From: Sinosporangium siamense
Lineage (GTDB): Bacteria > Actinomycetota > Actinomycetes > Streptosporangiales > Streptosporangiaceae
DNA length: 64,000 nt
Direction of reading: 5' to 3'
Assembly (NCBI RefSeq): GCF_016863435.1
Contig: NZ_BOOW01000002.1
Location: forward strand, 1-64,000
Notes under the pieces: generated by a model
The model's database searches: none
What the model was told of the DNA's origin: nothing
What the model saw: only the letters and a program-made list of their open reading frames with translations
Part shown: positions 1 to 64,000 of the stretch, piece after piece
Numbering within the stretch: position 1 is the first letter of the stretch
How the letters are laid out: each line of letters opens with the position of its first letter
Translations under genes and position numbers: made by a program

Positions 1-91
1 GAAGAACCCGTGTGTGCTGAATATCCCAAGGGGGCCGAGGCTCCCCAGCGCGCCGGGCGTCCCGAGCGGGCCTCATGCGATGCGGTGGACG

Positions 92-568
92 TCACAGCAG
101 CCTCGACAAGGCCAGGACGTGGGCGGCCTCGCAGGCGCCGATGGAGGCGATGAGCTGGGAGAGGGAAGGGGTGGCCTCGGTGACTTGCTGGGGGCGCCCC
201 GCGGCGGCGCGGCGCTCGGCCTCGCGGAGGGTGGACAGGGTCACCTTGGCGGCCGAGGCGGTGGGGGAGGGGCTCGGGGTGGGGGAGGGGCCGCCGAGGC
301 GGCGGCGCAGCTCGGTCAGGTGGGCCTGGTGGCGCTGGAGGAAGGGCTGGAGCTCCGGGTCCTTGGCCGCGCCGGCTCTGGCGTAGAGCGTGACGATGTT
401 GGCCTTGCCCGCGACCAGCTCGCGCAAGAGTGTGGCGTCGGGGTCGGGCGTGGGGGTGGCGGCGGGTGGGGCCGCCGTGGGTGTCGAGCAGGCGCCGAGG
501 ACGGTTGTCAGGCCGAGCGCGGCGCCGGAGGCCAACAATGCGCGTCTGGTGAAGATGCGCGGACACAC
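92..568 (-). CDS. TAT-type lipoprotein, ferritin-like (DUF4439-type)
   Basis: This is a predicted secreted, lipid-anchored protein of 158 residues. The N-terminus has a twin-arginine signal (FTRRALLASG) and a lipobox ending LGAC, so Cys of LGACS would be lipidated. A Pro/Thr-rich linker follows, then a helical body resembling the ferritin-like DUF4439 domain. Function is unknown. The GTG start at 568 is chosen because GGAGG lies 7 nt upstream and it places the signal peptide at the N-terminus; longer in-frame starts put an implausible Arg-rich stretch before the signal. It is divergent from rimP. Confidence 0.7.
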   Translation of the reverse strand: MCPRIFTRRALLASGAALGLTTVLGACSTPTAAPPAATPTPDPDATLLRELVAGKANIVTLYARAGAAKDPELQPFLQRHQAHLTELRRRLGGPSPTPSPSPTASAAKVTLSTLREAERRAAAGRPQQVTEATPSLSQLIASIGACEAAHVLALSRLL

Positions 569-825
569 GGGCTGGCCTCCCAAGCCTGAGATGTGCTGGA
601 CTTTTGGGTCTCGTGGGACATATGTGACACGGTGCGGTGTGGCCTCGTGTGGCCCGGCCCGCGCATGGGCCGGGAGGTGCGTCAGCGCGTGGAGTGCCAC
701 ACAGCATCGTACGGCTCGCCAGCCCATGGCTGACCGAGTGGCGCTCTTTCCATGCCTGGGTGTGGATAGGGTTTACCGCATGGGCGAGAGACGCCCTTCG
801 AAGATTGTGACAAGAGGAGGTCGAG

Positions 826-1326
826 GTGGGCAGCGCCTTCTCTCAGGAGCGCCTGATGAAGCTCCTTTTGCCCGTTGTCGGCGCGGAGGGGTTCGACCTT
901 GAGGACATCACGGTCACCCCGGCCGGCAAGCGGCGTCTTCTGCGTGTCGTCGTCGATCGCGACGGCGGCGTGAGCCTCGACGACGTCGCCGAGGTCAGTC
1001 AGGCGGTCGGTAAGACGCTGGACTCCGAAGACGCGATGGGAGCGACCCCCTACGTCCTAGAGGTCACCTCCCCCGGAGTGGACCGCCCGCTCACCCTGCC
1101 CCGCCATTGGCGCCGCGCGACGGGACGGCTGATCAAGGCCGACCTCCGCGACGGCGGCACGGTCGAGGGACGGGTGTCGGCGGCCGACGAGTCCGGTGTG
1201 GACCTGGACGTCGCGGGATCGCCCCGCAGATTCGATTACGAAGACCTGACCCGAGGCCGGGTTCAGGTGGAATTCCGCCGCGCGGGCGACGCCGATGACG
1301 CGGACGACGACGGCGACGAAGGCTAA
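826..1326 (+). CDS. rimP: Ribosome maturation factor RimP
   Basis: RimP binds the 30S subunit and assists maturation of the small subunit. The 166 residues show the N-terminal alpha/beta domain (EGFDLEDITVTP, VVVDRDGGVSLDDVAEVS), the family motif YVLEVTSPGVDRPL and a C-terminal SH3-like half. The C-terminus ends in an acidic tail rich in Asp (ADDADDDGDE). The GTG start has GAGGAGG 5 nt upstream. It is the first gene of a translation/RNA-processing operon with nusA 12 bp downstream. Confidence 0.95.
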   Translation: MGSAFSQERLMKLLLPVVGAEGFDLEDITVTPAGKRRLLRVVVDRDGGVSLDDVAEVSQAVGKTLDSEDAMGATPYVLEVTSPGVDRPLTLPRHWRRATGRLIKADLRDGGTVEGRVSAADESGVDLDVAGSPRRFDYEDLTRGRVQVEFRRAGDADDADDDGDEG

Positions 1327-1338
1327 GGGGAGAGCCTC

Positions 1339-2343
1339 GTGGACATTGACATGAGTGTCCTTCGCAGCCTGGAGCGGGAGAAGGACATCTCCTTCGACCT
1401 GGTCGTCAGGGCGATCGAGGACGCACTGCTGATCGCCTATTTCCGCACGGAAGGTGCCGCGCCCAAGGCACGGGCGCAGCTCGACCGGCATAACGGACAT
1501 GTGACGATCTGGGCGGCAGAGCTCGACGAGAGCGGCGACGTGGTGCGGGAGTTCGATGACACTCCCGGCAACTTCAGCCGCATCGCCGCGACCACCGCCA
1601 AGCAGGTCATCCTTCAGCAGTTGCGGGACGCCGAGGACGAGATCAACTTCGGTGAGTTCGCCAGCCGTGAGGGCGAGCTGGTGGCCGGTGTGATCCAGCA
1701 GGGGCGCGATCCGCGCGTCGTGCTGGTCGACCTCGGCAAGATCGAGGCGGTCCTGCCGAGCAACGAGCAGGTCCCCGGTGAGGAATACGTGCACGGTGAG
1801 CGCATCCGCTGCTACGTGTTCCAGGTGAAGAAGGGGTCGAAGGGGCCGTCGGTGACGCTGTCGCGCACCCACCCCGGCCTCGTGAAGAAGCTCTTCGCAT
1901 TGGAGGTCCCCGAGATCGCCGACGGCACCGTGGAGATCACGGCGGTGGCGCGGGAGGCCGGCCACCGCACGAAGATCGCCGTGCGGTCGCGGCGGGCCGG
2001 GGTCAACGCCAAGGGCGCGTGCATCGGCCCGATGGGGTCACGGGTGCGTAACGTCATGACCGAGCTCCACGGCGAGAAAATCGACATCATCGACTGGTCG
2101 GAGGACCCCGCGGAGTTCGTGGGCCACGCGCTTTCACCCGCCAGGGTGTCGCGTGTGGAGGTGGTCGACCTCGACGCGCGGATGGCCCGGGTGACCGTGC
2201 CCGACTACCAGCTTTCGCTGGCCATCGGCAAGGAAGGGCAAAATGCTCGGCTTGCCGCGAAGCTCACCGGATGGAAGATCGACATCCGCTCGGATGCCCA
2301 AGCGGAGGGCGCTACCGGTTCCGCAGATGCGTCCACAAGGTAA
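1339..2343 (+). CDS. nusA: Transcription termination/antitermination factor NusA
   Basis: NusA binds RNA polymerase and nascent RNA and modulates pausing, termination and antitermination. The 334 residues comprise the N-terminal polymerase-binding domain, an S1 domain around 130-200 ([20 protein letters not shown]), KH1 around 225-275 ([14 protein letters not shown]) and KH2 near the end ([19 protein letters not shown]). The C-terminal acidic repeats of the E. coli protein are absent, as is usual outside Proteobacteria. The GTG start follows AGGGGAGA; ATG at 1351 is an alternative. The 3' end probably overlaps ylxR. Confidence 0.97.
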
Positions 2344-2632
2344 GCTGGAATATGGTGGCCAGACAGCCCCGTTGAGAACGTGCGTGGGCTGTCGGGTTCG
2401 CACGGTTAAGTCCGAGCTGCTCCGCCTGGTGCTGGTTGAGGGCGTTATAGTCCCCGACCTGCGAAGACGGCTTCACGGGAGAGGTGCCTCGGTGCATCCC
2501 ACCCTGAAGTGTCTGGAGCTCGCCGAGCGACGCCGGGCCTTCTCGCGAGCGTTTCGTGTCGCCGAGGCCCTTGACACGTCGCGGGTGCGGGTGTGCCTTG
2601 AGGAGCTTCAACGTGAAGGAGAAGCCGGGTGA
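2327..2632 (+). CDS. ylxR: YlxR family protein (DUF448)
   Basis: This is a small RNA-binding-type protein found next to nusA and infB in many bacteria. The diagnostic motif is [10 protein letters not shown] near the N-terminus, followed by a basic body ([15 protein letters not shown]). The start is uncertain. ATG 2327 gives about 101 residues and overlaps nusA by 17 nt; TTG 2372, directly before RTCVGCR, is possible. The family is reported to bind RNA or RNase P RNA; no more can be inferred here. Confidence 0.88.
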
Positions 2633-2773
2633 GTGGTTGCCAACGGTCATGTAGGACGCCGAGTTGATGGGTCAGATTGCGATGAGCGCCTGATGAGCAC
2701 GCGGCGATGAAGACGTCCATGTAGCGACGGTCCGGCGGCACTGCGAGCCTCCCGGGCCGAGTTAGGGAGTGCA

Positions 2774-5700
2774 GTGGCGAAGGTCCGGGTCTACGAACTC
2801 GCCAAGGAGTTCGGGGTCGAGAGCAAGGTCGTAATGGCCAAGCTCCAAGAAATGGGCGAGTTCGTCCGATCGGCGTCCTCGACGATAGAGGCACCGGTCG
2901 TCCGTAAACTGACGGAAGCTTTCCAAGGCGGGTCCAAGGGTTCGTCGGGCAGGTCTCAGCCGAGGCCGGGCCCGCGTCCGGGGGGTCATGGTTCGGCCCC
3001 GGTTCCCGCCCCTCCGGGACAGAATGTCCCCAAGCCGGGTCCGCGTCCGGGACCCCGGCCGCAGCCGGCGCCGCCGGCGCCGCCGCAGGCGCCGAGCCCG
3101 GCCGCAGCGGCCGCTCGGCCTCCGGTGCCGATGCCGCATGCCCCGCAGCCGCGCCCCGAGGCGCAGCAGCAGCAGCCCCGCGGCGACGTGCCGCGCGCCG
3201 ACGCCCCGCGTCCCGCGTCCCAGGGTCCGCGCCCCGGCCCCAGGCCGGGTCCGCGTCCCGGTCCCGGCCGTCCGGAGCGGGGGCAGGGCGACTCGGGCAG
3301 GCAGGGGCCCGCGGCTCCTCGCGAGCGTGAGCAGCGCCCGGGTGCCGGTGGTCCGAAGCCCGGTCCGCGTCCCGGCCCTCGTGGCCCGCGGCCCGGCAAC
3401 AACCCGTTCTCTTCCACCGCGAGCGGCATGGGCCAGGCCCGGCCGCCGCGTCCCGGTCGCGACGACCGGGGGCCGCGCGAGGGCGGGCCCGGTGGCCCGC
3501 GCGAGCCGCGGCGTGACGACAGAGGGCCGCGCGACGGCGCTCCCCCGCGTCCGGCGGCCGGCCGCGGTGGCCCGCCCGGTGCGGGTGGCCCGCGTCCGGC
3601 TCCTCCGGGCGGTCCCCGTCCGGGTGGCGGCGGCGGTCCTCGCCCCGGCGGTCCGCGTCCCAACCCGATGATGATGCCCTCGCGCCCGGCCTCGGGTGGC
3701 GGCGGCGGCCGTCCCGGCGGTCCCGGTGGCGGCGGTGGCCGTCCCGGCGGCGGTGCCGGGCGTCCGGGTGGCGGCGGCGGTCGCGGCGGCGTCGGCGCCC
3801 CGCGCGCCGGTGGCGGTGGCGGCGGTCGTCCGGGTGCTCCCGGCACCGGCGGTCCCGGTGGCGGTGGCGGCGGTTTCGGCGGTCGTCCCGGTGGCGGCGG
3901 TGGCCGCGGCCGAGGCGGCGGCACGGCCGGCGCGTTCGGTCGACCGGGCGGTCGGCCGACCCGCGGTCGCAAGTCCAAGCGCCAGCGTCGTCAAGAGTTC
4001 GACAACATGCAGGCGCCGGCGATCGGCGGCGTCTCCATCCCGCGTGGCGGTGGCCAGTCCATCCGTCTTCCGCGCGGTTCGTCGCTGAGCGACTTCGCCG
4101 ACAAGATCGGGGTCAACCCGGCGTCGCTGGTGCAGATCATGATGCACCTCGGCGAGATGGTGACCGCGACTCAGTCGGTCAACGAGGAGACGCTTCAGCT
4201 TCTCGGCGCGGAGCTCGACTACTCGATCCAGGTGGTCAGCCCCGAGGACGAGGACCGCGAGCTGCTCGAGTCGTTCGACATCGAGTTCGGCGAGGACGAG
4301 GGCGACGACTCCGACCTCATCGCGCGCCCGCCGGTCGTGACCGTCATGGGTCACGTCGACCACGGTAAGACCAAGCTGCTCGACGCGATCCGCAAGACCA
4401 ACGTGGTGGCGCGCGAGGCCGGCGGCATCACGCAGCACATCGGCGCCTACCAGGTGGCGACGGAGGTCGACGGCGCCGAGCGCAAGATCACCTTCATCGA
4501 CACCCCGGGTCACGAGGCGTTCACCGCCATGCGTGCCCGCGGCGCCGAGACCACCGACCTGGTGGTGCTGGTGGTCGCCGCCGACGACGGTGTGAAGCCG
4601 CAGACGAGCGAGGCCATCGACCACGCCACGGCGGCCGGTGTGCCGATCGTGGTCGCGGTCAACAAGGTCGACAAGGAGGGCGCCGACCCCAGCCGGGTGC
4701 GGGCGCAGCTCACCGAATACGGCCTGGTCGCCGAGGAATACGGCGGCTCGACCATGTTCGTCGACATCTCCGCTCTGCGCGGCACCGGCATCGACGCCCT
4801 CCTCGAGGCCGTCGTGCTCACCGCCGACGCCGAGCTCGACCTGCGGGCCAACCCGACGCAGTCCGCTCAGGGCATCGCGATCGAGGCCCACCTCGACCGG
4901 GGCCGCGGCCCCGTGGCGACCGTGCTGGTCCAGCGCGGCACGCTGAAGGTCGGCGACTCGATCGTCTGTGGCCAGGCCTACGGCCGCGTCCGCGCCATGC
5001 TCGACGAGAACAACAACCCGGTGAGCGAGGCCACGCCGTCCCGTCCCGTGCTCGTGCTCGGCCTCACGGCCGTGCCCGGCGCCGGTGACAACTTCCTCGT
5101 CGTCGAGGACGACAGGACCGGCCGCCAGATCGCCGACCAGCGCACCGCCCGTGCGCGCAACGCCGAAATGGCCTCGCGCCGCGCCCGCCGCACCCTTGAA
5201 GACCTCTTCAAGGACATGGAGCGCGGCGAGACGCAAGAGCTCGTCCTCATCCTCAAGGGTGACGTGTCGGGTTCGGTCGAGGCCCTGGAGGACTCGCTGG
5301 TCAAGATCGACGTCGGTGAGGAGGTCGGCCTGCGCATCATCCGCCGCGGCGTCGGCGCGATCACGCAGGACGACGTCAACCTGGCCATCACCGGTGACGC
5401 CATCATCATCGGCTTCAACGTCCGGCCTGAGCGCAACGCCCAGGAGCTCGCCGACCGCGAGGGCGTCGAGCTGCGGTTCTACTCGGTCATCTACCAGGCG
5501 ATCGAGGAGATCGAGGCGGCCCTCAAGGGCATGCTCAAGCCCGAGTTCGAAGAGGCCAGGCTCGGCACCGCCGAAGTCCGCGAGGTCTTCAAGGTGCCGA
5601 AGATCGGCAACGTCGCGGGTTGCATCGTCCGCTCCGGCACGATCACTCGCAACAGCAAGGCCCGGATCATCCGCGACGGTGTCGTGGTGGCCGACAACCT

Positions 5701-5845
5701 CTCCGTCACGTCGCTGCGCCGCTTCAAGGACGACGCGACCGAGGTCCGTGAGGGCTTCGAGTGTGGCATCGGGGTCGGCTACAACGACATCAAGATCGAG
5801 GACACGATCGAGACGTTCGAGATGCGGGAGAAGCCGAGGGCCTGA
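2774..5845 (+). CDS. infB: Translation initiation factor IF-2
   Basis: IF-2 is the GTPase that brings initiator tRNA to the 30S subunit and promotes subunit joining. The protein has 1023 residues. The N-terminal IF2-N domain ([19 protein letters not shown]) is followed by about 350 residues of Gly/Pro/Arg-rich low complexity, then a second IF2-N-like segment. The G domain starts near residue 525 ([18 protein letters not shown]), followed by domains II-IV. The long Gly/Pro insert is typical of actinobacterial IF-2 and produces very long false open frames on the other strand. The GTG start has AGGGAG just upstream. Confidence 0.98.
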
Positions 5846-5856
5846 CGGCTGTCGTC

Positions 5857-5884
5857 GGCGTCCGGCGGGCAACCGCCGGACGCC
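5857..5884 (+). terminator. Hairpin after infB
   Basis: A perfect 12-bp stem (GGCGTCCGGCGG paired with CCGCCGGACGCC) with a GCAA loop starts 12 nt after the infB stop. There is no T-run, which is common for actinobacterial terminators. It may only attenuate, because the operon continues with the YlxP gene. Confidence 0.6.
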
Positions 5885-5991
5885 ACTCACGCGCCGGGGC
5901 CGGCCACATGCGGGGTTTCCACCGCGGCCCTCCGTCCGGCTCCGTCCGCGCGTCCCCTATCGAGATCCGACCCACGCGGTGGTCACCCACG

Positions 5992-6291
5992 ATGTATGTC
6001 GGTGCCCTGTCTCTTGACATCCTGCTCGGCGACGTCAGGTCGCTGAAGCAGAAGCGCTCCGTAGTCCGCCCGCTCGTCGCCGAGCTGAAGCGGCGTTTCC
6101 CCGCCGTGGCCGTCGCCGAGACCGGCCATCTCGACCTTCACCGCCGGGCTCAGATCGGCGTGGCCGTGGTGTCCGCCACGGCGGCCAACTGCGGAGAGGT
6201 GCTCGCCGCCTGCGAACGCGCGGTGGCGTTCCACCCGGAGATCGAACTACTGTCCGCCAGGCAGCGGCTTTTCCACGACGAAGACGAATGA
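5992..6291 (+). CDS. YlxP-like protein (DUF503)
   Basis: This 99-residue protein belongs to the DUF503/YlxP family, small ferredoxin-fold-like proteins encoded between infB and rbfA in many Gram-positive bacteria. The start MYVGALSLDILLGDVRSLKQKRS is characteristic of the family. ATG 5992 is used because it places the conserved N-terminus at the start. The molecular function is not established. The neighbours imply a link to ribosome assembly or translation. Confidence 0.9.
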   Translation: MYVGALSLDILLGDVRSLKQKRSVVRPLVAELKRRFPAVAVAETGHLDLHRRAQIGVAVVSATAANCGEVLAACERAVAFHPEIELLSARQRLFHDEDE

Positions 6292-6398
6292 CCACGGCCG
6301 GTGTGGAGCCGCCCTGCACACCGGCCCCGCGAGGGGGAGAAGGACGCGCACCCGGGCGTCCTCCTGCCTCGCATACTCTGAATAGAGGGGGAGCGATT

Positions 6399-6875
6399 AT
6401 GGACGCCGCACGTGCGCGCAAACTCGCCGACCGCATCCAGCAGGTTGTCGCCGAAATGCTGGAGCGGCGGATCAAGGACCCGCGTCTCGGGTTCGTGACC
6501 ATCACCGACACCCGCATCACGGCCGATCTGCGCGACGCGACGGTCTTCTACACCGTGTTCGGATCGGACGCCGAGCGTGCCGACACCGCCGCCGCGCTCG
6601 ACAGCGCCAGGGGTGTGATCCGTTCCGAGGTGGGCCGCCAGACCGGGCTCCGTCACACGCCGACCCTCACCTTCACCCACGACCCGCTGCCCGACAGCGC
6701 CAAGCACATCGACGACCTCCTCTCGGAGGCGAAGGCCAGGGACGCCGAGATCGCCAAGCGCGCCGAGGGTGCGAGCCACGCGGGCGAGGCCGACCCCTAT
6801 CGCAAGCCCGAGCTCGACGGAGATGAGGAGCCGGAGGACGAGCCGTCCGGCCGCGCGGGATCCCCGGCGACGTGA
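6399..6875 (+). CDS. rbfA: 30S ribosome-binding factor RbfA
   Basis: RbfA is a KH-type cold-shock factor that binds immature 30S particles and helps 16S rRNA 5'-end maturation. The 158-residue protein shows the family pattern (RKLADRIQQVVAEMLERRIKDP, GFVTITDTRITADLRDATVF). It extends into an acidic, probably disordered C-tail (ELDGDEEPEDEPS). ATG 6399 is preceded by AGGGGGAG. The end overlaps the next gene by 4 nt (GTGA), suggesting translational coupling. Confidence 0.96.
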   Translation: MDAARARKLADRIQQVVAEMLERRIKDPRLGFVTITDTRITADLRDATVFYTVFGSDAERADTAAALDSARGVIRSEVGRQTGLRHTPTLTFTHDPLPDSAKHIDDLLSEAKARDAEIAKRAEGASHAGEADPYRKPELDGDEEPEDEPSGRAGSPAT

Positions 6876-7915
6876 CGGCCTCGGCACGCGGAGGCCCGGC
6901 CGCAGGCACCCGGCACCCCGAGTGGAAGATCACCGAAGGTGACTGGGAGCGTGCGGTCGAGCTGGTCACATCGGCGGACGAGATAGCCCTGGCGTGCCAT
7001 GTCGCGCCGGACGGCGACGCTCTGGGCTCGATGCTGGCCTTCGGCCAGGCGATGCGCGCGCTCGGCAAGCGCGTGGTCGCCTCCTTCGGCGACCGCGTCT
7101 TCCGCGTGCCGCGGCTGCTCGGCTTCCTGCCGGGCCAGGAGTTGCTGGTGCCACCCGCCGCCTATCCCGCCGCCCCGGCGCTGATGGTCACCTTCGACGC
7201 CTCCACCGTCGACCGTCTCGGCCTGCTGACCCGCAGCGCCACCCTGGCGGAGGCCCTGATCGTGGTCGACCACCACCCGTCCTACACCGGTTTTGGCACG
7301 CTGGGGCTGGTCGATCCGGCGGCGGCGGCCACGGCGGTGCTGGTGGAGGAGTTCATCCACCGCCTGGGTGTGCCCGTGAGCACCGAGATCGCGGCGTGCC
7401 TCTACACGGGCCTGGCGACCGACACCGGATCGTTCAAATACTCCTCCACCTCGCCGTCCGCGCACGCCATGGCAGGCCGGCTGATCTCCACCGGGCTGAG
7501 GCCCGAGCAGATCGCCCGCGATCTGTGGGACCGTTCCCCTTACGGTTATCTGAAGGTGCTCGGGGCGGCCCTCGACAGGGTCGTCCTGGAACCCGAGGCC
7601 GCGGGGGGACAGGGGCTGGTGTGGACCTACGTCACCCATGCCGACCGGATCGCCCAGGATCTTCCGTACGACGAGGTGGAAGGCATCATCGACGTCGTAC
7701 GGCGGGCCGACGAGGCCGATGTGGCGGTCGTGCTGAAACAGGACGACGAGGGGGCCTGGCAGGTGTCCATCCGCTCCAAGGGCGCGGTGGACGTCGCCAG
7801 GATCGCCACCGAGCTCGGCGGCGGCGGGCATGTCTCCGCCGCGGGGTTCACCTCCTATGAGACCGTCGACACCACCATGGCCAGATTCCGCGATTTGCTG
7901 AGGACTCCGCATTGA
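6872..7915 (+). CDS. DHH/DHHA1 phosphoesterase, NrnA-like (nanoRNase / pAp phosphatase)
   Basis: Family members degrade 2-5 nt RNA oligonucleotides and/or dephosphorylate 3'-phosphoadenosine 5'-phosphate. The 347 residues contain the DHH-family metal motifs: [11 protein letters not shown] near residue 50, VVDHHPS near 132 and ATDTGSFKY. The C-terminal DHHA1 substrate motif is [11 protein letters not shown]. The GTG start overlaps the rbfA stop and the stop overlaps the TTG start of truB, so it is embedded in the operon. The in vivo substrate cannot be decided from sequence. Confidence 0.92.
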
Positions 7916-8811
7916 CCAGCCAGAGGCCCCGTCGCCCCCCGCCTCCGAGCGGATTGATCATCGTCGACAAGCCCGCGGGCTGGACTTCGCACGATGTGGT
8001 GGCCAAACTGCGCGGCATCGCCGGCACCCGCAAGGTGGGGCACGCCGGCACCCTCGATCCCATGGCCACCGGGGTGCTGGTGGTGGGGGTCGAGAAGGCC
8101 ACCCGCCTGCTCGGGCACCTCGCGCTGACCGACAAGGTCTACGAGGCGACGATCAGGCTCGGCGTGACCACCACGACCGACGACGCCGAAGGCGAGATCG
8201 TCGCCACCGCTTCGGCCGCCGAGGTGACCGATGAGGGCGTGGCCGAGGGCGTTAAGGCCCTGACCGGGCGCATCATGCAGATCCCGCCGCAGGTCAGCGC
8301 GATCAAGGTCAACGGTGAGCGGGCCTACAAGCGGGCCAGGGCCGGTGAGGAGGTCGAGCTGCGGGCCAGACCGGTCACGGTGAGCGCCTTCGAGATCACC
8401 GGCCTGCGCCGGGCGGGCGAGGCCCTCGACGTCGACGCGGTCGTGACGTGTTCGAGCGGCACCTACATCCGGTCGCTCGCCCGCGACCTCGGCGCGTCTC
8501 TCGGGGTGGGCGGCCATCTGACCGCGCTTCGCCGTACTCGCGTCGGCCCCTATGACCTCGCCGGGGCCCGCACGCTGGACGAGCTGGCTCAGCGGTGCGA
8601 GATCATGCCGATCGGCGAGGCCGTCTCGGCGGCCTTCCCGCGGCGCGACGTCGGCGAGGACGAGGCGCGGCTCGTGTCCCACGGCGGGCGGCTCGCCCCC
8701 GCCGGGCTGGGGACGGGCCCCATCGGGGTGTTCGCCCCGGACGGCACCTTGCTCGCCCTCGTCGTGGAGGACGCGCGAGGGGCCAAACCACTCGCGGTGT
8801 TCGTGCCGTAG
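7912..8811 (+). CDS. truB: tRNA pseudouridine(55) synthase TruB
   Basis: TruB converts U55 of the tRNA T-loop to pseudouridine. The catalytic Asp is D49 in [13 protein letters not shown]. The [15 protein letters not shown] motif and a C-terminal PUA-like part are present, for 299 residues in total. The TTG start overlaps the upstream stop by 4 nt. The next gene, ribF, follows in the same direction. Confidence 0.96.
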
Positions 8812-8886
8812 GCCCCCGGTGGCGGCCGGCGGAGATGTCCATGGCAGGCTTGGGGAAGCTGATCCGACGTGAGGAACGAGGTTGAC

Positions 8887-9843
8887 GTGCTGGGCTGGCA
8901 CGGACTCGACGAGGTGCCCGGCGACTGGGGCTGCTCCGTCGTCACGATAGGCGTGTTCGACGGGGTGCACCTCGGCCACCGCCGGGTGATCGAGCGGGGG
9001 GCCGCCCGGGCGCGCGAGCTGGGTTCGCCGCTGGTGCTGGTGACCTTCGACCCGCCGCCCGCCGAGGTGGTCAAGCCCGGTTCGCGCCCGGCGCGCCTCA
9101 CCACGGCCAGACACCGCACGGAGCTCCTGGCGGAGCTCGGGGTGGACGTCTTGTGCGTCGTGCCGTTCACGGTGGAGTTCTCGCGGCTCAGCCCCGAGGA
9201 GTTCGCACAGACCGTGCTGGCCGACCGGCTGCGCGCGTCCGCCGTCGTGGTGGGCGCCGACTTCCATTTCGGTCACATGGCCGCAGGAGACCTTGAAACC
9301 CTCCGGACGCTGGGTGACAAACACGATTTCACGGTTGAGGGGGTGCCACTGGTGACGGGCACACAGACCGTCTCCTCCAGTCTGGTTCGCGATCACCTGG
9401 TCGAAGGCGACGTCGAGGCCGCGGCCAGGGCGCTCGGCCGTCCGCACCGGGTCGAGGGCATCGTGGTCAGGGGCTACCAGCGCGGGCGCACACTTGGCTT
9501 TCCCACCGCCAACGTGGAGTCGCCGCCGCAGACGGCGATCCCGGCGGACGGCGTCTACGCCGGCTGGCTGAGATGCCTGCCGGTCGGCAACATCCCCGCG
9601 GCGTACGGCGGAGCCCGCTGGCCGGCCGCGATCTCGGTCGGCACCAACCCGACGTTCGACGGGGTGCCGCGCACGGTCGAGGCTTATGCGCTCGACCATG
9701 ATGATCTAGACCTGTACGGCGCACATGTCGCGGTCGAGTTCGGGGCGAGGCTCCGGGACAATCTGAGATTTGACTCGATCGAGGCGCTTGTTGCACAGAT
9801 CCATGCTGATGTTGTTCAGGTGCGGGTGTTGACGGCATCGTAG
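8887..9843 (+). CDS. ribF: Bifunctional riboflavin kinase / FAD synthetase
   Basis: RibF phosphorylates riboflavin to FMN and adenylates FMN to FAD. The N-terminal nucleotidyltransferase domain has GVFDGVHLGHRRVI, and the C-terminal flavokinase domain has GRTLGFPTANVE followed by TNPTFDG. GTG 8887 is favoured because GAGGAACGAGG lies immediately upstream; GTG 8869 in the same frame is the alternative. It is the last gene of the rimP operon before the rpsO leader. Confidence 0.95.
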   Translation: MLGWHGLDEVPGDWGCSVVTIGVFDGVHLGHRRVIERGAARARELGSPLVLVTFDPPPAEVVKPGSRPARLTTARHRTELLAELGVDVLCVVPFTVEFSRLSPEEFAQTVLADRLRASAVVVGADFHFGHMAAGDLETLRTLGDKHDFTVEGVPLVTGTQTVSSSLVRDHLVEGDVEAAARALGRPHRVEGIVVRGYQRGRTLGFPTANVESPPQTAIPADGVYAGWLRCLPVGNIPAAYGGARWPAAISVGTNPTFDGVPRTVEAYALDHDDLDLYGAHVAVEFGARLRDNLRFDSIEALVAQIHADVVQVRVLTAS

Positions 9844-10017
9844 AGAAACGCTTTGCCTTGTCATTGCCTGACCGGTTTGCCCCTTGGATGCCGCTTGGCA
9901 CACACCAGTGCCCCAGAAAACGAGCGTAGTTTTCCAGGGCTGTCAAGGTGGTAACCTTGCATGTCGGCCTTGTAGCGGAGTCATCGTTGGCTCACGTCGG
10001 CTCGCCACGGCGACTGT

Positions 10018-10062
10018 TGGCACGCACGGTCGTTCGGGGATTCCCAACGGATTCGCGTGCCA
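10018..10062 (+). promoter_or_regulatory. Structured 5' leader of rpsO (possible S15 autoregulatory RNA)
   Basis: TGGCACGC (10018-10025) pairs with GCGTGCCA (10055-10062). An inner hairpin CGTT-C-GGG / CCC-AACG with a GATT loop lies inside it. The structure ends about 10 nt before the GAGGAG ribosome binding site of rpsO. S15 represses its own translation through mRNA leaders in several bacteria, including actinobacterial examples. That this leader binds S15 is inference. Confidence 0.45.
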
Positions 10063-10083
10063 CATCGCATTGAGGAGAGCCGC

Positions 10084-10353
10084 GTGTCACTTGACACAGC
10101 TGCCAAAAAGCAGATCATCGGAGAGTATGCCACCGTCGAGGGTGACACCGGGTCGCCCGAGGTCCAGGTGGCGCTGCTCACCAAGCGCATCAGTGAGCTC
10201 ACCGAGCACCTGAAGACGCACAAGCACGACCACCACAGCCGTCGTGGCCTGCTTCTGCTGGTCGGCCGCCGCCGTCGTCTTCTGAAATACCTTCAGAACA
10301 ACGACATCCAGCGTTACCGGTCGCTCATCGAGCGGCTCGGTCTCCGCCGATAG
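10084..10353 (+). CDS. rpsO: 30S ribosomal protein S15
   Basis: S15 is a primary 16S rRNA-binding protein of the small-subunit platform. The 89 residues match the family ([57 protein letters not shown]). GTG 10084 is preceded by GAGGAG. A folded leader lies upstream and a strong terminator directly downstream. pnp follows, the usual rpsO-pnp pair. Confidence 0.98.
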
Positions 10354-10359
10354 CGGGGA

Positions 10360-10387
10360 AAGGGAGCGGCGTCCACGCCGCTCCCTT
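10360..10387 (+). terminator. rpsO terminator
   Basis: A perfect 12-bp stem (AAGGGAGCGGCG / CGCCGCTCCCTT) with a TCCA loop lies 7 nt after the rpsO stop. Read-through into pnp is likely to be partial, as in other bacteria. Confidence 0.75.
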
Positions 10388-10642
10388 CTCATATGGGGGC
10401 CCTCGGCGCGTCGCGCCACCAGGGGGCACCCACAGTGAGCAAACTGAATAGCCGAGAAAGTGCCCCGCGTCCGCTCAGCACCACGCGACCCGCGACGCCT
10501 GCGGGCCGGTCCTCGGTAGTGGCCTCCGGTGGCAGGGCGACGCGCCCTCCGCACCGGACGCTTCGATCGAAGACCGGCGCTGCACATGACGGGGAGCAGG
10601 AGTACGGCAGTGACCGTTGGTCCGGATGCGGGCGACCGACCT

Positions 10643-10650
10643 AAGGAGGT
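10643..10650 (+). promoter_or_regulatory. Consensus Shine-Dalgarno of pnp
   Basis: AAGGAGGT, fully complementary to the 16S rRNA 3' end, sits 5 nt before GTG 10656. It decides the pnp start over the in-frame TTG at 10617. Confidence 0.85.
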
Positions 10651-10655
10651 CCCCC

Positions 10656-12968
10656 GTGGAGGGTGTCCACACCGCGGAAGCCGTTATCGACAACGGCTCC
10701 TTCGGCACGCGTACGATCCGGTTTGAGACCGGTCGTCTCGCGCGCCAGGCGGCGGGTTCCGCCGTCGTCCACCTCGACGACGAGACGATGGTGCTGTCGG
10801 CGACCACCGCCTCCAAGCAGCCCCGGGAGAGCCTCGACTTCTTCCCGCTGACCGTCGACGTCGAAGAGCGGATGTATGCCGCGGGTCGCATCCCCGGCTC
10901 GTTCTTCCGCCGTGAGGGCAGGCCGTCTGAGGACGCGATCCTCACCTGCCGCCTCATCGACCGCCCGCTGCGCCCGTCCTTCGTCAAGGGCCTGCGCAAC
11001 GAGATCCAGGTGGTGGCGACCGTCATGGCGCTCCACCCCGACCACCTCTACGACGTGATCGCGATCAACGCCGCGTCGCTGTCCACGCAACTCGCCGGTC
11101 TGCCCTTCTCCGGGCCCATCGGCGGCGTGCGCGTCGCGCTCATCGACGGGCAGTGGGTGGCCTTCCCCACCCATCCTGAGCTGGAGCGTGCCACCTTCGA
11201 CATGGTTGTCGCAGGTCGCGTGCTTGAGGACGGCGACATCGCGATCATGATGGTCGAGGCGGAGTCGACCCGCGACACCCTGCGCCTCGTCGCCGACGGG
11301 GCCGTCGCCCCCACCGAGGAGAGCGTCGCCGAGGGCCTCGACGCGGCCAAGCCGTTCATCAAGGTGCTCTGCGAGGCCCAGCTGAAGGTCGCCAGGATCG
11401 CGGCCAAGGAGACGGCCGAATACCCCGTCTTCCTCGACTACCAGGACGACGCCTACGACGCGGTCGTCGGCGCGGTCAAGAGCGAGTTGTCCTCGGCGCT
11501 GACCATCGCCGGCAAGCAGGAGCGCGAGACCGAGCTCGACCGAGTCAAGGCGCTCGCCGCCGAGAAGCTCGCCGGCGACTTCGAGGGGCGCGAGAAGGAG
11601 CTCTCGGCGGCCTACCGGTCGCTCACCAAGAAGCTCATCCGCGAGCGCGTCATCAGCGAGAGCATCCGCATCGACGGCCGCGGCGTCAAGGACATCCGCC
11701 AGCTCGCCGCCGAGGTCCACGTGATCCCGCGGGTGCACGGCTCGGCGCTGTTCGAGCGGGGCGAGACCCAGATCCTCGGCATCACCACGCTCAACATGCT
11801 CCGCATGGAGCAGATGATCGACACGCTCAACCCCGAGCGCACCAAGCGCTACATGCACAACTACAACTTCCCGCCCTACTCCACCGGTGAGACCGGCCGT
11901 GTGGGCTCGCCCAAGCGGCGTGAGATCGGCCACGGCGCCCTCGCCGAGCGCGCCCTCATCCCGGTGCTGCCGACGCGTGAGGAGTTCCCCTACGCCATCA
12001 GGCAGGTGTCCGAGGCCCTCAGCTCCAACGGCTCGACCTCCATGGGGTCGGTCTGCGCCTCGACCATGTCGCTCCTCGACGCGGGTGTCCCGCTCAAGGA
12101 GATGGTCGCCGGCATCGCGATGGGCCTGATCCACGAGGGCGGCGAATACGTCACGCTGACCGACATCCTCGGCGCCGAGGACGCGTTCGGCGACATGGAC
12201 TTCAAGGTCGCCGGCACCCGTGAGGTCATCACCGCGCTCCAGCTCGACACCAAGCTGGACGGCATCCCGGCGTCGGTGCTCGCCGCCGCGCTCAAGCAGG
12301 CCAAGGCGGCGCGGCTCGCCATCCTCGACGTGATGCAGGAGGCCATCGACTCCCCGGCGGAGATGAACCCGACGGCGCCGCGCATCATCACCATCAAGGT
12401 CCCGGTCGACAAGATCGGCGAGGTCATCGGCCCCAAGGGCAAGATGATCAACCAGATCCAGGACGACACCGGCGCCGAGATCACCATCGAGGACGACGGC
12501 ACGATCTACATCGGCGCCACCGACGGCCCCGCGGCCGAGGCGGCCCGGTCGGCGATCAACGCCATCGCCAACCCGCACATGCCGGAGGTCGGTGAGCGCT
12601 ACCTCGGCACGGTCGTCAAGATCGCCGCCTTCGGCGCGTTCGTCTCCCTGCTGCCCGGCAAGGACGGTCTGCTGCACGTCTCCCAGATCCGCAAGCTGCA
12701 CGGCGGCAAGCGCATCGAGAACGTCGAGGACGTCATGGGCGTCGGCGAGAAGATCCAGGTGGAGATCGCCGAGATCGACTCGCGCGGCAAGCTCTCCCTG
12801 GTGCCTGTGGAGGTCATCGAGAAGGAGGCCGCGGCCAAGGCCGAAGGCTCGCCCGAGGGCGACCAGCCCGCGCCGCCGGCGGCCTCCGCCGACGAGCCTG
12901 AGGACCGTCCCCGTCGCACGCGCACCCGCACCCGCGGTGGAGCGGGACGGGACGACCGCAACTCGTGA
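10656..12968 (+). CDS. pnp: Polyribonucleotide nucleotidyltransferase (PNPase)
   Basis: PNPase degrades RNA 3' to 5' by phosphorolysis and can also polymerise. In actinobacteria it is a main RNA-tailing and degradation enzyme. Over 770 residues the order is RNase PH domain 1 ([16 protein letters not shown]), the helical linker, RNase PH domain 2 ([21 protein letters not shown]), a KH domain ([15 protein letters not shown]) and an S1 domain ([21 protein letters not shown]), then a charged Arg-rich tail. The stop overlaps the start of the M16 protease gene (GTGA). Confidence 0.98.
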
Positions 12969-14284
12969 CGAATTTACTGTCAGAGACCCTGTTCCCCGGG
13001 AAGGACGGCGCAGGCACCGTCCAGCGCACCGTCCTTCCCGGCGGACTCCGGGTGGTCACGGAAACCATGCCGACCGTGCGCTCCGTCGCGATCGGCATGT
13101 GGGTCGGCATCGGCTCGCGCGACGAGGCCCCGGAGCACACCGGGGCCACCCACTTCCTTGAGCACCTGCTGTTCAAGGGCACACCCACTCGCGACTCGCT
13201 CGCGATCTCCGCGGCCATCGAGGGCATCGGCGGTGAGATCAACGCCTTCACCGCCAAGGAATACACGTGCTACTACGCGCGTGTCCTCGATGAGGACCTG
13301 CCGCTCGCGATCGACGTGCTGGCCGACGTGGTCACCTCGTCACTGGTCACCGCCGAGGACGTCGACGCCGAGCGCGGCGTCATCCTCGAAGAGATCGCCA
13401 TGCACGACGACGACCCCTCGGATGTCGTGCATGAGCAGTTCTCTGCGGAGTTGTACGGCGACACCCCGATCGGCCGCCCGATCCTCGGCACCGCCGACAC
13501 GATCAACGCCCTGAGCCGCGACCGCATCGTCGAGTACTACCGGCGGTTCTACCTGCCGACCCGCACCGTCGTCTCCGTCGCGGGCAACATCTCCCACGAG
13601 CGTGTGGTGGAGCTCGTCGCCGCGGCTTACGAACGCGCCGGCCGCCTCGGCGGCGACGACCGCCCGGTGCCGCCCAGGACCGGCGGAGAGGGCGTCCCGC
13701 AGCGCTCGGGCGTGCGAGTCCTCGACCGGCCCACCGAGCAGGCCAACGTCGTCCTCGGCACCGTGGGAATCTCCCGCACCGACGAGCGCAGATTCGCGCT
13801 CGGGGTGATGAGTTCGGCACTCGGGGGCGGCATGTCGTCGCGCCTGTTCCAGGAGATCCGCGAGAAACGCGGCCTGGCCTACTCGACATATAGCTACACC
13901 TCGCAATACTCCGACACCGGCCAGTTCGGGATCTATGTCGGCTGCCTTCCCTCGAAGGTCGACGACGTGCTCAAGATCTGCCGTGACGAGATCGCGAGAG
14001 TCGTCGCCCACGGCATCACCGACGAGGAGATCGCCCGGGGCAAGGGGCAGATGCGCGGCGGCCTGGTCCTCGGCCTGGAGGACACCGGCTCGCGCATGTC
14101 CAGGATCGGTAAGGGCGAACTGGTCTACGACAGGCTCCTGACGGTGGACGAAGTCCTCAAGCGCATTGAGGAGGTCACTGCCGAGGAGATCCTGGAGGTC
14201 GCCCGGGACGTGCTTCAGCGCCCCCTCACTCTTGCTGTGATCGGGCCTTATGGTGACAAGGACTTCAGTTCCTTTATCGCCTGA
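12965..14284 (+). CDS. M16 family zinc metallopeptidase (insulinase-like)
   Basis: This 439-residue protein has the inverted zinc motif HFLEH (H63, E66, H67) typical of M16 peptidases, with the downstream Glu region ([17 protein letters not shown]). It also has the C-terminal M16C half with the Arg/Tyr motif [18 protein letters not shown]. The protein is homologous to mitochondrial processing peptidase-like proteases encoded next to pnp in many actinobacteria. The natural substrate is not established. It is translationally coupled to pnp by a 4-nt overlap. Confidence 0.92.
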
Positions 14285-14309
14285 CAGCCGACCCATGTAA
14301 TAGAGATTG

Positions 14310-14340
14310 GCCCCGGTGCGGAGTTGTTCCGGACCGGGGC
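14310..14340 (+). terminator. Rho-independent terminator after M16 gene
   Basis: The outer stem GCCCCGGT/ACCGGGGC (14310-14317, 14333-14340) and the inner stem CGGA/TCCG are followed by TGTTTTC. This is the classic layout of an intrinsic terminator. Confidence 0.8.
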
Positions 14341-14418
14341 TGTTTTCATTACATTGGGGGGGATTTTTGGCCTTTAGGGGACTTTTGGGCCCCCGTCTTC
14401 CTGCGCCGGTACCGCTGA

Positions 14419-15243
<825 letters not shown>

Positions 15244-15250
15244 GTGGAGT

Positions 15251-15269
15251 GGCGGGCATCTTGCCCGCC
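15251..15269. terminator. Shared hairpin between convergent dapB and menA
   Basis: The stem GGCGGGC/GCCCGCC with an ATCTT loop lies between the two convergent stops. It can serve both directions. Confidence 0.55.
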
Positions 15270-15289
15270 ATCCGCTTGTATGAGCGCCT

Positions 15290-16159
15290 TCAGAGGGCCA
15301 GCCCGAGGGCCAGCAGAAGGCCGTAGGTCAGCTGGAGGCGCGCGGTCTGCTGAAGGGCGGCGATGAGGGCCGGGCCGGTCGCGCCCCGGCGCACCAGGCG
15401 GGTGAGGGGCAGCGCGAGCAGGAGCGTGGGGAGCACCAGGGCCGCGAACGGCTGGTACGGCAGGAGCCCGGCGGCCACCGCGAAGGGCACCCACACGCAG
15501 GCGAGGAAGAGCGCCCGGGTGCGCGAGTCGCCGAGGACCACGGCCAGGGTGCGTTTGCCCGCGGGGCCGTCGGTCGGGAGGTCGCGCAGGTTGTTCACGA
15601 CCAGGAGGGCGCACGCCAGGAGGCCGCAGGGCACCGAGGCGATCAGGGAGAGCGCGGTGAGGCTTTCGGTTTGCACGTAAGTCGTGCCCACCGTGGCCAC
15701 CAGGCCGAAGAACACGAAGACCGACACTTCGCCAAGCGCGCGGTAGCCGTACGGTTTGTCGCCTCCGGTATAAAACCACCCGGCGGCGATCGAGGCGGCG
15801 CCGACGGCGATCAGCCACCAGCTCCCGGTCGCGACCACCAGGACCAGGCCGCAGACGGCGGCGGTGAGGAAGCAGAGGAGAGCGGCGTTGAGCACCGCGC
15901 GGGGGGCCGCGACATCCGAGCCGACCAGGCGCATGGGGCCCACTCTGGCCTTGTCGGTGCCGCGGACGCCGTCGCTGTAGTCGTTGGCGTAGTTGACGCC
16001 CACCTGGAGCAGCAGCGCCACGGCCAGGGCGAGCAGGGCCCGCCACCAGACCACGGCCCCCGCGTCGGCCGCCGCGGCGGTGCCGACGGCGACCGGTACG
16101 ACGGCGGCGGGAAGCGTGCGTGGGCGTGCGCCGGCGAGCCATTGTCCAGGTGATGCCAC
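15290..16159 (-). CDS. menA: 1,4-dihydroxy-2-naphthoate polyprenyltransferase
   Basis: MenA is an integral membrane prenyltransferase that joins DHNA to a polyprenyl diphosphate in menaquinone synthesis. The 289 residues contain the Asp-rich UbiA-family motif NYANDYSDGVRGTD near residues 75-88 and a second Asp motif NNLRDLPTDGPAGKRT. About eight or nine hydrophobic segments are visible. The start is GTG. The gene faces dapB and is followed on the same strand upstream by a GNAT gene. Confidence 0.93.
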   Translation of the reverse strand: MASPGQWLAGARPRTLPAAVVPVAVGTAAAADAGAVVWWRALLALAVALLLQVGVNYANDYSDGVRGTDKARVGPMRLVGSDVAAPRAVLNAALLCFLTAAVCGLVLVVATGSWWLIAVGAASIAAGWFYTGGDKPYGYRALGEVSVFVFFGLVATVGTTYVQTESLTALSLIASVPCGLLACALLVVNNLRDLPTDGPAGKRTLAVVLGDSRTRALFLACVWVPFAVAAGLLPYQPFAALVLPTLLLALPLTRLVRRGATGPALIAALQQTARLQLTYGLLLALGLAL

Positions 16160-16182
16160 TACGAAGCCCCGATGTTAATGAT

Positions 16183-16791
16183 CTAACGAATGTCTGTGGT
16201 CATCCGGACCATCGTGACGACCCGCCCCATGTTCAGCACACGCTCGGCTCCGTCGTTGCCCCATCCGGCCGACTCAAGGAAGCCGAGCATCGCGTAGTTG
16301 TCGGCGAAGACCCAGGTGACGACGGAACCGTATTGGTCGTCGCGCAGGTGGTCGACGGTCGCGTTGAGCAGGCGGCTGCCGTGGCCGCGGCGGACGAAGT
16401 CCGGGTCGACGAGGAGGTTGAGCAGCTCGGCGGTGGCGCCCGGGTCGAGATCCGGGTCTTCGGCGGGGGCGTGTGAGGCGAGCCCCACCACCCGCTCCAC
16501 GCCGCGGTTCGGATTGGGCGCGGCGACGCCGCCGGGGCCGAGCGCGGGAAACGCATCGGTGTCCATGATCCGCTCGACGGCCACCAGCACTCGGTGCCGG
16601 GAGCTGGGCGGAGCGGAGATCGCTTCCTCCCACTGGCGCAGCCACAGGTCCTCCGCCGCTGGGCCGGTCATCTGCTGCAGCGGCCCGTCGGGCAGAAACT
16701 CGCGATATCCGTAGCGCCACGCCCGGATCTGGGTGCGTGTCACCAGCACGGCGTCTTCACGCCGGGCGGCCCGCACGCCTACGTTTGCCAT
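16183..16791 (-). CDS. GNAT family N-acetyltransferase
   Basis: This 202-residue protein has the GNAT fold signature: an N-terminal segment VGVRAARREDAVLVTRTQIRAW, the ELLNLLVDPDFVRRGHGSRLL acetyl-CoA binding motif A (RRGHGS pyrophosphate loop), and a C-terminal beta strand with NYAMLGFLESAGW. The acceptor substrate is unknown. ATG 16791 is preceded by AGGAG. It sits 23 bp upstream of menA on the same strand, so the two may be co-transcribed. Confidence 0.85.
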   Translation of the reverse strand: MANVGVRAARREDAVLVTRTQIRAWRYGYREFLPDGPLQQMTGPAAEDLWLRQWEEAISAPPSSRHRVLVAVERIMDTDAFPALGPGGVAAPNPNRGVERVVGLASHAPAEDPDLDPGATAELLNLLVDPDFVRRGHGSRLLNATVDHLRDDQYGSVVTWVFADNYAMLGFLESAGWGNDGAERVLNMGRVVTMVRMTTDIR

Positions 16792-16888
16792 TTCGGCCCG
16801 CTCCTTCGCCTGCCGTGTGCCCGCACGGTCGATTGGGGTCGTTGGGGGGATCCCGGGGGCACTCCTACACCGTATCGGTGATTCAGAG

Positions 16889-17419
16889 TTACGGACGACG
16901 CGATCCCATCGCTGCCCGGCGTCTCACCCGATAAGCGCGTGTCTTTATACGGTTGCCGCAGACAGACATTGAACACCACGAACGTGAGCGATTCTTCGAC
17001 AAGTCCAGGAACGCCCGCCGGCACGTGGCCTCGGCGCACACCTTCAGACGTTGCCACGTGCGGTCCGTCTGGGCCGCCATCACCGCCACCGCGAGCCGTG
17101 CCAGAGCGCCGCTCACACCGCCGGCGAGCGGCATGAGGACAGGCGTGTCTCCCTTGAAGATCACTCGGAGCTGGAAGTGCGCCAGCGCGTGATCCAACTC
17201 GGGGTACGGCCCACCGCCGTGGCCCATCGCCGCCCGGAGGCCGGCCCGGAGCGCGGTGGCCGCGCCTAGATCGTCGTCTCCCGCCCGGTCCGCCTCGCCG
17301 GCGAGGCCCCGCTCTCTCAGCCACACCGCCAGGTCGGCGGGGGAGGCGATGTCGTCGGTGTCGGTGTCCATGTCGTGGGTGTTCACGAAGTCGCGCAGCA
17401 GTTCCGCTGGGGCGGACAT
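16889..17419 (-). CDS. CGNR zinc-finger protein (ABATE-type)
   Basis: The C-terminal third has the CGNR zinc-finger pattern CAEATCRRAFLDLSKNRS followed by WCSMSVCGNR, usually a nucleic-acid-binding element. The N-terminal part (LLRDFVNTHD onward) matches the stress-induced ABATE-like region paired with CGNR domains. The protein is probably a regulator. ATG 17419 is preferred because GGAGG lies 5 nt upstream; an earlier in-frame start adds 7 residues. It lies just downstream of the double-GntR gene on the same strand. Confidence 0.82.
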   Translation of the reverse strand: MSAPAELLRDFVNTHDMDTDTDDIASPADLAVWLRERGLAGEADRAGDDDLGAATALRAGLRAAMGHGGGPYPELDHALAHFQLRVIFKGDTPVLMPLAGGVSGALARLAVAVMAAQTDRTWQRLKVCAEATCRRAFLDLSKNRSRSWCSMSVCGNRIKTRAYRVRRRAAMGSRRP

Positions 17420-17450
17420 GGCTACCTCCAACACCGGCACGGGTTCGCGG

Positions 17451-18062
17451 CTAGCTCGTCTTCTCTTCGGCGGGCTCGGGGGCGTCCGGCTTGTGGTTTG
17501 TGTCGCCTTCGGGGGATCGGGGCCAGGCGGAGGGCTCCCGCACGTAGGTGCCGCGCTGGGGCACCGTGTGGGTCCAGCCCTCGGTCTCCAGCAGGTCGAC
17601 CGCCTGGCGCGCGGTCGCCTTCGCCACGCCGAACTCCTGCATGAGGAGCTTCTCGCTCGGGGTGGGGCGGCCCGGCTGGATCTTGCCGCTCAAGATGCGC
17701 TCGATCAGGGCCTCGGCGATGCGCTGATATTTCGTGAGTTTGCGGCGCTTGTGGGGGGAGTCGGGTCTACCGACGAACGTGCCTTGACCTTGACGGGTAT
17801 AGACGAGGTCCTGATCGCGGAGGTCCTCGGCCACGCGGCGCGCGGTGGACCGGGCGATGTTGTAGCGCTCGGCGAGCTCGGCCTCGCTGGGCACGGGGTC
17901 TCCGGGGACCAGTTGGCCACTGGCGATCTGGCCGGCGATCCAATCGGAGATCTGTTTATAGACGGGTATGGGCCCGTTACGTACGAGTTGTTCCTCAGTA
18001 AGGCCGTCTTGGTCAACCACACTCGCACGGTAGCCGAAACAGGACATGCATCCACAAAGCAC
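17451..18062 (-). CDS. Regulator with two tandem GntR winged-helix domains
   Basis: Two GntR-type winged helices occur in one 203-residue chain. The first runs roughly 31-98 (PIPVYKQISDWIAGQIASGQ, YNIARSTARRVAEDLRDQDL, QGTFV). The second runs roughly 109-177 (RIAEALIERILSGKIQPGRP, FGVAKATARQAVDLLETEG, RGTYV). There is no effector domain after either one; the protein ends in a short charged tail. Such double-wHTH GntR proteins are uncommon, and the effector is unknown. The start is uncertain: GTG 18062, ATG 18047 or GTG 18020, none with a strong ribosome binding site. Confidence 0.85.
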   Translation of the reverse strand: MLCGCMSCFGYRASVVDQDGLTEEQLVRNGPIPVYKQISDWIAGQIASGQLVPGDPVPSEAELAERYNIARSTARRVAEDLRDQDLVYTRQGQGTFVGRPDSPHKRRKLTKYQRIAEALIERILSGKIQPGRPTPSEKLLMQEFGVAKATARQAVDLLETEGWTHTVPQRGTYVREPSAWPRSPEGDTNHKPDAPEPAEEKTS

Positions 18063-18068
18063 TACATC

Positions 18069-18110
18069 TAGGAGACGTAGTCATACGGGTAGTAGACCTA
18101 CGTATAGGAG
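18069..18110. promoter_or_regulatory. Candidate operator upstream of the double-GntR gene
   Basis: ACGTAG (18075-18080) and CTACGT (18098-18103) form an inverted repeat with a 17-bp spacer. It is flanked by direct TAGGAG copies at 18069-18074 and 18105-18110. The location just upstream of the regulator start suggests autoregulation. Confidence 0.35.
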
Positions 18111-19218
18111 TCGGGTTATAGTTGATCGTGTCCGGAGGGAAACCACCGGGAGTGGGAACGCTCAACAGCCCCTGTCGCGGTCGAAGTGAGTCGGCGGCGC
18201 CGGGTGCCGGCCTCGTCCCGGAGTGGAGGCTGAGGACGAGGCCGCCTCTTCCCGTCCCGGTGCTCCAGCCGAAGCCCAAGGCGAGGAGGGAAATCGGCCG
18301 GAGGCATGTCATGAAAGAGCCCGGCGGGCTTGGTCGTCGCCCGCACGACGAGTCAACGCTCGCCGGGCAGGTGAGGCATGGGGTTCGATGATCGCCGCCG
18401 TGGCGCCGGCTTGAGGGACGGTATGTGAACTCGTGTTGACGTCGTGGCGGGTCGCCGGCCCGGCGCTGCGGGCCGTATGTGCGATATTCCTGCCGCGGGC
18501 ACGTCACACCACTCGACAGCCCCACCTGCTGCGGGCTCGCCGACAGGTCGCCCCACCCACAACACCACCTGTCGGTTTCCAGGTGGCCCCGTGCCGGCCG
18601 GGTGGCACGGGGCCACCACCTTCCCGGCGGCTTTCGCCCCGGCCATCTTCCCGTTTCGCCCTGCCACCTTCCCTGTGGCTTTCGCCCGGACCGGCTTCGG
18701 GCGGCACTTGCTCCGGGCCGGCTTTCTGCGGCACCGGCCCAAGAGGGGTTCCCGGTGGTGCTTGCCCGGCGGCGCCTGCTCCGGACGGGCCCTCGGTGGC
18801 ACTGGCCCAGGAGTGGCTCCAAGTGGCATTGGCCCAGGACTGGCTCCAAGTGGTGCTTGCCCGGGAGCGGTTGCCGGTGGCGCTCGCTCAGGGGTCTGAT
18901 CTCACTGCTCCGGCTGGTTTCGGGTCTCACGCACCGAAGCGCTTGAGTCCCGCTGTGCCGCGTGGGCGCCGGCGAGGGGAGCGCACGCTGCAGGCCGATT
19001 GGTGACATGGGGCGGTGTCTCCTCCCGTAACACAGGACTTTGAATGTCGGCCGCCTTTGAGCAGAGGGGGCCGCCATCGGGCTTCGTGACCACGTTTCAG
19101 GCCCTCTGGCCGTGCTTCAGGCGTCCGTGACCATGCCTTGGGCCTCGTGACCGTGCCTGCGTGAGGTTGTGGTGAGGCGCCGCATGCCGTGGGAGGAGCC
19201 CCGCTAGGTCTCGCCGCT
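18111..19218. other. Gene-poor interval with degenerate repeats
   Basis: No convincing gene lies between the GntR gene and radC. Open frames exist on both strands because of GC bias. None has a recognisable domain, a good ribosome binding site or a believable composition (Arg/Pro/Gly-rich). The right half holds a 27-bp tandem repeat tract at 18796-18894 and more decayed copies before it. It may be the relic of a low-complexity gene or non-coding. Confidence 0.5.
18796..18894. repeat. 27-bp tandem repeat, three copies plus a partial
   Basis: Units begin at 18796, 18823, 18850 and 18877 (partial). Copies 1 and 2 are nearly identical; the core is GTGGCAYTGGCCCAGGA followed by STGGCTCCAA. The third copy is diverged. 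The period of 27 is a multiple of three, so a translated product would repeat every 9 residues. The preceding 100-200 bp shows weaker, irregular versions of the same words. Confidence 0.8.
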
Positions 19219-19887
19219 TTAGGAGGTGTCGGGGGTGGAGACGCGTTTCCAGGCGGCGTCGGTGACGATCACGTGGTCGAGGAAGCGGAGGCCGACGGTG
19301 GAGGCGGCCTCCTGGAGGCGCTCGGTGATCTCGACGTCGGCGGGACTGGGGGCGAGTGATCCGCTGGGGTGATTGTGCGCGATGCCGAAGAGGGCGCCGC
19401 CTGAGGCGAGGACAAGGGTGATGATCTCGCGGACGGGAGCCGCCGTGTGGTCGCTGCCCCCCTCGGTGAGCACGGTGCGCCGGATCACCGTGCCGGCGGG
19501 GTCGCAGATGACGACGACCAGGCGCTCTCGGCGGTGCCCCCACAGCAGGGGTGCCGCGATCGCGGCGAGGTCGCCGGAACAGCCCACCCGGCGGCGCTCC
19601 GGGGCCTCCTGGGTGCGCCGGAGGAGCTGGAAGGCCGCGGCCAGGCGGGCGGCCTTGGCGGGGCCGACGCCGGGGAGGCTTTGCAGACGATGGGCGTCGG
19701 CGTGGATGAGCTCGTGCAGGTCGCCGCAGTGGGCGATCACTTGGGAGGCCAGGTCGATGGCGCTCTGGCCGCGGTGGCCGGAGCCGAGCAGCAGGGCGAG
19801 CAACTCGCGGTCGGCGAGCGCCTCCGCCCCTCCGGTGAGGAGGCGCTCACGTGGCCGGTCGCTCAGGGGCATGTCCTTGACGCGCAT
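19219..19887 (-). CDS. radC: RadC/JAB-domain family protein
   Basis: This 222-residue protein has an N-terminal UPF0758 helix-hairpin-helix part (DRELLALLLGSG, LQSLPGVGPAKAARLAAAFQL) and a C-terminal JAB/MPN-like domain with the metal motif HNHPSGSLAPSPADVE. Despite the name, a role in DNA repair is doubtful for the family; JAB folds are often metal-dependent isopeptidases or nucleases. It is isolated from neighbours by the repeat interval on one side and a regulator gene on the other. Confidence 0.93.
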   Translation of the reverse strand: MRVKDMPLSDRPRERLLTGGAEALADRELLALLLGSGHRGQSAIDLASQVIAHCGDLHELIHADAHRLQSLPGVGPAKAARLAAAFQLLRRTQEAPERRRVGCSGDLAAIAAPLLWGHRRERLVVVICDPAGTVIRRTVLTEGGSDHTAAPVREIITLVLASGGALFGIAHNHPSGSLAPSPADVEITERLQEAASTVGLRFLDHVIVTDAAWKRVSTPDTS

Positions 19888-19992
19888 CGAGACCTCCGGG
19901 TCGGCTGGCTGACCTAGGTTCTACCAGGCGGCACCGACAATGTGTGCTCGTGCGAGTGCGGGGAGTGACGGCCCCGGCGGGGTGGTGGGCCG

Positions 19993-20742
19993 TTATCCGA
20001 CCGAGGGGGCGGTGGCGGTGTAGACGAGGCGGAATCTGTCGCCGGGCACCACGATGTCGCTCGTCTCCACGGGGCTGTCGCCGGCCCAGTGGGTGCGTTC
20101 GATGTGGAGCACGTGAGCGCCCGCGGGCAGGTCGAGGGAGTCGCGTTCGACCGGCTGGGCGACCCGCGTGTAGACGCTCTCCACGACCTCTGTGATCTTG
20201 ATTCCGAGGAGGGAGAGCCGGACGAGGAGGCTCTTGCGCCCGTTCTCGTTGCCCTCCGCCGGCATGGGGTGGCCGTCGGTGTACTCGGTGCGCTCGTAGG
20301 AGGTCGCCAGCTGGGCCGGGGCGCCGTCCGTGCGGAACACATATCGCGTGCGCGTGACGCGCGTGTGGTCCTCGACGCGGAGCCGCTGGGCGATGTCGGG
20401 ACCGGCGCTGGTGTGCTCGCTGCGCCAGTCGCACGTGGCGCGGCGCCCCTGCGCCTGCAGGTCCACGGTGAACGGCGGCTGGTGTTCGTGGAATCGCAGT
20501 CTGTGAAGCGCGGTCCTCTCGGGTTTCTCACTGACGTAGTGGCCCGAGCCGATCAGGCCGAAGATGAGTCCTTCCGACGCGAGCACGCGTAATGCGTGGC
20601 GCGCCGCCGTCTCGCCTATGCCGTACTTGCGTGTGAGCTGAGCGCGGGACGGGATGGCGGCGCCGGGTGGGAGGGTGCCGTCGTTGATCTGTCGCCGTAT
20701 GTCTTCGACGATGCGCAGGTAGATCGGATCGGAGCTGGCCAC
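19993..20742 (-). CDS. GntR family regulator, HutC/UTRA type
   Basis: The N-terminal GntR winged helix (PIYLRIVEDIRRQINDGTLPPG, YGIGETAARHALRVLASEGLI) is followed by a UTRA ligand-binding domain (RTRYVFRTDGAPAQLATSYERTEY, HVLHIERTHWAGDSPVETSDIVVPGDRFRLVY). UTRA domains typically sense a small metabolite such as a sugar phosphate or amino acid. The protein has 249 residues. GTG 20742 is preceded by GGGGAT and starts right at the family N-terminus. It is divergent from dapA across a 310-bp gap. Target genes are unknown. Confidence 0.88.
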   Translation of the reverse strand: MASSDPIYLRIVEDIRRQINDGTLPPGAAIPSRAQLTRKYGIGETAARHALRVLASEGLIFGLIGSGHYVSEKPERTALHRLRFHEHQPPFTVDLQAQGRRATCDWRSEHTSAGPDIAQRLRVEDHTRVTRTRYVFRTDGAPAQLATSYERTEYTDGHPMPAEGNENGRKSLLVRLSLLGIKITEVVESVYTRVAQPVERDSLDLPAGAHVLHIERTHWAGDSPVETSDIVVPGDRFRLVYTATAPSVG

Positions 20743-20843
20743 GTGTTCATCCCCTGGGTGTTCCTGTGGACGTTGCCCAATCCTGACGTATTTGATGGAC
20801 GGCCAACCGTAGCCAGAGCGATTTGGTGTTCCAACTTTGCAGC

Positions 20844-20856
20844 GATCGGACCGATC
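20844..20856. promoter_or_regulatory. Perfect 13-bp palindrome in the GntR-dapA gap
   Basis: GATCGG-A-CCGATC lies about 100 bp upstream of the GntR gene start and 190 bp upstream of dapA. It could be an operator of the neighbouring regulator. It does not fit the usual GT-N-TA-N-AC core of HutC proteins, so this is weak. Confidence 0.25.
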
Positions 20857-20923
20857 CAGCGGGGAACTCAAAGAACCTAAAAGTCTTCTGTAACGCCCGC
20901 GTAAGTGGTGACGATTGTTGGGT

Positions 20924-20969
20924 AGAGGCCGCTGATCTGTGTACCCCCGAGCACATATCAGCGGCCTCT
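20924..20969. ncRNA. Strong hairpin, possible small RNA end or terminator
   Basis: Two 18-nt arms (20924-20941 and 20952-20969) pair at 17 of 18 positions around the 10-nt loop TACCCCCGAG. No annotated gene ends here; both flanking genes start away from it. The hairpin therefore needs another explanation, such as the 3' end of a small RNA. No promoter for one is obvious. Confidence 0.35.
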
Positions 20970-21039
20970 TCGTCTGTCGCCGCCGGTCGGCGGAGGGCGC
21001 AGCCGGGGTGGCGGGGTCCACGCCGCACGCGAACACGGG

Positions 21040-21045
21040 TACCGT
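21040..21045 (+). promoter_or_regulatory. -10 element of dapA (leaderless)
   Basis: TACCGT, matching the actinobacterial TAnnnT -10, ends 7 nt before ATG 21053, and there is no ribosome binding site. Transcription would start at or next to the A of the start codon. Confidence 0.5.
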
Positions 21046-21052
21046 TCGGTCT

Positions 21053-21970
21053 ATGGCATCGCCGACTCGAACCTCAGACGCCCCCTTCGGCCGCATGTTG
21101 ACCGCGATGGTGACTCCGTTCACCGAGAGTGGCGAGGTTGACTACGAGGGAGTCCAGCGCCTCGCCGCCTACCTGGTGGATGAGCAGCGCAACGACGGCC
21201 TGATCGTGAGCGGCACGACGGGCGAGTCTCCCACGACCACCGATGAGGAGAAAGAGCGGATTCTCCGGGCCGTCCTGGAGTCCGTCGGCGATCGTGCCAC
21301 CGTGGTGGCGGGTGCGGGCACCAACGACACCCGCCACAGCGTCGAGCTGGCCAAGACCGCCGAGCGCGCCGGCGCGCACGGCCTGCTGCTCGTGACGCCC
21401 TACTACAACAAGCCGCCGCAGGCGGGGCTTCACCTGCACTTCACCGCGGTCGCCGACGCGACGGGCCTGCCGGTGATGCTTTACGACATCCCCGGCCGCA
21501 GCGGCGTCCCGATCGAGACCGAGACCCTGATCCGGCTGGCCGAGCACCCCCGCATCGTCGCCGTCAAGGACGCCAAGGCCGATCTTTTCGCGTCGTCACA
21601 GGTGATGGCGGCGACCGAGCTCGCCTACTACTCGGGTGACGACACGCTCAACCTGCCGTGGTTGTCGGTCGGGGCTGCCGGGTTCGCCAGTGTGGTCGGG
21701 CACGCCGTCGGCGCGGATCTCGCGGTGATGATCGAGCGCCACAGAGCGGGTGACGTGGCGGGGGCTCTCGCCGTTCACCGGAGGTTGCTGCCCGCGGTCA
21801 CCGGCATCATGACGCGGACGCAGGGGGCCATCATGGCGAAGGCCTCGCTCCACCTGCTGGGGCAGCCGGGTGGTTTTGTCCGGCCGCCCTTGGTGAACGC
21901 GACGGAGACCCAGGTTGCGGTGCTACGAGATGACTTGATCGCGAGCGGCGTGAAGCTCGCGGACGCATGA
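21053..21970 (+). CDS. dapA: 4-hydroxy-tetrahydrodipicolinate synthase
   Basis: DapA condenses pyruvate with aspartate semialdehyde in the lysine/DAP pathway. The 305-residue TIM barrel has GTTGESPTTTDEEK, the Tyr motif VTPYYNKPPQAGL, and the Schiff-base Lys in RIVAVKDAKADL. ATG 21053 is chosen from the family N-terminus (FGRMLTAMVTPF nearby). The longer open frame upstream is not needed because a -10 element lies just before the ATG. RNase J follows 57 bp later, a common actinobacterial pairing. Confidence 0.96.
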   Translation: MASPTRTSDAPFGRMLTAMVTPFTESGEVDYEGVQRLAAYLVDEQRNDGLIVSGTTGESPTTTDEEKERILRAVLESVGDRATVVAGAGTNDTRHSVELAKTAERAGAHGLLLVTPYYNKPPQAGLHLHFTAVADATGLPVMLYDIPGRSGVPIETETLIRLAEHPRIVAVKDAKADLFASSQVMAATELAYYSGDDTLNLPWLSVGAAGFASVVGHAVGADLAVMIERHRAGDVAGALAVHRRLLPAVTGIMTRTQGAIMAKASLHLLGQPGGFVRPPLVNATETQVAVLRDDLIASGVKLADA

Positions 21971-22027
21971 TGGGGAGGAATCGGAAAGCTTGAGCACGTC
22001 CATACGACTTCACCCGGGGGGTGAGGG

Positions 22028-23713
22028 ATGAGCCATCCACATCCCGACCTCGGACTCCCTCCGGTCCTGCCCACGGGCGCCTTGCGCATTGTCGCGCTTG
22101 GCGGACTTGGGGAGATCGGCCGGAACATGACGGTGTTCGAGTTCGACGGACGCCTGCTGATCGTGGACTGCGGGGTTTTGTTCCCCGAGCCCGACCAGCC
22201 CGGGGTCGACTTGATCCTGCCGGACTTCGACTACATCAGAGATCGCCTCGACGACGTCGAGGCAGTGGTGCTCACGCACGCGCACGAGGACCACATCGGG
22301 GCTGTGCCATACCTCTTGAGAGAGCGGGCGGACATCCCGATCGTCGGGTCGCGGCTGACGCTGGCGCTGATCGAGAGCAAACTGGTCGAGCACCGCATCC
22401 AGCCCGTCACCCTTGAGGTGGTGGAGGGGCAGCGCCGCAGGTTCGGGCCGTTCGAGTGCGAGTTCCTGGCGGTCAACCACTCGATCCCCGACGCCCTGGC
22501 CGTCGCGATCCGCACCGACGCCGGTCTGGTGCTCCACACCGGCGACTTCAAGATGGACCAGCTGCCCATGGACGGGCGGCTGACCGACCTTGGCGGCTTC
22601 GCCAGGCTTGGCGCCGAGGGCGTCGATCTGCTGATGTCCGACTCCACCAACGCGGAGGTGCCGGGGTTCGTCACCAGTGAGCGTGAGATCGCCCCGGTCA
22701 TCGACGAGATCTTCCGGAATTCCGACAAACGCATCATCGTCGCCTGCTTCGCCTCGCACGTGCACCGTGTGCAGCAGGTCCTCGACGCGGCCGAGCAACA
22801 CGGCCGCAAGGTCGCCCTCATGGGCCGTTCCATGGTGCGCAACATGGGTGTCGCGCGCGACCTCGGCTATCTGCGGGTGCCGGGCGGTCTCATGGTCGAC
22901 TCCCGCGAGATCGAGTCGTGGCCGCCCGAGGACGTGGTGCTGATCTGCACCGGCTCCCAGGGCGAGCCGATGGCCGCGTTGTCCCGCATGGCCAACCGCG
23001 ACCATCCCATCCGCATCGCCGAGGGCGACACCGTGCTGCTGGCCTCGTCGCTGGTGCCCGGCAACGAGACCGCCGTCAACAAGGTCATCAACGGCCTGAC
23101 CCGCTGGGGCGCGCGTGTCATCCACAAGGGCAACGCGCGGGTGCACGTCTCCGGCCACGCCGCCGCGGGCGAACTGCTCTATGTGCTCAACCTGACCCGC
23201 CCGTCGAACTTCCTGCCGGTCCACGGTGAATGGCGGCACATGCGGGCGCACGCCCGGCTCGCCTCGCTCACCGGTGTCCCCGACGAGCACATCGTCATCG
23301 CCGAGGACGGCGTCGTGGTCGACCTGATCGACGGCAGGGCGTCCATCGTCGGCGCCGTGCCGTGCGGATATGTGTTCGTGGACGGCACCTCGGTCGGCGA
23401 CGTGACGGACGTGGCCCTGAAGGACCGCCGCATCCTGGGCGACGAGGGTTTCATCTCCGTTGTCGTCGTGATCGACTCCACCACCGGCAGACTCACCGGT
23501 GGCCCGGAGATCCACGCGCGTGGGTCGGGCATCGACCCCGACGACTTCGAGCGCGTGATCCCCCAGATCGAGAAGGCCTTGCAGGAGGCCGCGGCCGACG
23601 GGATCGCGGATGTTCAGCAGATGCGCCGCCTCGTGCGCCGAGCCGTCGGCCGCTGGGTGAGCGACGTCTACCGCCGCCGCCCGATGATCATCCCGGTGGT
23701 CGTCGAGGTGTGA
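22028..23713 (+). CDS. rnj: Ribonuclease J
   Basis: RNase J is a metallo-beta-lactamase/beta-CASP nuclease with endo- and 5'-exonuclease activity in RNA maturation and decay. The 561 residues contain the zinc motif HAHEDHIGAVPYLL, HSIPDALAVAI, HTGDFKMD, the beta-CASP region with CTGSQGEPMAALSRMA, and HVSGHAAAGELLYVLNL. The C-terminal domain is present. A GGGGGGTGAGGG stretch precedes ATG 22028. The gene ends at a very strong terminator. Confidence 0.97.
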   Translation: MSHPHPDLGLPPVLPTGALRIVALGGLGEIGRNMTVFEFDGRLLIVDCGVLFPEPDQPGVDLILPDFDYIRDRLDDVEAVVLTHAHEDHIGAVPYLLRERADIPIVGSRLTLALIESKLVEHRIQPVTLEVVEGQRRRFGPFECEFLAVNHSIPDALAVAIRTDAGLVLHTGDFKMDQLPMDGRLTDLGGFARLGAEGVDLLMSDSTNAEVPGFVTSEREIAPVIDEIFRNSDKRIIVACFASHVHRVQQVLDAAEQHGRKVALMGRSMVRNMGVARDLGYLRVPGGLMVDSREIESWPPEDVVLICTGSQGEPMAALSRMANRDHPIRIAEGDTVLLASSLVPGNETAVNKVINGLTRWGARVIHKGNARVHVSGHAAAGELLYVLNLTRPSNFLPVHGEWRHMRAHARLASLTGVPDEHIVIAEDGVVVDLIDGRASIVGAVPCGYVFVDGTSVGDVTDVALKDRRILGDEGFISVVVVIDSTTGRLTGGPEIHARGSGIDPDDFERVIPQIEKALQEAAADGIADVQQMRRLVRRAVGRWVSDVYRRRPMIIPVVVEV

Positions 23714-23718
23714 CCTCA

Positions 23719-23750
23719 CACAGCCCCGCCCGGCGCCGGGCGGGGCTGTG
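23719..23750 (+). terminator. RNase J terminator (32-bp perfect palindrome)
   Basis: CACAGCCCCGCCCGGC is followed directly by its reverse complement, 6 nt after the rnj stop. A hairpin with a minimal loop results. The right arm begins one of two imperfect direct repeats. Confidence 0.75.
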
Positions 23751-23829
23751 CCGTACTCCGGGCCTTCACGATCCCCAGCCTCTATGATCACCGGCCAGGT
23801 GGGGCTGTGCCGTATCCCCAGCCTTCACG
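23742..23829. repeat. Imperfect 29-bp direct repeat after rnj
   Basis: GGGGCTGTGCCGTA..GCCTTCACG occurs at 23742-23770 and 23801-23829 and matches at 25 of 29 positions. It looks like a local duplication of the terminator's 3' flank. Confidence 0.6.
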
Positions 23830-23884
23830 CGGTGAGTCGTGTGTGACATTGTATTAATCTCGCGCTGGAGAGGTAACGCGATAT

Positions 23885-24670
23885 ATGCGCATTCTCATGA
23901 CCGGGGCCGCCGGGCGCGTCGCGGCGATGCTGCGTCCAAGGCTGTCGCGCCCCGGGCGCACAATGCGCCTGCTCGACATCACCCCCACCTCACCAGGTGA
24001 CCGCGAAGAGGCTGTCACAGCGGACGTCACCGATCCAGCCGCCGTCCGCGAGGCGATGGAGGGCGTCGACGCGGTCCTCCACTTCGGCGGACACAGCTTG
24101 GAAAAGCCCTGGGCGGACATCCTCCATGTCAACATCCACGGCACCCAGGTCGTGCTTGAGGCCGCCCGGCAGGCCGGTGTCACGCGGGTCGTGCTCGCGA
24201 GCAGCAATCACGCCGTGGGGTTCCACCCCCGCGGGGAACAGGTGCCGGCCACGCTGCCCCCGCGCCCCGACACCTACTACGGCGTGAGCAAAGCCGCTAT
24301 GGAGGCACTCGGCAGCCTGTACCACGACCGCTTCGGCATGGATGTCGTCGCGCTCCGCATCGGCACGTGCGACGAGCGGCCCCCGGACGTTCGGGCGTTG
24401 AGCACATGGTTGTCGCCCGGCGACTGCGCCCGGCTGGTGGAGGCGGCACTGGCGGCCACGGGATTCCACATCGTCTGGGGGATCTCCGCCAATACGCGCC
24501 GATGGTGGTCGCTGGACGAAGGGCACACGATCGGCTACGTGCCGCGCGACGACGCGGAGCGCTTCGCGCCCGCGCTCATCGCCGAGCACGGTGAGCCCGG
24601 CCCCGCGGCTCCCGCACACGCCCTGCTCGGCGGGGAGTTCTGCGTGAGAGAACTGGGAGCGTCCTGGTGA
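23885..24670 (+). CDS. udh: NAD-dependent uronate dehydrogenase-like SDR
   Basis: This is a 261-residue extended-type short-chain dehydrogenase. The Rossmann motif is ILMTGAAGRVAAML, with Asp in DITPT for NAD, HFGGHSLEKPW, VLASSNHAVGFHP, and the catalytic YGVSK. The SSNH, IGTCDERP and VVWG/IVWGISANTRRWW signatures resemble characterised uronate dehydrogenases, which oxidise galacturonate or glucuronate to aldaric acid lactones. The aldehyde dehydrogenase gene follows 27 bp later, matching an oxidative uronate/aldarate route that ends at 2-oxoglutarate. The substrate is inferred from motifs and context. Confidence 0.8.
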   Translation: MRILMTGAAGRVAAMLRPRLSRPGRTMRLLDITPTSPGDREEAVTADVTDPAAVREAMEGVDAVLHFGGHSLEKPWADILHVNIHGTQVVLEAARQAGVTRVVLASSNHAVGFHPRGEQVPATLPPRPDTYYGVSKAAMEALGSLYHDRFGMDVVALRIGTCDERPPDVRALSTWLSPGDCARLVEAALAATGFHIVWGISANTRRWWSLDEGHTIGYVPRDDAERFAPALIAEHGEPGPAAPAHALLGGEFCVRELGASW

Positions 24671-24697
24671 CGGCAACCGCGCTGAAAGGAAAGACGA

Positions 24698-26140
24698 TTG
24701 AGCCACGAACCCGAACCACACACCGAGTCCGAGGTCGCCGCGGCGGTCGAGGCCGCATTTAAGGCCGGTACGGCATGGCGCGGCATGCCGGCTGCCGATC
24801 GTGCGGCCGTGCTCTCCGCCGTGGCCGACGCCCTCGTCGCCGGCACCGAGGAGCTGTGGCGGACGGCCGATGCCGAGACCTCGCTGGGGGAGGCGCGGCT
24901 GCGGGGCGAGATCGTGCGCACGGCGTCGCAGTTCCGGCTTTTCGCCGAGGTCATCCTCGACGGGGGCTACCTGGACGCCGTGATCGACCACGCCGATCCG
25001 TCCGCCGTGCCGCCCCGGCCCGATCTGCGGCGGGTCAACCGGGCGCTGCCCGGGGTGGTCGCGGTGTTCGCGGCCGGCAACTTCCCCTTCGCGTTCTCGA
25101 CGGCGGGGGGCGACACCGCCTCGGCCCTCGCCGCGGGCTGCCCCGTCGTCGCCAAGGTCCACCCCGGGCACCCGCGCACCTCCGAACTGGTCGCGCAGAC
25201 CGTGCGGGCGGTCCTGCCCGATCCGGCGCTCCTTGGGCTTGTACACGGTTTTGAGGCGGGCGGGTGGCTGGTCAAGCATCCGTCGGTGGTGGCTGTGGGG
25301 TTCACCGGGTCAATCGCGGGTGGCCGTGCCGTACAGGCTCTCATCGACGAGCGGCCCGAGCCGATCCCGTTCTACGGCGAGCTGGGCAGCGCCAACCCCG
25401 TCGTGGTGCTGCCGTCGGCGCTGAAGGGTGATGTGGAGGCGCTGGCCAGAGGGTTCGCAGGGTCGCTGACGATGGGGGTCGGGCAGTTTTGCACCAATCC
25501 GGGGCTGCTGTTCGTGCCTGACGACGCCGGGCTGCTCAAGGCGATCGGTACGGCGGTGGCCGCGTCGTCCGGCGGTCCCATGTTGACCGAGCGCATCCGG
25601 GACGGCTACCTCGACGGCATCGGCCGTCTCCGGCATCTCCCGGTGCTAGCGGAGGGGAGCGGCGGCGAGGGGGAGCTCGCGGTCGCGCCGAAGGTGTTCA
25701 CGACCGGTCTGGCGGAGTTCGCGGAGGGGTTGCCAGGCGTCGGTGAAGAGTGTTTCGGGCCGTCGTCGATCGTCATCACCTATCGGGATCCGGCCGAGTT
25801 GCCCGCCGTGCTCTCCCGGCTCGCCGGATCGCTCACCGCGACCGTGCACGCCGCCGACCCGGCCGAGGCCGAAGCGGTCGTCGCGGTGCTCCAGCGGCTC
25901 GCCGGCCGCCTGATCTGGAACGGCTGGCCCACAGGGGTGGCCGTGAGCTGGGCCGTCCACCACGGCGGCCCCAGGCCGTCCACGACCTCGCCCGCGCACA
26001 CCTCCGTGGGCGCGGCGGCCATCGGGCGGTGGGTCACACCCGTGGCCTATCAGGAGTGGCCCGCGGCGCTGCTTCCGCTCGAACTCGTAGAGGACAACCC
26101 GCTGGGAATCCCCAGGAGGGTGGACGGAAAACGTCCATAG
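24698..26140 (+). CDS. NADP-type aldehyde dehydrogenase (2,5-dioxovalerate dehydrogenase-like)
   Basis: This 480-residue ALDH has the catalytic Cys in GVGQFCTNPGLLFVP, the Glu motif FYGELGSANPVVVLP, and the NAD(P)-binding NFPFAFSTAGGDTASALAAG. These signatures match the alpha-ketoglutaric semialdehyde dehydrogenase subgroup, which converts 2,5-dioxovalerate to 2-oxoglutarate in sugar-acid catabolism. The TTG start is preceded by GAAAGGAAAG. It forms a two-gene operon with udh and ends at a strong terminator. The exact substrate is not proven. Confidence 0.82.
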   Translation: MSHEPEPHTESEVAAAVEAAFKAGTAWRGMPAADRAAVLSAVADALVAGTEELWRTADAETSLGEARLRGEIVRTASQFRLFAEVILDGGYLDAVIDHADPSAVPPRPDLRRVNRALPGVVAVFAAGNFPFAFSTAGGDTASALAAGCPVVAKVHPGHPRTSELVAQTVRAVLPDPALLGLVHGFEAGGWLVKHPSVVAVGFTGSIAGGRAVQALIDERPEPIPFYGELGSANPVVVLPSALKGDVEALARGFAGSLTMGVGQFCTNPGLLFVPDDAGLLKAIGTAVAASSGGPMLTERIRDGYLDGIGRLRHLPVLAEGSGGEGELAVAPKVFTTGLAEFAEGLPGVGEECFGPSSIVITYRDPAELPAVLSRLAGSLTATVHAADPAEAEAVVAVLQRLAGRLIWNGWPTGVAVSWAVHHGGPRPSTTSPAHTSVGAAAIGRWVTPVAYQEWPAALLPLELVEDNPLGIPRRVDGKRP

Positions 26141-26153
26141 ACATCGGCGTTAC

Positions 26154-26186
26154 GCGACCCCCCGCCTTCTCCGGACGGGGGGTCGC
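26154..26186 (+). terminator. Terminator after aldehyde dehydrogenase
   Basis: A perfect 11-bp stem GCGACCCCCCG/CGGGGGGTCGC with an 11-nt loop is followed by CGCGTTTTC. Confidence 0.8.
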
Positions 26187-26300
26187 CGCGTTTTCGAAAC
26201 TTTTTCAGCACATCGGCGAAACCCCAGATGGGCAAGGGCACGAACGCGCTCGCCGGCGCTTTCCCGGCACCGCCGTCAAACGGTGTTTTCGCAGGTCAGA

Positions 26301-26329
26301 GCAAACGTGAATGTGTCATTCGCGTTTGC
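26301..26329. promoter_or_regulatory. 29-bp inverted repeat in the exporter promoter
   Basis: GCAAACGTGAATG and CATTCGCGTTTGC, separated by TGT, match at 12 of 13 paired positions. The right arm overlaps the putative -35. This is a typical layout for a TetR- or PadR-like repressor site, but no such regulator gene is adjacent. Confidence 0.6.
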
Positions 26330-26354
26330 TTCGCGGGGCCGGGATGGGTAAAGA
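26326..26354 (+). promoter_or_regulatory. Promoter of the DrrAB-like operon
   Basis: -35 TTGCTT (26326-26331), a 17-bp spacer and -10 TAAAGA (26349-26354) lie about 150 bp upstream of the ABC ATPase gene, leaving a long 5' UTR. The rest of the 26187-26504 gap shows nothing else clear. Confidence 0.45.
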
Positions 26355-26504
26355 TTGACCGCCTCCCCGCCGAACCCCCGCTAGGGGCTTCTTCGGCGTG
26401 GCCGTTATCGCATCCTGCCCGTTCGACGCCATAGACGAACTCTTTCCCCGGACGCCGACCGCTCCGGGCACCACCACCCGATCTCCCACCCCGAGGAGGG
26501 GACG

Positions 26505-27473
26505 ATGATCCATGCCCGCGGACTGAAAAAGAGTTTCAAGGTCAAGCGGGAAACCGTGGAAGCCGTGCGCGGAATCGACCTCGATGTGGACCCCGGCCAG
26601 CTCGTCGCCTTTCTCGGCCCCAACGGGGCCGGAAAATCCACCAGCCTGCGCATGCTCACCACTCTGCTTCCCCCGACCTCCGGCACCGCCGTCGTCGCCG
26701 GATACGACATTGTGAAAGACCCCGTGGAGGTCCGCAGGCACATCGGATACATCGGCCAGAAGAACAGCGCCGGTGAGAACTTCCGCGTGCGCGACGAACT
26801 CGTCACCCAAGGCTGCTGCTACGGTCTCACCCGGCCCGAGGCCCGGCGGCGCGCCGACGAGATCCTCGACCTGCTGAGCCTCACCCACCTCGCCAAACGA
26901 GGATCCAACACCCTGTCGGGCGGTCAGCGCCGCCGCCTGGACATCGCCCTCGGGCTTATCCACCAGCCCCGCCTGCTTTTCCTGGACGAGCCCTCCACCG
27001 GCCTCGACCCGCACAGCCGCGCCGACATCTGGGCGCACATTCTGCGGCTGCGCGAAGAGCACGACATGACGCTGTTCCTCACGACCCACTATCTGGAAGA
27101 GGCCGACAACATGGCCGAGCGGGTCATCGTCGTCGACCACGGCCGCGTCATCGCCGACGGCACCGGTGAGCAGCTGAAGAAGGACCTCGCGGGCGACCAC
27201 GTCACGGTCACCTTGCGTGACCACACCGAGTCCGCCCGGGCCGCGGAGGTCGCCGCGCGCATCGCCTCGGCCGCCCCGGAGATCGGCGCCGACGGGCTCA
27301 CCGTGCGCGTGCGGGTGCCGCAGGCCGACATCGCGATGGCCGAGCTCCTGCGCGCTCTGGAGAACGCCGACGTCAAAGCACTGGCCGCGGAAAGCACCCG
27401 GCCCTCCCTCGACGACGTCTTCCTCGCCCTCACCGGCCGCAGCCTGCGTGAAAGCGACACCCCGGGCGCCTGA
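26505..27473 (+). CDS. ABC transporter ATPase, DrrA family
   Basis: This is the ATP-binding subunit of an ABC-2 type drug exporter. The 322 residues have Walker A GPNGAGKST, signature LSGGQRRRLDIALGL, Walker B LLFLDEPSTGLDP and the H-loop TTHYLEEAD. The C-terminal extension (VRVPQADIAMAELLRALENADV) is typical of daunorubicin resistance DrrA-type ATPases. GAGGAGGGG precedes the ATG. The permease gene follows after 32 bp. The exported compound is unknown. Confidence 0.92.
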   Translation: MIHARGLKKSFKVKRETVEAVRGIDLDVDPGQLVAFLGPNGAGKSTSLRMLTTLLPPTSGTAVVAGYDIVKDPVEVRRHIGYIGQKNSAGENFRVRDELVTQGCCYGLTRPEARRRADEILDLLSLTHLAKRGSNTLSGGQRRRLDIALGLIHQPRLLFLDEPSTGLDPHSRADIWAHILRLREEHDMTLFLTTHYLEEADNMAERVIVVDHGRVIADGTGEQLKKDLAGDHVTVTLRDHTESARAAEVAARIASAAPEIGADGLTVRVRVPQADIAMAELLRALENADVKALAAESTRPSLDDVFLALTGRSLRESDTPGA

Positions 27474-27505
27474 TCCGCCCCCCACTCCTTGCTGAAGGGA
27501 CCTTC

Positions 27506-28267
27506 GTGAAGGTAATCCGCGACACCAGGACCATGTTCATCCGTGAGATAACCCCGGCGCTGCGCCAGCCGGTCGGGCTGCTGTTCACCATGGGGCAGCC
27601 GCTTCTCTTCCTCTTCCTCTTCGGGCCGCTGCTGGCGGGCAACGAGATGTTCGCCGCTCAAGGAGAGGCGTCGGCCTGGCAGTGGTTCGTGCCGGGCATC
27701 CTCATCATGATGTGCATCACCGGGCCGATGATGGCCGGATACATGCTGCTCATGGAGCTCGTGGGCGGGTCCATGGAGCGCATGCTGGTGACCCCGATGA
27801 GCCGCACCGCCATGATGATCGGCCGCACACTCAAGGAGATCGCGCTCCTGCTGGTCCAGGCCGTGCTTCTCATCGGCCTGGCACTGCCTCTGGGTTTCCG
27901 GCTCTATCTGCCGGGTGTTCTCGCCGGACTCATCCTGCTCGTGGTGCTGGGCGTCGGCCTCGGGGCCTTTTCTTTCGCCCTCGCCATCGCCTCTCAACCC
28001 GGGGGAGAGCTGTTCTACATGGTGACCCAGGCGGTCATGTTCCCGCTGATCCTGCTGTCGGGCATGCTTTTGCCGCTGGACAGCGGGCCGACCTGGCTGC
28101 AGGTGCTCGGGCGGATCAACCCGGTGTCCTACATCGTCGACGCCGAGCGCATGCTGTTCGCCGGCACCTATGCCAACCCGTCGGTTCTGTACGGCTCGGC
28201 CGCCGCACTCCTGATCGCCGCGGTGGGCGTGACCATCGGGACACGGTCCATGCGCCGCGGCATCTGA
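27506..28267 (+). CDS. ABC-2 type permease, DrrB family
   Basis: This 253-residue membrane protein has about six hydrophobic segments and the ABC2-membrane pattern PLLFLFLFGPLL near the N-terminus, a central GPMMAGYMLLMELVGGSMERMLVTPMSR, and the C-terminal MFPLILLSGMLLPLD..PTWLQVLGRINPVSYIVDAERMLF. It pairs with the ATPase just upstream to form an exporter. The GTG start has GAAGGGA upstream. It is convergent with the NlpC/P60-like gene. Confidence 0.92.
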   Translation: MKVIRDTRTMFIREITPALRQPVGLLFTMGQPLLFLFLFGPLLAGNEMFAAQGEASAWQWFVPGILIMMCITGPMMAGYMLLMELVGGSMERMLVTPMSRTAMMIGRTLKEIALLLVQAVLLIGLALPLGFRLYLPGVLAGLILLVVLGVGLGAFSFALAIASQPGGELFYMVTQAVMFPLILLSGMLLPLDSGPTWLQVLGRINPVSYIVDAERMLFAGTYANPSVLYGSAAALLIAAVGVTIGTRSMRRGI

Positions 28268-28333
28268 ACTCCTAGGACAACAGCAGGCCGGTAGGGCAGG
28301 GTGTGCGGGTGCCGTACCGGGGACTGTCCGGGA

Positions 28334-28834
28334 TCAGTCCTGGTCGTCTTCAGCGGACCATTCGCGGGGGCGGTGGCCCTCGAAGACACGCTGCACCGGG
28401 ACCCATCCGGAGTAGGCGGGGCTGTCCCACCCCTGGTCGGGCTCCAGGCGCTCCACGTCCAGGTAATGGTCGATCCGCACCTCGTCCCAGGCGTGGATCA
28501 CCTGGCCGTCCCCCAGGGAAAGCCCCACATGCCCCCAGTTCTTGTGTTCGCCGGACAGCGGGCCGGAGCAATCGTAGAAGACGAAGGTCCCGATCGGGGG
28601 CACGCCCGAGTTGGCGCGGGCGTTGTAGATCTCCGCCGACTCGGTGGCGTAGTCGCCGCCGAAGATCTCCACGCTGTTCGACTGCTCGTAGGCGTCCTCC
28701 ACGAAGCCCAGACACGCCAAGGCGTAATCGGGGGAGCCCAGATGCTGTTTCGCCCAGTCGACGGCGTTGGCGGTGAGAGTGGTGAAGTCAGGTGCCACAG
28801 GCGGTGCTTCCCCAGTGATCGTGAGTGCTCGCAC
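28334..28834 (-). CDS. NlpC/P60-like cysteine peptidase-fold protein
   Basis: About 166 residues. ALACLGFVEDAYEQS holds a Cys at the N-terminus of a helix, as in the NlpC/P60/CHAP nucleophile motif. NWGHVGLSLGDGQVIHAWD supplies the His strand (HVGLSLGDGQVIHA). No signal peptide is seen, so a cell-wall role is uncertain. GTG 28834 gives the longest plausible start; GTG 28798, with GGGGAAG upstream, is a good alternative. The true substrate is unknown. Confidence 0.7.
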   Translation of the reverse strand: MRALTITGEAPPVAPDFTTLTANAVDWAKQHLGSPDYALACLGFVEDAYEQSNSVEIFGGDYATESAEIYNARANSGVPPIGTFVFYDCSGPLSGEHKNWGHVGLSLGDGQVIHAWDEVRIDHYLDVERLEPDQGWDSPAYSGWVPVQRVFEGHRPREWSAEDDQD

Positions 28835-29256
28835 GCCGCGTGACCCGCAGGGGGCATGCGCCCTTTCTGCCGCCGCACGGTGAGCGAGACACTCGCTGAT
28901 ATGACGAGCACTGGATGCTAGGGGATCAACCGGACGGCCCGCCACAGATTTTCGCTGTGGTCGGCTCTGCTCCGATGTGTGGAGCAGAGATTTCGCGTAT
29001 GTCGGTCGACCTTTCCGTCTCGATCCCGCGACCTGTTTTGCTGGGGGTGGCACTGGAGAACGCGGCCGGGGTTATGCAGTCTGTGCCGGGGACGCGTGTG
29101 TGTGCCGTCAAGTTTGGGCGCGGCAAACGAATGTATCCGGGCTATCGCCAATGAATAGCTCGGATACTCCCCCTGTCTGCAGGCCGTCGATCCGCTAATC
29201 GGGGGCTATCAGCGAGAAGTCGGGGATAGCCCGTGGTGAATCTTTGCCGCTGGGTG
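28835..29256. other. Non-coding gap with terminator-like hairpin
   Basis: No credible gene is seen. GGGCTATC (29203-29210) and GATAGCCC (29225-29232) form a hairpin just downstream of the leftward PPOX gene and may terminate it. A further GGGCTATC lies near 29139. The remainder holds no recognised element. Confidence 0.45.
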
Positions 29257-29889
29257 TCAGCCGTACAGTCGTTTCGCGTAAGCGGGGCCGTAGTAACGTT
29301 CCAACTCCTCCAGGGACTCTTCGGTCTTCAGCACGCTCTTCACGATGGCGGCATGGGAGGGGAGGGCGTCGGGAGTCCACGTCTCCGGCTTCCAGAGGGA
29401 GGAGCGGAGAAACGCCTTGGCGCAGTGAAAGAAGATCTGTTCGATCTCGACGAGCAGGGCCAGTTGGGGGCGGTGTCCTTTGACCGTCATCTCATCGAAG
29501 AAAGGCGCGTCGCGGAGAATTCTGGCGGTGCCGTTGATGCGGAGGGTCTCTCCCCGGCCCGGGACGAAGTAGATCAGGCCGATGTGCGGGTTGGACAGGA
29601 CGTTGTGGAAGCCGTCGGCGCGGCGGTTGCCGGGGCGTTCGGGGACGACGATGGTTGCGTCGTCGACGATGTGGGTGAAGCCCGGAGGGTCGCCCTTGGG
29701 GGACACGTCGCATGTGCCGTCGGCGTCTGAGGTCGCGATGAGGCAGAAGGGGGAGACCGCGAGCCATTCGCGGTCGCGTTCGTGAAGTCTGCGGCGTTCC
29801 TTGGCGATGGCCCGGGGCATGGGCTCGCCGAGGAGAGCACGCAGTTCGGCGTCGGACGTGATTTCGGTGTACGTCGTCGTCTCGGTCAA
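29257..29889 (-). CDS. PPOX-type flavoprotein (MSMEG_1061-like)
   Basis: This 210-residue pyridoxamine-5'-phosphate-oxidase-fold protein has the split-barrel core: PFCLIATSDADGTCDVSPKGDPPGF, TIVVPERPGNRRADGFHNVLSNPHIGLIYFVPGRGETLRINGTARI, followed by a CAKAFLRSSLW segment. The pattern fits FMN- or F420-binding proteins of the MSMEG_1061 subgroup. The reaction is unknown. The TTG start (29889) has GAGGCGG nearby. It is probably monocistronic. Confidence 0.82.
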   Translation of the reverse strand: MTETTTYTEITSDAELRALLGEPMPRAIAKERRRLHERDREWLAVSPFCLIATSDADGTCDVSPKGDPPGFTHIVDDATIVVPERPGNRRADGFHNVLSNPHIGLIYFVPGRGETLRINGTARILRDAPFFDEMTVKGHRPQLALLVEIEQIFFHCAKAFLRSSLWKPETWTPDALPSHAAIVKSVLKTEESLEELERYYGPAYAKRLYG

Positions 29890-29970
29890 ATGGGCCGCCT
29901 CACGAGCGTTGACGATGGTTGCGGATCAACGATATTCGCTCGCCCCAAGAAACGACCATATTAGTAAAAG

Positions 29971-30888
29971 TTAGGACATGGTGAGCAGGGCGCGGACCTC
30001 GCCCGCTGTGGCGACACGGCCGGTGCCGCCCTGTCCGGCCAGCGAGATGGCGGCGGCGGCCGTGCCGGCGCGCACTGCGGAAGCCAGCGATTCGCCGCGC
30101 GCCAGCCAGGCCGAGAGAGCGCCGGCGAAGCTGTCGCCGGCCCCCGTCTGGTCGACGACCTCGGTGGCCACGATCGCGGGCAGTGTGCTGATCGTGTCGC
30201 CCTCCGAAAGCAGCACCCCGCGCGGTCCCTGGGTGACCGCGACCGCCGGGGCGCCGAGCGCGCGGCACGTGCTCGCCACCTCATAGGGGTCGGACGTCCC
30301 CAGCAGGACATCGGCGTCACCCGGGCAGGAAGGCACCAGCAGCCTGGCATGCGGGGCGACGTCGGCGAGTACGGCACGAGCCTTCTCAGGCGTCGTCAAC
30401 CGTGACCGGAAGTTCGGGTCGTACACCACCCGGCCGGAGGCGATATGGGCGGCATGGCGTACGGCGGCGGCACAGGAATCGGACAGCGCGGCGGTGATGC
30501 CGCTGAGCAGGACGACCGAGGCGAGAGGCGCTGGGGAGCGGTCGACGTCCTCGGGGGAGAGGTGGGAGGCGGCACTGCCGGTGCGCATGTAGGCGAAGGC
30601 CCGGGCGCCCACGGGATCCGCACCCACGGCGTAGGCCCCGGTCGGTCCAGGTCCGCGGCTGATCCACCGGGTGTCCACCCCTTTGGCGGCGGCGAACGCG
30701 ACGAGGCGTTCGCCGAACTCGTCCGCTCCGACCCGCGTGACCAGCGCTACCTGCACGCCGAGGGCCGCGGCGGCGACGGCGGCGTTCAGCGCGTCGCCGG
30801 AGAAGGAAAGGGTGAAGGTATCCGCCTCCGATAACGAACGACGTGAGGAGAACTCCACCAGCGGCTCGCCGATCACCACGACGTCCAT
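29971..30888 (-). CDS. PfkB family sugar kinase, KDG kinase-like
   Basis: This 305-residue ribokinase-fold enzyme has the N-terminal FSGDALNAAVAAAALG motif, VVYDPNFRSRLT, and the catalytic/ATP motif DQTGAGDSFAGALSAWL (Asp of TGAGD as base). The DPNFR signature is typical of 2-keto-3-deoxygluconate kinases. If so, it would phosphorylate KDG from uronate breakdown. Its proximity to udh (5 kb) is suggestive but not an operon. ATG 30888 follows GGGAGCGG. Confidence 0.8.
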   Translation of the reverse strand: MDVVVIGEPLVEFSSRRSLSEADTFTLSFSGDALNAAVAAAALGVQVALVTRVGADEFGERLVAFAAAKGVDTRWISRGPGPTGAYAVGADPVGARAFAYMRTGSAASHLSPEDVDRSPAPLASVVLLSGITAALSDSCAAAVRHAAHIASGRVVYDPNFRSRLTTPEKARAVLADVAPHARLLVPSCPGDADVLLGTSDPYEVASTCRALGAPAVAVTQGPRGVLLSEGDTISTLPAIVATEVVDQTGAGDSFAGALSAWLARGESLASAVRAGTAAAAISLAGQGGTGRVATAGEVRALLTMS

Positions 30889-31505
30889 GTCACCGCTCCC
30901 TGCGACTCGCGGGCAATGTTCATTCTCGGTGGTCGATTGATCACCCGACATCCCGGTTCTACGTCCGGGGCGAGCGCTTTCCTCCTGACCCACACCACAT
31001 GCGCGACGCTGCGCTGGTTTGCCTGGGAGGGGAATGGGCTCGGTTCGATGAACGGCTCAAGCCCGGGATGCCCAGGCCATGAAAGCGATCTTTGACCGGA
31101 TGGGCACATTACCCGATGCCTCCCACGTGCGCGCACGGTGGGTAAGGATTTCCGGCCACCCTCTACGCGGCGTCGATCCACCAATACGCACGGAGAGTGT
31201 TTGACCTGCATCATTCAGCGTGCAGTGGGCCTTTTCCCACCCATCCACCGTCCCATTGGAAGATGCATGCCGGGGGGCGCCGTATCCGGACTCGTGCCGT
31301 CAAAGTGCGAAGCACGGGGAGGTGCGGGGAGTCATGGAGAGAAAGGCGCGGTCCTGGATCCCGCCCTCTATGTGTCGTGCGAACCTCGAGAGGCGAGGGG
31401 GCGGTGAAGGACGCTAAAGAATGCTCCGGATTTCGGCGGTCAAGGCGCGAAAATCTCCCGCGCATTGGCGATGGGAGGCGAAACATGCGCGGAAGCGCGG
31501 CATGC
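30889..31505. other. Gap without recognised gene
   Basis: About 600 bp between the kinase and the ABM gene. Open frames on both strands lack domains and ribosome binding sites. An imperfect palindrome (CCCACGTGCGCGCACGGTGGG region, near 31126-31147) is the only structure noticed. The kinase promoter is presumably here. Confidence 0.4.
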
Positions 31506-31829
31506 TCAGACCGGCGTGAGCTCCGCCATCTCCGACCAGCCTTCCCCCGGCACCTCGACATTGATGATCTCGGGCTTCCTTGCGATCACCTTGGGCATCC
31601 ACGCCATGGCCGTCTTGAAATGCTCGGAACCCACATGAGCCGCCCCTGCGGCGGCATCCCGGAACGCCTCAAGCAGGACGAACTGGTGCGGCGTCTCGAC
31701 ACTCGTCGACCAGTCGAAGAACAGGTTGCCCTGCTCCCGCCTGGTGGCCTGGGTGAACTCGTCGACCAGTGAGAGCCACTCCTCACTCCGCTCAGGCCGG
31801 ATCGTGAACTTGACGGCGATAAAGATCAT
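31506..31829 (-). CDS. Putative quinol monooxygenase (ABM domain)
   Basis: This 107-residue ABM-fold protein shows MIFIAVKFTIRPERSEEWLSLVDEF, a central QGNLFFDWSTSVETPHQFVLLEAFRD and a C-terminal HFKTAMAWMPKVIARKPEIINVEVPG. It resembles YgiN-like quinol monooxygenases and antibiotic-biosynthesis monooxygenases, which act as dimers on quinones or polycyclic phenols. ATG 31829 is chosen by family length. There is no cluster context that defines a substrate. Confidence 0.8.
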   Translation of the reverse strand: MIFIAVKFTIRPERSEEWLSLVDEFTQATRREQGNLFFDWSTSVETPHQFVLLEAFRDAAAGAAHVGSEHFKTAMAWMPKVIARKPEIINVEVPGEGWSEMAELTPV

Positions 31830-32393
31830 GAGACGCTCTCTTTCCAACTGTTCCGTAGACATGTGTTCCCGCGGGACGCCGGGCCAGTCCTTGATCAAGA
31901 TAGGCCGTGGCCCAGGCGCCGGTCTCCTCAACACGTCGCGACCGTGCGATCCGGAACGTCTTCTGCTGTCCGACGGCCGCGATCCTGGAGACCCTCGCTC
32001 ACGGGCCGCAGGGGCGGAGTCCCGCTGAGAACCGTCGCCGGCGCCTGCCGCCGCATCTCCAGGGAGCCCTCTAGGGAGTACGGCGACGCCTGCGCGACCA
32101 GGACGATAAAGCGATTCCATTTGCCGGCAAATCGCGAGCCGGCGGCCGGGAACCGTGAGGACGAATATCCAGCGGGCGGAATTTCTCCGCTGCATCCAGG
32201 CGAGATATCAGAACACGAATCGCCTCCCGCGCCGGTGCGGCCCCATGCCTATCGGACTGTGTTCACTGAATGGGCGCGGAGAGAATTCATCCGCGACGAC
32301 GAAGTGATCTCCACAAGATCGCTTCAGTGGATCTCGTCACTTCCCGGCGTGGCGGCGTGAAACCTCGTTGGCCTCCGCCGTACCTTTGGCATC
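31830..32393. other. Gap upstream of ftsK
   Basis: About 560 bp with no recognised coding region. The lower local GC near 32150-32330 and the TACCTT element at its right end suggest promoter DNA for ftsK. No clear repeats are seen. Confidence 0.4.
32381..32386 (+). promoter_or_regulatory. -10 element of ftsK (leaderless)
   Basis: TACCTT (TAnnnT) ends 7 nt before ATG 32394 with no ribosome binding site between, the same geometry as dapA. Confidence 0.45.
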
Positions 32394-34928
32394 ATGGCCA
32401 CCCGTACGTCCAAAGGCGCATCGAAGGGGCCGGCGAAGCGCACCACCGCGCCGCGCGCGGCCGCGGGGAAGCGGGCGGGGTCCGCGGCGCGTGCCCCGCG
32501 TACCAGGCGTTCCGCTCCTCCCCCTAAACGTCAGGGAATGACCCACCAGGATCCGATCTCCTGGGTCTTCACAATGATCGGCAAGCTCGTCGTGGGGGTC
32601 TGGTTGCTGCTCGCGCACGGCATCGGCGGTGCGGCCCGGGCCCTGGGGCAGAACGCGCGGGAGCTCGACCCGGCGTTGCGGCGCGACGGGCTGGGGCTCG
32701 GCGTGCTGGCCGGGGCGATCGTGCTGGCGACGATGACGTGGCGCACGACTACGGGCGATGTGGCGTCGGTGGTGGACGCGGTGGTGCGGGGGGTGTTCGG
32801 GTCGTCGGCCTGGGCGATCCCGCTGATGCTGGCCCTGCTGGCGTGGCGCTTCCTCCGCCATCCCGATCAGAACGCCGACACCGGGCGGTTGACCATCGGG
32901 TGGCTGGCGCTGCTGGCGGGTGTGCTGGGCATCGTGCATGTGGCACACGGCACGCCCTATCCGTCGGGTGATCCGAAGCTCGACGGCATGGACAAGGTGT
33001 CGGCGGCGGGGGGCATGGTGGGATTCATCGTGTCGGCCCCGCCGTCGAGCATTTTGCCGGCCTTCATCACGATCCCGCTGCTGATGATGTTGGCGGGGTT
33101 CGGCGTGCTTGTGATCACGGCGACGCCGGTGCATCGGGTGCCGGAGCGGCTGGCCGACATCCGGCACATGCTCTTCAACAGGGAGAGCAGGGAGCAGCGC
33201 CGGCAGCCGGGTGAGCGCAAGCCGCGGCAGCGGCGTCCCGCGAAGGCGGCCAAGGACGAGGAGCCCGGCGAGGAGCGCGTCAAGCCATACGACACGCCGC
33301 TGCTGGCGGACGGCGAGGCCAGGCGGAACGACCACTCGCCGGAGATCGTGCCGGGTCTCGCGGATGAGGAGGAGAAGAAGGAGGCGGGGGAGCGCAAGCC
33401 GGAGCCTCCGGCGCCGACACCGGCTCCTCGCAAGGTCGAGCAGCTTGTGCTGTCTCCGCAGGCGGGGCCCTACTCGTTGCCGGACCTGCAGATGCTGCGC
33501 TCCGGCAGCGCGCCGAAGCCGCAGACCAAGGCGAACACCGTGGTGGTCAACGCCCTGACGAGTGTGCTTGAGCAGTTCACTATCGACGCGCAGGTGATCG
33601 GCTTCACCCGGGGGCCGACGGTGACGCGCTACGAGATCGAGCTGGGCCCGGCGGTCAAGGTGGAGAAGGTGACCGCGCTCACCAAGAACATCGCCTATGC
33701 CGTTAAATCGGCGGATGTCCGCATCCTGTCCCCGATCCCCGGCAAGTCGGCGATCGGGGTGGAGATCCCCAACACCGACAAGGACCTCGTCTCCCTCGGC
33801 GACGTGCTGCGCTCCCAGGTGGCCCAGGCCGACCACCACCCCATGATCGTCGGGCTCGGCAAAGACGTCGAGGGCCGCACGATCATCGCGAACCTCGCCA
33901 AGATGCCCCACATCCTCATCGCGGGCGCCACCGGCGCGGGCAAGTCCACCTGTATCAACGGCCTGATCAGCTCGGTGCTCATGCGCTCCACCCCGGACGA
34001 GGTGCGCATGGTGCTCGTCGACCCCAAACGTGTGGAGCTGTCGGCCTACGAGGGCATCCCTCACCTGATCACCCCCATCATCACCAACCCCAAGAAGGCC
34101 GCCGAAGCCCTCGAATGGGTGGTCGGCGAGATGGACCGCCGCTACGACGACCTGGCCGCGAGCGGCTTCCGGCACGTCGACGACTTCAACAAGGCCGTCC
34201 GCGCCGGCAAGCTCCAGCCGCCGCCCGGCAGCGAGCGCGTCTACCAGCCCTACCCCTACCTGCTGGTGATCGTCGACGAGCTGGCCGACCTCATGATGGT
34301 CGCCCCCCGCGACGTCGAGGACTCGATCGTGCGCATCACCCAGCTCGCCCGCGCCGCCGGCATCCACCTTGTGATCGCCACCCAGCGCCCCTCGGTCGAC
34401 GTCGTGACCGGCCTCATCAAGGCCAACGTGCCGTCCCGCCTGGCGTTCGCGACCTCCAGCCTGGCCGACTCCCGCGTCATCCTCGACCAGCCGGGCGCCG
34501 AGAAGCTCGTCGGGCAGGGTGACGCGCTCTTCCTGCCGATGGGGGCGAGCAAGCCGATCCGCCTGCAGAACGCCTTCGTCTCCGAGGCCGAGATCGCCGA
34601 GGTCGTCGGCCATTGCAAGGCGCAGATGCAGGTTGAATACCGCGAGGACGTCACGGTGCAGCCGGGCGCCAAGAAGGAGATCGACGACGACATCGGCGAC
34701 GATCTCGACTTGCTGATCCAGGCGGCCGAGCTGGTGGTGACGACGCAGTTCGGCTCCACGTCGATGTTGCAGCGCAAACTGCGGGTGGGGTTCGCGAAGG
34801 CCGGGCGGCTCATGGATCTGCTGGAAAGCCGCGAGGTGGTCGGGCCGAGCGAGGGCTCCAAGGCCCGCGAGGTGCTGGTCAAGCCCGACGAACTGGACGG
34901 CCTGCTGACCGACCTCCGCGGCGGCTGA
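32394..34928 (+). CDS. ftsK: DNA translocase FtsK/SpoIIIE
   Basis: FtsK is the septum-anchored, ATP-driven DNA pump that clears chromosomes at division or sporulation. The 844 residues start with a basic Lys/Arg/Ala tail, then about four membrane segments (near 60-240), a Pro/Lys/Glu-rich linker, the alpha/beta motor with Walker A GATGAGKST and Walker B LLVIVDELADLMMV, and the C-terminal gamma winged helix (LVVTTQFGSTSMLQRKLRVGFAKAGRLMDLLE) that reads orienting sequences. The gene appears leaderless. Confidence 0.97.
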   Translation: MATRTSKGASKGPAKRTTAPRAAAGKRAGSAARAPRTRRSAPPPKRQGMTHQDPISWVFTMIGKLVVGVWLLLAHGIGGAARALGQNARELDPALRRDGLGLGVLAGAIVLATMTWRTTTGDVASVVDAVVRGVFGSSAWAIPLMLALLAWRFLRHPDQNADTGRLTIGWLALLAGVLGIVHVAHGTPYPSGDPKLDGMDKVSAAGGMVGFIVSAPPSSILPAFITIPLLMMLAGFGVLVITATPVHRVPERLADIRHMLFNRESREQRRQPGERKPRQRRPAKAAKDEEPGEERVKPYDTPLLADGEARRNDHSPEIVPGLADEEEKKEAGERKPEPPAPTPAPRKVEQLVLSPQAGPYSLPDLQMLRSGSAPKPQTKANTVVVNALTSVLEQFTIDAQVIGFTRGPTVTRYEIELGPAVKVEKVTALTKNIAYAVKSADVRILSPIPGKSAIGVEIPNTDKDLVSLGDVLRSQVAQADHHPMIVGLGKDVEGRTIIANLAKMPHILIAGATGAGKSTCINGLISSVLMRSTPDEVRMVLVDPKRVELSAYEGIPHLITPIITNPKKAAEALEWVVGEMDRRYDDLAASGFRHVDDFNKAVRAGKLQPPPGSERVYQPYPYLLVIVDELADLMMVAPRDVEDSIVRITQLARAAGIHLVIATQRPSVDVVTGLIKANVPSRLAFATSSLADSRVILDQPGAEKLVGQGDALFLPMGASKPIRLQNAFVSEAEIAEVVGHCKAQMQVEYREDVTVQPGAKKEIDDDIGDDLDLLIQAAELVVTTQFGSTSMLQRKLRVGFAKAGRLMDLLESREVVGPSEGSKAREVLVKPDELDGLLTDLRGG

Positions 34929-34965
34929 CCTCGGGGAGGGCCGGCCTGCCCCAGAAGCCGAGACC

Positions 34966-34998
34966 GTGCCGGGCGCATGACTCACCATGCGCCGGCAC
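34966..34998 (+). terminator. Hairpin after ftsK
   Basis: GTGCCGGGCGCATG and CATGCGCCGGCAC pair with one bulged G around an ACTCAC loop, 37 nt after the ftsK stop. The rest of the 324-bp gap up to 35252 shows nothing distinctive. Confidence 0.6.
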
Positions 34999-35251
34999 CC
35001 CTCGTGAGAGCACGGCCGGGCCGCCGCCGACATGCGGGGCTCCGCCGTACCCCCCTTCTGCTCGTGTGCCCGCTGACCTGCGAATATGCGCTGCACTACG
35101 GCATGAGCCCCGCCCGGCCGGGGCCCTATCCACCCGGAGGGTGACCCGCCTCACCACCTCCCGCTGATGACTGCTTGAATATGATTGACTACGCAACGTC
35201 GGGGTGGGGAGGCGTTGTCATGACGGGGCTAATCGGGCATCGGGTGCCCTC

Positions 35252-36106
35252 ATGAACGAGACAAATGAGCCGGGAAACACCGGCGGAGACAACGGGGCGG
35301 CCGAGCGGCCGACGCCGGGGGCGGCGCTCGCCGAGGCTCGGCGGGCCGCCGGTCTGACCGTGGGGCAGGTGAGCGCGCGCACGCGAGTGCGTGAGGCGCT
35401 GATCCACGCGATCGAGCGGGACGACTATTCGCTCTGCGGCGGCGACTTCTACACGCGAGGCCACATCAGGGCCATCGCACGGGAGGTCGGGCTTGATCCC
35501 GAGATGATGGTGCAGCGCTATGACGAGCTGCGGGGTGGTTCGCCGCCCCCGGTGCGGGCGGCGTCGGTCTTCCAGGCCGATCGGCCGATCAAGCTGCGTG
35601 AGCGGCGTTCGCCCAATTGGACCATGGCGATGGTGGTGGCGCTCGCGATCGTCGTGGTGTTCGGCGTCGTGCGCATCATGGGCGGCTCGGAGGAGATGCG
35701 GAAAGCCGGTGACCAGGTTGTGCCGGTGCCGACGTCCGCCGCGTCGGGGCAGGGCGCCCAGCAGGGCGGTGGCGCGGCGGCTCTGGCGGGTGAGGCGGAG
35801 GCGGCACGTAAGGCCAAGGCCGCCCGGAAGGCCGAGCGCAAGAAAGCACAGATGGTCGATCTCACGGTGCAGGCCAGCAAACCCTCGTATCTGAGTGTGC
35901 GCGACGCCGAGGGCCAACCGGTTTTCACCGGCACTCTGTCGGCGGGGCAGTCCACATCATGGAAGATCCGCAAAGGCGTGCGACTGATCATCGGCAACGC
36001 CGGAGCGGTTTCCTTGCAGGTGAACGGGAAGGACCTCGGAGTCTCGGGGGCCATGGGGCAGACGGTGCAGCGCAGTTTCGACGCGCCGGGCGCCAGTCCT
36101 AGCTGA
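35252..36106 (+). CDS. RodZ-like membrane protein (HTH_25, DUF4115)
   Basis: This 284-residue protein has an N-terminal Cro-like helix-turn-helix (LAEARRAAGLTVGQVSARTRV, YTRGHIRAIAREVGLDPEMMVQRY), a basic juxtamembrane segment, and one transmembrane helix near 125-148 (MAMVVALAIVVVFGVVRIMGG). An Ala/Lys linker and a C-terminal DUF4115 beta domain (LSVRDAEGQPVFTGTLSAGQS) follow. This is the layout of RodZ, which links MreB-type cell-wall elongation to the membrane. In actinobacteria its role is less clear. It lies between ftsK and rimO. Confidence 0.88.
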   Translation: MNETNEPGNTGGDNGAAERPTPGAALAEARRAAGLTVGQVSARTRVREALIHAIERDDYSLCGGDFYTRGHIRAIAREVGLDPEMMVQRYDELRGGSPPPVRAASVFQADRPIKLRERRSPNWTMAMVVALAIVVVFGVVRIMGGSEEMRKAGDQVVPVPTSAASGQGAQQGGGAAALAGEAEAARKAKAARKAERKKAQMVDLTVQASKPSYLSVRDAEGQPVFTGTLSAGQSTSWKIRKGVRLIIGNAGAVSLQVNGKDLGVSGAMGQTVQRSFDAPGASPS

Positions 36107-36159
36107 TCACGGGCTCGCACCGAAGCGGGGGAGGTGCGACGCCAGTGGCCAACTCCCGA

Positions 36160-36165
36160 TACCGT
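36160..36165 (+). promoter_or_regulatory. Possible -10 of rimO
   Basis: TACCGT ends 10 nt before ATG 36176, overlapping a second TAnnnT (TAGTGT, ending 5 nt before). There is no ribosome binding site at proper spacing, so a leaderless message is plausible. Confidence 0.35.
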
Positions 36166-36175
36166 AGTGTCCACC

Positions 36176-37585
36176 ATGTCATCCCGCCGAAACGCATCGC
36201 TGATCACACTGGGCTGCGCGCGCAACGAGGTCGACTCCGAGGAGCTCGCCGCGCGACTTGAGGCTGCCGGCTGGCAGGTGGGTGACGACGATCCCGATGT
36301 CATCGTCGTCAACACCTGCGGTTTCATCGACTCGGCGAAGAAGGACTCGATCGACACGCTTCTGGCCGCGGCCGATTCCGGGGCCAGGGTCGTGGCCACC
36401 GGCTGTATGGCGGAGCGTTACGGCGAGGAGCTGGCCAAGGCTTTGCCTGAAGCCGACGCCGTGCTCTCGTTCGACGACTACACCGAGATCGGGGCGCGCC
36501 TCGACGACGTGCTGGCCGGCAAATCGCTTGTCCCGCACAGTCCGCGCGATCGCCGCACGTTGCTGCCGATTTCGCCCGTCGAGCGCGCCGTCGCACCGAA
36601 GGCCGCGATCCCGGGCCACGGGGAGCTGCCCGAGGGGGTGGCGCCGGCGAGTGGCCCGAGGCCGCTGCGCAAGCGCCTGGGGAGTGGCCCGGTGGCCTCC
36701 CTCAAGCTGGCCTCAGGCTGCGACCGCCGCTGCACTTTCTGCGCCATTCCGGCGTTCCGCGGGGCTTATGTGTCGCGCGGGCCGCAGGAGCTGCTGGGCG
36801 AGGCCCGCTGGCTGGCCGAGCAGGGCGTCAAGGAGCTTGTGCTCGTCAGTGAGAACTCCACGTCCTACGGCAAGGACCTCGGTGACCTTCGCGCGCTTGA
36901 GGCGCTCCTGCCCGCTCTGGCGGCGACGGAGGGCATCGAGCGGGTTCGCGTGAGTTATCTCCAGCCTGCCGAGCTACGCCCCGGCCTCCTCGATGTGATC
37001 GCGGCCACCGAGGGCATCGCACCATACTTCGACCTGTCCTTCCAGCACGCGAGTGGCACGCTGCTGCGCCGGATGCGGCGCTTCGGCGACCCGAGGCGTT
37101 TCCTCGACCTGCTCGACCAGGTGCGGGCCAAGGCCCCCGAGGCGGGGGTGCGGTCCAACTTCATCGTGGGCTTCCCCGGCGAGACCGAGGAGGAGTTCGC
37201 CGAGCTGACCGACTTCCTGCTGGAGGCGAGGCTCGACGTGATCGGCGTCTTCGGTTATTCCGACGAGGAGGGCACCGAGGCGGCGGCGCTGCCCGGCAAG
37301 CTCGACCAGGACGCCGTCGACGAGCGGGTCGCGGCCCTGTCGGAGCTGGCCGAGGAGCTGACCGCGCAGCGAGCGGAGGAGCGCATCGGCACCGAGGTGG
37401 ACGTCCTCATCGAGGAGGACCTCGGTGACGGCGGCTATGAGGGCCGGGCCGCGCATCAGGGGCCCGAGGTGGACGGTTCGGTCACCGTGCAGGGCATCGG
37501 GCTGGTGCCGGGGCAGATGGTCAGGGCAGTCGTCGTCGATTCGGAGGGCGCCGACCTCATCGCCCGCATCAAGGCCGGTCCGTGA
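36176..37585 (+). CDS. rimO: Ribosomal protein S12 methylthiotransferase RimO
   Basis: RimO is a radical-SAM enzyme that adds a methylthio group to an Asp of ribosomal protein S12. Its N-terminal MTTase domain has three cluster Cys ([34 protein letters not shown]). The radical SAM motif is [17 protein letters not shown] (CX3CX2C) near residue 182. The C-terminal TRAM domain follows. ATG 36176 begins directly before [13 protein letters not shown]; earlier in-frame codons are not conserved. The stop overlaps the likely pgsA start. Confidence 0.95.
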
Positions 37586-38196
37586 GGCCGGACGGGCGGG
37601 CCGACAAGATGACCGAGACACATTCCACCGCGGGCGGGGGCCACGGGGTCAGCCCGTGGAACATCGCCAACGTCCTCACGGTCATCCGCCTCGTGCTTGT
37701 CCCGTTCTTCACCATCTGCCTTTTCCTACCTGGCTTGGGGTGGCGTCTGGCGGCGCTGGTGCTGTTCGCGCTGGCGTCCATCACCGATCACCTCGACGGT
37801 GAGCTGGCCCGGCGCTACGGCCTGGTCACCGACTTCGGCAAGATCGCCGATCCGATCGCCGACAAGGCGCTGACGGGCGCCGCGCTGGTGAGCCTGTCGG
37901 TGCTCGGCGAGCTGCCGTGGTGGGTCACGATCGTCATCATGGGCCGTGAGCTCGGTGTGACGCTGCTGCGCTTCGCCGTGCTCAGGCACGGCGTGATCCC
38001 GGCGAGCTACGGCGGCAAGGTCAAGACCGTGCTGCAGCTCTTCGCCATCGCGCTCTACATCCTGCCGTGGTCGCCCGAGCTGCTGCGCTGGTCGGCCATG
38101 GGGGCCGCGGTGCTGGTGACGGTGATCACAGGCGTCGACTATGTGATCCGGGCGATCCGGTTGCGCGGCCTGGCCAGGAGGGTCCGGGGTGAGTGA
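37582..38196 (+). CDS. pgsA: CDP-diacylglycerol-glycerol-3-phosphate 3-phosphatidyltransferase
   Basis: PgsA makes phosphatidylglycerol phosphate from CDP-diacylglycerol. The CDP-alcohol phosphotransferase motif is complete: [20 protein letters not shown] followed by ADPIAD (pattern DX2DGX2ARX8GX3DX3D). Several transmembrane helices are visible. GTG 37582 overlaps the rimO stop; ATG 37609 is an alternative start closer to the family N-terminus. pncC overlaps the 3' end by 8 nt, indicating an operon. Confidence 0.92.
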
Positions 38197-38701
38197 CCCC
38201 GCGTCCGGTGTCGATCCCCGGGCGGCCCGCCTGGTGGAGTTGCTCGCCGGGCGGCGGGCGACGCTGGCCGTGGCCGAGTCGCTCACGGGCGGGCTGATCG
38301 GGGCCCGGGTGACCACCGTGCCGGGCGCCTCGGCGGTGTTCGTGGGCGGTGTCGTGTCCTATGCCACGGCTCTCAAGGAGCGGCTGCTCGGTGTGCCGGG
38401 CGATCTGCTCGCGGCCGAGGGCGCGGTGCATCCGGCGGTGGCCGAGGCCATGGCCGCCGGTGTGCGCGACCTCTGCGGGGCCTCTTACGGTCTGGCGGTG
38501 ACGGGTGTGGCGGGCCCGGAGCCTCAGGATGGGCGGCCTGTGGGCACCGTTCACGCCGCGGTGTACGGTGCTTCGGGGGTGACCCACGGGGATTTCTTGT
38601 TCCGGGGCTCCCGGGATCGGGTCAGGGCCGCCACAGTGGAGGCGGCGATTGATCTACTGATAGGTGTGCTAGAGGCGAACGTTGGGGAACAATTCGGGTG
38701 A
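38189..38701 (+). CDS. pncC: CinA C-terminal domain protein, nicotinamide-nucleotide amidohydrolase
   Basis: This 170-residue protein is the amidohydrolase domain of CinA alone, lacking the N-terminal ADP-ribose pyrophosphatase-like domain. Motifs are [23 protein letters not shown] (active-site Ser region), [19 protein letters not shown] and [22 protein letters not shown]. Family members deamidate NMN to nicotinate mononucleotide in NAD recycling. The GTG start overlaps pgsA, so it is co-translated in the rimO-pgsA operon. clgR follows. Confidence 0.9.
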
Positions 38702-38984
38702 TTACCGTGTTACGTCCCCAGCGAACAAGCTCTGCACGGTCTGCCGGGGAGTCGCTCGATACGGGTACGGTGGAGCTGTGAGTCAGGTCTGGAAGCCATC
38801 GGCAGAGATCGACAACGGTGTGAGCCCGGCGGAAGGGCCGAGCGAGCCTCAGACGTCGCGAGGGTCGCGGCGACCGAAGACGATGACGGCGAAAGGCATG
38901 CGGGAAGGGCGTTCGAAGATCGGGCGGCACGGATCGATCGCGCGGGGTGTGGTGAAGGCACCGGCTCCGGGGAGGGAGCGACAG

Positions 38985-39338
38985 ATGGTTCTGCTTCGTC
39001 AGCTACTCGGCGACGTGCTGCGGCGGCTGCGAGTGCGTCAGGGGCGGACCCTGCGCGAGGTGTCGACACTGGCTCGTGTTTCCCTCGGATACCTGTCCGA
39101 GGTCGAGCGTGGGCAGAAGGAGGCCTCCTCAGAGCTGCTCTCGTCGATCTGTGGTGCTCTCGGGGTTCCGCTGTCGCAAGTGTTGCGTGAGGTGTCCGAC
39201 CAGTTCGCTCTGGCCGAGCTCCAGGCCGCGCCGGTGCTCGCCGCCGACATGCCTGAGCGTGAGCGGCTGCCGATCCCCGAGACGGTCCCCGACACGATGT
39301 CCGACTTCCCCGAGGTCAAGGACATGGTCGCCGCTTAA
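38985..39338 (+). CDS. clgR: ClgR-like XRE family regulator
   Basis: This 117-residue Cro/CI-type helix-turn-helix protein has [40 protein letters not shown], nearly a signature for ClgR, the actinobacterial activator of clp protease and lon genes. ATG 38985 is chosen because GGAGGGAGCG lies just upstream and [14 protein letters not shown] is the family N-terminus; the in-frame extension from 38682 is 5' leader. In relatives ClgR is itself degraded by Clp; the C-terminus here ends VAA, which fits a hydrophobic degron. The position after pncC is conserved. Confidence 0.9.
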
Positions 39339-39728
39339 GGCGGCGTCGAGCCCGACCGATCGGCCGTCGGCATGGCCGTTCCCTCGGGTTGTGCACCGAC
39401 CTCGGGTTGTGCACTGCGCGGTTGGCGCCGACGGTTGTGCGGCGGGTGGCCCAGGGCCGAGTCCGCCGGGCCACGACATCGGCGCGTCCTTGGACAGCGC
39501 CCCTGAAACACGCCCTTGAAACAGCGCCCTTTTAACAGCGCCCTGGATGCGGCGCCCTGTGAAACAGCGCCCATGAGTCCCTGAAACAGGCGTCCAGGAC
39601 CGAGCGCGTCCGGCGGAGGCGTGACCGACCGGCAGACCGGTCACGCGCCCGCGAACGCCTCTTCTTGCCGGCCCTGGGCGATCAAACCCCGGCCCCCACC
39701 CCTCAGTGAGGCGAACAGGCTCCGGCTT
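39339..39728. other. Gap with short degenerate repeats
   Basis: No gene is recognised between clgR and the Rrf2 gene. The central part is a decayed short tandem repeat, listed separately. Confidence 0.5.
39494..39592. repeat. Degenerate ~14-bp tandem repeat
   Basis: The word ACAGCGCCCTTGAA recurs in variants starting near 39494, 39508, 39521, 39535, 39564 and 39586, so most steps are 13-14 bp or a multiple. Part of it could fold on either strand. Confidence 0.65.
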
Positions 39729-40178
39729 CTAGTCCCAGGCCGCGGGATCCTCTGCGAGCCGACGCACGCGCGCGGGCAGAGCCCCGGTGGCGACCGACGC
39801 CAGAGTGACCTCCTCCAGAATGGCCCGCTCACTCGCACGGAGTGCGATCCACACGGTCTGCAGCGACTCGGCGGGGCCGCGGTAGCCCACATCCTCGGGG
39901 CGCTCCCCGCGCACATTGGCCAGCGGCCCGTCGACGGCCCGGATCACGTCGGCGAGGGAGATCTCATCGGCGGGGCGGGCGAGCACATAGCCGCCCTCCG
40001 GCCCGCGCTGGCCACGCACGAGGCCGGCCCGCCTCATCTGCAGCAAGATGTTCTCAAGATACTTGGGAGGCATGTCCTGCTCTTTAGCGAGCTCACCCAC
40101 TGTAGTCGGGCCTTCACCCGCAGCGGCGAGCTCGGCGGCGGCACGGAGGGCGTAGTCGACACGAGCAGAAAGGCGCAT
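39729..40178 (-). CDS. Rrf2 family transcriptional regulator
   Basis: This 149-residue winged-helix protein of the Rrf2 family starts MRLSARVDYALRAAAELAAAG, with a recognition region PPKYLENILLQMRRAGLVRGQRGPEGGYVLARP and SLADVIRAVDGPLANVRG. The three cysteines that hold a [2Fe-2S] cluster in IscR and NsrR are absent; there is no Cys at all. It therefore cannot sense through Cys-ligated iron-sulfur chemistry. The target is unknown. Confidence 0.9.
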   Translation of the reverse strand: MRLSARVDYALRAAAELAAAGEGPTTVGELAKEQDMPPKYLENILLQMRRAGLVRGQRGPEGGYVLARPADEISLADVIRAVDGPLANVRGERPEDVGYRGPAESLQTVWIALRASERAILEEVTLASVATGALPARVRRLAEDPAAWD

Positions 40179-40531
40179 GTTGTCGATTATCTCGCCTGGT
40201 GGGCACTGGTGGTGCGCAGGGTTACCAGAACGGTCGAGAGGGTACGGCAGAGCCCATTAACGATCACGCCCTCGGGGGCGTGTGGCGGCGCTCCGGAGGC
40301 CGCGAGCGCGGCCGGCGCGTTCCAGCTCGAAGTCGGGCCGGGGAAAGGATCGCGGTCGCGCACGCCACACCCTATGCTCGGCGGGGTGTCTGCTGTTGCC
40401 TCCAGGGGAGATGGACGCGGGGAGCGCCCCCGTGGCTCCCCGCGGAGCCGCTTTAACCAGGCGCTTTCACCTAGCGCTAAACTATCAATAAGCTTTATTA
40501 ATGAATAGCCCGTTAATCTGAACTCGGATAA
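40179..40531. other. Intergenic region between Rrf2 and ROK genes
   Basis: No gene is seen. The right end is AT-rich and holds the candidate ROK operator and promoter region; the left part probably carries the Rrf2 promoter. Confidence 0.45.
40487..40499. promoter_or_regulatory. ROK operator copy 1 (upstream of ROK gene 1)
   Basis: AATAAGCTTTATT, a near-palindrome, ends 32 bp before ATG 40532. Its surroundings align without gaps with the promoter of the second ROK gene (about 21 of 28 positions starting at GCTAAACTA versus GTTAAACTA). Hence it is probably the same operator type as 48596-48608. Confidence 0.5.
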
Positions 40532-41743
40532 ATGGCGGCGGGAAGCAGCGGGAACAGCATGGAGATGGAGCGACGTCCTGGCGTGCCCAGGCTGCTGAGG
40601 GAGATCAACGACAGGTCCGCTCTGGACCTGCTGCTCGCCTCGGGGCCGCTCACGCGTGGGCAGATCGGCGAGATGACGGGCCTGTCCAAGGTCACCGCAT
40701 CCCAGACGCTGGCGCGTCTGGAGGAGCGCGGCCTGGTCGAGGTGGTCGGTGAGCAGGGTGGTGGGCGCGGCCCCAACGCGGCACTCTATGCCATCGTTTC
40801 GTCTTCCGCTTATGTCGCGGGGCTAGACGTCGGTCCTGAGCTGGTGACGACCGCGATCGCCGACATCAACGGCGAGGTCGTGGCGGAGCTGACGGTCTCG
40901 CCGGGCAACCACGAGGACCCGGTGGCGGTCGTGCACAGTGCCGTGGTCAAGGCCTGCCGTTCGGCCAAGGTGGCGCTGTCGCGGCTGCGCGGCGTCGTGA
41001 TCGGCACCCCCGGTGTAGTCGACCCCCGCTCGGGTGACGTGCGGTTCTCCTTCGACCTGCCCGGATGGCACGAGGGCATTCACGAGGCCCTCGCGCGCGA
41101 CCTGCGCCGCGAGGTCCGCATCGAAAACGACGTCAATCTCGCCGCCGTCGCCGAGCGCGCCGCCGGCGTCGCGCAGGACGCCGACGACTTCGTGCTGGTG
41201 TGGGTGGGGCGCGGACTCGGTCTCGCCGTCATGCTCGGCGGGCGCCTGCATCGGGGCCGTTCGGGCAGCGCGGGCGAGATCGGCTACCTGCCCGTGCCCG
41301 GCGTGCCGCTCGCGGAGGACATCAGGTCGCTGCCCGGCCGCCTGCCCTCGCTCGCGGGTGGCCTGCAGTCGCTGGTCAGCGTCGAGGCGGTGACAGAGCT
41401 GGCGGAGACATACGGTTTCACCGGTTCGAGCAAGGCCGAGTGTGTGGCCGCGGCGGTGGACGCCGGGCCGGAGGGTGAGCCGCTCCTCGACGAGGTGGCC
41501 GCGCGGCTGGCGCTCGGTGTCGCCTCGGTGTGCGTCGTGCTGGACCCCGGCCTCGTGGTGCTCGGCGGAGAGGTGAGCAGAGCCGGGGGCAGCGCCCTGG
41601 CCACACGTGTCGAGGAGGCCGTGGCCAGGATCTGCCCGATTCGTCCTCAAGTAGTGACCAGCGCGGTGGAGGGCAATCCGGTGTTGCGGGGCGCGGTGCT
41701 GGCCGCGCTCAACCACGCCCGCGAGGAGGTCTTCGCCTCCTGA
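40532..41743 (+). CDS. ROK family transcriptional repressor 1
   Basis: This 403-residue protein has an N-terminal winged helix (LLREINDRSALDLLLASGPLTRGQIGEMTGLSKVTASQTLARLEERGLV) and a C-terminal ROK sugar-kinase-fold domain (VIGTPGVVDPRSGDVRFSFDL, RIENDVNLAAVAERAAG, GSAGEIGYLPVPG). The zinc motif CXCGXXGCXE of ROK kinases is missing, which suggests a pure sensor-regulator. It is strongly similar to the second ROK protein at 48653. ATG 40532 is used; in-frame ATGs at 40559 and 40565 are possible. The stand-alone condensation gene follows in the same direction 250 bp later. Confidence 0.92.
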   Translation: MAAGSSGNSMEMERRPGVPRLLREINDRSALDLLLASGPLTRGQIGEMTGLSKVTASQTLARLEERGLVEVVGEQGGGRGPNAALYAIVSSSAYVAGLDVGPELVTTAIADINGEVVAELTVSPGNHEDPVAVVHSAVVKACRSAKVALSRLRGVVIGTPGVVDPRSGDVRFSFDLPGWHEGIHEALARDLRREVRIENDVNLAAVAERAAGVAQDADDFVLVWVGRGLGLAVMLGGRLHRGRSGSAGEIGYLPVPGVPLAEDIRSLPGRLPSLAGGLQSLVSVEAVTELAETYGFTGSSKAECVAAAVDAGPEGEPLLDEVAARLALGVASVCVVLDPGLVVLGGEVSRAGGSALATRVEEAVARICPIRPQVVTSAVEGNPVLRGAVLAALNHAREEVFAS

Positions 41744-41907
41744 CGGAGGCGCCGAGTGAGCCGGCGGGCGGTTTGGGAGGCCGATGTCCCCCCAAGTCAC
41801 CCCCCGGACAAGCTCGGTGGTGTCGCCAAGATCACTGTGGCGTTCGCCGAGTTGGAGCCCCACCCATCTTGTGCCTGCCCGGCCAGCCTGTGTACTATCG
41901 GCGCCAA

Positions 41908-41931
41908 TTGACAGGAAACTTTCCTTACTAT
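41908..41931 (+). promoter_or_regulatory. Promoter with ROK operator copy 2 (condensation gene)
   Basis: TTGACA (41908-41913) overlaps the perfect 13-bp palindrome AGGAAACTTTCCT (41913-41925), followed directly by TACTAT. The palindrome has the same GAAA-C-TTTC core as the site before ROK gene 2. A repressor bound there would cover the promoter spacer. It lies about 70 bp upstream of ATG 41995. Confidence 0.55.
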
Positions 41932-41994
41932 GTGCCGGGCAGGCGGGCGCACGACGTGGTGCGCCTATCGTCTTCGACGAGAAAAGACCACGTC

Positions 41995-43347
41995 ATGTCG
42001 AACTCGTTCGTAGATTCGTTTGTGCGTGAGTTGCCACTTTCGCACGGCCAGGAACGGATCTGGCTACACCACCAAGTGACCCCGGCCGGAGCTCTCCACG
42101 CCCGTGCCGCCTACAACATGGTCGTCGCCGAGCAGCTCAGCGGCCCCCTCGACATCCCCGCGCTGCGCCGCGCCCTGGACGAGATCGTGGCCAGGCACGA
42201 GATCCTCCGTACGGTGTTCACCACATCGGCCGGGCGCCCCGTCCAGCGGGTGCGCGCGAGGGGGACGGCGGCGCTGGAGGTGCTCGACCTCGGCCAGGAG
42301 CCCGGCACCAGGGTGCGGGAGGTGGTCGAGGAGCGCGCGAACCGCGTGTTCGATCTCACCTCGGGGCCACTGTTCCGGGCCACCCTGCTCCGCCTCGCCG
42401 AGCGCGAACATGTGCTCTGCCTGGTGATGCACCACATCGTGGGGGACGCCTGGTCGCTCTCCCGGGTGCTGCTGGGCGAGCTCGCCGCGCTCTATGCGGC
42501 CTTCGCCGCCGGCCTGCCCTCCCCGCTGCCTCCGCTCACCCGGCAATACGGGGACTACGTACGGCTGCGCCGTGCCGAGCGTATCCCGGGCGAGCAGCTC
42601 GCCTACTGGGCCAAAACCCTCGCGGGGGTGCCGTCACTCGATATGTCGGCCGATCCGCCGTCCCGTGCCGTACCGCGCAGCACGAGCGGCCTGGTGATCC
42701 ACTGCTCGCCCGGAGAACTCCACGAGTGTGTGGCCCTGCTCGCCAGGCGTATACGCTGCACGCCGTTCATGCTCTACATGGCGGCTTATGCCGTACTGCT
42801 CTCGCGTTACACCGGTCAGCAGGACTTCTGTGTCGGCACCTCGGTCGCGGGGCGTGCCGAGGAGGAGTTCGAGCCGCTGATCGGCATGTTCGTGAACACG
42901 CTGGCGCTGCGTGCCGACCTGTCCGGCGATCCGCCTTTCCTGGAGTTCCTCCGCAGGGTGCGGCGGGTCGCGCTCGGCGGGTTCGCGCACGCGGAGGTGC
43001 CCTACGAGCTGGTGGACGCCGTCTTGCAGGAGGAACGCGGTGGAAAGCCGCTGATCTCCACGATGTTCCTCTTCAACGGCCCTCCGGCGCCGGGTCTCAG
43101 CTTCGGCGGCCTGGAGACCAGCCCGGTGATCTCCGGGCTCGCGCCGGCGACCTTCGACCTCACGCTTGAGGTGATGAGGTTGCAGGGGCATCTGCGGATC
43201 ATGTTCACCTACGACGCGGAGGTGGTGTCGCGGGTGGCGGTCAAACGGATGGCGTCACATCTGGAACGCCTGCTCTGGTCGGTGATCGCCGACCCCGAGG
43301 CCCGCGTGTCCCGGCTCACCATGCTCCCGCAGTGGGATTTCTGGTGA
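41995..43347 (+). CDS. Stand-alone NRPS condensation domain protein
   Basis: This 450-residue free condensation domain has the motifs LPLSHGQERIWLHHQ (C1), ARHEILRTVF (C2), MHHIVGDAWS (C3, H146-H147...D151), the C4 region GTSVAGR and IGMFVNTLALR (C5). The last C3 Gly is Ala (HHIVGDA), while the catalytic second His and the Asp are kept. It resembles LCL-type domains. No A or carrier domain is attached, so it must act in trans on carrier-bound intermediates, perhaps from the cluster 8 kb to the right. There is no clear ribosome binding site before the ATG (GAGAAAAGA only). Confidence 0.88.
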   Translation: MSNSFVDSFVRELPLSHGQERIWLHHQVTPAGALHARAAYNMVVAEQLSGPLDIPALRRALDEIVARHEILRTVFTTSAGRPVQRVRARGTAALEVLDLGQEPGTRVREVVEERANRVFDLTSGPLFRATLLRLAEREHVLCLVMHHIVGDAWSLSRVLLGELAALYAAFAAGLPSPLPPLTRQYGDYVRLRRAERIPGEQLAYWAKTLAGVPSLDMSADPPSRAVPRSTSGLVIHCSPGELHECVALLARRIRCTPFMLYMAAYAVLLSRYTGQQDFCVGTSVAGRAEEEFEPLIGMFVNTLALRADLSGDPPFLEFLRRVRRVALGGFAHAEVPYELVDAVLQEERGGKPLISTMFLFNGPPAPGLSFGGLETSPVISGLAPATFDLTLEVMRLQGHLRIMFTYDAEVVSRVAVKRMASHLERLLWSVIADPEARVSRLTMLPQWDFW

Positions 43348-43511
43348 CTCCCGTGCGCTGCTAGGGCGGCGCCTGCCGGGCCGTCGGGGGCCGCTCTACA
43401 CGATGGTGTCCCATGCGGCCGCACCCTGTGGTGAGTGCCCTGGCCCGCGCCCGCGGGCAATACACCCTTGCTGCCCGGTGGCGTGGCCGCCGGCTCCGCC
43501 GGAAGCGGCGC

Positions 43512-43557
43512 GGAGGACAGTGGCGGAGGACAGTGGCGGAGGACAGTGGCGGATGAC
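43512..43557. repeat. 13-bp tandem repeat, three exact copies plus a partial
   Basis: GGAGGACAGTGGC is repeated exactly at 43512, 43525 and 43538, with a partial diverged fourth unit (GGATGAC). It lies between the condensation gene and the terminator, so it is non-coding. Confidence 0.9.
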
Positions 43558-43559
43558 AT

Positions 43560-43595
43560 GAGGAAGGCCCCCGTCGCGCGCCGGGGGCCTTCCTC
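43560..43595. terminator. Bidirectional terminator
   Basis: A perfect 14-bp stem (GAGGAAGGCCCCCG / CGGGGGCCTTCCTC) with an 8-nt loop lies between the convergent condensation and hexosaminidase genes. Confidence 0.8.
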
Positions 43596-43626
43596 AGTGC
43601 CTGTTCATCGGGGTCGCCGATGTCGC

Positions 43627-45081
43627 CTAAACGTTGAGTAGCTCGGCGGCGGCTTGGGCGTTGGCCCTGGCTGCGCCGTAGGTCGCGATGTAGGCCGCGG
43701 CCTCGGGCCGCCAGATCGGCAGGCCCATCTCCACGACCGTCGCGTCGGACCTGGCCGCGAGCAGCCCGGTCACCAGTTCCCGGCTCTCGGGGTACCGGTG
43801 CGCGTCCTTCACCACGATGATCAGCGACCGGCCCACGGCACGCTCAAGCAGGACCCTGCGGTCCACCTCGGCCGGCTTGACCCGGATGATCTCCGCCTGC
43901 GGGAGCCACGGGGAGAAGCCCCACGGCACGTCGCCGACCGCGATCGTGGGAGGTGTGTCGAGCTCGACCACGAGCGGCTCCACCAGCGGCCGGGTCGCGC
44001 CGGTGAGGCTGACCGCCCGGCGGGCGGCGTCGAGACCGATGATGGTCTCCTCCGCGGCCTCGCGCTGCGACTCGCCGAACCACGCGCGCAGCTTCGCGGT
44101 GTGCTCGGCGGCCTCCTCCAGCCGCGACAGCGGCAGCCTGCCCTCGTTCACGGCGTCGACGACGGCCGCGATGACCTCCCGCACCTCCTGCTCGGTCGGC
44201 AGCGGGCCCAGGCACAGCAGGTCGGAACCCGCCGCGAGGGACAGTGCCGCGCCGCCGCCGAGACCCACGCTCTTGGTGATGGCGTGCATGTCGAGGGCGT
44301 CGGTGATGATCACACCGTCGTAGCCGAGCTCACCCCTGAGGAGCTCGGTCAGCGCGGAGTGGGAGAGGGTCGCCGGCGCCTCGCCCGTGACGACGGGCAC
44401 CCGGACGTGGGCGGTCATGATCGACTTGGTGCCGGCCTCGATCGCGGCGCGGAACGGCGCGAGCTCGCGGGCGTGCAGCGTGGCGAGGTCCACGTCGACG
44501 ACAGGGATCTCCAGATGGGAGTCCTGCTGGGTCGCACCGTGGCCGGGGAAGTGCTTGACGCAGGCCGCGACGCCCACCTCCTGCAGGCCGTGGACGGCTG
44601 CGACGGTGTGCCTTGCGACTAGGTCGGGCTCGTTGCCGAAGGCCCGGGTGCCGATCACCGGGTTGTCGTCGGCACTGTTGACGTCGGCGCTCGGCGCCAT
44701 GTCGAGGTTGACTCCGCAGCGCACCAGGTCGTCGCCGATCGAACGGTAGACCCTGCGGGTCAGTTCGACGTCGTCGACCGCTCCGAGCGCGGCGTTGCCC
44801 GGGTAGGGACTGCCGATGTGATAGGCGAGCCGGGTGACGTCGCCGCCCTCCTCGTCGAGGGAGACGACGAGTTCGCCGGACTCCCGCAGACGTCCGGTGA
44901 GCGCGGCAAGCTGACCGGAGTCCTCCACGTTGAAGCCGAAGAGGGTGACGCCACCGAGGCCGTTCTCAAGGTCCCGCAGGACCCAGTCGGGTGCGGTGGT
45001 TCCTTGGAAGGCCACGAGCAGGGTGCCGGCCACGAGACGATGCAGGCTGCGATCGCCGGGACTCGGGTGAAACTCAGCCAT
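43627..45081 (-). CDS. Glycoside hydrolase family 3 beta-N-acetylhexosaminidase
   Basis: This 484-residue GH3 enzyme has the NagZ-type motif KHFPGHGATQQDSH (His/Asp general acid-base dyad) near residue 175 and the nucleophile Asp in GVIITDALDMHAI near 260. EEGGDVTRL and DMAPSADVNS are also family features. There is no signal peptide, so it is cytoplasmic. It probably releases GlcNAc from imported chitobiose-like or muropeptide sugars. It is the last gene of the leftward ABC operon, 150 bp after the second permease. Confidence 0.9.
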   Translation of the reverse strand: MAEFHPSPGDRSLHRLVAGTLLVAFQGTTAPDWVLRDLENGLGGVTLFGFNVEDSGQLAALTGRLRESGELVVSLDEEGGDVTRLAYHIGSPYPGNAALGAVDDVELTRRVYRSIGDDLVRCGVNLDMAPSADVNSADDNPVIGTRAFGNEPDLVARHTVAAVHGLQEVGVAACVKHFPGHGATQQDSHLEIPVVDVDLATLHARELAPFRAAIEAGTKSIMTAHVRVPVVTGEAPATLSHSALTELLRGELGYDGVIITDALDMHAITKSVGLGGGAALSLAAGSDLLCLGPLPTEQEVREVIAAVVDAVNEGRLPLSRLEEAAEHTAKLRAWFGESQREAAEETIIGLDAARRAVSLTGATRPLVEPLVVELDTPPTIAVGDVPWGFSPWLPQAEIIRVKPAEVDRRVLLERAVGRSLIIVVKDAHRYPESRELVTGLLAARSDATVVEMGLPIWRPEAAAYIATYGAARANAQAAAELLNV

Positions 45082-45233
45082 GGCTCCTCGCCTGGGGTAG
45101 TTGGGTTGTCAGGGATTTCACCGGCACGGCCCGCCGTCCGTCGTGGTCGGCGGCGCGAGCCGTACCCCCGCTGGTGGGCAGGGTCTGTACGGCCCACGCC
45201 TCGTGGGCGGGAGCCGTACTGCGGCTGGGTGGG

Positions 45234-46085
45234 TCAGCCCTTGACGGCGCCGGCGACGAGGCCGGACACCATGCGGCGCTGGACCATCAGGAAGAACAGG
45301 ACGACCGGGATCGTCATCAGGGTCGAAGAGGCCATGATGGCGCCCCAGTCGGTTCCCCTCTGGCCGAAGAAGAAGCGCAGTGCCACGGGCATCGTGTAGC
45401 CCGAGGACTCGGGCATCAACGTCAACGCGAAGATCAGCTCGTTCCACGCGGTGATGAAGGAGAAGATGCTGGTGGCGACCAGCCCGGGGGCGACCAGGGG
45501 GAACAGCACCTTCCAGAAGGTGCGGAACCTGCTCGCGCCGTCGATCCACGCGGCCTCCTCCAGTTCCTTGGGCACGGCGGCCACGAAGGTGCGCAGCATC
45601 CAGATGCCGAAGGGCAGGGTGAGCGCGACGTTGACCACGACCAGACCGAGAAGCTGGCCATAGAGACCGGCACCCCTGATCATGAGGAACAGCGAGATCA
45701 GCAGGGCCTCGGCCGGCACCATCTGCATGATGAGCAGCACGATCATCAGCGGCGTGCGCCCCTTGAACCGGAACCGCGACACCGCCGTGGCCGCGAGCAG
45801 GGCGACCACCGAGCCGATCAGCACGGTGCCGAGCGCCACGAACACGCTGTTGCCCATGTACACCCAGATCGAGTTGCCCGCCACACCGTCGGTGAAGACC
45901 TGCGTGACGTGCTCGAGGGTGGGCTGCCTGGGGAACAGGATGAAGTCGGTGGTGAAGATCTCGTCGTTCGGCTTGAAGGCCGTCGCGACCATCCAGTACA
46001 CGGGGAAGACCGCGAACAGGAAGACGACGATGGCTGTGCCGTTCAGCGCGATCGAGCCAAGGCGCTTGCGTGTGGTGGGTTTCAT
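45234..46085 (-). CDS. Carbohydrate ABC transporter permease (MalG type)
   Basis: This 283-residue inner-membrane permease has about six helices and the EAA loop EEAAWIDGASRFRTFWKVLFPLVAPGL that docks to the ATPase. ATG 46085 overlaps the stop of the first permease (ATGA). It belongs to an amino-sugar uptake system. No ATP-binding gene is present here; actinobacteria often use a shared ATPase such as MsiK encoded elsewhere. Confidence 0.92.
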   Translation of the reverse strand: MKPTTRKRLGSIALNGTAIVVFLFAVFPVYWMVATAFKPNDEIFTTDFILFPRQPTLEHVTQVFTDGVAGNSIWVYMGNSVFVALGTVLIGSVVALLAATAVSRFRFKGRTPLMIVLLIMQMVPAEALLISLFLMIRGAGLYGQLLGLVVVNVALTLPFGIWMLRTFVAAVPKELEEAAWIDGASRFRTFWKVLFPLVAPGLVATSIFSFITAWNELIFALTLMPESSGYTMPVALRFFFGQRGTDWGAIMASSTLMTIPVVLFFLMVQRRMVSGLVAGAVKG

Positions 46086-47098
46086 TTGATGTCGCCCTCC
46101 GTCCTGACCATCTGGCGGACGTGGATGAACGTGATGACGAGCAGGATCAACGTCAGCACGACCGCGATCGCCGCACCCGTGCCCATCTTGGGCGGGGGAT
46201 TGAACGCCTCGCTCCACGCGAACAGGGAGAGGTTGTAAGCCTCCCGGTTCGTCGGTCCGGCCAGGATGAGAAGCTGGGCCAGCACCTTGAAGTCCCAGAT
46301 GATCGACAAGATCGTCAAGACCGCGAAGACCGGCTTGAGCAGGGGGAAGGTGACCTTCCTGAAGGTGTGCCACGGGGTCGAGCCGTCGACCCGCGCCGCC
46401 TCGTAAAGCTCACTGGGGATGCTCTTGAGGCCGGCCAGCACCGAGACCGCGATGAAGGGGAAGGACGCCCACAACACGCAGAGGATCAGGATCATGTAGA
46501 TGCTGACGGGATCGTTGAGCCATGGTTGCCCGGTCCAGTCGGCCCGGCCGAACAGCGCGTTCGACAGGCCGTCGGGCACCAGATTCAACGCCCAGTTGAT
46601 GATGCCCGCGTCGGCGTCGAAGAGCCAGCGCCAGATGATCGCGGCGGAGACCGGGGGAACAGCCCAAGCCGCCATCAGACCGACGATCAGGACCTTGGAC
46701 ATCACCTTGCCCAGCTTCTGCAGGAGCAGACCCACAGCCGTGCCGAGCACGAGCGTGAGGGTCACGGTGACGGCCGCGAACACCACGGTGTTGCGGAGCG
46801 AGGTCCAGAAAAGATCGTTTTCGAAGATCCTCTGGTAGTTGTCGAAGCCCACCCACTCGGCGGGGCGCGTGCCGCGAACCTGCGGCAGCCCCAGCTTTTG
46901 GAAGGACATGAAGACGACCTGGACCAGCGGCCACAACAACAGGCCCGCGATCACCAGGATACCGGGCAGCAGTAGGGCGTACGGAATGAGCCACGGCGGC
47001 ATGCCGCTGCCCTTCTGACGCCCGTGAGGGGTGCGGTGCCGCGCAGGGGCGGAGGGCTTGCCGCCTCCGCCCCGCGCGATTGTCGGTGATTGGGTCAT
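46082..47098 (-). CDS. Carbohydrate ABC transporter permease (MalF type)
   Basis: This 338-residue permease has a Ser/Gly/Lys-rich cytoplasmic start, six or more helices and the EAA motif YEAARVDGSTPWHTFRKVTFPLLKP. It pairs with the downstream MalG-type subunit by a 4-nt overlap and follows the solute-binding protein gene by 2 bp. The substrate is predicted from context to be a GlcNAc-containing oligosaccharide. Confidence 0.92.
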   Translation of the reverse strand: MTQSPTIARGGGGKPSAPARHRTPHGRQKGSGMPPWLIPYALLLPGILVIAGLLLWPLVQVVFMSFQKLGLPQVRGTRPAEWVGFDNYQRIFENDLFWTSLRNTVVFAAVTVTLTLVLGTAVGLLLQKLGKVMSKVLIVGLMAAWAVPPVSAAIIWRWLFDADAGIINWALNLVPDGLSNALFGRADWTGQPWLNDPVSIYMILILCVLWASFPFIAVSVLAGLKSIPSELYEAARVDGSTPWHTFRKVTFPLLKPVFAVLTILSIIWDFKVLAQLLILAGPTNREAYNLSLFAWSEAFNPPPKMGTGAAIAVVLTLILLVITFIHVRQMVRTEGDIK

Positions 47099-47100
47099 GA

Positions 47101-48438
47101 CTACTGGTTAAGGATCTCTTCGATTTCCTTGTTGGCGTCGGCGAGGGCGGTGTCGACGTCCTTCTTGCCCTCGATCACCGCGCGCCCGGCATTCTGGAGC
47201 ACGGCCTTGGTCTCGTTGGCCTCGGTCCAGTTGGAGTCGGCGGGGAACGCCTTCGCCTGAGCGAAGCTCTTGGCGAAGACCTCCTGCTTGGGGTCGCTCT
47301 CAAGCTTGGCCAGTTCGTCGGCGTAGACCGGGAGGAAGCCGCCCTCCAAGGCGTACTTCGTGCCCCACTCCTTGCCGCCGGCGAGCTTCAAGTACTCAGC
47401 GGCCAGCGCCTCGTTCTTGGTGTCGTTCCACATCGCGATGTCGTTGCCGCCGAGGAAGCTCGGAGCCGGACCGCTGCCGTCCTTCTTCGGGAGGGAGAAG
47501 AAGGCGAGGTTGTCCTCCTTCACCTTGCCCTTGCTCTCCTCCTTGATGGTGGCGATGTCCCACGCGGCGGTGAGGTACATGCCGACCTTGCTGTTGGAGA
47601 AGCGGACGCGGATGTCGGTGGTGTTCTGCCCGAGGCGGGACTTGCTGGACACGCCGTGCTTGGCGACGAGGTCCGTGTAGAACTGGAAGCCTTCCTTGAA
47701 GGCGGGCTCGGTCACCTTGCCGACCCACTTGCCGCCCTCGGAGACCGCGTAGTCGCCGCCGAGGGACCACGCCAGCGAGCCGAGCAGGTGGTTGGCGTCG
47801 GTGCCGCCGTTGAAGGCGAAGCCGTCGACGTCCTTGCCCTTCTTGTCCTGGATCTTCTTGGCGGCCGCGATCAGCTCGTCCCAGGTCTTGGGCACTGCGA
47901 TCTTGAGCTCGTCGAACCAGTCCTTGCGGTAGAGGACCGCGCGGGTGCCGCCGCCCCACGGAACGGCATAGATCTCGCCGTCGATGGTCTCCAGGCCACG
48001 GAGGTTCTCCGGGATCTGGCTGAGGTCGGGGCTGGCCTTGAAGACGTCGGTGATCGGCTTCAGGGCGTCCTGGCTCTGCCAGATCGGGACCTGGTCGTTG
48101 CCGATCTCGGTGACGTCCGGTCCGGCGCCACCTGCCGCCGCGGCGGTGAACTTGTCGTTCACTGCGGGCCACGGGATCCACTCGACCTTGACGCTGGCGC
48201 CGGTCACTTCTTTGAACTTGGCGTCCAGCTCAGTCTGATATTTCTGCACAACGTCATTGGGGTCGCCAAGACGCCAGACGGTCAGGGTCTGACCAGCGAA
48301 ATTGGGGCCACCTGCAGACTGGGAGGCACCGGTGTTCGGCGACTCCTGCGCGGTGGGTTCACTGCTGCCACAGGCGGCGAGGCCCAGGGCCAAGGCGGCG
48401 GTCGTGGCCGTAGTGGCCGCGATCTTCGCAATCCTCAC
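47101..48438 (-). CDS. Extracellular sugar-binding lipoprotein of ABC transporter
   Basis: This 445-residue family 1 solute-binding protein has the signal MRIAKIAATTATTAALALG and lipobox LAACGSS, so it is anchored at the outer face of the membrane. Body motifs such as GPDVTEIGNDQVPIWQSQDALKPI and AVPWGGGTRAVLYRKDWFDEL are typical of oligosaccharide binders. It is first in the leftward operon and divergent from ROK gene 2, whose operator lies between them. Confidence 0.92.
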   Translation of the reverse strand: MRIAKIAATTATTAALALGLAACGSSEPTAQESPNTGASQSAGGPNFAGQTLTVWRLGDPNDVVQKYQTELDAKFKEVTGASVKVEWIPWPAVNDKFTAAAAGGAGPDVTEIGNDQVPIWQSQDALKPITDVFKASPDLSQIPENLRGLETIDGEIYAVPWGGGTRAVLYRKDWFDELKIAVPKTWDELIAAAKKIQDKKGKDVDGFAFNGGTDANHLLGSLAWSLGGDYAVSEGGKWVGKVTEPAFKEGFQFYTDLVAKHGVSSKSRLGQNTTDIRVRFSNSKVGMYLTAAWDIATIKEESKGKVKEDNLAFFSLPKKDGSGPAPSFLGGNDIAMWNDTKNEALAAEYLKLAGGKEWGTKYALEGGFLPVYADELAKLESDPKQEVFAKSFAQAKAFPADSNWTEANETKAVLQNAGRAVIEGKKDVDTALADANKEIEEILNQ

Positions 48439-48595
48439 TTTTGGGTTCTCCCTTCCCGGCTAACGCGTCGGGGTTGCGCTCAACGGGGTGTCGGGCATGC
48501 CGCTCACCTGGTCGAAGATGCCGCCCGGGTAGGGCGGCGGGGGGTCGTCCCGAGGCTTGATCGCTTGCCTGCGAGTTGACTACCGTTAAACTAAC

Positions 48596-48608
48596 AAGAA
48601 ACTTTCTT
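48596..48608. promoter_or_regulatory. ROK operator copy 3 (between ROK gene 2 and the ABC operon)
   Basis: AAGAAACTTTCTT is a perfect palindrome (AAGAAA-C-TTTCTT) in the 214-bp divergent promoter region. TTGACT at 48576-48581 could be a -35 for the ROK gene. The position allows joint control of the regulator and the transport operon. Confidence 0.6.
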
Positions 48609-48652
48609 AAAAGAAACGCCTGTTAGCTGATCGTGACGAGAGAGGGGCCAAT

Positions 48653-49828
48653 TTGTCCCGACGACCGGGTACGCCCCGGCTGCTGCGCCAGCTCAACGAT
48701 CGGGCTGCGCTGGAGCTCCTCCTCTCGATCGGCCCCTTGACCAGGGCCGAACTGGGGGAGCGCACTGGGCTCTCTAAAGTAACCGCCGGTCAACTGTTGT
48801 CCAGACTCGAAGAGCGGGGTCTGGTCGGAGTCGTGGGGGAGCAGGCCGGCGGCCGAGGTCCCAACGCGGCCCTTTATGGGGTGGTTCCCTCCTGTGCTTA
48901 TGTGGCCGGGCTGGAGGTGCTGCCAGACAGCGTCACAGCTGCTGTGGCAGACATCACAGGTAAAATAGTCGCAGAAGTGATGGTAGACCCCACATCTCAC
49001 CACGACCCGGTAAAGATTGTGCATCGATCGGTGCAACGGGCATGTGAATCCGCGGACGTCACGATGTCGCAACTGCGGTCGTTCGTGATCGGCACGCGGG
49101 GTGTGGTCGATCCTCGCTCGGGCGATGTCCGCTTCTCCTTCGACCTGCCCGCCTGGCACGAAGGTGTGCTCGCCGACCTGCGAACCAGCCTGAAGGCATC
49201 CGTCCGCATAGAGAACGACGTCAACCTGGCCGCCATGGCCGAACGCTCGTACGGCGCCGCCGTCGCCGCCGAGGACTTCGTGCTCGTGTGGGCCGGCGTC
49301 GGCCAGGGCCTCGGCGTCATGCTCGGCGGCCGGCTCCACCGGGGGCTCACCGGAGGCGCCGGCGAGATCGGCTGGCTGCCCGTGCCGGGTGAGCCGCTAC
49401 CGGTCAACGTGCGCGCGCCGCAGTCGGGCTCCTTCCAGCGCCTGGTGGGCAGCGAGGCCATCGCCGGGCTGGCCGAGCTCCACGGACTCACGGCGGAGAT
49501 CACCGACTCCGTCGAACGCCTGGTCCGCAACGCCGTCGACCGGGGCGCCACCGCGTTCCTCAACGACCTGGCGGACCGGCTCGCGGTCGGCGTCGCCGCC
49601 GTCGCGGTCGTGCTCGATCCCGGGCTGATCGTCCTCAGCGGCGACATCGGCAGGGCGGGCGGTCCCGCGCTGGCCGCCCGGGTCGAGGAGGCCGTCGCGC
49701 GAGTCTGCCCGAGCCAGCCGCGGGTCGTCGTCACCGAGGTGACCGGCAACCCGGTGCTGCGAGGGGCGGTCATGGCGGCCGTCGAGCAGGCGAGAGAGGA
49801 GTTGTTCGACCGAACGGTCGGTCCCTGA
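48653..49828 (+). CDS. ROK family transcriptional repressor 2
   Basis: This 391-residue paralogue of the protein at 40532 shares its architecture and long identical stretches (RLEERGLV, GGRGPNAALY, VVDPRSGDVRFSFDLP, IENDVNLAA, AGEIG). An N-terminal winged helix is followed by a ROK fold without the Cys zinc motif. The TTG start is preceded by AGAGGGG. As a local regulator it most likely senses GlcNAc or a derivative and represses the divergent ABC/hexosaminidase operon; the ligand is inferred from context only. Confidence 0.92.
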   Translation: MSRRPGTPRLLRQLNDRAALELLLSIGPLTRAELGERTGLSKVTAGQLLSRLEERGLVGVVGEQAGGRGPNAALYGVVPSCAYVAGLEVLPDSVTAAVADITGKIVAEVMVDPTSHHDPVKIVHRSVQRACESADVTMSQLRSFVIGTRGVVDPRSGDVRFSFDLPAWHEGVLADLRTSLKASVRIENDVNLAAMAERSYGAAVAAEDFVLVWAGVGQGLGVMLGGRLHRGLTGGAGEIGWLPVPGEPLPVNVRAPQSGSFQRLVGSEAIAGLAELHGLTAEITDSVERLVRNAVDRGATAFLNDLADRLAVGVAAVAVVLDPGLIVLSGDIGRAGGPALAARVEEAVARVCPSQPRVVVTEVTGNPVLRGAVMAAVEQAREELFDRTVGP

Positions 49829-49939
49829 CAGCCATGGGGAAAGCGCCCCGGACTCCCCGCCGACGTCTCTCCGCGCCGGAGCCCCTGACCGGCTCCCGGC
49901 CGCACTGCAGATCATGCAGCCGTGTGAGAATTGCTTCCC

Positions 49940-50584
49940 ATGCATGATGTCGTCCTGATCTCCGACCCCCGAGTCACATCCATCCCCGTGGAGGAGAGCG
50001 GCGAGCCGCTGGGCGACGCACGAGGCAGGCTGCGGCTGTCCTCACTCCTCGCCGACCCCGAGGGTGCATACGCCCACCTGCGCGAAGGGGTGCTCACCCG
50101 GCTGGAGGAGGCCGAGCGTCTCCTGCCCGCGGGTTATGCCCTTTTGATGGTCGAGGGCTACCGTCCGCCCGTGCTGCAGCGGCGCTACTTCGACAAATAC
50201 TCCGGCGAGCTCCGCGCGGCCTTCCCCGAGATGTCCCCGGAAGAGGTCCACGTCGCCGCGAGCCGCTACGTCTCGCCCATCGAGGTCGCCCCGCACACCG
50301 CCGGCGCCGCCGTCGACCTGACCCTCTGCTACGAGGACGGCACCGAGCTCGACATGGGCACCGAGATCAACGCGAACCCCGAGCAGAGCGACGGCGCCTG
50401 CTACACCGCCGCCCCCGGCATCGGCGACGAGGCCCGCCACCACCGCGACATCCTGTCGGCCGCTCTGACGGAGGCGGGCCTCGTCAACTACCCCACCGAG
50501 TGGTGGCACTGGTCCTTCGGCGACCGCTACTGGGCCATGGCCACCGGGGCGAAGGCCGCGATCTACGGCCCCCACACTCCCTGA
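49940..50584 (+). CDS. M15 family D-Ala-D-Ala dipeptidase, VanX-like
   Basis: This 214-residue zinc peptidase of family M15D has VEGYRPPVLQ (Arg for transition-state binding), HTAGAAVDL (zinc His and Asp; the usual SxHxxGxAxD has Ala-Pro before His here) and EWWHW (catalytic Glu and zinc His). Members cleave D-Ala-D-Ala, either for glycopeptide resistance with VanHA or for cell-wall amino-acid recycling. No VanH or VanA homologues are nearby, so recycling is more likely. The 3' end overlaps the convergent gene by 22 bp. Confidence 0.88.
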   Translation: MHDVVLISDPRVTSIPVEESGEPLGDARGRLRLSSLLADPEGAYAHLREGVLTRLEEAERLLPAGYALLMVEGYRPPVLQRRYFDKYSGELRAAFPEMSPEEVHVAASRYVSPIEVAPHTAGAAVDLTLCYEDGTELDMGTEINANPEQSDGACYTAAPGIGDEARHHRDILSAALTEAGLVNYPTEWWHWSFGDRYWAMATGAKAAIYGPHTP

Positions 50585-52527
50585 CCCGCGGTGGCCGGCT
50601 GCTCGTGCCGCCGCCGCGCGGCCGACTCGGGCGTCGCGGGCGGTACGTTGACCCACTGCAGGCCGTGCGCTCCCGCCACGATCAGCAGCCCCGCGTGCGC
50701 GACCATCGCCGTGACCCCGGGCGGCACCGCGCACGGCGGCTCCTGCCACTCGGCCGGCCCGGCGATCGGCAGCCGCGTGCGCAGCACACCGCGCTCGTCG
50801 AGCGCGTAGATCCGCCCGTTCATGCCGCTGAGCATCTGCGCGCCACCCGCCGATCCCACCTCGCGCCATGGCCGCCCTGCGGCGAGCTCCGGCATGGTGA
50901 TGTGCCAGAGCCGGTCCGGCCGGGTGGCGGCGAAGAACGCCCCGTCGCCGCAGGCGAGGGCGACCGTCCCCGGCGGCACGGCGCCGACGCCGGTCCACGG
51001 GGCGTCGTGCGGGCTGGGAGCCCGGTAGCACAACCTGCCGTCCGCGGTGGCCGCGTAGAGGCCGAGCCCAAGTCCGGCGGCCGCCTCACGGGGCACGTCC
51101 ATGCAGAGCACACCGGGGGCCGGGCCGACCGGGGCCCAGCCGAGGTTCTGCCCGCACAACTCGCGCGCGACCAGGTCACCGGTATGGCTCACGCCGTACA
51201 TGAGTCTGCCGTGCACGGTGAGGGCGGTTATGTCGGCGGGGCGGCCGATGACCTCCCAGCGTCCGGGGACGGGTGGCGCCGACAGGCGGTCGATCACGTT
51301 GCGCGTGATGCGCTCCACGACCGGGTCGTGCAGGGTGTTGCCCCAGTTGACGGTGGCGGCGTTGAAGACCGTGCCCGCGCCGAGCCGGAAGACGCCCATG
51401 GTGGCCATGCCGCCCTGCCCGAAGGCGCTCCAATGCCGCAGATCGGCGGTCGCGAGCACCACGAACGACGGTGAGGTGCCGTCCCGGCAGGTCACCCGCG
51501 GCACGCCCTGGATCTCCTCGAACTCCGCCGCGTCGGTCTCATAGCCCAGGCAGCCCCTGCCGAAGTCGTCGCCGTCGGCCAGGCCGGTGCCCTCGAACAC
51601 CCAGTGGCCGGCGAACCGCACCCGGTAGGACTCCTCGCGCATGAGCTTCATGTACGGTCCCCAGGTGCCGGCGCCCTGACGGAAGCTCACACCCGTGAGG
51701 GTGTTCTCCGGCCTGCCCACCGAGGGGCTCGACCACTCGGCGGTCACCAGCCGCGGATCGGGCTCGGGGTCGGCCGCCGGGTCGCGGTAGCACACCATGA
51801 CCTGCCGGTCGTCCTCCAGGCGGATCTGCCACCAGGCGGTGTTGCCGGACAGGATCGCGACGTTGCCGCCGCGCCGGGCGAACTCCTCCACCGCGTCGCG
51901 CATGCCCGCCGACCAATACTCGTCGTGGCCGTTGACGATCAGCAGGCGGTAGGACGACAGCAGGTCGAGCCCCTCGTGCAGGTCGAGGCATGAGCAGAAC
52001 TCCACCTCGTAGCCCGCGGGGCGCAGCCACCGCAGCAGCCCCTCCTCCCAGCGCTCGGGTGGCGGCCCGCCGCCCGGCCGGGCGAACTCCACCCGGAACG
52101 CCCGGGCCGGCTGCTCGCTCCAGTAGACGCTCTGGCCGGGCTCGCCCGCGCGGTTGTACGCCTCCCACGTGGTGAACGGGATGGACACCAGGATCGGGGA
52201 AGCCGAGCCGGGCACGGCCTGCCGTACGACGAAATAGACCTCGTTGTCCGGCCCCGGCCCCTCGCCCGGCAGGGCCAGCTCACGCGGCCAGGGCAGATTC
52301 TCGTCGGACATGCCGGGCAGGAGGAACCGCGCGCGGTACAACGAACTCGGCCAGTCGAGCGGCACGTCGAGCGCCCACTCGCCGCCGCCGACCTCGGCCG
52401 TGAGCACCCGGCGGTCGTCGGTCGCGTCGGCCACGCTCACCCGCACCGGGCCGGGGGCCTCGACCCTGAAGGTCAGCGTCTCCCCCTGGGCGACCGAGGT
52501 GGACAGACACCACGCCCGCACACTCAT
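50563..52527 (-). CDS. N,N-dimethylformamidase large-subunit-like protein with propeller-like C-terminus
   Basis: This 654-residue protein is the last gene of the leftward biosynthetic operon. Its central part matches the N,N-dimethylformamidase beta-subunit-like domain: FTTWEAYNRAGEPGQSVYW near 118-136 and LLIVNGHDEYWSAGMRDAV near 195-213, then GGNVAILSGNTAWWQIR. The last 200 residues hold repeated WxxVG/YAATxDGRL units like a tectonin-type beta-propeller. The dimethylformamidase domain carries a mononuclear iron site in the characterised enzyme; whether it hydrolyses an amide here is unknown. The ATG overlaps the condensation gene stop. Confidence 0.75.
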   Translation of the reverse strand: MSVRAWCLSTSVAQGETLTFRVEAPGPVRVSVADATDDRRVLTAEVGGGEWALDVPLDWPSSLYRARFLLPGMSDENLPWPRELALPGEGPGPDNEVYFVVRQAVPGSASPILVSIPFTTWEAYNRAGEPGQSVYWSEQPARAFRVEFARPGGGPPPERWEEGLLRWLRPAGYEVEFCSCLDLHEGLDLLSSYRLLIVNGHDEYWSAGMRDAVEEFARRGGNVAILSGNTAWWQIRLEDDRQVMVCYRDPAADPEPDPRLVTAEWSSPSVGRPENTLTGVSFRQGAGTWGPYMKLMREESYRVRFAGHWVFEGTGLADGDDFGRGCLGYETDAAEFEEIQGVPRVTCRDGTSPSFVVLATADLRHWSAFGQGGMATMGVFRLGAGTVFNAATVNWGNTLHDPVVERITRNVIDRLSAPPVPGRWEVIGRPADITALTVHGRLMYGVSHTGDLVARELCGQNLGWAPVGPAPGVLCMDVPREAAAGLGLGLYAATADGRLCYRAPSPHDAPWTGVGAVPPGTVALACGDGAFFAATRPDRLWHITMPELAAGRPWREVGSAGGAQMLSGMNGRIYALDERGVLRTRLPIAGPAEWQEPPCAVPPGVTAMVAHAGLLIVAGAHGLQWVNVPPATPESAARRRHEQPATAGQGVWGP

Positions 52528-53894
52528 CCGGCCCTCCGCAGTGCACTCACCGCGGAACCGTCACCGAAGGCCGCCTCCATCAGGAACATCTCCAAGCCGC
52601 TCAACCAGCGCTCCATCGCCTCCTTAGGGACGTAACGGGTGTCGGCGGTCAGCGACAGCGCCAGCGCGCCGCCCTCGCCGCTCACGTGCACACAGAAACG
52701 GCAGTTGAGCTGCTCCTGGCTCAGCGGCCACGCCAGCGTCGAACGCGTCAGCGCGTCCCGCACCTCGGCCGCGTCGCTCAGCTCCGCGGGGGGATCGGCG
52801 AAACGCATGTCGTTGAAGCAGCAGTACGGACGGACCTGCTCGCCCCGCGCCTCGCTCGCCCGCGCCGTGGCCGCGGCCCGCCCGGCCGGATCGTGGAATC
52901 CGTACCGGTAGGCGCGCAGCAGAGCGGGTTTGGCCGTCGTGAGCAGGCCGGCCATGGTGAGGCGGCCGCCGTCCGTCACGTCGAGCGTGAACAGGCTCTC
53001 CTGGGAGAGCGTGGTGACCGCCGCGCGGGTGTCGGCGCGGAAGCGGTTGCCGACGATGGGCAGCATCGCGCACCTCGACAGCCCCGTCAGCGCGCTCGTC
53101 ATCGCGCAGGCGCCGACCAGCAGCACCGCGCCGGCCGAGGTGCTGTAGCGGGCCGCCGCGTGCCGGGCCGCGGCCTCGGCGGCGTGCGAGGTGAGGACGG
53201 CGCGCCAGATCGGCGGTCCCTCCACCTCGGCGGCGGGCGCCGGGAACATCGACGCCGGCACCCGCAGGAACTCGCCTTCCCAGTAGTCCTCGGCCGCCTG
53301 CGCGACCCGGCGTCCCTGCTCCGACTCCTGCCAGAGCGCGAGTTCCAGCGGCGTGGCTGGGAGCGTTCCCGCCACTCGTCCCTTGATGAGCAGCAGCCGC
53401 AGATCGCGCAGGACGATCTCCGCGCCCAGCCCGTCCACCGCCATGTGGCAGTAGACCAGCACCAAGTGGGTGACCACGCCCGACGGCGAGGTGACCAGGC
53501 CGGCCCGCAGCGGCCACTCGGCCGCGTAGTCGAACCGGCGGCGTTTGAGACGTTCCAATAGTTCGGTGGCCGTCTTGGTGCCCTCACCCGGTTCGGCGGT
53601 CACGATCTCCGCCGTGAGCTCCCCGCGCCCGTGAACCACCTGCCCGCGACCCTCGGGGGTCGTGGTCCGCAACGCCGGATGCCGCTCGACGAGGCCGCTC
53701 ACCGCGGCGGCGGCGCTCTGCGGGGTCAGCGGCCATGCGGCGCGCGGCACGGCGAGCACGTGGCCGAAGTTGAAGTAGTGGTCGTCCGGGGCGGTCGCCT
53801 CGACCGTCTCCCAGATCGCCCGCTGGCCCCAGGTGAGCGGACCGCGGCCTTCGCCGCCGCCCTCGAAGGCGACCCGGATGGCCTGCGGGTTCAC
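52524..53894 (-). CDS. Free-standing condensation-like domain protein
   Basis: This 456-residue condensation/acyltransferase-fold protein reads CHMAVDG (C149, H150, D154, G155) at the active site, so the first His of HHxxxDG is Cys while the catalytic second His stays. The N-terminal half keeps PLTWGQRAIWETV (C1-like) and RHPALRTT (C2-like); the C-terminal half is poorly conserved with typical peptide-forming C domains. It may transfer an acyl group to a small acceptor. GTG 53894 overlaps the stop of the carrier gene by 4 nt, which implies joint action with that carrier. Confidence 0.8.
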   Translation of the reverse strand: MNPQAIRVAFEGGGEGRGPLTWGQRAIWETVEATAPDDHYFNFGHVLAVPRAAWPLTPQSAAAAVSGLVERHPALRTTTPEGRGQVVHGRGELTAEIVTAEPGEGTKTATELLERLKRRRFDYAAEWPLRAGLVTSPSGVVTHLVLVYCHMAVDGLGAEIVLRDLRLLLIKGRVAGTLPATPLELALWQESEQGRRVAQAAEDYWEGEFLRVPASMFPAPAAEVEGPPIWRAVLTSHAAEAAARHAAARYSTSAGAVLLVGACAMTSALTGLSRCAMLPIVGNRFRADTRAAVTTLSQESLFTLDVTDGGRLTMAGLLTTAKPALLRAYRYGFHDPAGRAAATARASEARGEQVRPYCCFNDMRFADPPAELSDAAEVRDALTRSTLAWPLSQEQLNCRFCVHVSGEGGALALSLTADTRYVPKEAMERWLSGLEMFLMEAAFGDGSAVSALRRAG

Positions 53895-54136
53895 CGCTTC
53901 GATTCCACGAACGCGGCGAGGGCGGCGACGCTTTCGAGATGGGAGACGTCGGTGCCGAGGTCCACCTCCACTCCGTATTCGCGTTCGAGGGCGTCGATGA
54001 GCCGCATCTGCGCCAATGAGGTCACGCCGAGCGCGGGCAGCGGCACCGAGGCCGACAGCGCCTCGTCGGGGGTGACGGCGCCGTCCGACGCCTCCGACAC
54101 GAGTTGGGCCACGTGCTCGTTGAGGGATCTGTTCAT
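53891..54136 (-). CDS. Free-standing acyl/peptidyl carrier protein
   Basis: This 81-residue carrier protein has the phosphopantetheine site LGVTSLAQMRLIDALE (Ser40). The fold pattern (LNEHVAQLV..., YGVEVDLGTDVSHLESVAALAAFV) is that of a PCP/ACP. It is expressed between the NRPS and the free condensation protein, 70 bp after the NRPS stop. The loaded substrate is unknown; loading could come from the acyl ligase at 59880 or the NRPS A domain. Confidence 0.88.
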   Translation of the reverse strand: MNRSLNEHVAQLVSEASDGAVTPDEALSASVPLPALGVTSLAQMRLIDALEREYGVEVDLGTDVSHLESVAALAAFVESKR

Positions 54137-54205
54137 GAGTGGTCCTGCCGATCCTGAACTGTGAAAATGGGTGTCGCCTGGGCGGCCCGCGAGGGAGCCG
54201 TCCCC

Positions 54206-57200
54206 TTACGCGCGTCCTTCGTGCGCGCTCGTATGGTTGTGTTGGGCCTCGTGCTGCGGGGCGCTTTTGTCCTTGCGGGCGCGGATGCCGAGCAGGTCGT
54301 CCGGCGTCGCGTCCGGCACGGTGGCGTCGAACCCGGCCAGCACCCGGTTGCGCAGCGCCAGCCCCACCAGCACGGCGATCAGCACCCCGAACACGATGTA
54401 CATGAGCGCGATGCCGCGCCCGGGACCGGTGCCGACGACCGCGCCGACGGTGTCCGCGAGCGCGCCGCCGGGGGCCATCATCGGCTCAAGCACCCGCTCG
54501 CCGAACGGTGCGACCAACCCGACCCCGAGCGGAATGGTCGACCAGGCCACCATCTGGTTCAGCGCGAACACACGCCCGTGGAACCGCTGCGGCACCTTCA
54601 TCTGGATGATCGTCGCGTAGACGCCGTTGACCAATGCCAGCCCCGCCGACACCCCGAAGGCGCCGATGCAGATGGTCACCAGGTCCTGGCGCATGCCCAC
54701 AAGCGCGCACGACCCGGCGATCACGAGCGTCAGCAGCAGCATCCCGGTCATACGCCGCTCACGGGGCCCGCCCCACAACGTCATCACGAGCCCGCCGAAG
54801 GCCGCGCCGAGCCCGCCGCACAACGCGACGTATCCCATCTCGGTGATGGTCGCGAACGACAACACCAGCGGCGAGTAGAGCAGGAAGATGGGCGACATCA
54901 GCAGGGCGAGCACCGCGAAGAAGCCCACCATGGAGCGGAAGTGCCGCTGTCCGATGGACAGCTTGAAGCCCGCCGCGATCTCCCGTCCCACCGACTCACG
55001 CCTGCGATGGGCGAGGGTCGCCGGGAAGACCGTGAGGGCGAGTACGGCGAGCGCGAAGACATAGCCCGCGATGTCGGCCAGCAGGATGCCCTTCAGCCCG
55101 ATCACCGACATGAGCCCGACCGCGATCAGCGGGGCGATGAACTGCGCGACGCCCGTGGTCATCTGGGCCACGCCGTTCGCGTGACCGAGGTAGCGCTTGG
55201 GCACGAGCTGCGGGATCGCCGAGGTGAAGGCGACCCGCTGGAAGGTCAGCGCCACCGACAGCGCGGTCAGCAGGATGTAGAGGTGCCAGACCTCGAGCCG
55301 GTCCGCCCACAGGAGCGCGGCGGTCGCCGCCTGCACGAGCAGCCCCGCGGCCGTCCCCGCCGTCATCACCGCGCGGCGGCTCGACCGGTCGACGATCGCG
55401 CCCACCAGGGGCGCCGCCAGCACGCCAGGCATCAGCGCGAGCACGTTGAGCAGGGCCATCTGGGCGAGTTCGCCGGTCTGCATATAGACCCAGATCGGGA
55501 TGGCGAACTCGGTGAGCGTCGCGCCGAGGATCGTGACCATCTGCCCGAGGGCGACGGTCAGGAACCGGCCGAGGGTCGGCTCCGGCGCGGCCCGTTCCCG
55601 TGGGGCCTGGGTGGGGCCGGCCTGGTGGCCGGAGACGCCTTCAAGCGCCCAGCCCTCACCGCGCACCGTGTCACGGGGGGTTTCGTCCCGGAGGGCGGGG
55701 TGGACGGCGGTGACGATCGCCGCCAGCTCCTCCGCCCGAAATTTCAGGAAGTAGTGGCCGGCCTCGTCGATCACCGCCAAGGCCGTCGTCCCAGTCAGGA
55801 AATGCCACTCCTTGTAGCGTTCCTCGTAATACTCAGTGGTCGGGTCCTCCCCGCCCACCACCGACACCATCGCCGCCCGCAGCGGTTCGGCCCGCGAGTC
55901 GAGCAACCCGGTGAAATACTCCTCCGCCTGCCGCGCGTCGTGGCGCATGTTGCGCAGGATGAAGTCCTTCTGCTCGTCGCTCAGCTCGCCGAGGTCGGCC
56001 CCGAGCGAGGTCAGCCAGCCGAGCTGCGCCCGCGTACTGCGAAGCCGGTCGTTGTCCGCCACCTTCGCCCACAGGCCGAGGAAGCCCTTGGTGGGCCGGG
56101 CGAACGGGAAGATGCCCCCGAGGTAGACCGCCTCCAGTTCACGCCCCTCGGCCTCCAGCAGCCGGGCCACCGCGACCGCCAGCGCGCCGCCGACGCCGCA
56201 GTGCCCGTAGATCGCCAGCGGGCCCTCCACGGTCGCGAGGATCTCCCTGGCGCACTGCTCGGCCACCTCGGCCAGCGGGCGCGGGTCCTCGGCCAGGCCG
56301 AGGTCGTGGCCCGGCACCGCGACCGCGTGCAACGCGACGCCGGGCGGCAGCGCGTCGGCCAAGGGCTGGTAGACGACGGCGCTGCCTCCGCCGTACGGCA
56401 GGCACACGAGGCTGAGCGAGGTCGGGCCCGGCCGGGTGAGGCGGTAGAGCAGGCCCCGCTCCCCGCCGTCGCCGGCCTGGGCGAGGCGGGCGAGGCCGCG
56501 CACGGTGGGGTGCTGGAAGAGGTCCATCACGCTGACGGGCGTGCCGTCCTCGGGCAACTCGCGGCGGAGCCGCGCGACGACGCGGGTGGCGAGCAGCGAG
56601 TGGCCGCCGAGGTCGAAGAAGTCGTCCAGGGCTCCCACCACGGGCAGATCGAGCACATCGGCCCACACGGCGGCGATGATCTCCTCCACCGGCCCCGAGG
56701 GGGGTTCCACGTCGCCCTCGTCGGGGCGGCCCGCCTCAGGCTCGGGCAGGGCGGCGCGGTCGACCTTGCCGTGTGACTTGAGCGGCAGCTCGGGCAGCCA
56801 CACGTAGCGGGTCGGCACCATGTACTCGGGCAGGCGTTCCGCGAGCGCGGCGCGCAGTTCGCCCACGCTCATCCGGTCGCCCTCGGCGACCAGATAGGCC
56901 ACGAGGTCCAGCGACCCCGGCTTGCCCCGCGCATCGACCACCGCCTGGGCGATGCCCGGGAGCAGGCGCAGGGCCTCGTCGATCTCGCCGAGCTCGACCC
57001 GATAGCCGCGGATCTTGACCTGGAGGTCGCGCCGCCCGAGGAAGACGAGGTCGCCGCCGGCCGACCAGCGGGCCAGGTCGCCCGTGCGGTAGACACGTTC
57101 GCCGTCGATCTCGACGAATCGCTCGGCGGTCAGCTCCGGGCGCCCGAGATATTCCCTGGCGAGCCGGTCGCCGCCGATGCACAGCTCGCCCGCGACGCCG

Positions 57201-59635
57201 ATGGGCACGGGCTTCAGCCGATCGTCGAGCACATAGGTGCGCGCGTGACCGAGCGGCCTGCCGATCGGGGTGATCGGCCCGCGAACGTCGTCGTCGCCGC
57301 GCACCGTATAGGTCGTGACGCCGACGGTGGTCTCGGTCGGGCCATAGTGGTTGACCACCTCGCAGACGCCGAGCGCCGCGAGCTCCTTGGCCCAGTCCCA
57401 GCTCGATCCCTCGCCACCGAAGATCATCGTCTTGTGGGGGAGGAGCCGCCGCGCGTCCACCTCGGCGGTGAGCGCGGCCAGGTGCGACGGGGTCATCTTG
57501 AGGTAGTCGAACCTGGCCTGGGCGTGATAGTCGGCGAGTTCCAGCCCGGAGACGCGGGACGGCACCAGGTGCAGGCAGCCGCCGGTCATCAGCGACAGGT
57601 AGAGGACCGTCACCCCGAAGTCGAAGGAGAGCGACTGGAGCAGCCCGAACCGCTCCCCTTCCCCCACCCCGAAGCGCTCCCGCACGTCGGACAGGTAGTT
57701 GAGGATCTGCCGGTGTTGTACGGCGACGCCCTTGGGCCGCCCGGTGGAGCCCGACGTGTAGATCACGTAGGCCAGGTCCTCAGGCCCGGCGTCCACGGCG
57801 GGGGCCGAAGAGGCGGGCGCCTCTTCGGCCCCCGCCTCACGTGGCACGGCCAGCACGGGGCCGCAGAAGCCCGCCACGCGGGGGGCGCTCTCGTCGGCGA
57901 CCAGAGCCGCCGCGCCGGAATCCTCCAGCACATAGGCGATGCGGTCGACCGGCTGCTCGGGGTCGACGGGCACATATGCGCCGCCGGCCTTGAGCACGCC
58001 GAGCAGCGCGACCGCCGATTCGGGAGACCGTTCGACGAGCACCGCCACCCGGTCGTCGCGTCCCACGCCGAGCGCGCGCAACTCACGGGCGAGCCTGCCG
58101 GACCTGCGGGACAGCTCGGAGTAGGTCAGCGTGCGGTCGCCGTCGACGATCGCGGGCGCGTCCGGGAACCGTGCGGCGGCGGCCTCCACCAGCTCGTGCA
58201 CGGTGGAGGCGGTGGGCGGCACGGGGGTGGCGCGGCTCCACTCCTCCAGCAGGGAACGTTCCCGTTCCGTGCGCGGATCCAGTGCGGAGAGGCGGATGCC
58301 GGGGTCGGCGACGACCTGGCGCACGAGGTTCTCGAAGTGCTCCGACATACGTTCGACCGTGGCGGCCTCGAACAGGTCGGTGCTGTAGACGAGATGGGTG
58401 AGCAGGCCCTCGGCGCGGATCTTCACCTCTAGCGCGAGGTCGAACTTGGCCTGAGTGGCGCCCGCTTCGTAGGGCTCGTAGGGCACTCCGCCGAACTCGG
58501 AGATCTCGGCGTCCTCGGTGCGCAGCGTCAGTTCGGCCTGGAACACCGGGGTGCGGCTGAGGTCGCGCTTGATGTCGAGCGCTTCCACAAGCCGGTCGAA
58601 GGGCACCTCGGAGGCATATGCCTCCAGGGCGACGGACCTCACGCGTTTCAGCAGCTCGGCGAAGGTGGGGTCGCCCGAGGTGTCGGTGCGCAACACCATC
58701 GTGTTGATGAAGTAGCCGATGACCGGCTCCAGCTCCGGGCGCTGCCTGGAGGCGAAGGGGGAGCCCACGCAGATGTCGTTCTGCCCGGTGTAGGCGGACA
58801 GTTGCGCGTTGAACACCGCGACGAGCGCCATGAACAAGGTGCAACGTTCCCTGCGGGCCAGCTTGGCGAGCCCGTCGCTCAGGTCGCGCGGCAGCTGCCG
58901 GGTGACCACCGCCCCCGCCGAGCCCTTCACCCGCGGCCGCGGACGGTCGGCGGGGAGCTCCAGCACGGGCGGGTTGCTGAGGCGCTGCTCCCAGACGCCC
59001 AGCGGCGGCGCACCGCGAGCGTCGAGCCACGCGGCGTAGTCGGCATATTGCACGGCGAGTGGAGGTAACGGCGACTCGGCTCCCGCCAGGAAGGCGGAGT
59101 ACAACGTGGACAACTCCTGCTGGAGCAGACCCAGCGACCAGCCGTCGCCCGCGATGTGGTGCAGGACGAGCAGCAGGACGTGATCGTCGCCGCTCAGCGT
59201 CAGGAGCGCGGCCCGCAGGACCGGCTCGCCGGCGAGGTCGAAAGGCCGGTTGACCCGCTCGGCCGCGGCGGCGGAGGCGGCTGCCTCCCGCTCCGGGGGC
59301 GCGAGGTGGGTCAGATCGACCCGCTCCAGCACCGGTCTTCGCGCGGTGCCGGCGGGGGCGTCGACCACCGCGACGGGCTCGCCGTCGACCTCGGCGTATC
59401 TCGTGCGCAGCACCTCATGGCGGGCCACGACCTCTTGCAGGGCCTCGTCGAGGACTCCGGCGGAGAAGGGGCCGCGCAGGCGCAGCGCGATGAACATGTT
59501 GTAGGCCGCGCTATCCGGATCGAGGCGGTTCAGGAACCACAGCCCCGTCTGTCCTGGCGACATCGGCGTATTCGAGCCGGGATCGCGCGGGGCGACCACA
59601 TCTTCGCGTGAGTCTGGTCTGACAAGTGCGTCCAC
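54206..59635 (-). CDS. Nonribosomal peptide synthetase C-A-PCP-TE fused to an MFS transporter
   Basis: One 1809-residue chain. The C domain is about 25-450 (HHIAGDG, 159-165). The A domain is about 475-965 (YTSGSTGRPKG, NHYGPTETT, YRTGDLARW) with code residues D672 F673 T676 K713 I738 G740 H763 V771 G772 K957, close to Asn/Asp codes. The PCP is about 980-1050 (FFDLGGHSLL, Ser1013). The thioesterase is about 1075-1315 with nucleophile Cys1146 in YGHCGVGG, Asp1264 and His1294. An MFS transporter of some 10-12 helices follows from about 1355 to 1775. The GTG start lacks a clear ribosome binding site. The fusion implies synthesis coupled to export. Confidence 0.95.
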   Translation of the reverse strand: MDALVRPDSREDVVAPRDPGSNTPMSPGQTGLWFLNRLDPDSAAYNMFIALRLRGPFSAGVLDEALQEVVARHEVLRTRYAEVDGEPVAVVDAPAGTARRPVLERVDLTHLAPPEREAAASAAAAERVNRPFDLAGEPVLRAALLTLSGDDHVLLLVLHHIAGDGWSLGLLQQELSTLYSAFLAGAESPLPPLAVQYADYAAWLDARGAPPLGVWEQRLSNPPVLELPADRPRPRVKGSAGAVVTRQLPRDLSDGLAKLARRERCTLFMALVAVFNAQLSAYTGQNDICVGSPFASRQRPELEPVIGYFINTMVLRTDTSGDPTFAELLKRVRSVALEAYASEVPFDRLVEALDIKRDLSRTPVFQAELTLRTEDAEISEFGGVPYEPYEAGATQAKFDLALEVKIRAEGLLTHLVYSTDLFEAATVERMSEHFENLVRQVVADPGIRLSALDPRTERERSLLEEWSRATPVPPTASTVHELVEAAAARFPDAPAIVDGDRTLTYSELSRRSGRLARELRALGVGRDDRVAVLVERSPESAVALLGVLKAGGAYVPVDPEQPVDRIAYVLEDSGAAALVADESAPRVAGFCGPVLAVPREAGAEEAPASSAPAVDAGPEDLAYVIYTSGSTGRPKGVAVQHRQILNYLSDVRERFGVGEGERFGLLQSLSFDFGVTVLYLSLMTGGCLHLVPSRVSGLELADYHAQARFDYLKMTPSHLAALTAEVDARRLLPHKTMIFGGEGSSWDWAKELAALGVCEVVNHYGPTETTVGVTTYTVRGDDDVRGPITPIGRPLGHARTYVLDDRLKPVPIGVAGELCIGGDRLAREYLGRPELTAERFVEIDGERVYRTGDLARWSAGGDLVFLGRRDLQVKIRGYRVELGEIDEALRLLPGIAQAVVDARGKPGSLDLVAYLVAEGDRMSVGELRAALAERLPEYMVPTRYVWLPELPLKSHGKVDRAALPEPEAGRPDEGDVEPPSGPVEEIIAAVWADVLDLPVVGALDDFFDLGGHSLLATRVVARLRRELPEDGTPVSVMDLFQHPTVRGLARLAQAGDGGERGLLYRLTRPGPTSLSLVCLPYGGGSAVVYQPLADALPPGVALHAVAVPGHDLGLAEDPRPLAEVAEQCAREILATVEGPLAIYGHCGVGGALAVAVARLLEAEGRELEAVYLGGIFPFARPTKGFLGLWAKVADNDRLRSTRAQLGWLTSLGADLGELSDEQKDFILRNMRHDARQAEEYFTGLLDSRAEPLRAAMVSVVGGEDPTTEYYEERYKEWHFLTGTTALAVIDEAGHYFLKFRAEELAAIVTAVHPALRDETPRDTVRGEGWALEGVSGHQAGPTQAPRERAAPEPTLGRFLTVALGQMVTILGATLTEFAIPIWVYMQTGELAQMALLNVLALMPGVLAAPLVGAIVDRSSRRAVMTAGTAAGLLVQAATAALLWADRLEVWHLYILLTALSVALTFQRVAFTSAIPQLVPKRYLGHANGVAQMTTGVAQFIAPLIAVGLMSVIGLKGILLADIAGYVFALAVLALTVFPATLAHRRRESVGREIAAGFKLSIGQRHFRSMVGFFAVLALLMSPIFLLYSPLVLSFATITEMGYVALCGGLGAAFGGLVMTLWGGPRERRMTGMLLLTLVIAGSCALVGMRQDLVTICIGAFGVSAGLALVNGVYATIIQMKVPQRFHGRVFALNQMVAWSTIPLGVGLVAPFGERVLEPMMAPGGALADTVGAVVGTGPGRGIALMYIVFGVLIAVLVGLALRNRVLAGFDATVPDATPDDLLGIRARKDKSAPQHEAQHNHTSAHEGRA

Positions 59636-59662
59636 GTTAAGGGAAGCACCCCCAACTGGAAG

Positions 59663-59682
59663 GATTCTTTCTGGAAAGAATC
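59663..59682. promoter_or_regulatory. Cluster operator copy 1 (NRPS side)
   Basis: GATTCTTTC-TG-GAAAGAATC is a perfect inverted repeat with 9-bp arms, ending 28 bp before the NRPS start codon. Its reverse complement matches copy 2 at 16 of 20 positions. Confidence 0.6.
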
Positions 59683-59829
59683 TTTGCTATTCCCGAGTGG
59701 CCGCCAGTCTCCCATGATCACGAGTGCAGGCACAATACCCCCTTGCATCTCGGGTCTTCATCTCCCGATAGGGGCTCTTGCGCCTACTTCGATCGACGTG
59801 TCACACTGGCGCCGCCGGACAACTGTTAA

Positions 59830-59849
59830 GAATCTTTCCGGAAACAAGC
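59830..59849. promoter_or_regulatory. Cluster operator copy 2 (ligase side)
   Basis: GAATCTTTC-CG-GAAACAAGC keeps the TTTC-CG-GAAA core of copy 1, with a weaker right arm. It ends 30 bp before ATG 59880, the mirror position of copy 1. Confidence 0.55.
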
Positions 59850-59879
59850 TTTCCAATTCTGATTCGTGCGGGAGTCAGG

Positions 59880-61358
59880 ATGAGCAAGATGTCGCGTACG
59901 GTCCCAGCGCTGCTCGCAGCGCGATCCGCTGTCGAGCCGGACCGTATCGCGCTCGTGGTGCCCGGCGTCGGCGCGCTGAGCGCGGAGGAGTGGGACGGGT
60001 ATTCCTCCGGCGTCGCCGCCGGGCTCCTCGACCACGGCGTGACCAAGGGTGACCGGGTCGCGCTCGTGTTCGGGAATCGCGAGTGGATCGACTACGCCGT
60101 GGCCTATTGCGCCGTGCTCAAGGCGGGGGCGGTAGCCGTACCGCTCTCAGATCGGCTCGCGCCGGCCACACTGCGTGAGACAGTGCGGCACGCGGGCGCC
60201 GTCGCCACGATCTGCGGCAGCGGATTCGACGGATCCCTGACCGTGGCCGACCTCGACACGGGCCACCGCGGACCCCTCCCGGTGACCGTCGAGCCAGGCG
60301 ACCCGGCGCAGATCCTCTACACCTCCGGCACCACGGGCAAACCCAAGGGCGTCATCGCCACCCACGCCAACCTCACGTACGGCAGTGCGCCGACGGCCAA
60401 CCGCCGGACCTATCGCCACTCGCGGCACCTCGTGCACGCCTTCCCGATCGGCACCAACGCCGGGCAGGTGATGCTGTTCAACGCCCTCGACGCGCACCCG
60501 ACCATCGTGACGCTGCCGAGGTTCACCCCTGAGCGGTTCGCCCGCCTCATCGCCGAACACCGGGCCGGCACCGTCTTCGTGGTGCCGGCGATGGCCATCG
60601 AACTGCTCGCGAGCGGTGCCCTCTCACGCCACGACACCTCAAGCGTGCTGCTGCTCGGCTCGGCCGCGGCGCCCCTCCCCGCCGCGGTGGCGGCGGGGTT
60701 GTCCCGCGCCTTGCCGAGGGCCACGATCGCGAACTACTACACCTCGACGGAGTCGTCGCCCGCCCACACAGTGATGGTCTTCGACCCGGAGCGTCCCGGG
60801 TCGGTGGGCAGGCCATCGGGTGGCGGGAACGTGCGGGTCGCCGACGAGGACGGACGCCCGCTGCCACCCGGCACCACCGGCGAGGTGTGGCTCAAGTCGG
60901 CGGCCACCACCCGCGCCTACTACGGCGACCCTGAGGCCACACGGAGTGTCTTCGACCGCGGCTGGATCCGGATGGGGGATCTCGGATATCTGGACGACGA
61001 GGGCTATCTCTACCTTGTGGACCGCGACAGGGACGTCATCAAGTCCGGCGCCTACAAGGTCTCCACGCTGCGGGTGGAGGAGGCGTTGTACGAGCATCCC
61101 GAGGTCTTGGAGGCTGCGGCCTTCGGGGTGTCCCACCCTGTGCTCGGCACGACGGTGTCCGTAGCGATCGTTCCGCGTTCGCCCATCACTCCCGAGACCC
61201 TGCGAGCCTTCCTGCTCGATCGGCTTGCGCAGCATGAACTGCCCACCCGGGTGCACACCATCCGGGCCCTCCCCAGGAACGACGCGGGGAAGGTCGACAA
61301 ACGGCGGCTACGCACCATGTGCACGACCGCCGACGGCACGGAAACGGACCAACAATGA
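59880..61358 (+). CDS. Acyl/aryl-CoA synthetase or acyl-AMP ligase
   Basis: This 492-residue ANL-superfamily enzyme has the P-loop YTSGTTGKPKGV near 175, the ANYYTSTES aromatic motif near 284, WIRMGDLGYLDDEGYLYLVDRDRDVIKSG, and the C-terminal catalytic Lys in NDAGKVDKRRL. It activates a carboxylic acid as adenylate and probably passes it to CoA or to the carrier domain of the next protein. It is first in the rightward operon. GGGAGTCAGG precedes the ATG, and the stop overlaps the next ATG by 4 nt. The acid cannot be predicted. Confidence 0.9.
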   Translation: MSKMSRTVPALLAARSAVEPDRIALVVPGVGALSAEEWDGYSSGVAAGLLDHGVTKGDRVALVFGNREWIDYAVAYCAVLKAGAVAVPLSDRLAPATLRETVRHAGAVATICGSGFDGSLTVADLDTGHRGPLPVTVEPGDPAQILYTSGTTGKPKGVIATHANLTYGSAPTANRRTYRHSRHLVHAFPIGTNAGQVMLFNALDAHPTIVTLPRFTPERFARLIAEHRAGTVFVVPAMAIELLASGALSRHDTSSVLLLGSAAAPLPAAVAAGLSRALPRATIANYYTSTESSPAHTVMVFDPERPGSVGRPSGGGNVRVADEDGRPLPPGTTGEVWLKSAATTRAYYGDPEATRSVFDRGWIRMGDLGYLDDEGYLYLVDRDRDVIKSGAYKVSTLRVEEALYEHPEVLEAAAFGVSHPVLGTTVSVAIVPRSPITPETLRAFLLDRLAQHELPTRVHTIRALPRNDAGKVDKRRLRTMCTTADGTETDQQ

Positions 61359-62890
61359 CACAAACTTTAGGTGCGCGGGCTGAGGTGTCATTCGCGCAAT
61401 ATCTGATGTGGATCATGGAGTCGACCGGCGGCGCCGGCTCCGTCTACCACATGCCCCTGCTCGTGACCTTCGACGGCGAGCTCGACGAACGTGCCCTGCT
61501 CGACGCGTGCGCAGTCGTCGTGCGCCGCCACTCCGTGCTCTCAACCGCGGTCGAGGAACGCGACGGCGTGCTGGTCGAGGTGGCGGCGGCCAACCTGCCC
61601 ACCGCCGTGGCCGCGGCGCCCGCGGACCTCGACGCCTTCGTCCGCGAAGAGGTGCTCCGCCCCTTCGACCTCTTCAGAGGCCCGCTGATCCGCTTCACGC
61701 TCGTCAAACTCTCCCCGAAGCGGCACGTCCTGGTCGTGGTCGCCCACCACCTCGTCTTCGACGGCGAATCCAAGGACGTGTTCCTCCGCGACCTGGCCGC
61801 CTTCTACAACGGCACCCCGCTCCCGCGGCTGCCCTCGACCTATGCGGACCACGCGGCGGCGGAACGGGTGCGCGTCGCCGGGTTGTTGTCCGAGGCCAAG
61901 GCGTTCTGGGAGCCGCGCTGGAGCGAACCCGGCGCCGTCCATCTGCCGGGATACACCGGCTCCTCCCGCGCGGTGGCGCCGGGTGAGAGCCTGCCCTTCG
62001 CGATCGACGCCGCCAGGCTGGACGGGGCCGGGCGCATCGGGGTCACCCGCTTCGAACTCTTCCTCGCCGCACTCCACGCCGTGCTCTACCGCTACGGCAA
62101 CGACCGCGTCGTCACCGCCGTCGACGTGTCCACGCGCACCCCGGAGACACGCGACCAGCTCGGCCTGTTCGTCAACGAGTTCCCGGTCGCGAGCGCCCCC
62201 GGCGGCATCACGAGCTTCCGCGATCTGGCGCTGCGGCTGCGCGCCGAACTGCGGGCCACCTATCTGTTCCGCGAGGTTCCCGTGGCTCGTGCCGTACCCC
62301 GCTTCCGGCCGCGCGCCGCGGTCGCACCCGTGTCGGTGAGCTATCGCAGGCGCAAGGCGCTGCCGGAGTTCAGCGGGCTGGACGTCAGCGTCGACTACAC
62401 CGTCTTCAACCACTCCGTGCGCAGCACTCTCCACCTGCTCGTCGTGGAGGGGCCCGACGGACTCAACGCCCACGTGCAATACCGCGCCGGCACGCTTACC
62501 CCGGAGGCCGCCGCGCAGATAGCGGCCGGCCTGCGGTCGGTGCTGGAGACCGCGGCGGACGAGCCCGACGCCGCCCTCACCGCCCTCCCCGTGGAAGGCG
62601 CCGGTGTCCCGGCCGCCGTCCAGCCCGTCGCCCCGGCTGCCGGGGCGGTCACCGCCGAAGGCACCGCGCTGGCCGACGACATCCGGGCCATCTGGCAGGA
62701 GGTCCTCGGCATGAAGGGCATCGAGGACGACGACGACCTGTTCGACCTCGGAGGGCACTCCCTCACCATGACCCAGATCATCGCCCGCATGCGCAAGCGG
62801 CTTCGCATCGAGGTCTCACTCGACGCCTTCTTCGACAACCCCACCATCTCTGGCGTCGTCGCCGAGATCGAGAGAGCCGGACGTGGGTGA
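61355..62890 (+). CDS. NRPS C-PCP didomain protein
   Basis: This 511-residue protein has a condensation domain with intact HHLVFDG (H131-H132...D136-G137) and LGLFVNEFPV (C5-like), a linker rich in Ala/Pro, and a C-terminal carrier domain LFDLGGHSLTMTQII (Ser469). It lacks an A domain, so its carrier must be loaded in trans by the upstream ligase or by another adenylation enzyme. The neighbours on both sides overlap it, which implies tight co-expression. Confidence 0.92.
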   Translation: MTQTLGARAEVSFAQYLMWIMESTGGAGSVYHMPLLVTFDGELDERALLDACAVVVRRHSVLSTAVEERDGVLVEVAAANLPTAVAAAPADLDAFVREEVLRPFDLFRGPLIRFTLVKLSPKRHVLVVVAHHLVFDGESKDVFLRDLAAFYNGTPLPRLPSTYADHAAAERVRVAGLLSEAKAFWEPRWSEPGAVHLPGYTGSSRAVAPGESLPFAIDAARLDGAGRIGVTRFELFLAALHAVLYRYGNDRVVTAVDVSTRTPETRDQLGLFVNEFPVASAPGGITSFRDLALRLRAELRATYLFREVPVARAVPRFRPRAAVAPVSVSYRRRKALPEFSGLDVSVDYTVFNHSVRSTLHLLVVEGPDGLNAHVQYRAGTLTPEAAAQIAAGLRSVLETAADEPDAALTALPVEGAGVPAAVQPVAPAAGAVTAEGTALADDIRAIWQEVLGMKGIEDDDDLFDLGGHSLTMTQIIARMRKRLRIEVSLDAFFDNPTISGVVAEIERAGRG

Positions 62891-63839
62891 CGTGCTCACA
62901 GAGGAGGCAGGGCCCGGCGGGCTTGCACAGCTCGGCGGGCTCTCCCGCCTCGCGGACGACGACCTGCGCACGATGCTGCTCATCCGGCACTTCGAGCTCA
63001 AGCTGCTGGATCTGTTCGACAGGGGCGAACTCAGCGGCACCACGCACACCTGCCTCGGCCAGGAATACGTGCCGGTCGCGCTCGCGCCCCTCCTCGCGCC
63101 CCTGGACCACGTGTTCAGCAACCACCGGGGCCACGGCCACTACATCGCCCGGCACCACGACCCGCACGGACTCCTCGCGGAGATCATGGGCCGCGAGGGG
63201 GCGATCTGCGCCGGCGTAGGCGGCAGCCAGCACATCCACCGCGACCGCTACCTGTCGACCGGGGTCCAGGGTGAGAGCGTGCCCGTCGCCGCGGGAGTGG
63301 CGCTGCACCTCAAGAACCGGGAGGTCGGCTCGCTGGCGTGCGTCTACATCGGCGACGGCACCTTCGGCGAGGGCGCGGTCTACGAGGCGCTCAACATGGC
63401 CGTGTTGTGGCGCCTCCCGCTGCTCGTCGTGGTCGAGAACAACGGCATCGCCCAGTCCACCCCTACCGGCAGCCAGATGTCGGGAACGGTCCGAGGGCGT
63501 GCCGAGGCGTTCGGCGCCGGTCACACGCGGCTCACCTCCCTCGACGTGAACGAGCTCAGGACCGGCCTGCGCCCCGTCGTCGACCTGGTACGACACGAGC
63601 ACCGCCCCCAAGTGGTGGAGTTCGTCACCCACCGCGTCGGCCCCCACAGCAAGGGCGACGACACGCGGCCCGCGCAGGTGCTGCGCGAGGCACGTTCCAA
63701 CGACTGGTACGACCTATACGCCGCCGCGCACCCGGAGCACTTCTCCTCCCTGGACGCGGCCCAGCGTGAACTCATCGCCGACATCGCCGAAGAGGTGGCC
63801 GCGAGGCCCCTGTCCACCTGGGAGCCGCCGTGCGTGTAG
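62883..63839 (+). CDS. TPP-dependent dehydrogenase E1 component, alpha subunit
   Basis: This 318-residue 2-oxo acid dehydrogenase/acetoin dehydrogenase alpha subunit has RHFELKLLDLFDRGEL, the SNHRGHGHYIA substrate loop, and the TPP/Mg motif GDGTFGEGAVYEALNMAVLW..VVVENN. It pairs with the beta subunit that follows. Two-subunit E1 enzymes decarboxylate 2-oxo acids and transfer the acyl or aldehyde unit. In this cluster it may supply a starter unit. The GTG start overlaps the previous gene by 8 nt. Confidence 0.92.
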   Translation: MGDVLTEEAGPGGLAQLGGLSRLADDDLRTMLLIRHFELKLLDLFDRGELSGTTHTCLGQEYVPVALAPLLAPLDHVFSNHRGHGHYIARHHDPHGLLAEIMGREGAICAGVGGSQHIHRDRYLSTGVQGESVPVAAGVALHLKNREVGSLACVYIGDGTFGEGAVYEALNMAVLWRLPLLVVVENNGIAQSTPTGSQMSGTVRGRAEAFGAGHTRLTSLDVNELRTGLRPVVDLVRHEHRPQVVEFVTHRVGPHSKGDDTRPAQVLREARSNDWYDLYAAAHPEHFSSLDAAQRELIADIAEEVAARPLSTWEPPCV

Positions 63840-64000
63840 CCGACAACCTCAACTCGGCGCTGCACGAGCTTCTGGAACACGACCCCGACGTCTACCTCCT
63901 CGGTGAGGACATCGCCGACCCGTACGGCGGAGCCTTCAAGATCACAAAAGGCCTGTCGACGAGGTTCCCCGGCCGCGTGCTCTCCACCCCGATCAGCGAG
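63830..64000 (+). CDS. TPP-dependent dehydrogenase E1 component, beta subunit (partial)
   Basis: The first 57 residues only; the gene runs off the right edge. VRVADNLNSALHELLEHDPDVYLLGEDIADPYGGAFKITKGL is the classic N-terminus of E1 beta subunits (LLGEDI..GGAFKIT). The GTG start overlaps the alpha-subunit stop, as in E1 alpha-beta operons. Whether an E2 gene follows is not visible. Confidence 0.88.
   Translation, partial: MRVADNLNSALHELLEHDPDVYLLGEDIADPYGGAFKITKGLSTRFPGRVLSTPISE

Follow-up and report, generated by a model that had tools for sequence, protein, structure and literature searches.

An Orphan Condensation Domain in an Amino-Sugar Locus of Sinosporangium siamense: A Probable In-Place Relic of a Lost CsnR-Boxed NRPS Cluster

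Gene Content of the Locus

The window, i.e., the whole stretch of 64,000 nt of Sinosporangium siamense contig NZ_BOOW01000002.1 that was analyzed, carries a gene for a free-standing condensation (C) domain, the orphan, within a sugar-utilization locus (Table 1). A ROK-family regulator is encoded to its left, and a GH3 protein, two permeases and a solute-binding protein (SBP) to its right, in agreement with the flanks given in an earlier, sequence-only reading of this DNA. The best NCBIfam match of the GH3 protein is the beta-N-acetylhexosaminidase PRK05337, at 175.8 bits and below the cut-off of that model (207). Since the GH3 gene is on the opposite strand, the orphan is not a member of the GH3 operon. 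The interval between the ROK and GH3 genes is called the slot in the following. The genus comprises two genomes, and in the other one (G004) the slot is empty (218 bp) and the C domains are only distantly related to the orphan (best E 2.5e-66, 37%).

An apparently intact NRPS cluster (cluster B) begins 7–11 kb beyond the orphan, with gene starts at 50563 (DMFA2-like), 52524 (C-like) and 54206 (C-A-T-TE-MFS). No A or T domains are found between the orphan and this cluster. Together with positions 464–1927 of the next 20 kb (L055), cluster B combines NRPS genes with genes for a 2-oxoacid dehydrogenase E1, a lipoyl-domain E2 and a DMFA2-like protein, and the E1/E2 and DMFA2-like set may constitute an unusual starter supply.

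Between the SBP gene and a divergently oriented second ROK gene (48653–49828) is the motif AAGAAACTTTCTT (48596–48608), a variant with two changes of the operator described below. The variant is also conserved at L060 17156, L119 17380 and L067 799, and is likely to be an operator of the SBP/second ROK pair.

Table 1. Features of the orphan locus, with positions in the window.
Feature	Position	Strand	Basis or remark
ROK-family regulator, left boundary of slot	40532–41743	+	Pfam ROK, 126.8 bits; 97% identical in congener G004
TGTGTACTAT, extended -10-like element	41889–41898	+	Reading of sequence only; most relatives have TGTGTAGCAT at this position
AGGAAACTTTCCT, palindrome, exact core of published CsnR-box	41913–41925		Sequence match
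Orphan C domain	41995–43347	+	Probably the N-terminal domain left over from a C-A-T-reductase NRPS
Core motif 3, HHIVGDA (residues 146–152)	42430–42450	+	Translation of orphan
Frameshifted remnant, 3' end of the last gene of cluster A (FAD-binding monooxygenase)	43358–43468	+	nhmmer, tblastn, local alignment
GH3 beta-N-acetylhexosaminidase-type gene, right boundary of slot	43627–45081	-	Pfam GH3, 226 bits
Sugar ABC transporter genes (two permeases, solute-binding protein)	45234–48438	-	Pfam BPD_transp_1 twice, SBP_bac_1
NRPS cluster B, apparently intact (DMFA2-like, C-like, C-A-T-TE-MFS, A, C-T, E1)	50563–63839		Pfam; not the source of the orphan

Motif and Predicted Fold of the Orphan

The 450 aa product of the orphan ORF matches Condensation (PF00668) as its sole Pfam family, with 288.4 bits against a cut-off of 30.6, and the match covers profile positions 4–449 of 456. 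The third core motif reads MHHIVGDAWS, in which His-His-Asp of HHxxxD is kept and the final Gly is replaced by Ala; the alanine pointed out in the sequence-only reading is real. We take the motif context to be LCL-like. An AlphaFold2 model has a mean pLDDT of 87, with values below 50 only at residues 1–5, 221–228 and 446–450, and among solved C domains it is best matched by that of Txo2 (6p1j; Z 42.7, 428 residues, rmsd 2.9), which also came first when solved structures were searched with the orphan sequence (E 1.2e-70). PDB 4znm, another structure matched by the sequence, is presumably SgcC5. The predicted model and its whole-domain match to 6p1j display the two-lobed C-domain fold which, along with the uninterrupted ORF and the near end-to-end profile match, bears out the description of a complete free C domain. 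A, T and reductase domains are absent in cis, and the ORF ends at the C-A linker: the orphan is a remnant, not an NRPS.

Relatives Occupy the Same Slot Within a Larger NRPS

When the orphan was compared with 297 genomes of the family, its best matches (48–54% identity) lay within frames of ~1380–1600 aa, and searches of the same 297 genomes with the ROK and GH3 proteins placed these best C-domain relatives between the two. Among 341 family genomes, 17 had a match at E ≤ 1e-99, a threshold that weaker free C domains could escape; at this level the orphan was the sole free C domain, and all other matching frames were >1100 aa.

The relatives belong to a gene cluster, here termed cluster A, that was read from 20 kb around them. 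In one genus it consists of GH3'-NRPS-MFS-FAD monooxygenase, and in another it additionally includes a 424 aa protein of unknown type, a PIG-L deacetylase and a C-like/carrier protein. The NRPS has the order C-A-T-NAD_binding_4, i.e., it has a reductase end, and the orphan-type C domain comes first. Fifteen such A-type loci were found in 14 genomes. The slot ROK gene adjoins 12 of them (G217, G070, G188, G227, G222, G141, G245, G168, G283 contig 8, G099, G178 and G312), and it was not seen in the DNA read at the other three (G299, G308 and G283 contig 6). At 11 of the 12 ROK-adjacent loci the GH3 gene is on the far side, that of G188 being cut by the contig end and G312 not having been read as far as the GH3 side. 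On the question of whether related genomes keep the gene with the sugar locus or with the NRPS cluster, the homologous domain is beside the slot ROK gene at 12 of the 15 loci, inside the cluster A NRPS.

Reductase-ending NRPS clusters with GH3', PIG-L and MFS genes, located behind CsnR-boxes (see below) and mostly in the amino-sugar locus, were seen at L056–L065, L068 and L161–L163. In one genus, a divergent second C-like protein is encoded beyond the slot ROK gene (L056 1492–3261; likewise L057–L059, L062, L068, L164 and L165). The slot ROK matches in G094, G248 and G263 each have one TAA inside the matched stretch.

The Alanine Is Shared by the A-Type Clade

A C-domain phylogeny had been suggested in the sequence-only reading for assigning a type to the orphan. 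The tree comprised 50 rows (the orphan itself, 15 C domains of the same genome, 33 of relatives and one of a named locus) without typed reference C domains, and it placed the orphan as sister to 12 A-type C domains (support 99/97), which themselves form a single group (100/99). HHxxxDA occurs in all 15 A-type C domains (the 12 in the tree and those of three later loci) and in none of the 37 other rows of the tree, which carry DG, DL or DE. Because all A-type C domains carry DA, the alanine is inherited and compatible with functional-looking in-line NRPSs, and it marks the clade rather than a defect. The same motif has been reported for the C domain of zeamine Zmn16 (PMC3547906). Cluster B was considered as the source of the orphan and rejected, as its C domains are of the DG type and outside the clade of the orphan.

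A CsnR-Box Precedes the Orphan and the A-Type Clusters

The palindrome AGGAAACTTTCCT ends 69 bp before the ATG of the orphan, and is the only match without mismatch of AGGAAANTTTCCT in the window. This core is identical to the CsnR site published for Streptomyces lividans (PMC4856308). The CsnR-box is the operator of chitosanase genes, which are repressed by the ROK-family protein CsnR (PMC3048496, PMC6097792), and in Streptosporangium roseum such boxes are reported for 15 genes, including chitinase genes (PMC6097792). The motif AGGAAANTTTCCT precedes all 15 A-type loci (12 exactly, three with one mismatch), either at the head of the NRPS gene or at that of the C-like gene preceding it. Most of these loci have TGTGTAGCAT or TGTATAGCAT ~20 bp further upstream of the box, where the window has TGTGTACTAT; a generic promoter scan of 41500–43700 found none. 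There are 12 copies of the box in this genome and 7–12 in each of four others, compared to 0–1 of a reversed control. In this genome, 10 proteins near seven of the 12 sites were scanned, and GH3, two GH18, SBP and ROK genes and an NRPS cluster were found close to box sites. The box in front of the orphan would presumably be bound by the slot ROK or by some ROK protein. With the box at this position and the same slot occupied in relatives, the tie of the orphan to the amino-sugar locus is not due to chance, and the sequence-only reading was right to connect the two.

Further to the left, there is no clear match. Beyond the box and the -10-like element, the best score of the flank against cluster A DNA was 48 (shuffle maximum 44), and no remnants of PIG-L, GH3', C-like or 424 aa genes were found above noise in the left flank of the orphan. 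The missing match at this end counts against the orphan being a relic of cluster A.

A Remnant of the FAD Monooxygenase Gene Follows the Orphan

In cluster A, the last gene encodes an FAD-binding monooxygenase, and a tblastn comparison of the DNA behind the orphan stop codon aligned LPGRRGPLYTMVSHAAAPCGE with FPDRWVPLYTMISHTTTPYAD, and another frame gave ALARARGQ. Local alignment of this stub scored 74–107 for 10 of 11 relatives (shuffles at most 53); the eleventh, L068, was at noise level and the end of its FAD gene was not located. An nhmmer profile of 10 FAD gene ends, run over the window, the adjoining 20 kb (L055) and the slot of the congener (L118), gave the stub as the best hit (E = 1.1e-8; next 0.0086). 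The stub carries a frameshift and is changed at 6 of 20 invariant columns, as against 0–2 of 20–22 in the 10 intact genes. It is only 111 bp long, which counts against the relic reading, and none was found in 15 other slots tested. Since the match of the orphan to the C domain of relatives stops at about residue 445, the junction should lie within ~43333–43357.

Probable Loss of Cluster A In Place

Five lines of evidence agree, namely the sister clade, HHxxxDA, the ROK-adjacent slot, the CsnR-box and the FAD stub, which argues that one or more deletions took out the DNA from the adenylation domain onwards until shortly before the FAD gene ends. The orphan is best explained, with a probability of roughly 0.88, as an in-place relic of a CsnR-box-controlled cluster A that was lost between the ROK gene and the GH3/ABC operon, and a gene-cluster fossil is a better account of it than a new kind of enzyme. 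From the computed homology, slot, operator, remnant and intact frame, we infer the deletion history, the regulation and the loss of function as follows. In an ancestor, the interval flanked by the ROK gene and the GH3/ABC operon would have been occupied by a cluster A under a CsnR-box, with GH3', optionally PIG-L and C-like/carrier genes, a C-A-T-reductase NRPS, an MFS exporter and the FAD monooxygenase. Going by the families involved, the C domain of the full enzyme would condense an acyl or peptidyl donor from upstream with the amino acid loaded on the following carrier, with product release by the reductase. The deletion or deletions probably extended from the NRPS C-A linker to ~200 bp before the stop codon of the FAD gene, and would have left behind the promoter, the operator, the first domain as a 450 aa ORF with a stop a few codons past the junction, and the frameshifted FAD stub. 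As A and T are missing in cis, the orphan is unable to carry out its ancestral reaction; its transcription probably continues under the control of a CsnR-like ROK repressor, and the ancestral product is most likely no longer made.

Among the 341 genomes, no second one has the same deletion, which counts against the relic reading, and the event therefore rests on one assembly. Alternatively, a full NRPS at this site may have been collapsed by an assembly error: the genome is a draft of 84 contigs, and NRPS repeats are a known source of misassembly. This is scarcely credible, as the site is inside a 164 kb contig, the stub is frameshifted and diverged, and there is no A-type reductase NRPS elsewhere in the genome. 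Equally improbable is a free C domain inserted by transfer or rearrangement, unrelated to any earlier cluster in the slot. The empty slot of the congener and the only 48–54% identity to the best relatives would suit an insertion, but the slot, the motif and the position of the operator are the same as in cluster A, and the box in front with the stub behind makes it unlikely.

The sequence-only reading had also envisaged an enzyme condensing an acyl group with an amino-sugar-related amine. More generally, the orphan could form amides on a free amine, amino sugar or other, in the manner of OaaC, a free-standing C domain for fatty-acid amides. Ala follows the catalytic Asp in 36% of the C domains of that family (PMC13142362); the orphan is likewise free-standing, is located among amino-sugar genes and has an operator of the chitosan type. 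However, no acyl carrier gene adjoins it, its nearest relatives are the first domains of in-line C-A-T-reductase NRPSs, and the FAD stub lies directly behind it. Given that those in-line domains share the same Ala, the residue does not mark free-amine chemistry here, and we consider such an enzyme very unlikely and the original suggestion unsupported.

Erosion of the Slot in Other Genomes

Eighteen further slots were read, picked non-randomly by the distance between ROK and GH3. In G195 and G201, GH3' and a C-like ORF are left and the NRPS is gone; in G207 a lone C-like ORF is left, again without the NRPS. The slot of G212 has a 151-residue GH3' match, and GH3' is kept in G120, G094 and G058, the last with other genes too. 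Nine slots hold other genes, and those of G004 and G059 are empty. The box is found at the C-like ORFs of G195, G201 (with one mismatch) and G207, and its exact core is absent from the other 15 slots. The C-like ORFs of G195 and G207, two species, are cut inside the carrier domain and have an identical tail. For this pair the NG86 dN/dS is 0.56 over 418 codons, compared to 0.35–0.39 for three pairs that include an intact C-like gene; pairs with the G070 row, which had been translated in a wrong frame, are left out.

The C-like ORFs of these three genomes, at L106 (G195), L113 (G207) and L108 (G201), are free-standing and truncated, behind the same CsnR-box.

Possible Retention of the Orphan

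The orphan ORF has no stops or frameshifts, its GC3 (0.87) equals that of the neighboring ROK gene, its branch length in the 50-row tree is similar to those of its sister C domains, and codon-position counts revealed no excess of first- or second-position changes. Neither its frame nor its fold nor its substitution pattern resembles that of an old pseudogene, and the intact ORF counts against the relic reading. In a neutral-decay simulation, 0.10–0.15 changes per site reduced the chance of an open frame of 450 codons to 0.05–0.01; the age of the cut is not independently fixed, and this result is only suggestive. On the other hand, the orphan deviates at 5 of the 45 columns on which the other 23 rows agree, the highest count of the 24 (others 0–4), and at 16 of the 74 that do not vary among 12 outgroups (7–14 for A-type domains). 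These changed columns, the lack of anything in cis to partner with and the congener without the gene speak against a living orphan.

Candidate partners for any action of the orphan in trans are the carriers of cluster B and those of a cluster on contig C53 of the same genome. On C53 (L152, G000:C53:10000-26000), a box at L152 2089–2101 is 84 bp before an A gene, followed by C-A-T, C-like, FAD monooxygenase, C-A-T-reductase and MFS genes. The FAD monooxygenase is 59% and the C-A-T-reductase 46% identical to those of cluster A, and C53 is read as a second CsnR-boxed NRPS cluster and putative paralogue of the lost one. The remainder of cluster A was not found elsewhere in this genome, the best full-length NRPS relative being that of C53 (47%), and a search of the genome with the first gene of the larger cluster A form gave an empty answer that is itself low in information.

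The alternative that shares the same origin is that the truncated orphan was kept for work in trans with a cluster B or C53 carrier. Its ORF, catalytic HHxxxD, predicted fold, promoter-like element and operator are intact, and the FAD stub, frameshifted and with 6 of 20 columns changed, seems to have degenerated further than the C domain (5 of 45). The FAD gene may, however, already have been decaying when the NRPS was cut, in which case the intact C-domain ORF would merely be young. In the slot of G283 (L063/L120), an A-type NRPS is accompanied by A, C-T, E1, C-like and DMFA2 genes of the cluster B type, and an NRPS of that type was not found in this slot region, so components of both clusters can belong to one pathway; a DMFA2-like gene is also located beside cluster A in G312 (L162). 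But a homologous cluster B occurs in G059 with an empty slot, which indicates that cluster B is independent of the orphan and runs without a C domain in the slot. The truncated C-like ORF that persists with the same end in G195 and G207 offers a precedent for retention, except that its dN/dS of 0.56 is above the values of the pairs including the intact gene, i.e., relaxed. On balance, retention for trans work is unlikely. The earlier proposal that the orphan serves the nearby cluster in trans is not supported as a dedicated role. Some residual activity in trans may persist, but most likely the orphan is a relic that no longer yields the ancestral product.

A bolder form of this idea is doubtful: that truncation turned an NRPS into a free-standing condensation enzyme regulated by chitosan and selected for trans work with C53 or cluster B, and that similar promoter-proximal survivors arose separately in G195, G201 and G207. 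If true, domain loss from NRPSs would be a recurrent route to free-standing C domains.

Taken as a relic, the orphan provides an example of an NRPS cluster lost in place, in which both ends of the lost segment are still recognizable. It also draws attention to a family of reductase-ending NRPSs that, in these actinomycetes, is situated in the amino-sugar locus behind CsnR-boxes. Given this position, cluster A is predicted to yield its products during growth on chitosan or glucosamine oligomers. No description of an NRPS as part of the CsnR-box regulon was found within the literature searched.

Comparison with Known Systems

The orphan shares its clade, HHxxxDA, slot and upstream box with the C domains of cluster A; it differs from them in that the A, T and reductase domains and the partner genes are gone, and it branches off before the 12 A-type domains of the tree. 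With the teixobactin synthetase C domain of Txo2 (6p1j) it has in common the full-length profile match, the whole fold and HHxxxD, whereas its motif 3 ends in Ala, not Gly, and it has no attached A or T domain. The box has the exact AGGAAACTTTCCT core of the CsnR regulon and is also found before GH3, GH18, SBP and ROK genes in this genome, but unlike in that regulon it precedes an NRPS domain.

As a separate protein the orphan resembles OaaC and Zmn19 of zeamine (PMC3547906), as well as the free-standing SgcC5 (PMC10212144). Ala at its position is frequent among the OaaC relatives, and the orphan shares with the OaaC type its existence as a protein of its own and the Ser/Ala that follows the catalytic Asp. 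Partners are known or have been proposed for OaaC and Zmn19, whereas the free state of the orphan most probably arose by deletion from a larger synthetase.

Follow-up and report, generated by a model that had tools for sequence, protein, structure and literature searches.

The window analysed here, a stretch of 64,000 nucleotides from Sinosporangium siamense, carries on its reverse strand one gene in which an NRPS module continues, by way of a linker, into an MFS transporter. The best explanation as a whole, to which we give a probability of about 0.6, is an NRPS termination module fused to its own MFS exporter, with tethered release from a Cys thioester. The frame, the intact catalytic motifs, the conservation of the fusion and the Cys type of the thioesterase can be read directly from the sequences. 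The genes and the domain types were already known; what is new is the conserved joining of NRPS and MFS. A search of the open-licence literature brought up neither a publication on NRPS-MFS fusions nor a characterised fused member, in agreement with an earlier note on this DNA, which knew of no characterised mechanism for such a fusion, and it is very likely that databases hold many such fused proteins. The single frame and the membrane tether proposed in that note are both supported; it had seen neither the widespread family, probably of single origin, nor the resemblance of the thioesterase (TE) to the Cys enzymes ObiF and SulM.

The fused gene and its junction

A single ORF of 1809 codons (1809 aa) spans 54206..59635 of the reverse strand in the order C-A-PCP-TE-linker-MFS. 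It is read here from a GTG at 59635; translation may instead begin at the in-frame ATG at 59563-59561. The gene and its parts are as follows:

54206..59635, reverse strand: fused gene C-A-PCP-TE-linker-MFS, 1809 codons, GTG start at 59635
58253..59569, reverse strand: condensation domain, aa 23-461, HHIAGDG
56765..58186, reverse strand: adenylation domain, aa 484-957, code DFTKIGHVG(K), Asp/Asn-like, from motifs
56483..56680, reverse strand: carrier domain, aa 986-1051, GGHSL
55706..56440, reverse strand: thioesterase domain, aa 1066-1310, Cys1146, Asp1264, His1294, Gly1173
55565..55705, reverse strand: linker, aa 1311-1357, GWALEGVS, modelled beta strand
54350..55564, reverse strand: MFS domain, aa 1358-1762, 12 membrane helices, motif A GAIVDRSSRR
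54209..54349, reverse strand: cytoplasmic tail with PDATPDDLLG, PDA..DD(L) pattern

Every Pfam match on this ORF exceeds its Pfam cut-off: Condensation (aa 23-461), AMP-binding (aa 484-830) with its C-terminal part (aa 884-957), PP-binding (aa 986-1051), Thioesterase (beginning at aa 1076) and MFS_1 (aa 1362-1698, 9.7e-21). The core motifs are intact in the C domain (HHIAGDG, of the form HHxxxDG), the A domain (SGSTGRPKG, YGPTE and YRTGD) and the PCP (GGHSL), and the ORF is an NRPS termination module, with C, A, PCP and TE in one chain. That one polypeptide runs from C-A-PCP-TE into the MFS, as first noted, is confirmed by the single frame and the Pfam domains in this order, and the gene almost certainly encodes one fused NRPS-exporter protein.

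An open frame of 871 aa (54161-56776, forward strand) lies antisense to the TE-MFS half and looks like a high-GC by-product; open frames alone are therefore misleading in this DNA. Open-frame length as sole proof of fusion was rejected, as GC-rich frames stay open across other genes, and a fusion was accepted only if C-A-PCP, TE and MFS share one ORF. In L140, the frame that holds the MFS is 2035 aa long and runs across an NRPS encoded in a different frame; L130 was rejected as an unfused member, its sequence being cut by a contig end. Using the full-length protein as query against 60 relatives and a plasmid collection, we obtained many full-length matches; altogether, 98 distinct proteins of independently sequenced actinomycetes share the in-frame C-A-PCP-TE-MFS order.

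In the linker of the fused ORF, no in-frame stop codon was found, and the junction shows no change of frame, which bears out the earlier description of a stop-free passage from the TE His motif to the first membrane helix. The linker contains a single in-frame start codon, a GTG (codon 1324), preceded by bases (GACGAAACCCCCCGTGACACG) with no Shine-Dalgarno-like site at the usual distance; ATG 1366 is inside the first membrane helix. A start with a Shine-Dalgarno-like site occurs at the junction of only 3 of the 98 fused proteins, and internal translation restart was rejected on these two grounds. That a sequencing frameshift or a misassembly joined two genes has a negligible probability and was likewise rejected: nothing was found in its favour, and the 98 proteins, from many assemblies and centres, are all open across the junction. 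Their common single-frame order excludes both chance and a frameshift in the present assembly, and the sequencing error at the junction that the earlier note had raised against its own reading is ruled out by these independently sequenced relatives.

The linkers show a coding-type GC pattern (0.77/0.68/0.89 by codon position) and range from 8 to 122 aa among the 98 fused proteins. Such variable length, together with some ten residues that are disordered in the AlphaFold2 model between the linker strand and helix 1, would fit post-translational cleavage, after which NRPS and MFS would work as separate proteins. However, the linker includes a conserved, structured part, a WWLxGVS-type motif present in 42 of the 98 relatives (GWALEGVS here, at about 55620-55660) that is modelled as a short beta strand; no conserved cleavage motif was seen in the linkers, the same end could be reached with separate genes, and we consider cleavage very improbable.

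Spread and origin of the family, and its membrane half

A scan of contigs gave at least 576 relatives, the best 80 of which are all fused and come from Streptosporangiaceae, Micromonosporaceae, Pseudonocardiaceae and Streptomycetaceae. As the scan is biased to fused Cys-TE proteins (its patterns favour Cys TEs and its query spans TE-MFS), the frequency within the family was estimated instead from an MFS-only search of 81 Streptosporangiaceae genomes, in which each of the 70 top matches belongs to a frame of 1687 aa or longer; these matches come from 22 of the 81 genomes, with up to six copies per genome. A TE-only search recovers the same frames. In a broad sample of the phylum, at E 1e-60, the fusion was found only in the window's own genome, so that the spread outside the family is judged from the biased contig scan.

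A tree was built by a quick method from 51 fused MFS sequences and 11 free ones, the free set being what the search returned and no root being inferred; a branch with SH-aLRT 99 separates the fused sequences from the free ones. The fused MFS are one clade relative to free relatives found beside NRPS genes, which indicates one fusion event, and the fusion probably arose once. The MFS of the window falls inside the fused clade, with TE and MFS in one frame, and the protein is a member of the NRPS-TE-MFS fusion family defined here. Searching for a C-terminal tail of the PDA..DD(L) pattern, we found it in 81 of the 98 fused proteins and in 0 of the 11 free MFS. Patristic distances correlate between C and MFS (rho 0.80), C and TE (rho 0.65) and TE and MFS (rho 0.63), whereas the value for A and MFS (rho 0.21) is inside the shuffle range; C, TE and MFS thus travel together and the A domain is exchanged. 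As judged from these trees, the release and export units stay paired while the substrate changes.

The free MFS relatives adjoin NRPS genes; on a Nostoc plasmid, the MFS gene stands next to an NRPS gene without being joined to it. Each of the nearest actinomycete free MFS that we examined follows an NRPS ending in a thioester-reductase domain (NAD_binding_4), and one such pair is found in the window's own genome, on contig C53.

AlphaFold2 modelling of PCP-TE-MFS with 38 sequences gave a mean pLDDT of 85.4, a pTM of 0.81 and twelve long helices. The carrier is complete (12 helices and motif A, GAIVDRSSRR), and its nearest neighbours by fold are SotB (Z 34.9), VMAT and NorA; Foldseek also matched MdfA. 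By sequence, no relative of the MFS half was found in the PDB. The TIGR00900 match (165.6 bits) is below the curated cut-off (319.6), and the likeness to DHA-type drug/H+ antiporters is one of fold only, which fixes neither substrate nor direction of the MFS. The earlier suggestion of a tie to the membrane with export at release holds for the tether, which is very probable from the 12-helix model, its cytoplasmic N-side and the conserved fusion; export of this NRPS product by the MFS half is plausible and, from family and fold, likely. The MFS half might instead be mainly a self-resistance pump, or an anchor beside membrane partners, with the product leaving elsewhere, as the nearness of the fold to drug/H+ antiporters and the existence of membrane-anchored NRPSs (the epsilon-poly-lysine and PDAP synthetases, PMC4668381) would allow. 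We consider this improbable, given a complete 12-helix carrier with motif A in place of a reduced anchor, and the pairing of MFS with TE and C throughout a large clade.

Thioesterase, terminal residue and release

The TE nucleophile is Cys1146 (codon 56198-56200) and not a Ser; the other catalytic residues are Asp1264, in the late position II (codon 55844-55846), and His1294 (codon 55754-55756), and position I is Gly1173. Most NRPS TEs hold their Asp at position I. In a set of 102 proteins (the 98 fused proteins and four more distant fused ones), the nucleophile is Cys in 96, position-II Asp and His are conserved in all 102, and position I is G or A in all 102; the nucleophile of the L012 TE is Cys. 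A basic-type A code is found in the six proteins whose TE has a Ser nucleophile (L067, L071, L077, L081, L084 and L087) and in no others; these six form one clade. Unfused Cys TEs occur deeper in the TE tree, and the Cys nucleophile may be older than the fusion, a branching order that this midpoint-rooted tree does not prove.

By sequence, the best PDB match of the TE is ObiF1 (E 1.9e-29), and SulM (5e-12) and RifR (3e-10) also match; by fold (Foldseek), the top two entries are ObiF1 and then SulM, whose PCP-TE aligns to the modelled PCP-TE with Z 30.8. Residue alignment to ObiF1 places Asp1264 at position II. The elbow reads GHCxxG or GHSxxG in 95 of 98 fused TEs (GHCGVG here), one residue longer than the GXCXG of ObiF, and the TE chemistry may therefore differ; deeper fused members have normal spacing. 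Of the ObiF/SulM-type features, the TE has the Cys nucleophile and the position-II Asp and lacks the GXCXG elbow spacing. The catalytic Cys and the moved Asp of ObiF are required for beta-lactone closure (PMC6668435), and SulM combines the same features with beta-lactam closure (PMC11298585). AB3403 has a Cys-nucleophile TE that is uncharacterised (PMC11298585), so that Cys alone is no proof of cyclisation. Given the ObiF/SulM-type active site, intramolecular ring closure may well be the release mode, and coupling of such a Cys TE to an exporter would be chemically sensible.

We propose that the module encoded by the fused gene would terminate a short NRPS line: its C-A-PCP part would add the last residue (Asp/Asn-like here), and the TE would bind the chain to Cys1146 as a thioester and then release the product. 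The 12-helix MFS, with a cytoplasmic N-terminus bearing the whole NRPS, would pin the assembly line to the inner membrane face and would export the product, probably via proton antiport. Release would perhaps be an intramolecular closure on the side chain of the last residue, giving a strained or activated ring, and not plain hydrolysis; if the product were reactive, the fused exporter would shorten its cytoplasmic stay.

The A codes were read by position from motifs, and we interpret them in the fused family as follows: DFTK(I/L/V)GH(V/I)GK as Asp/Asn-like (58 of 102 including near variants, the window copy among them), DVWHxSLxDK as Ser-like (23 fused proteins), DLYNxSLIWK as Cys-like (10) and DTEDIGTxIK as basic (6). 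The code strings were sought in the literature and none was found; antiSMASH predicts Asp or Asn for the Herbidospora members (PMC4599437), which agrees with the assigned codes. A terminal Ser or Cys could allow closure of a four-membered ring, and Asp or Asn of a five-membered ring. No beta-hydroxylase was seen beside the fused gene, and with an Asp/Asn-like code lacking the beta-hydroxyl a beta-lactone is therefore not predicted for the window copy. By analogy, ring-closing release by the fused TE is a tentative proposal, rather short of even odds, and least sure for the Asp-like copy here.

The TE may also be a plain Cys hydrolase and the MFS an ordinary exporter, the fusion only setting 1:1 dosage and co-expression, with neither channelling nor a reactive product. 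Free homologous MFS already adjoin NRPS genes, so the fusion may be a simple gene join, and the terminal A codes vary widely, as for a generic releaser. Equal dosage, however, is also possible with separate adjacent genes; the single fusion clade with its many copies and its C, TE and MFS distances in step speaks against this explanation, as does the ObiF-type triad kept in all fused TEs, which suggests more than convenience. We regard it as somewhat unlikely.

The most far-reaching form of the tethered-release reading is that the chimera makes reactive electrophiles by Cys-TE closure (Ser beta-lactone, Cys beta-thiolactone, Asp/Asn cyclic anhydride or imide) and passes them straight to the fused exporter. 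We hold this to be distinctly unlikely; if true, synthesis, release and self-protection would be one machine, and the sister branch would do likewise with aldehydes, released by a reductase and handled by a free MFS.

The genes around the fused gene are:

59778..61358, forward strand: AMP ligase (acyl-CoA synthetase-like), divergent neighbour, near 48 of 80 relatives
61319..62890, forward strand: C-PCP protein without A domain, near 61 of 80 relatives
62883..63839, forward strand: 2-oxoacid dehydrogenase E1 alpha, with E1 beta and lipoyl E2 just past the window end
52524..53894, reverse strand: stand-alone condensation-like protein, downstream (Pfam)
50563..52527, reverse strand: N,N-dimethylformamidase beta-like protein (DMFA2_C), downstream, near 21 of 80 relatives

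These counts were made within the flanks of the best 80 of at least 576 relatives, some on short contigs. HHxxxDG is intact in the C-PCP protein, and a VanX-like D-Ala-D-Ala dipeptidase family protein (Peptidase_M15, 49931-50584), syntenic in close relatives, lies near the cluster. E1 alpha, E1 beta and lipoyl E2 (L026:2-1928 beyond the window) are all three near 40 of the 80 relatives, and the E1 genes are found mainly with Asp- and Cys-like A codes, seldom Ser-like ones. The genome of the window has eight E1_dh genes, that is seven besides the cluster copy, which makes the cluster E1/E2 set an extra one, biosynthetic or protective; supply of a starter and a resistant copy of a target are candidate roles. 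Dynaplanin (PMC9239090) pointed to a resistance role for such genes; as it is not an NRPS product, this role is a lead only.

Whether an assembly line hands its product directly to an exporter can usually not be tested, because they are separate proteins; the covalent chain found here, kept across a large clade, makes coupling testable by splitting one gene. The TE type marks hundreds of gene clusters (at least 576 relatives) in Streptosporangiaceae and neighbours as small-ring or activated-peptide candidates, which can be sorted by terminal residue via the A-domain code.

Comparison with known systems

Herbidospora nrps-6 and similar genes were tabulated in 2015 as 'C/A/T-TE' (PMC4599437), with the MFS half unmentioned. 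The lengths listed for five of these Herbidospora genes (1677-1716 aa) match those of the fused ORFs L057, L059, L068, L069 and L082 minus two residues, and the genes belong to the same family.

Like the fused locus, the reductase-NRPS locus of contig C53 has an AMP ligase, a C domain and a C-A-PCP module, and its MFS is a homologue (37%) of the fused one; it differs from the fused gene in its thioester-reductase release and in an MFS that is a separate gene. Along with the AMP ligase and the free MFS, this paralogous cluster (L132, G000:C53:10000-29900) encodes C-A-PCP and C-A-PCP-reductase, and it looks like a peptide-aldehyde pathway.

EntF and EntS of enterobactin likewise present a C-A-PCP-TE module and then an MFS exporter in the pathway (EntS being that exporter), but they are two separate proteins. 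The EntF TE has its Asp in position I (PMC6668435), whereas that of the fused TE is in position II.

Epsilon-poly-L-lysine synthetase (Pls) and PDAP synthetase are, like the fused protein, single membrane-built NRPS chains (PMC4668381). In these enzymes, by contrast, helices surround condensation-like domains, there is neither TE nor MFS carrier, and the products are polymers; identity with a Pls-type membrane NRPS was rejected, as the fused protein has a TE and a complete MFS and no tandem condensation-like domains within helices.

SulM (sulfazecin NRPS; PDB 8W2C, 8W2D) shares with the fused TE the Cys nucleophile and the Asp at position II; unlike the fused protein it has no MFS, and its specific Gln-Cys-Asn motif (PMC11298585) is absent here, where His-Cys-Gly is read. 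ObiF1 (obafluorin NRPS, PDB 6N8E) has the same C-A-PCP-TE order with a TE that is not C-terminal in the chain, as well as the Cys nucleophile, the late triad Asp and Gly at position I. It is distant from the fused TE (29% in the Foldseek alignment) and the A substrates differ; its TE is followed by an MbtH-like domain (PMC6668435), and that of the fused protein by an exporter.
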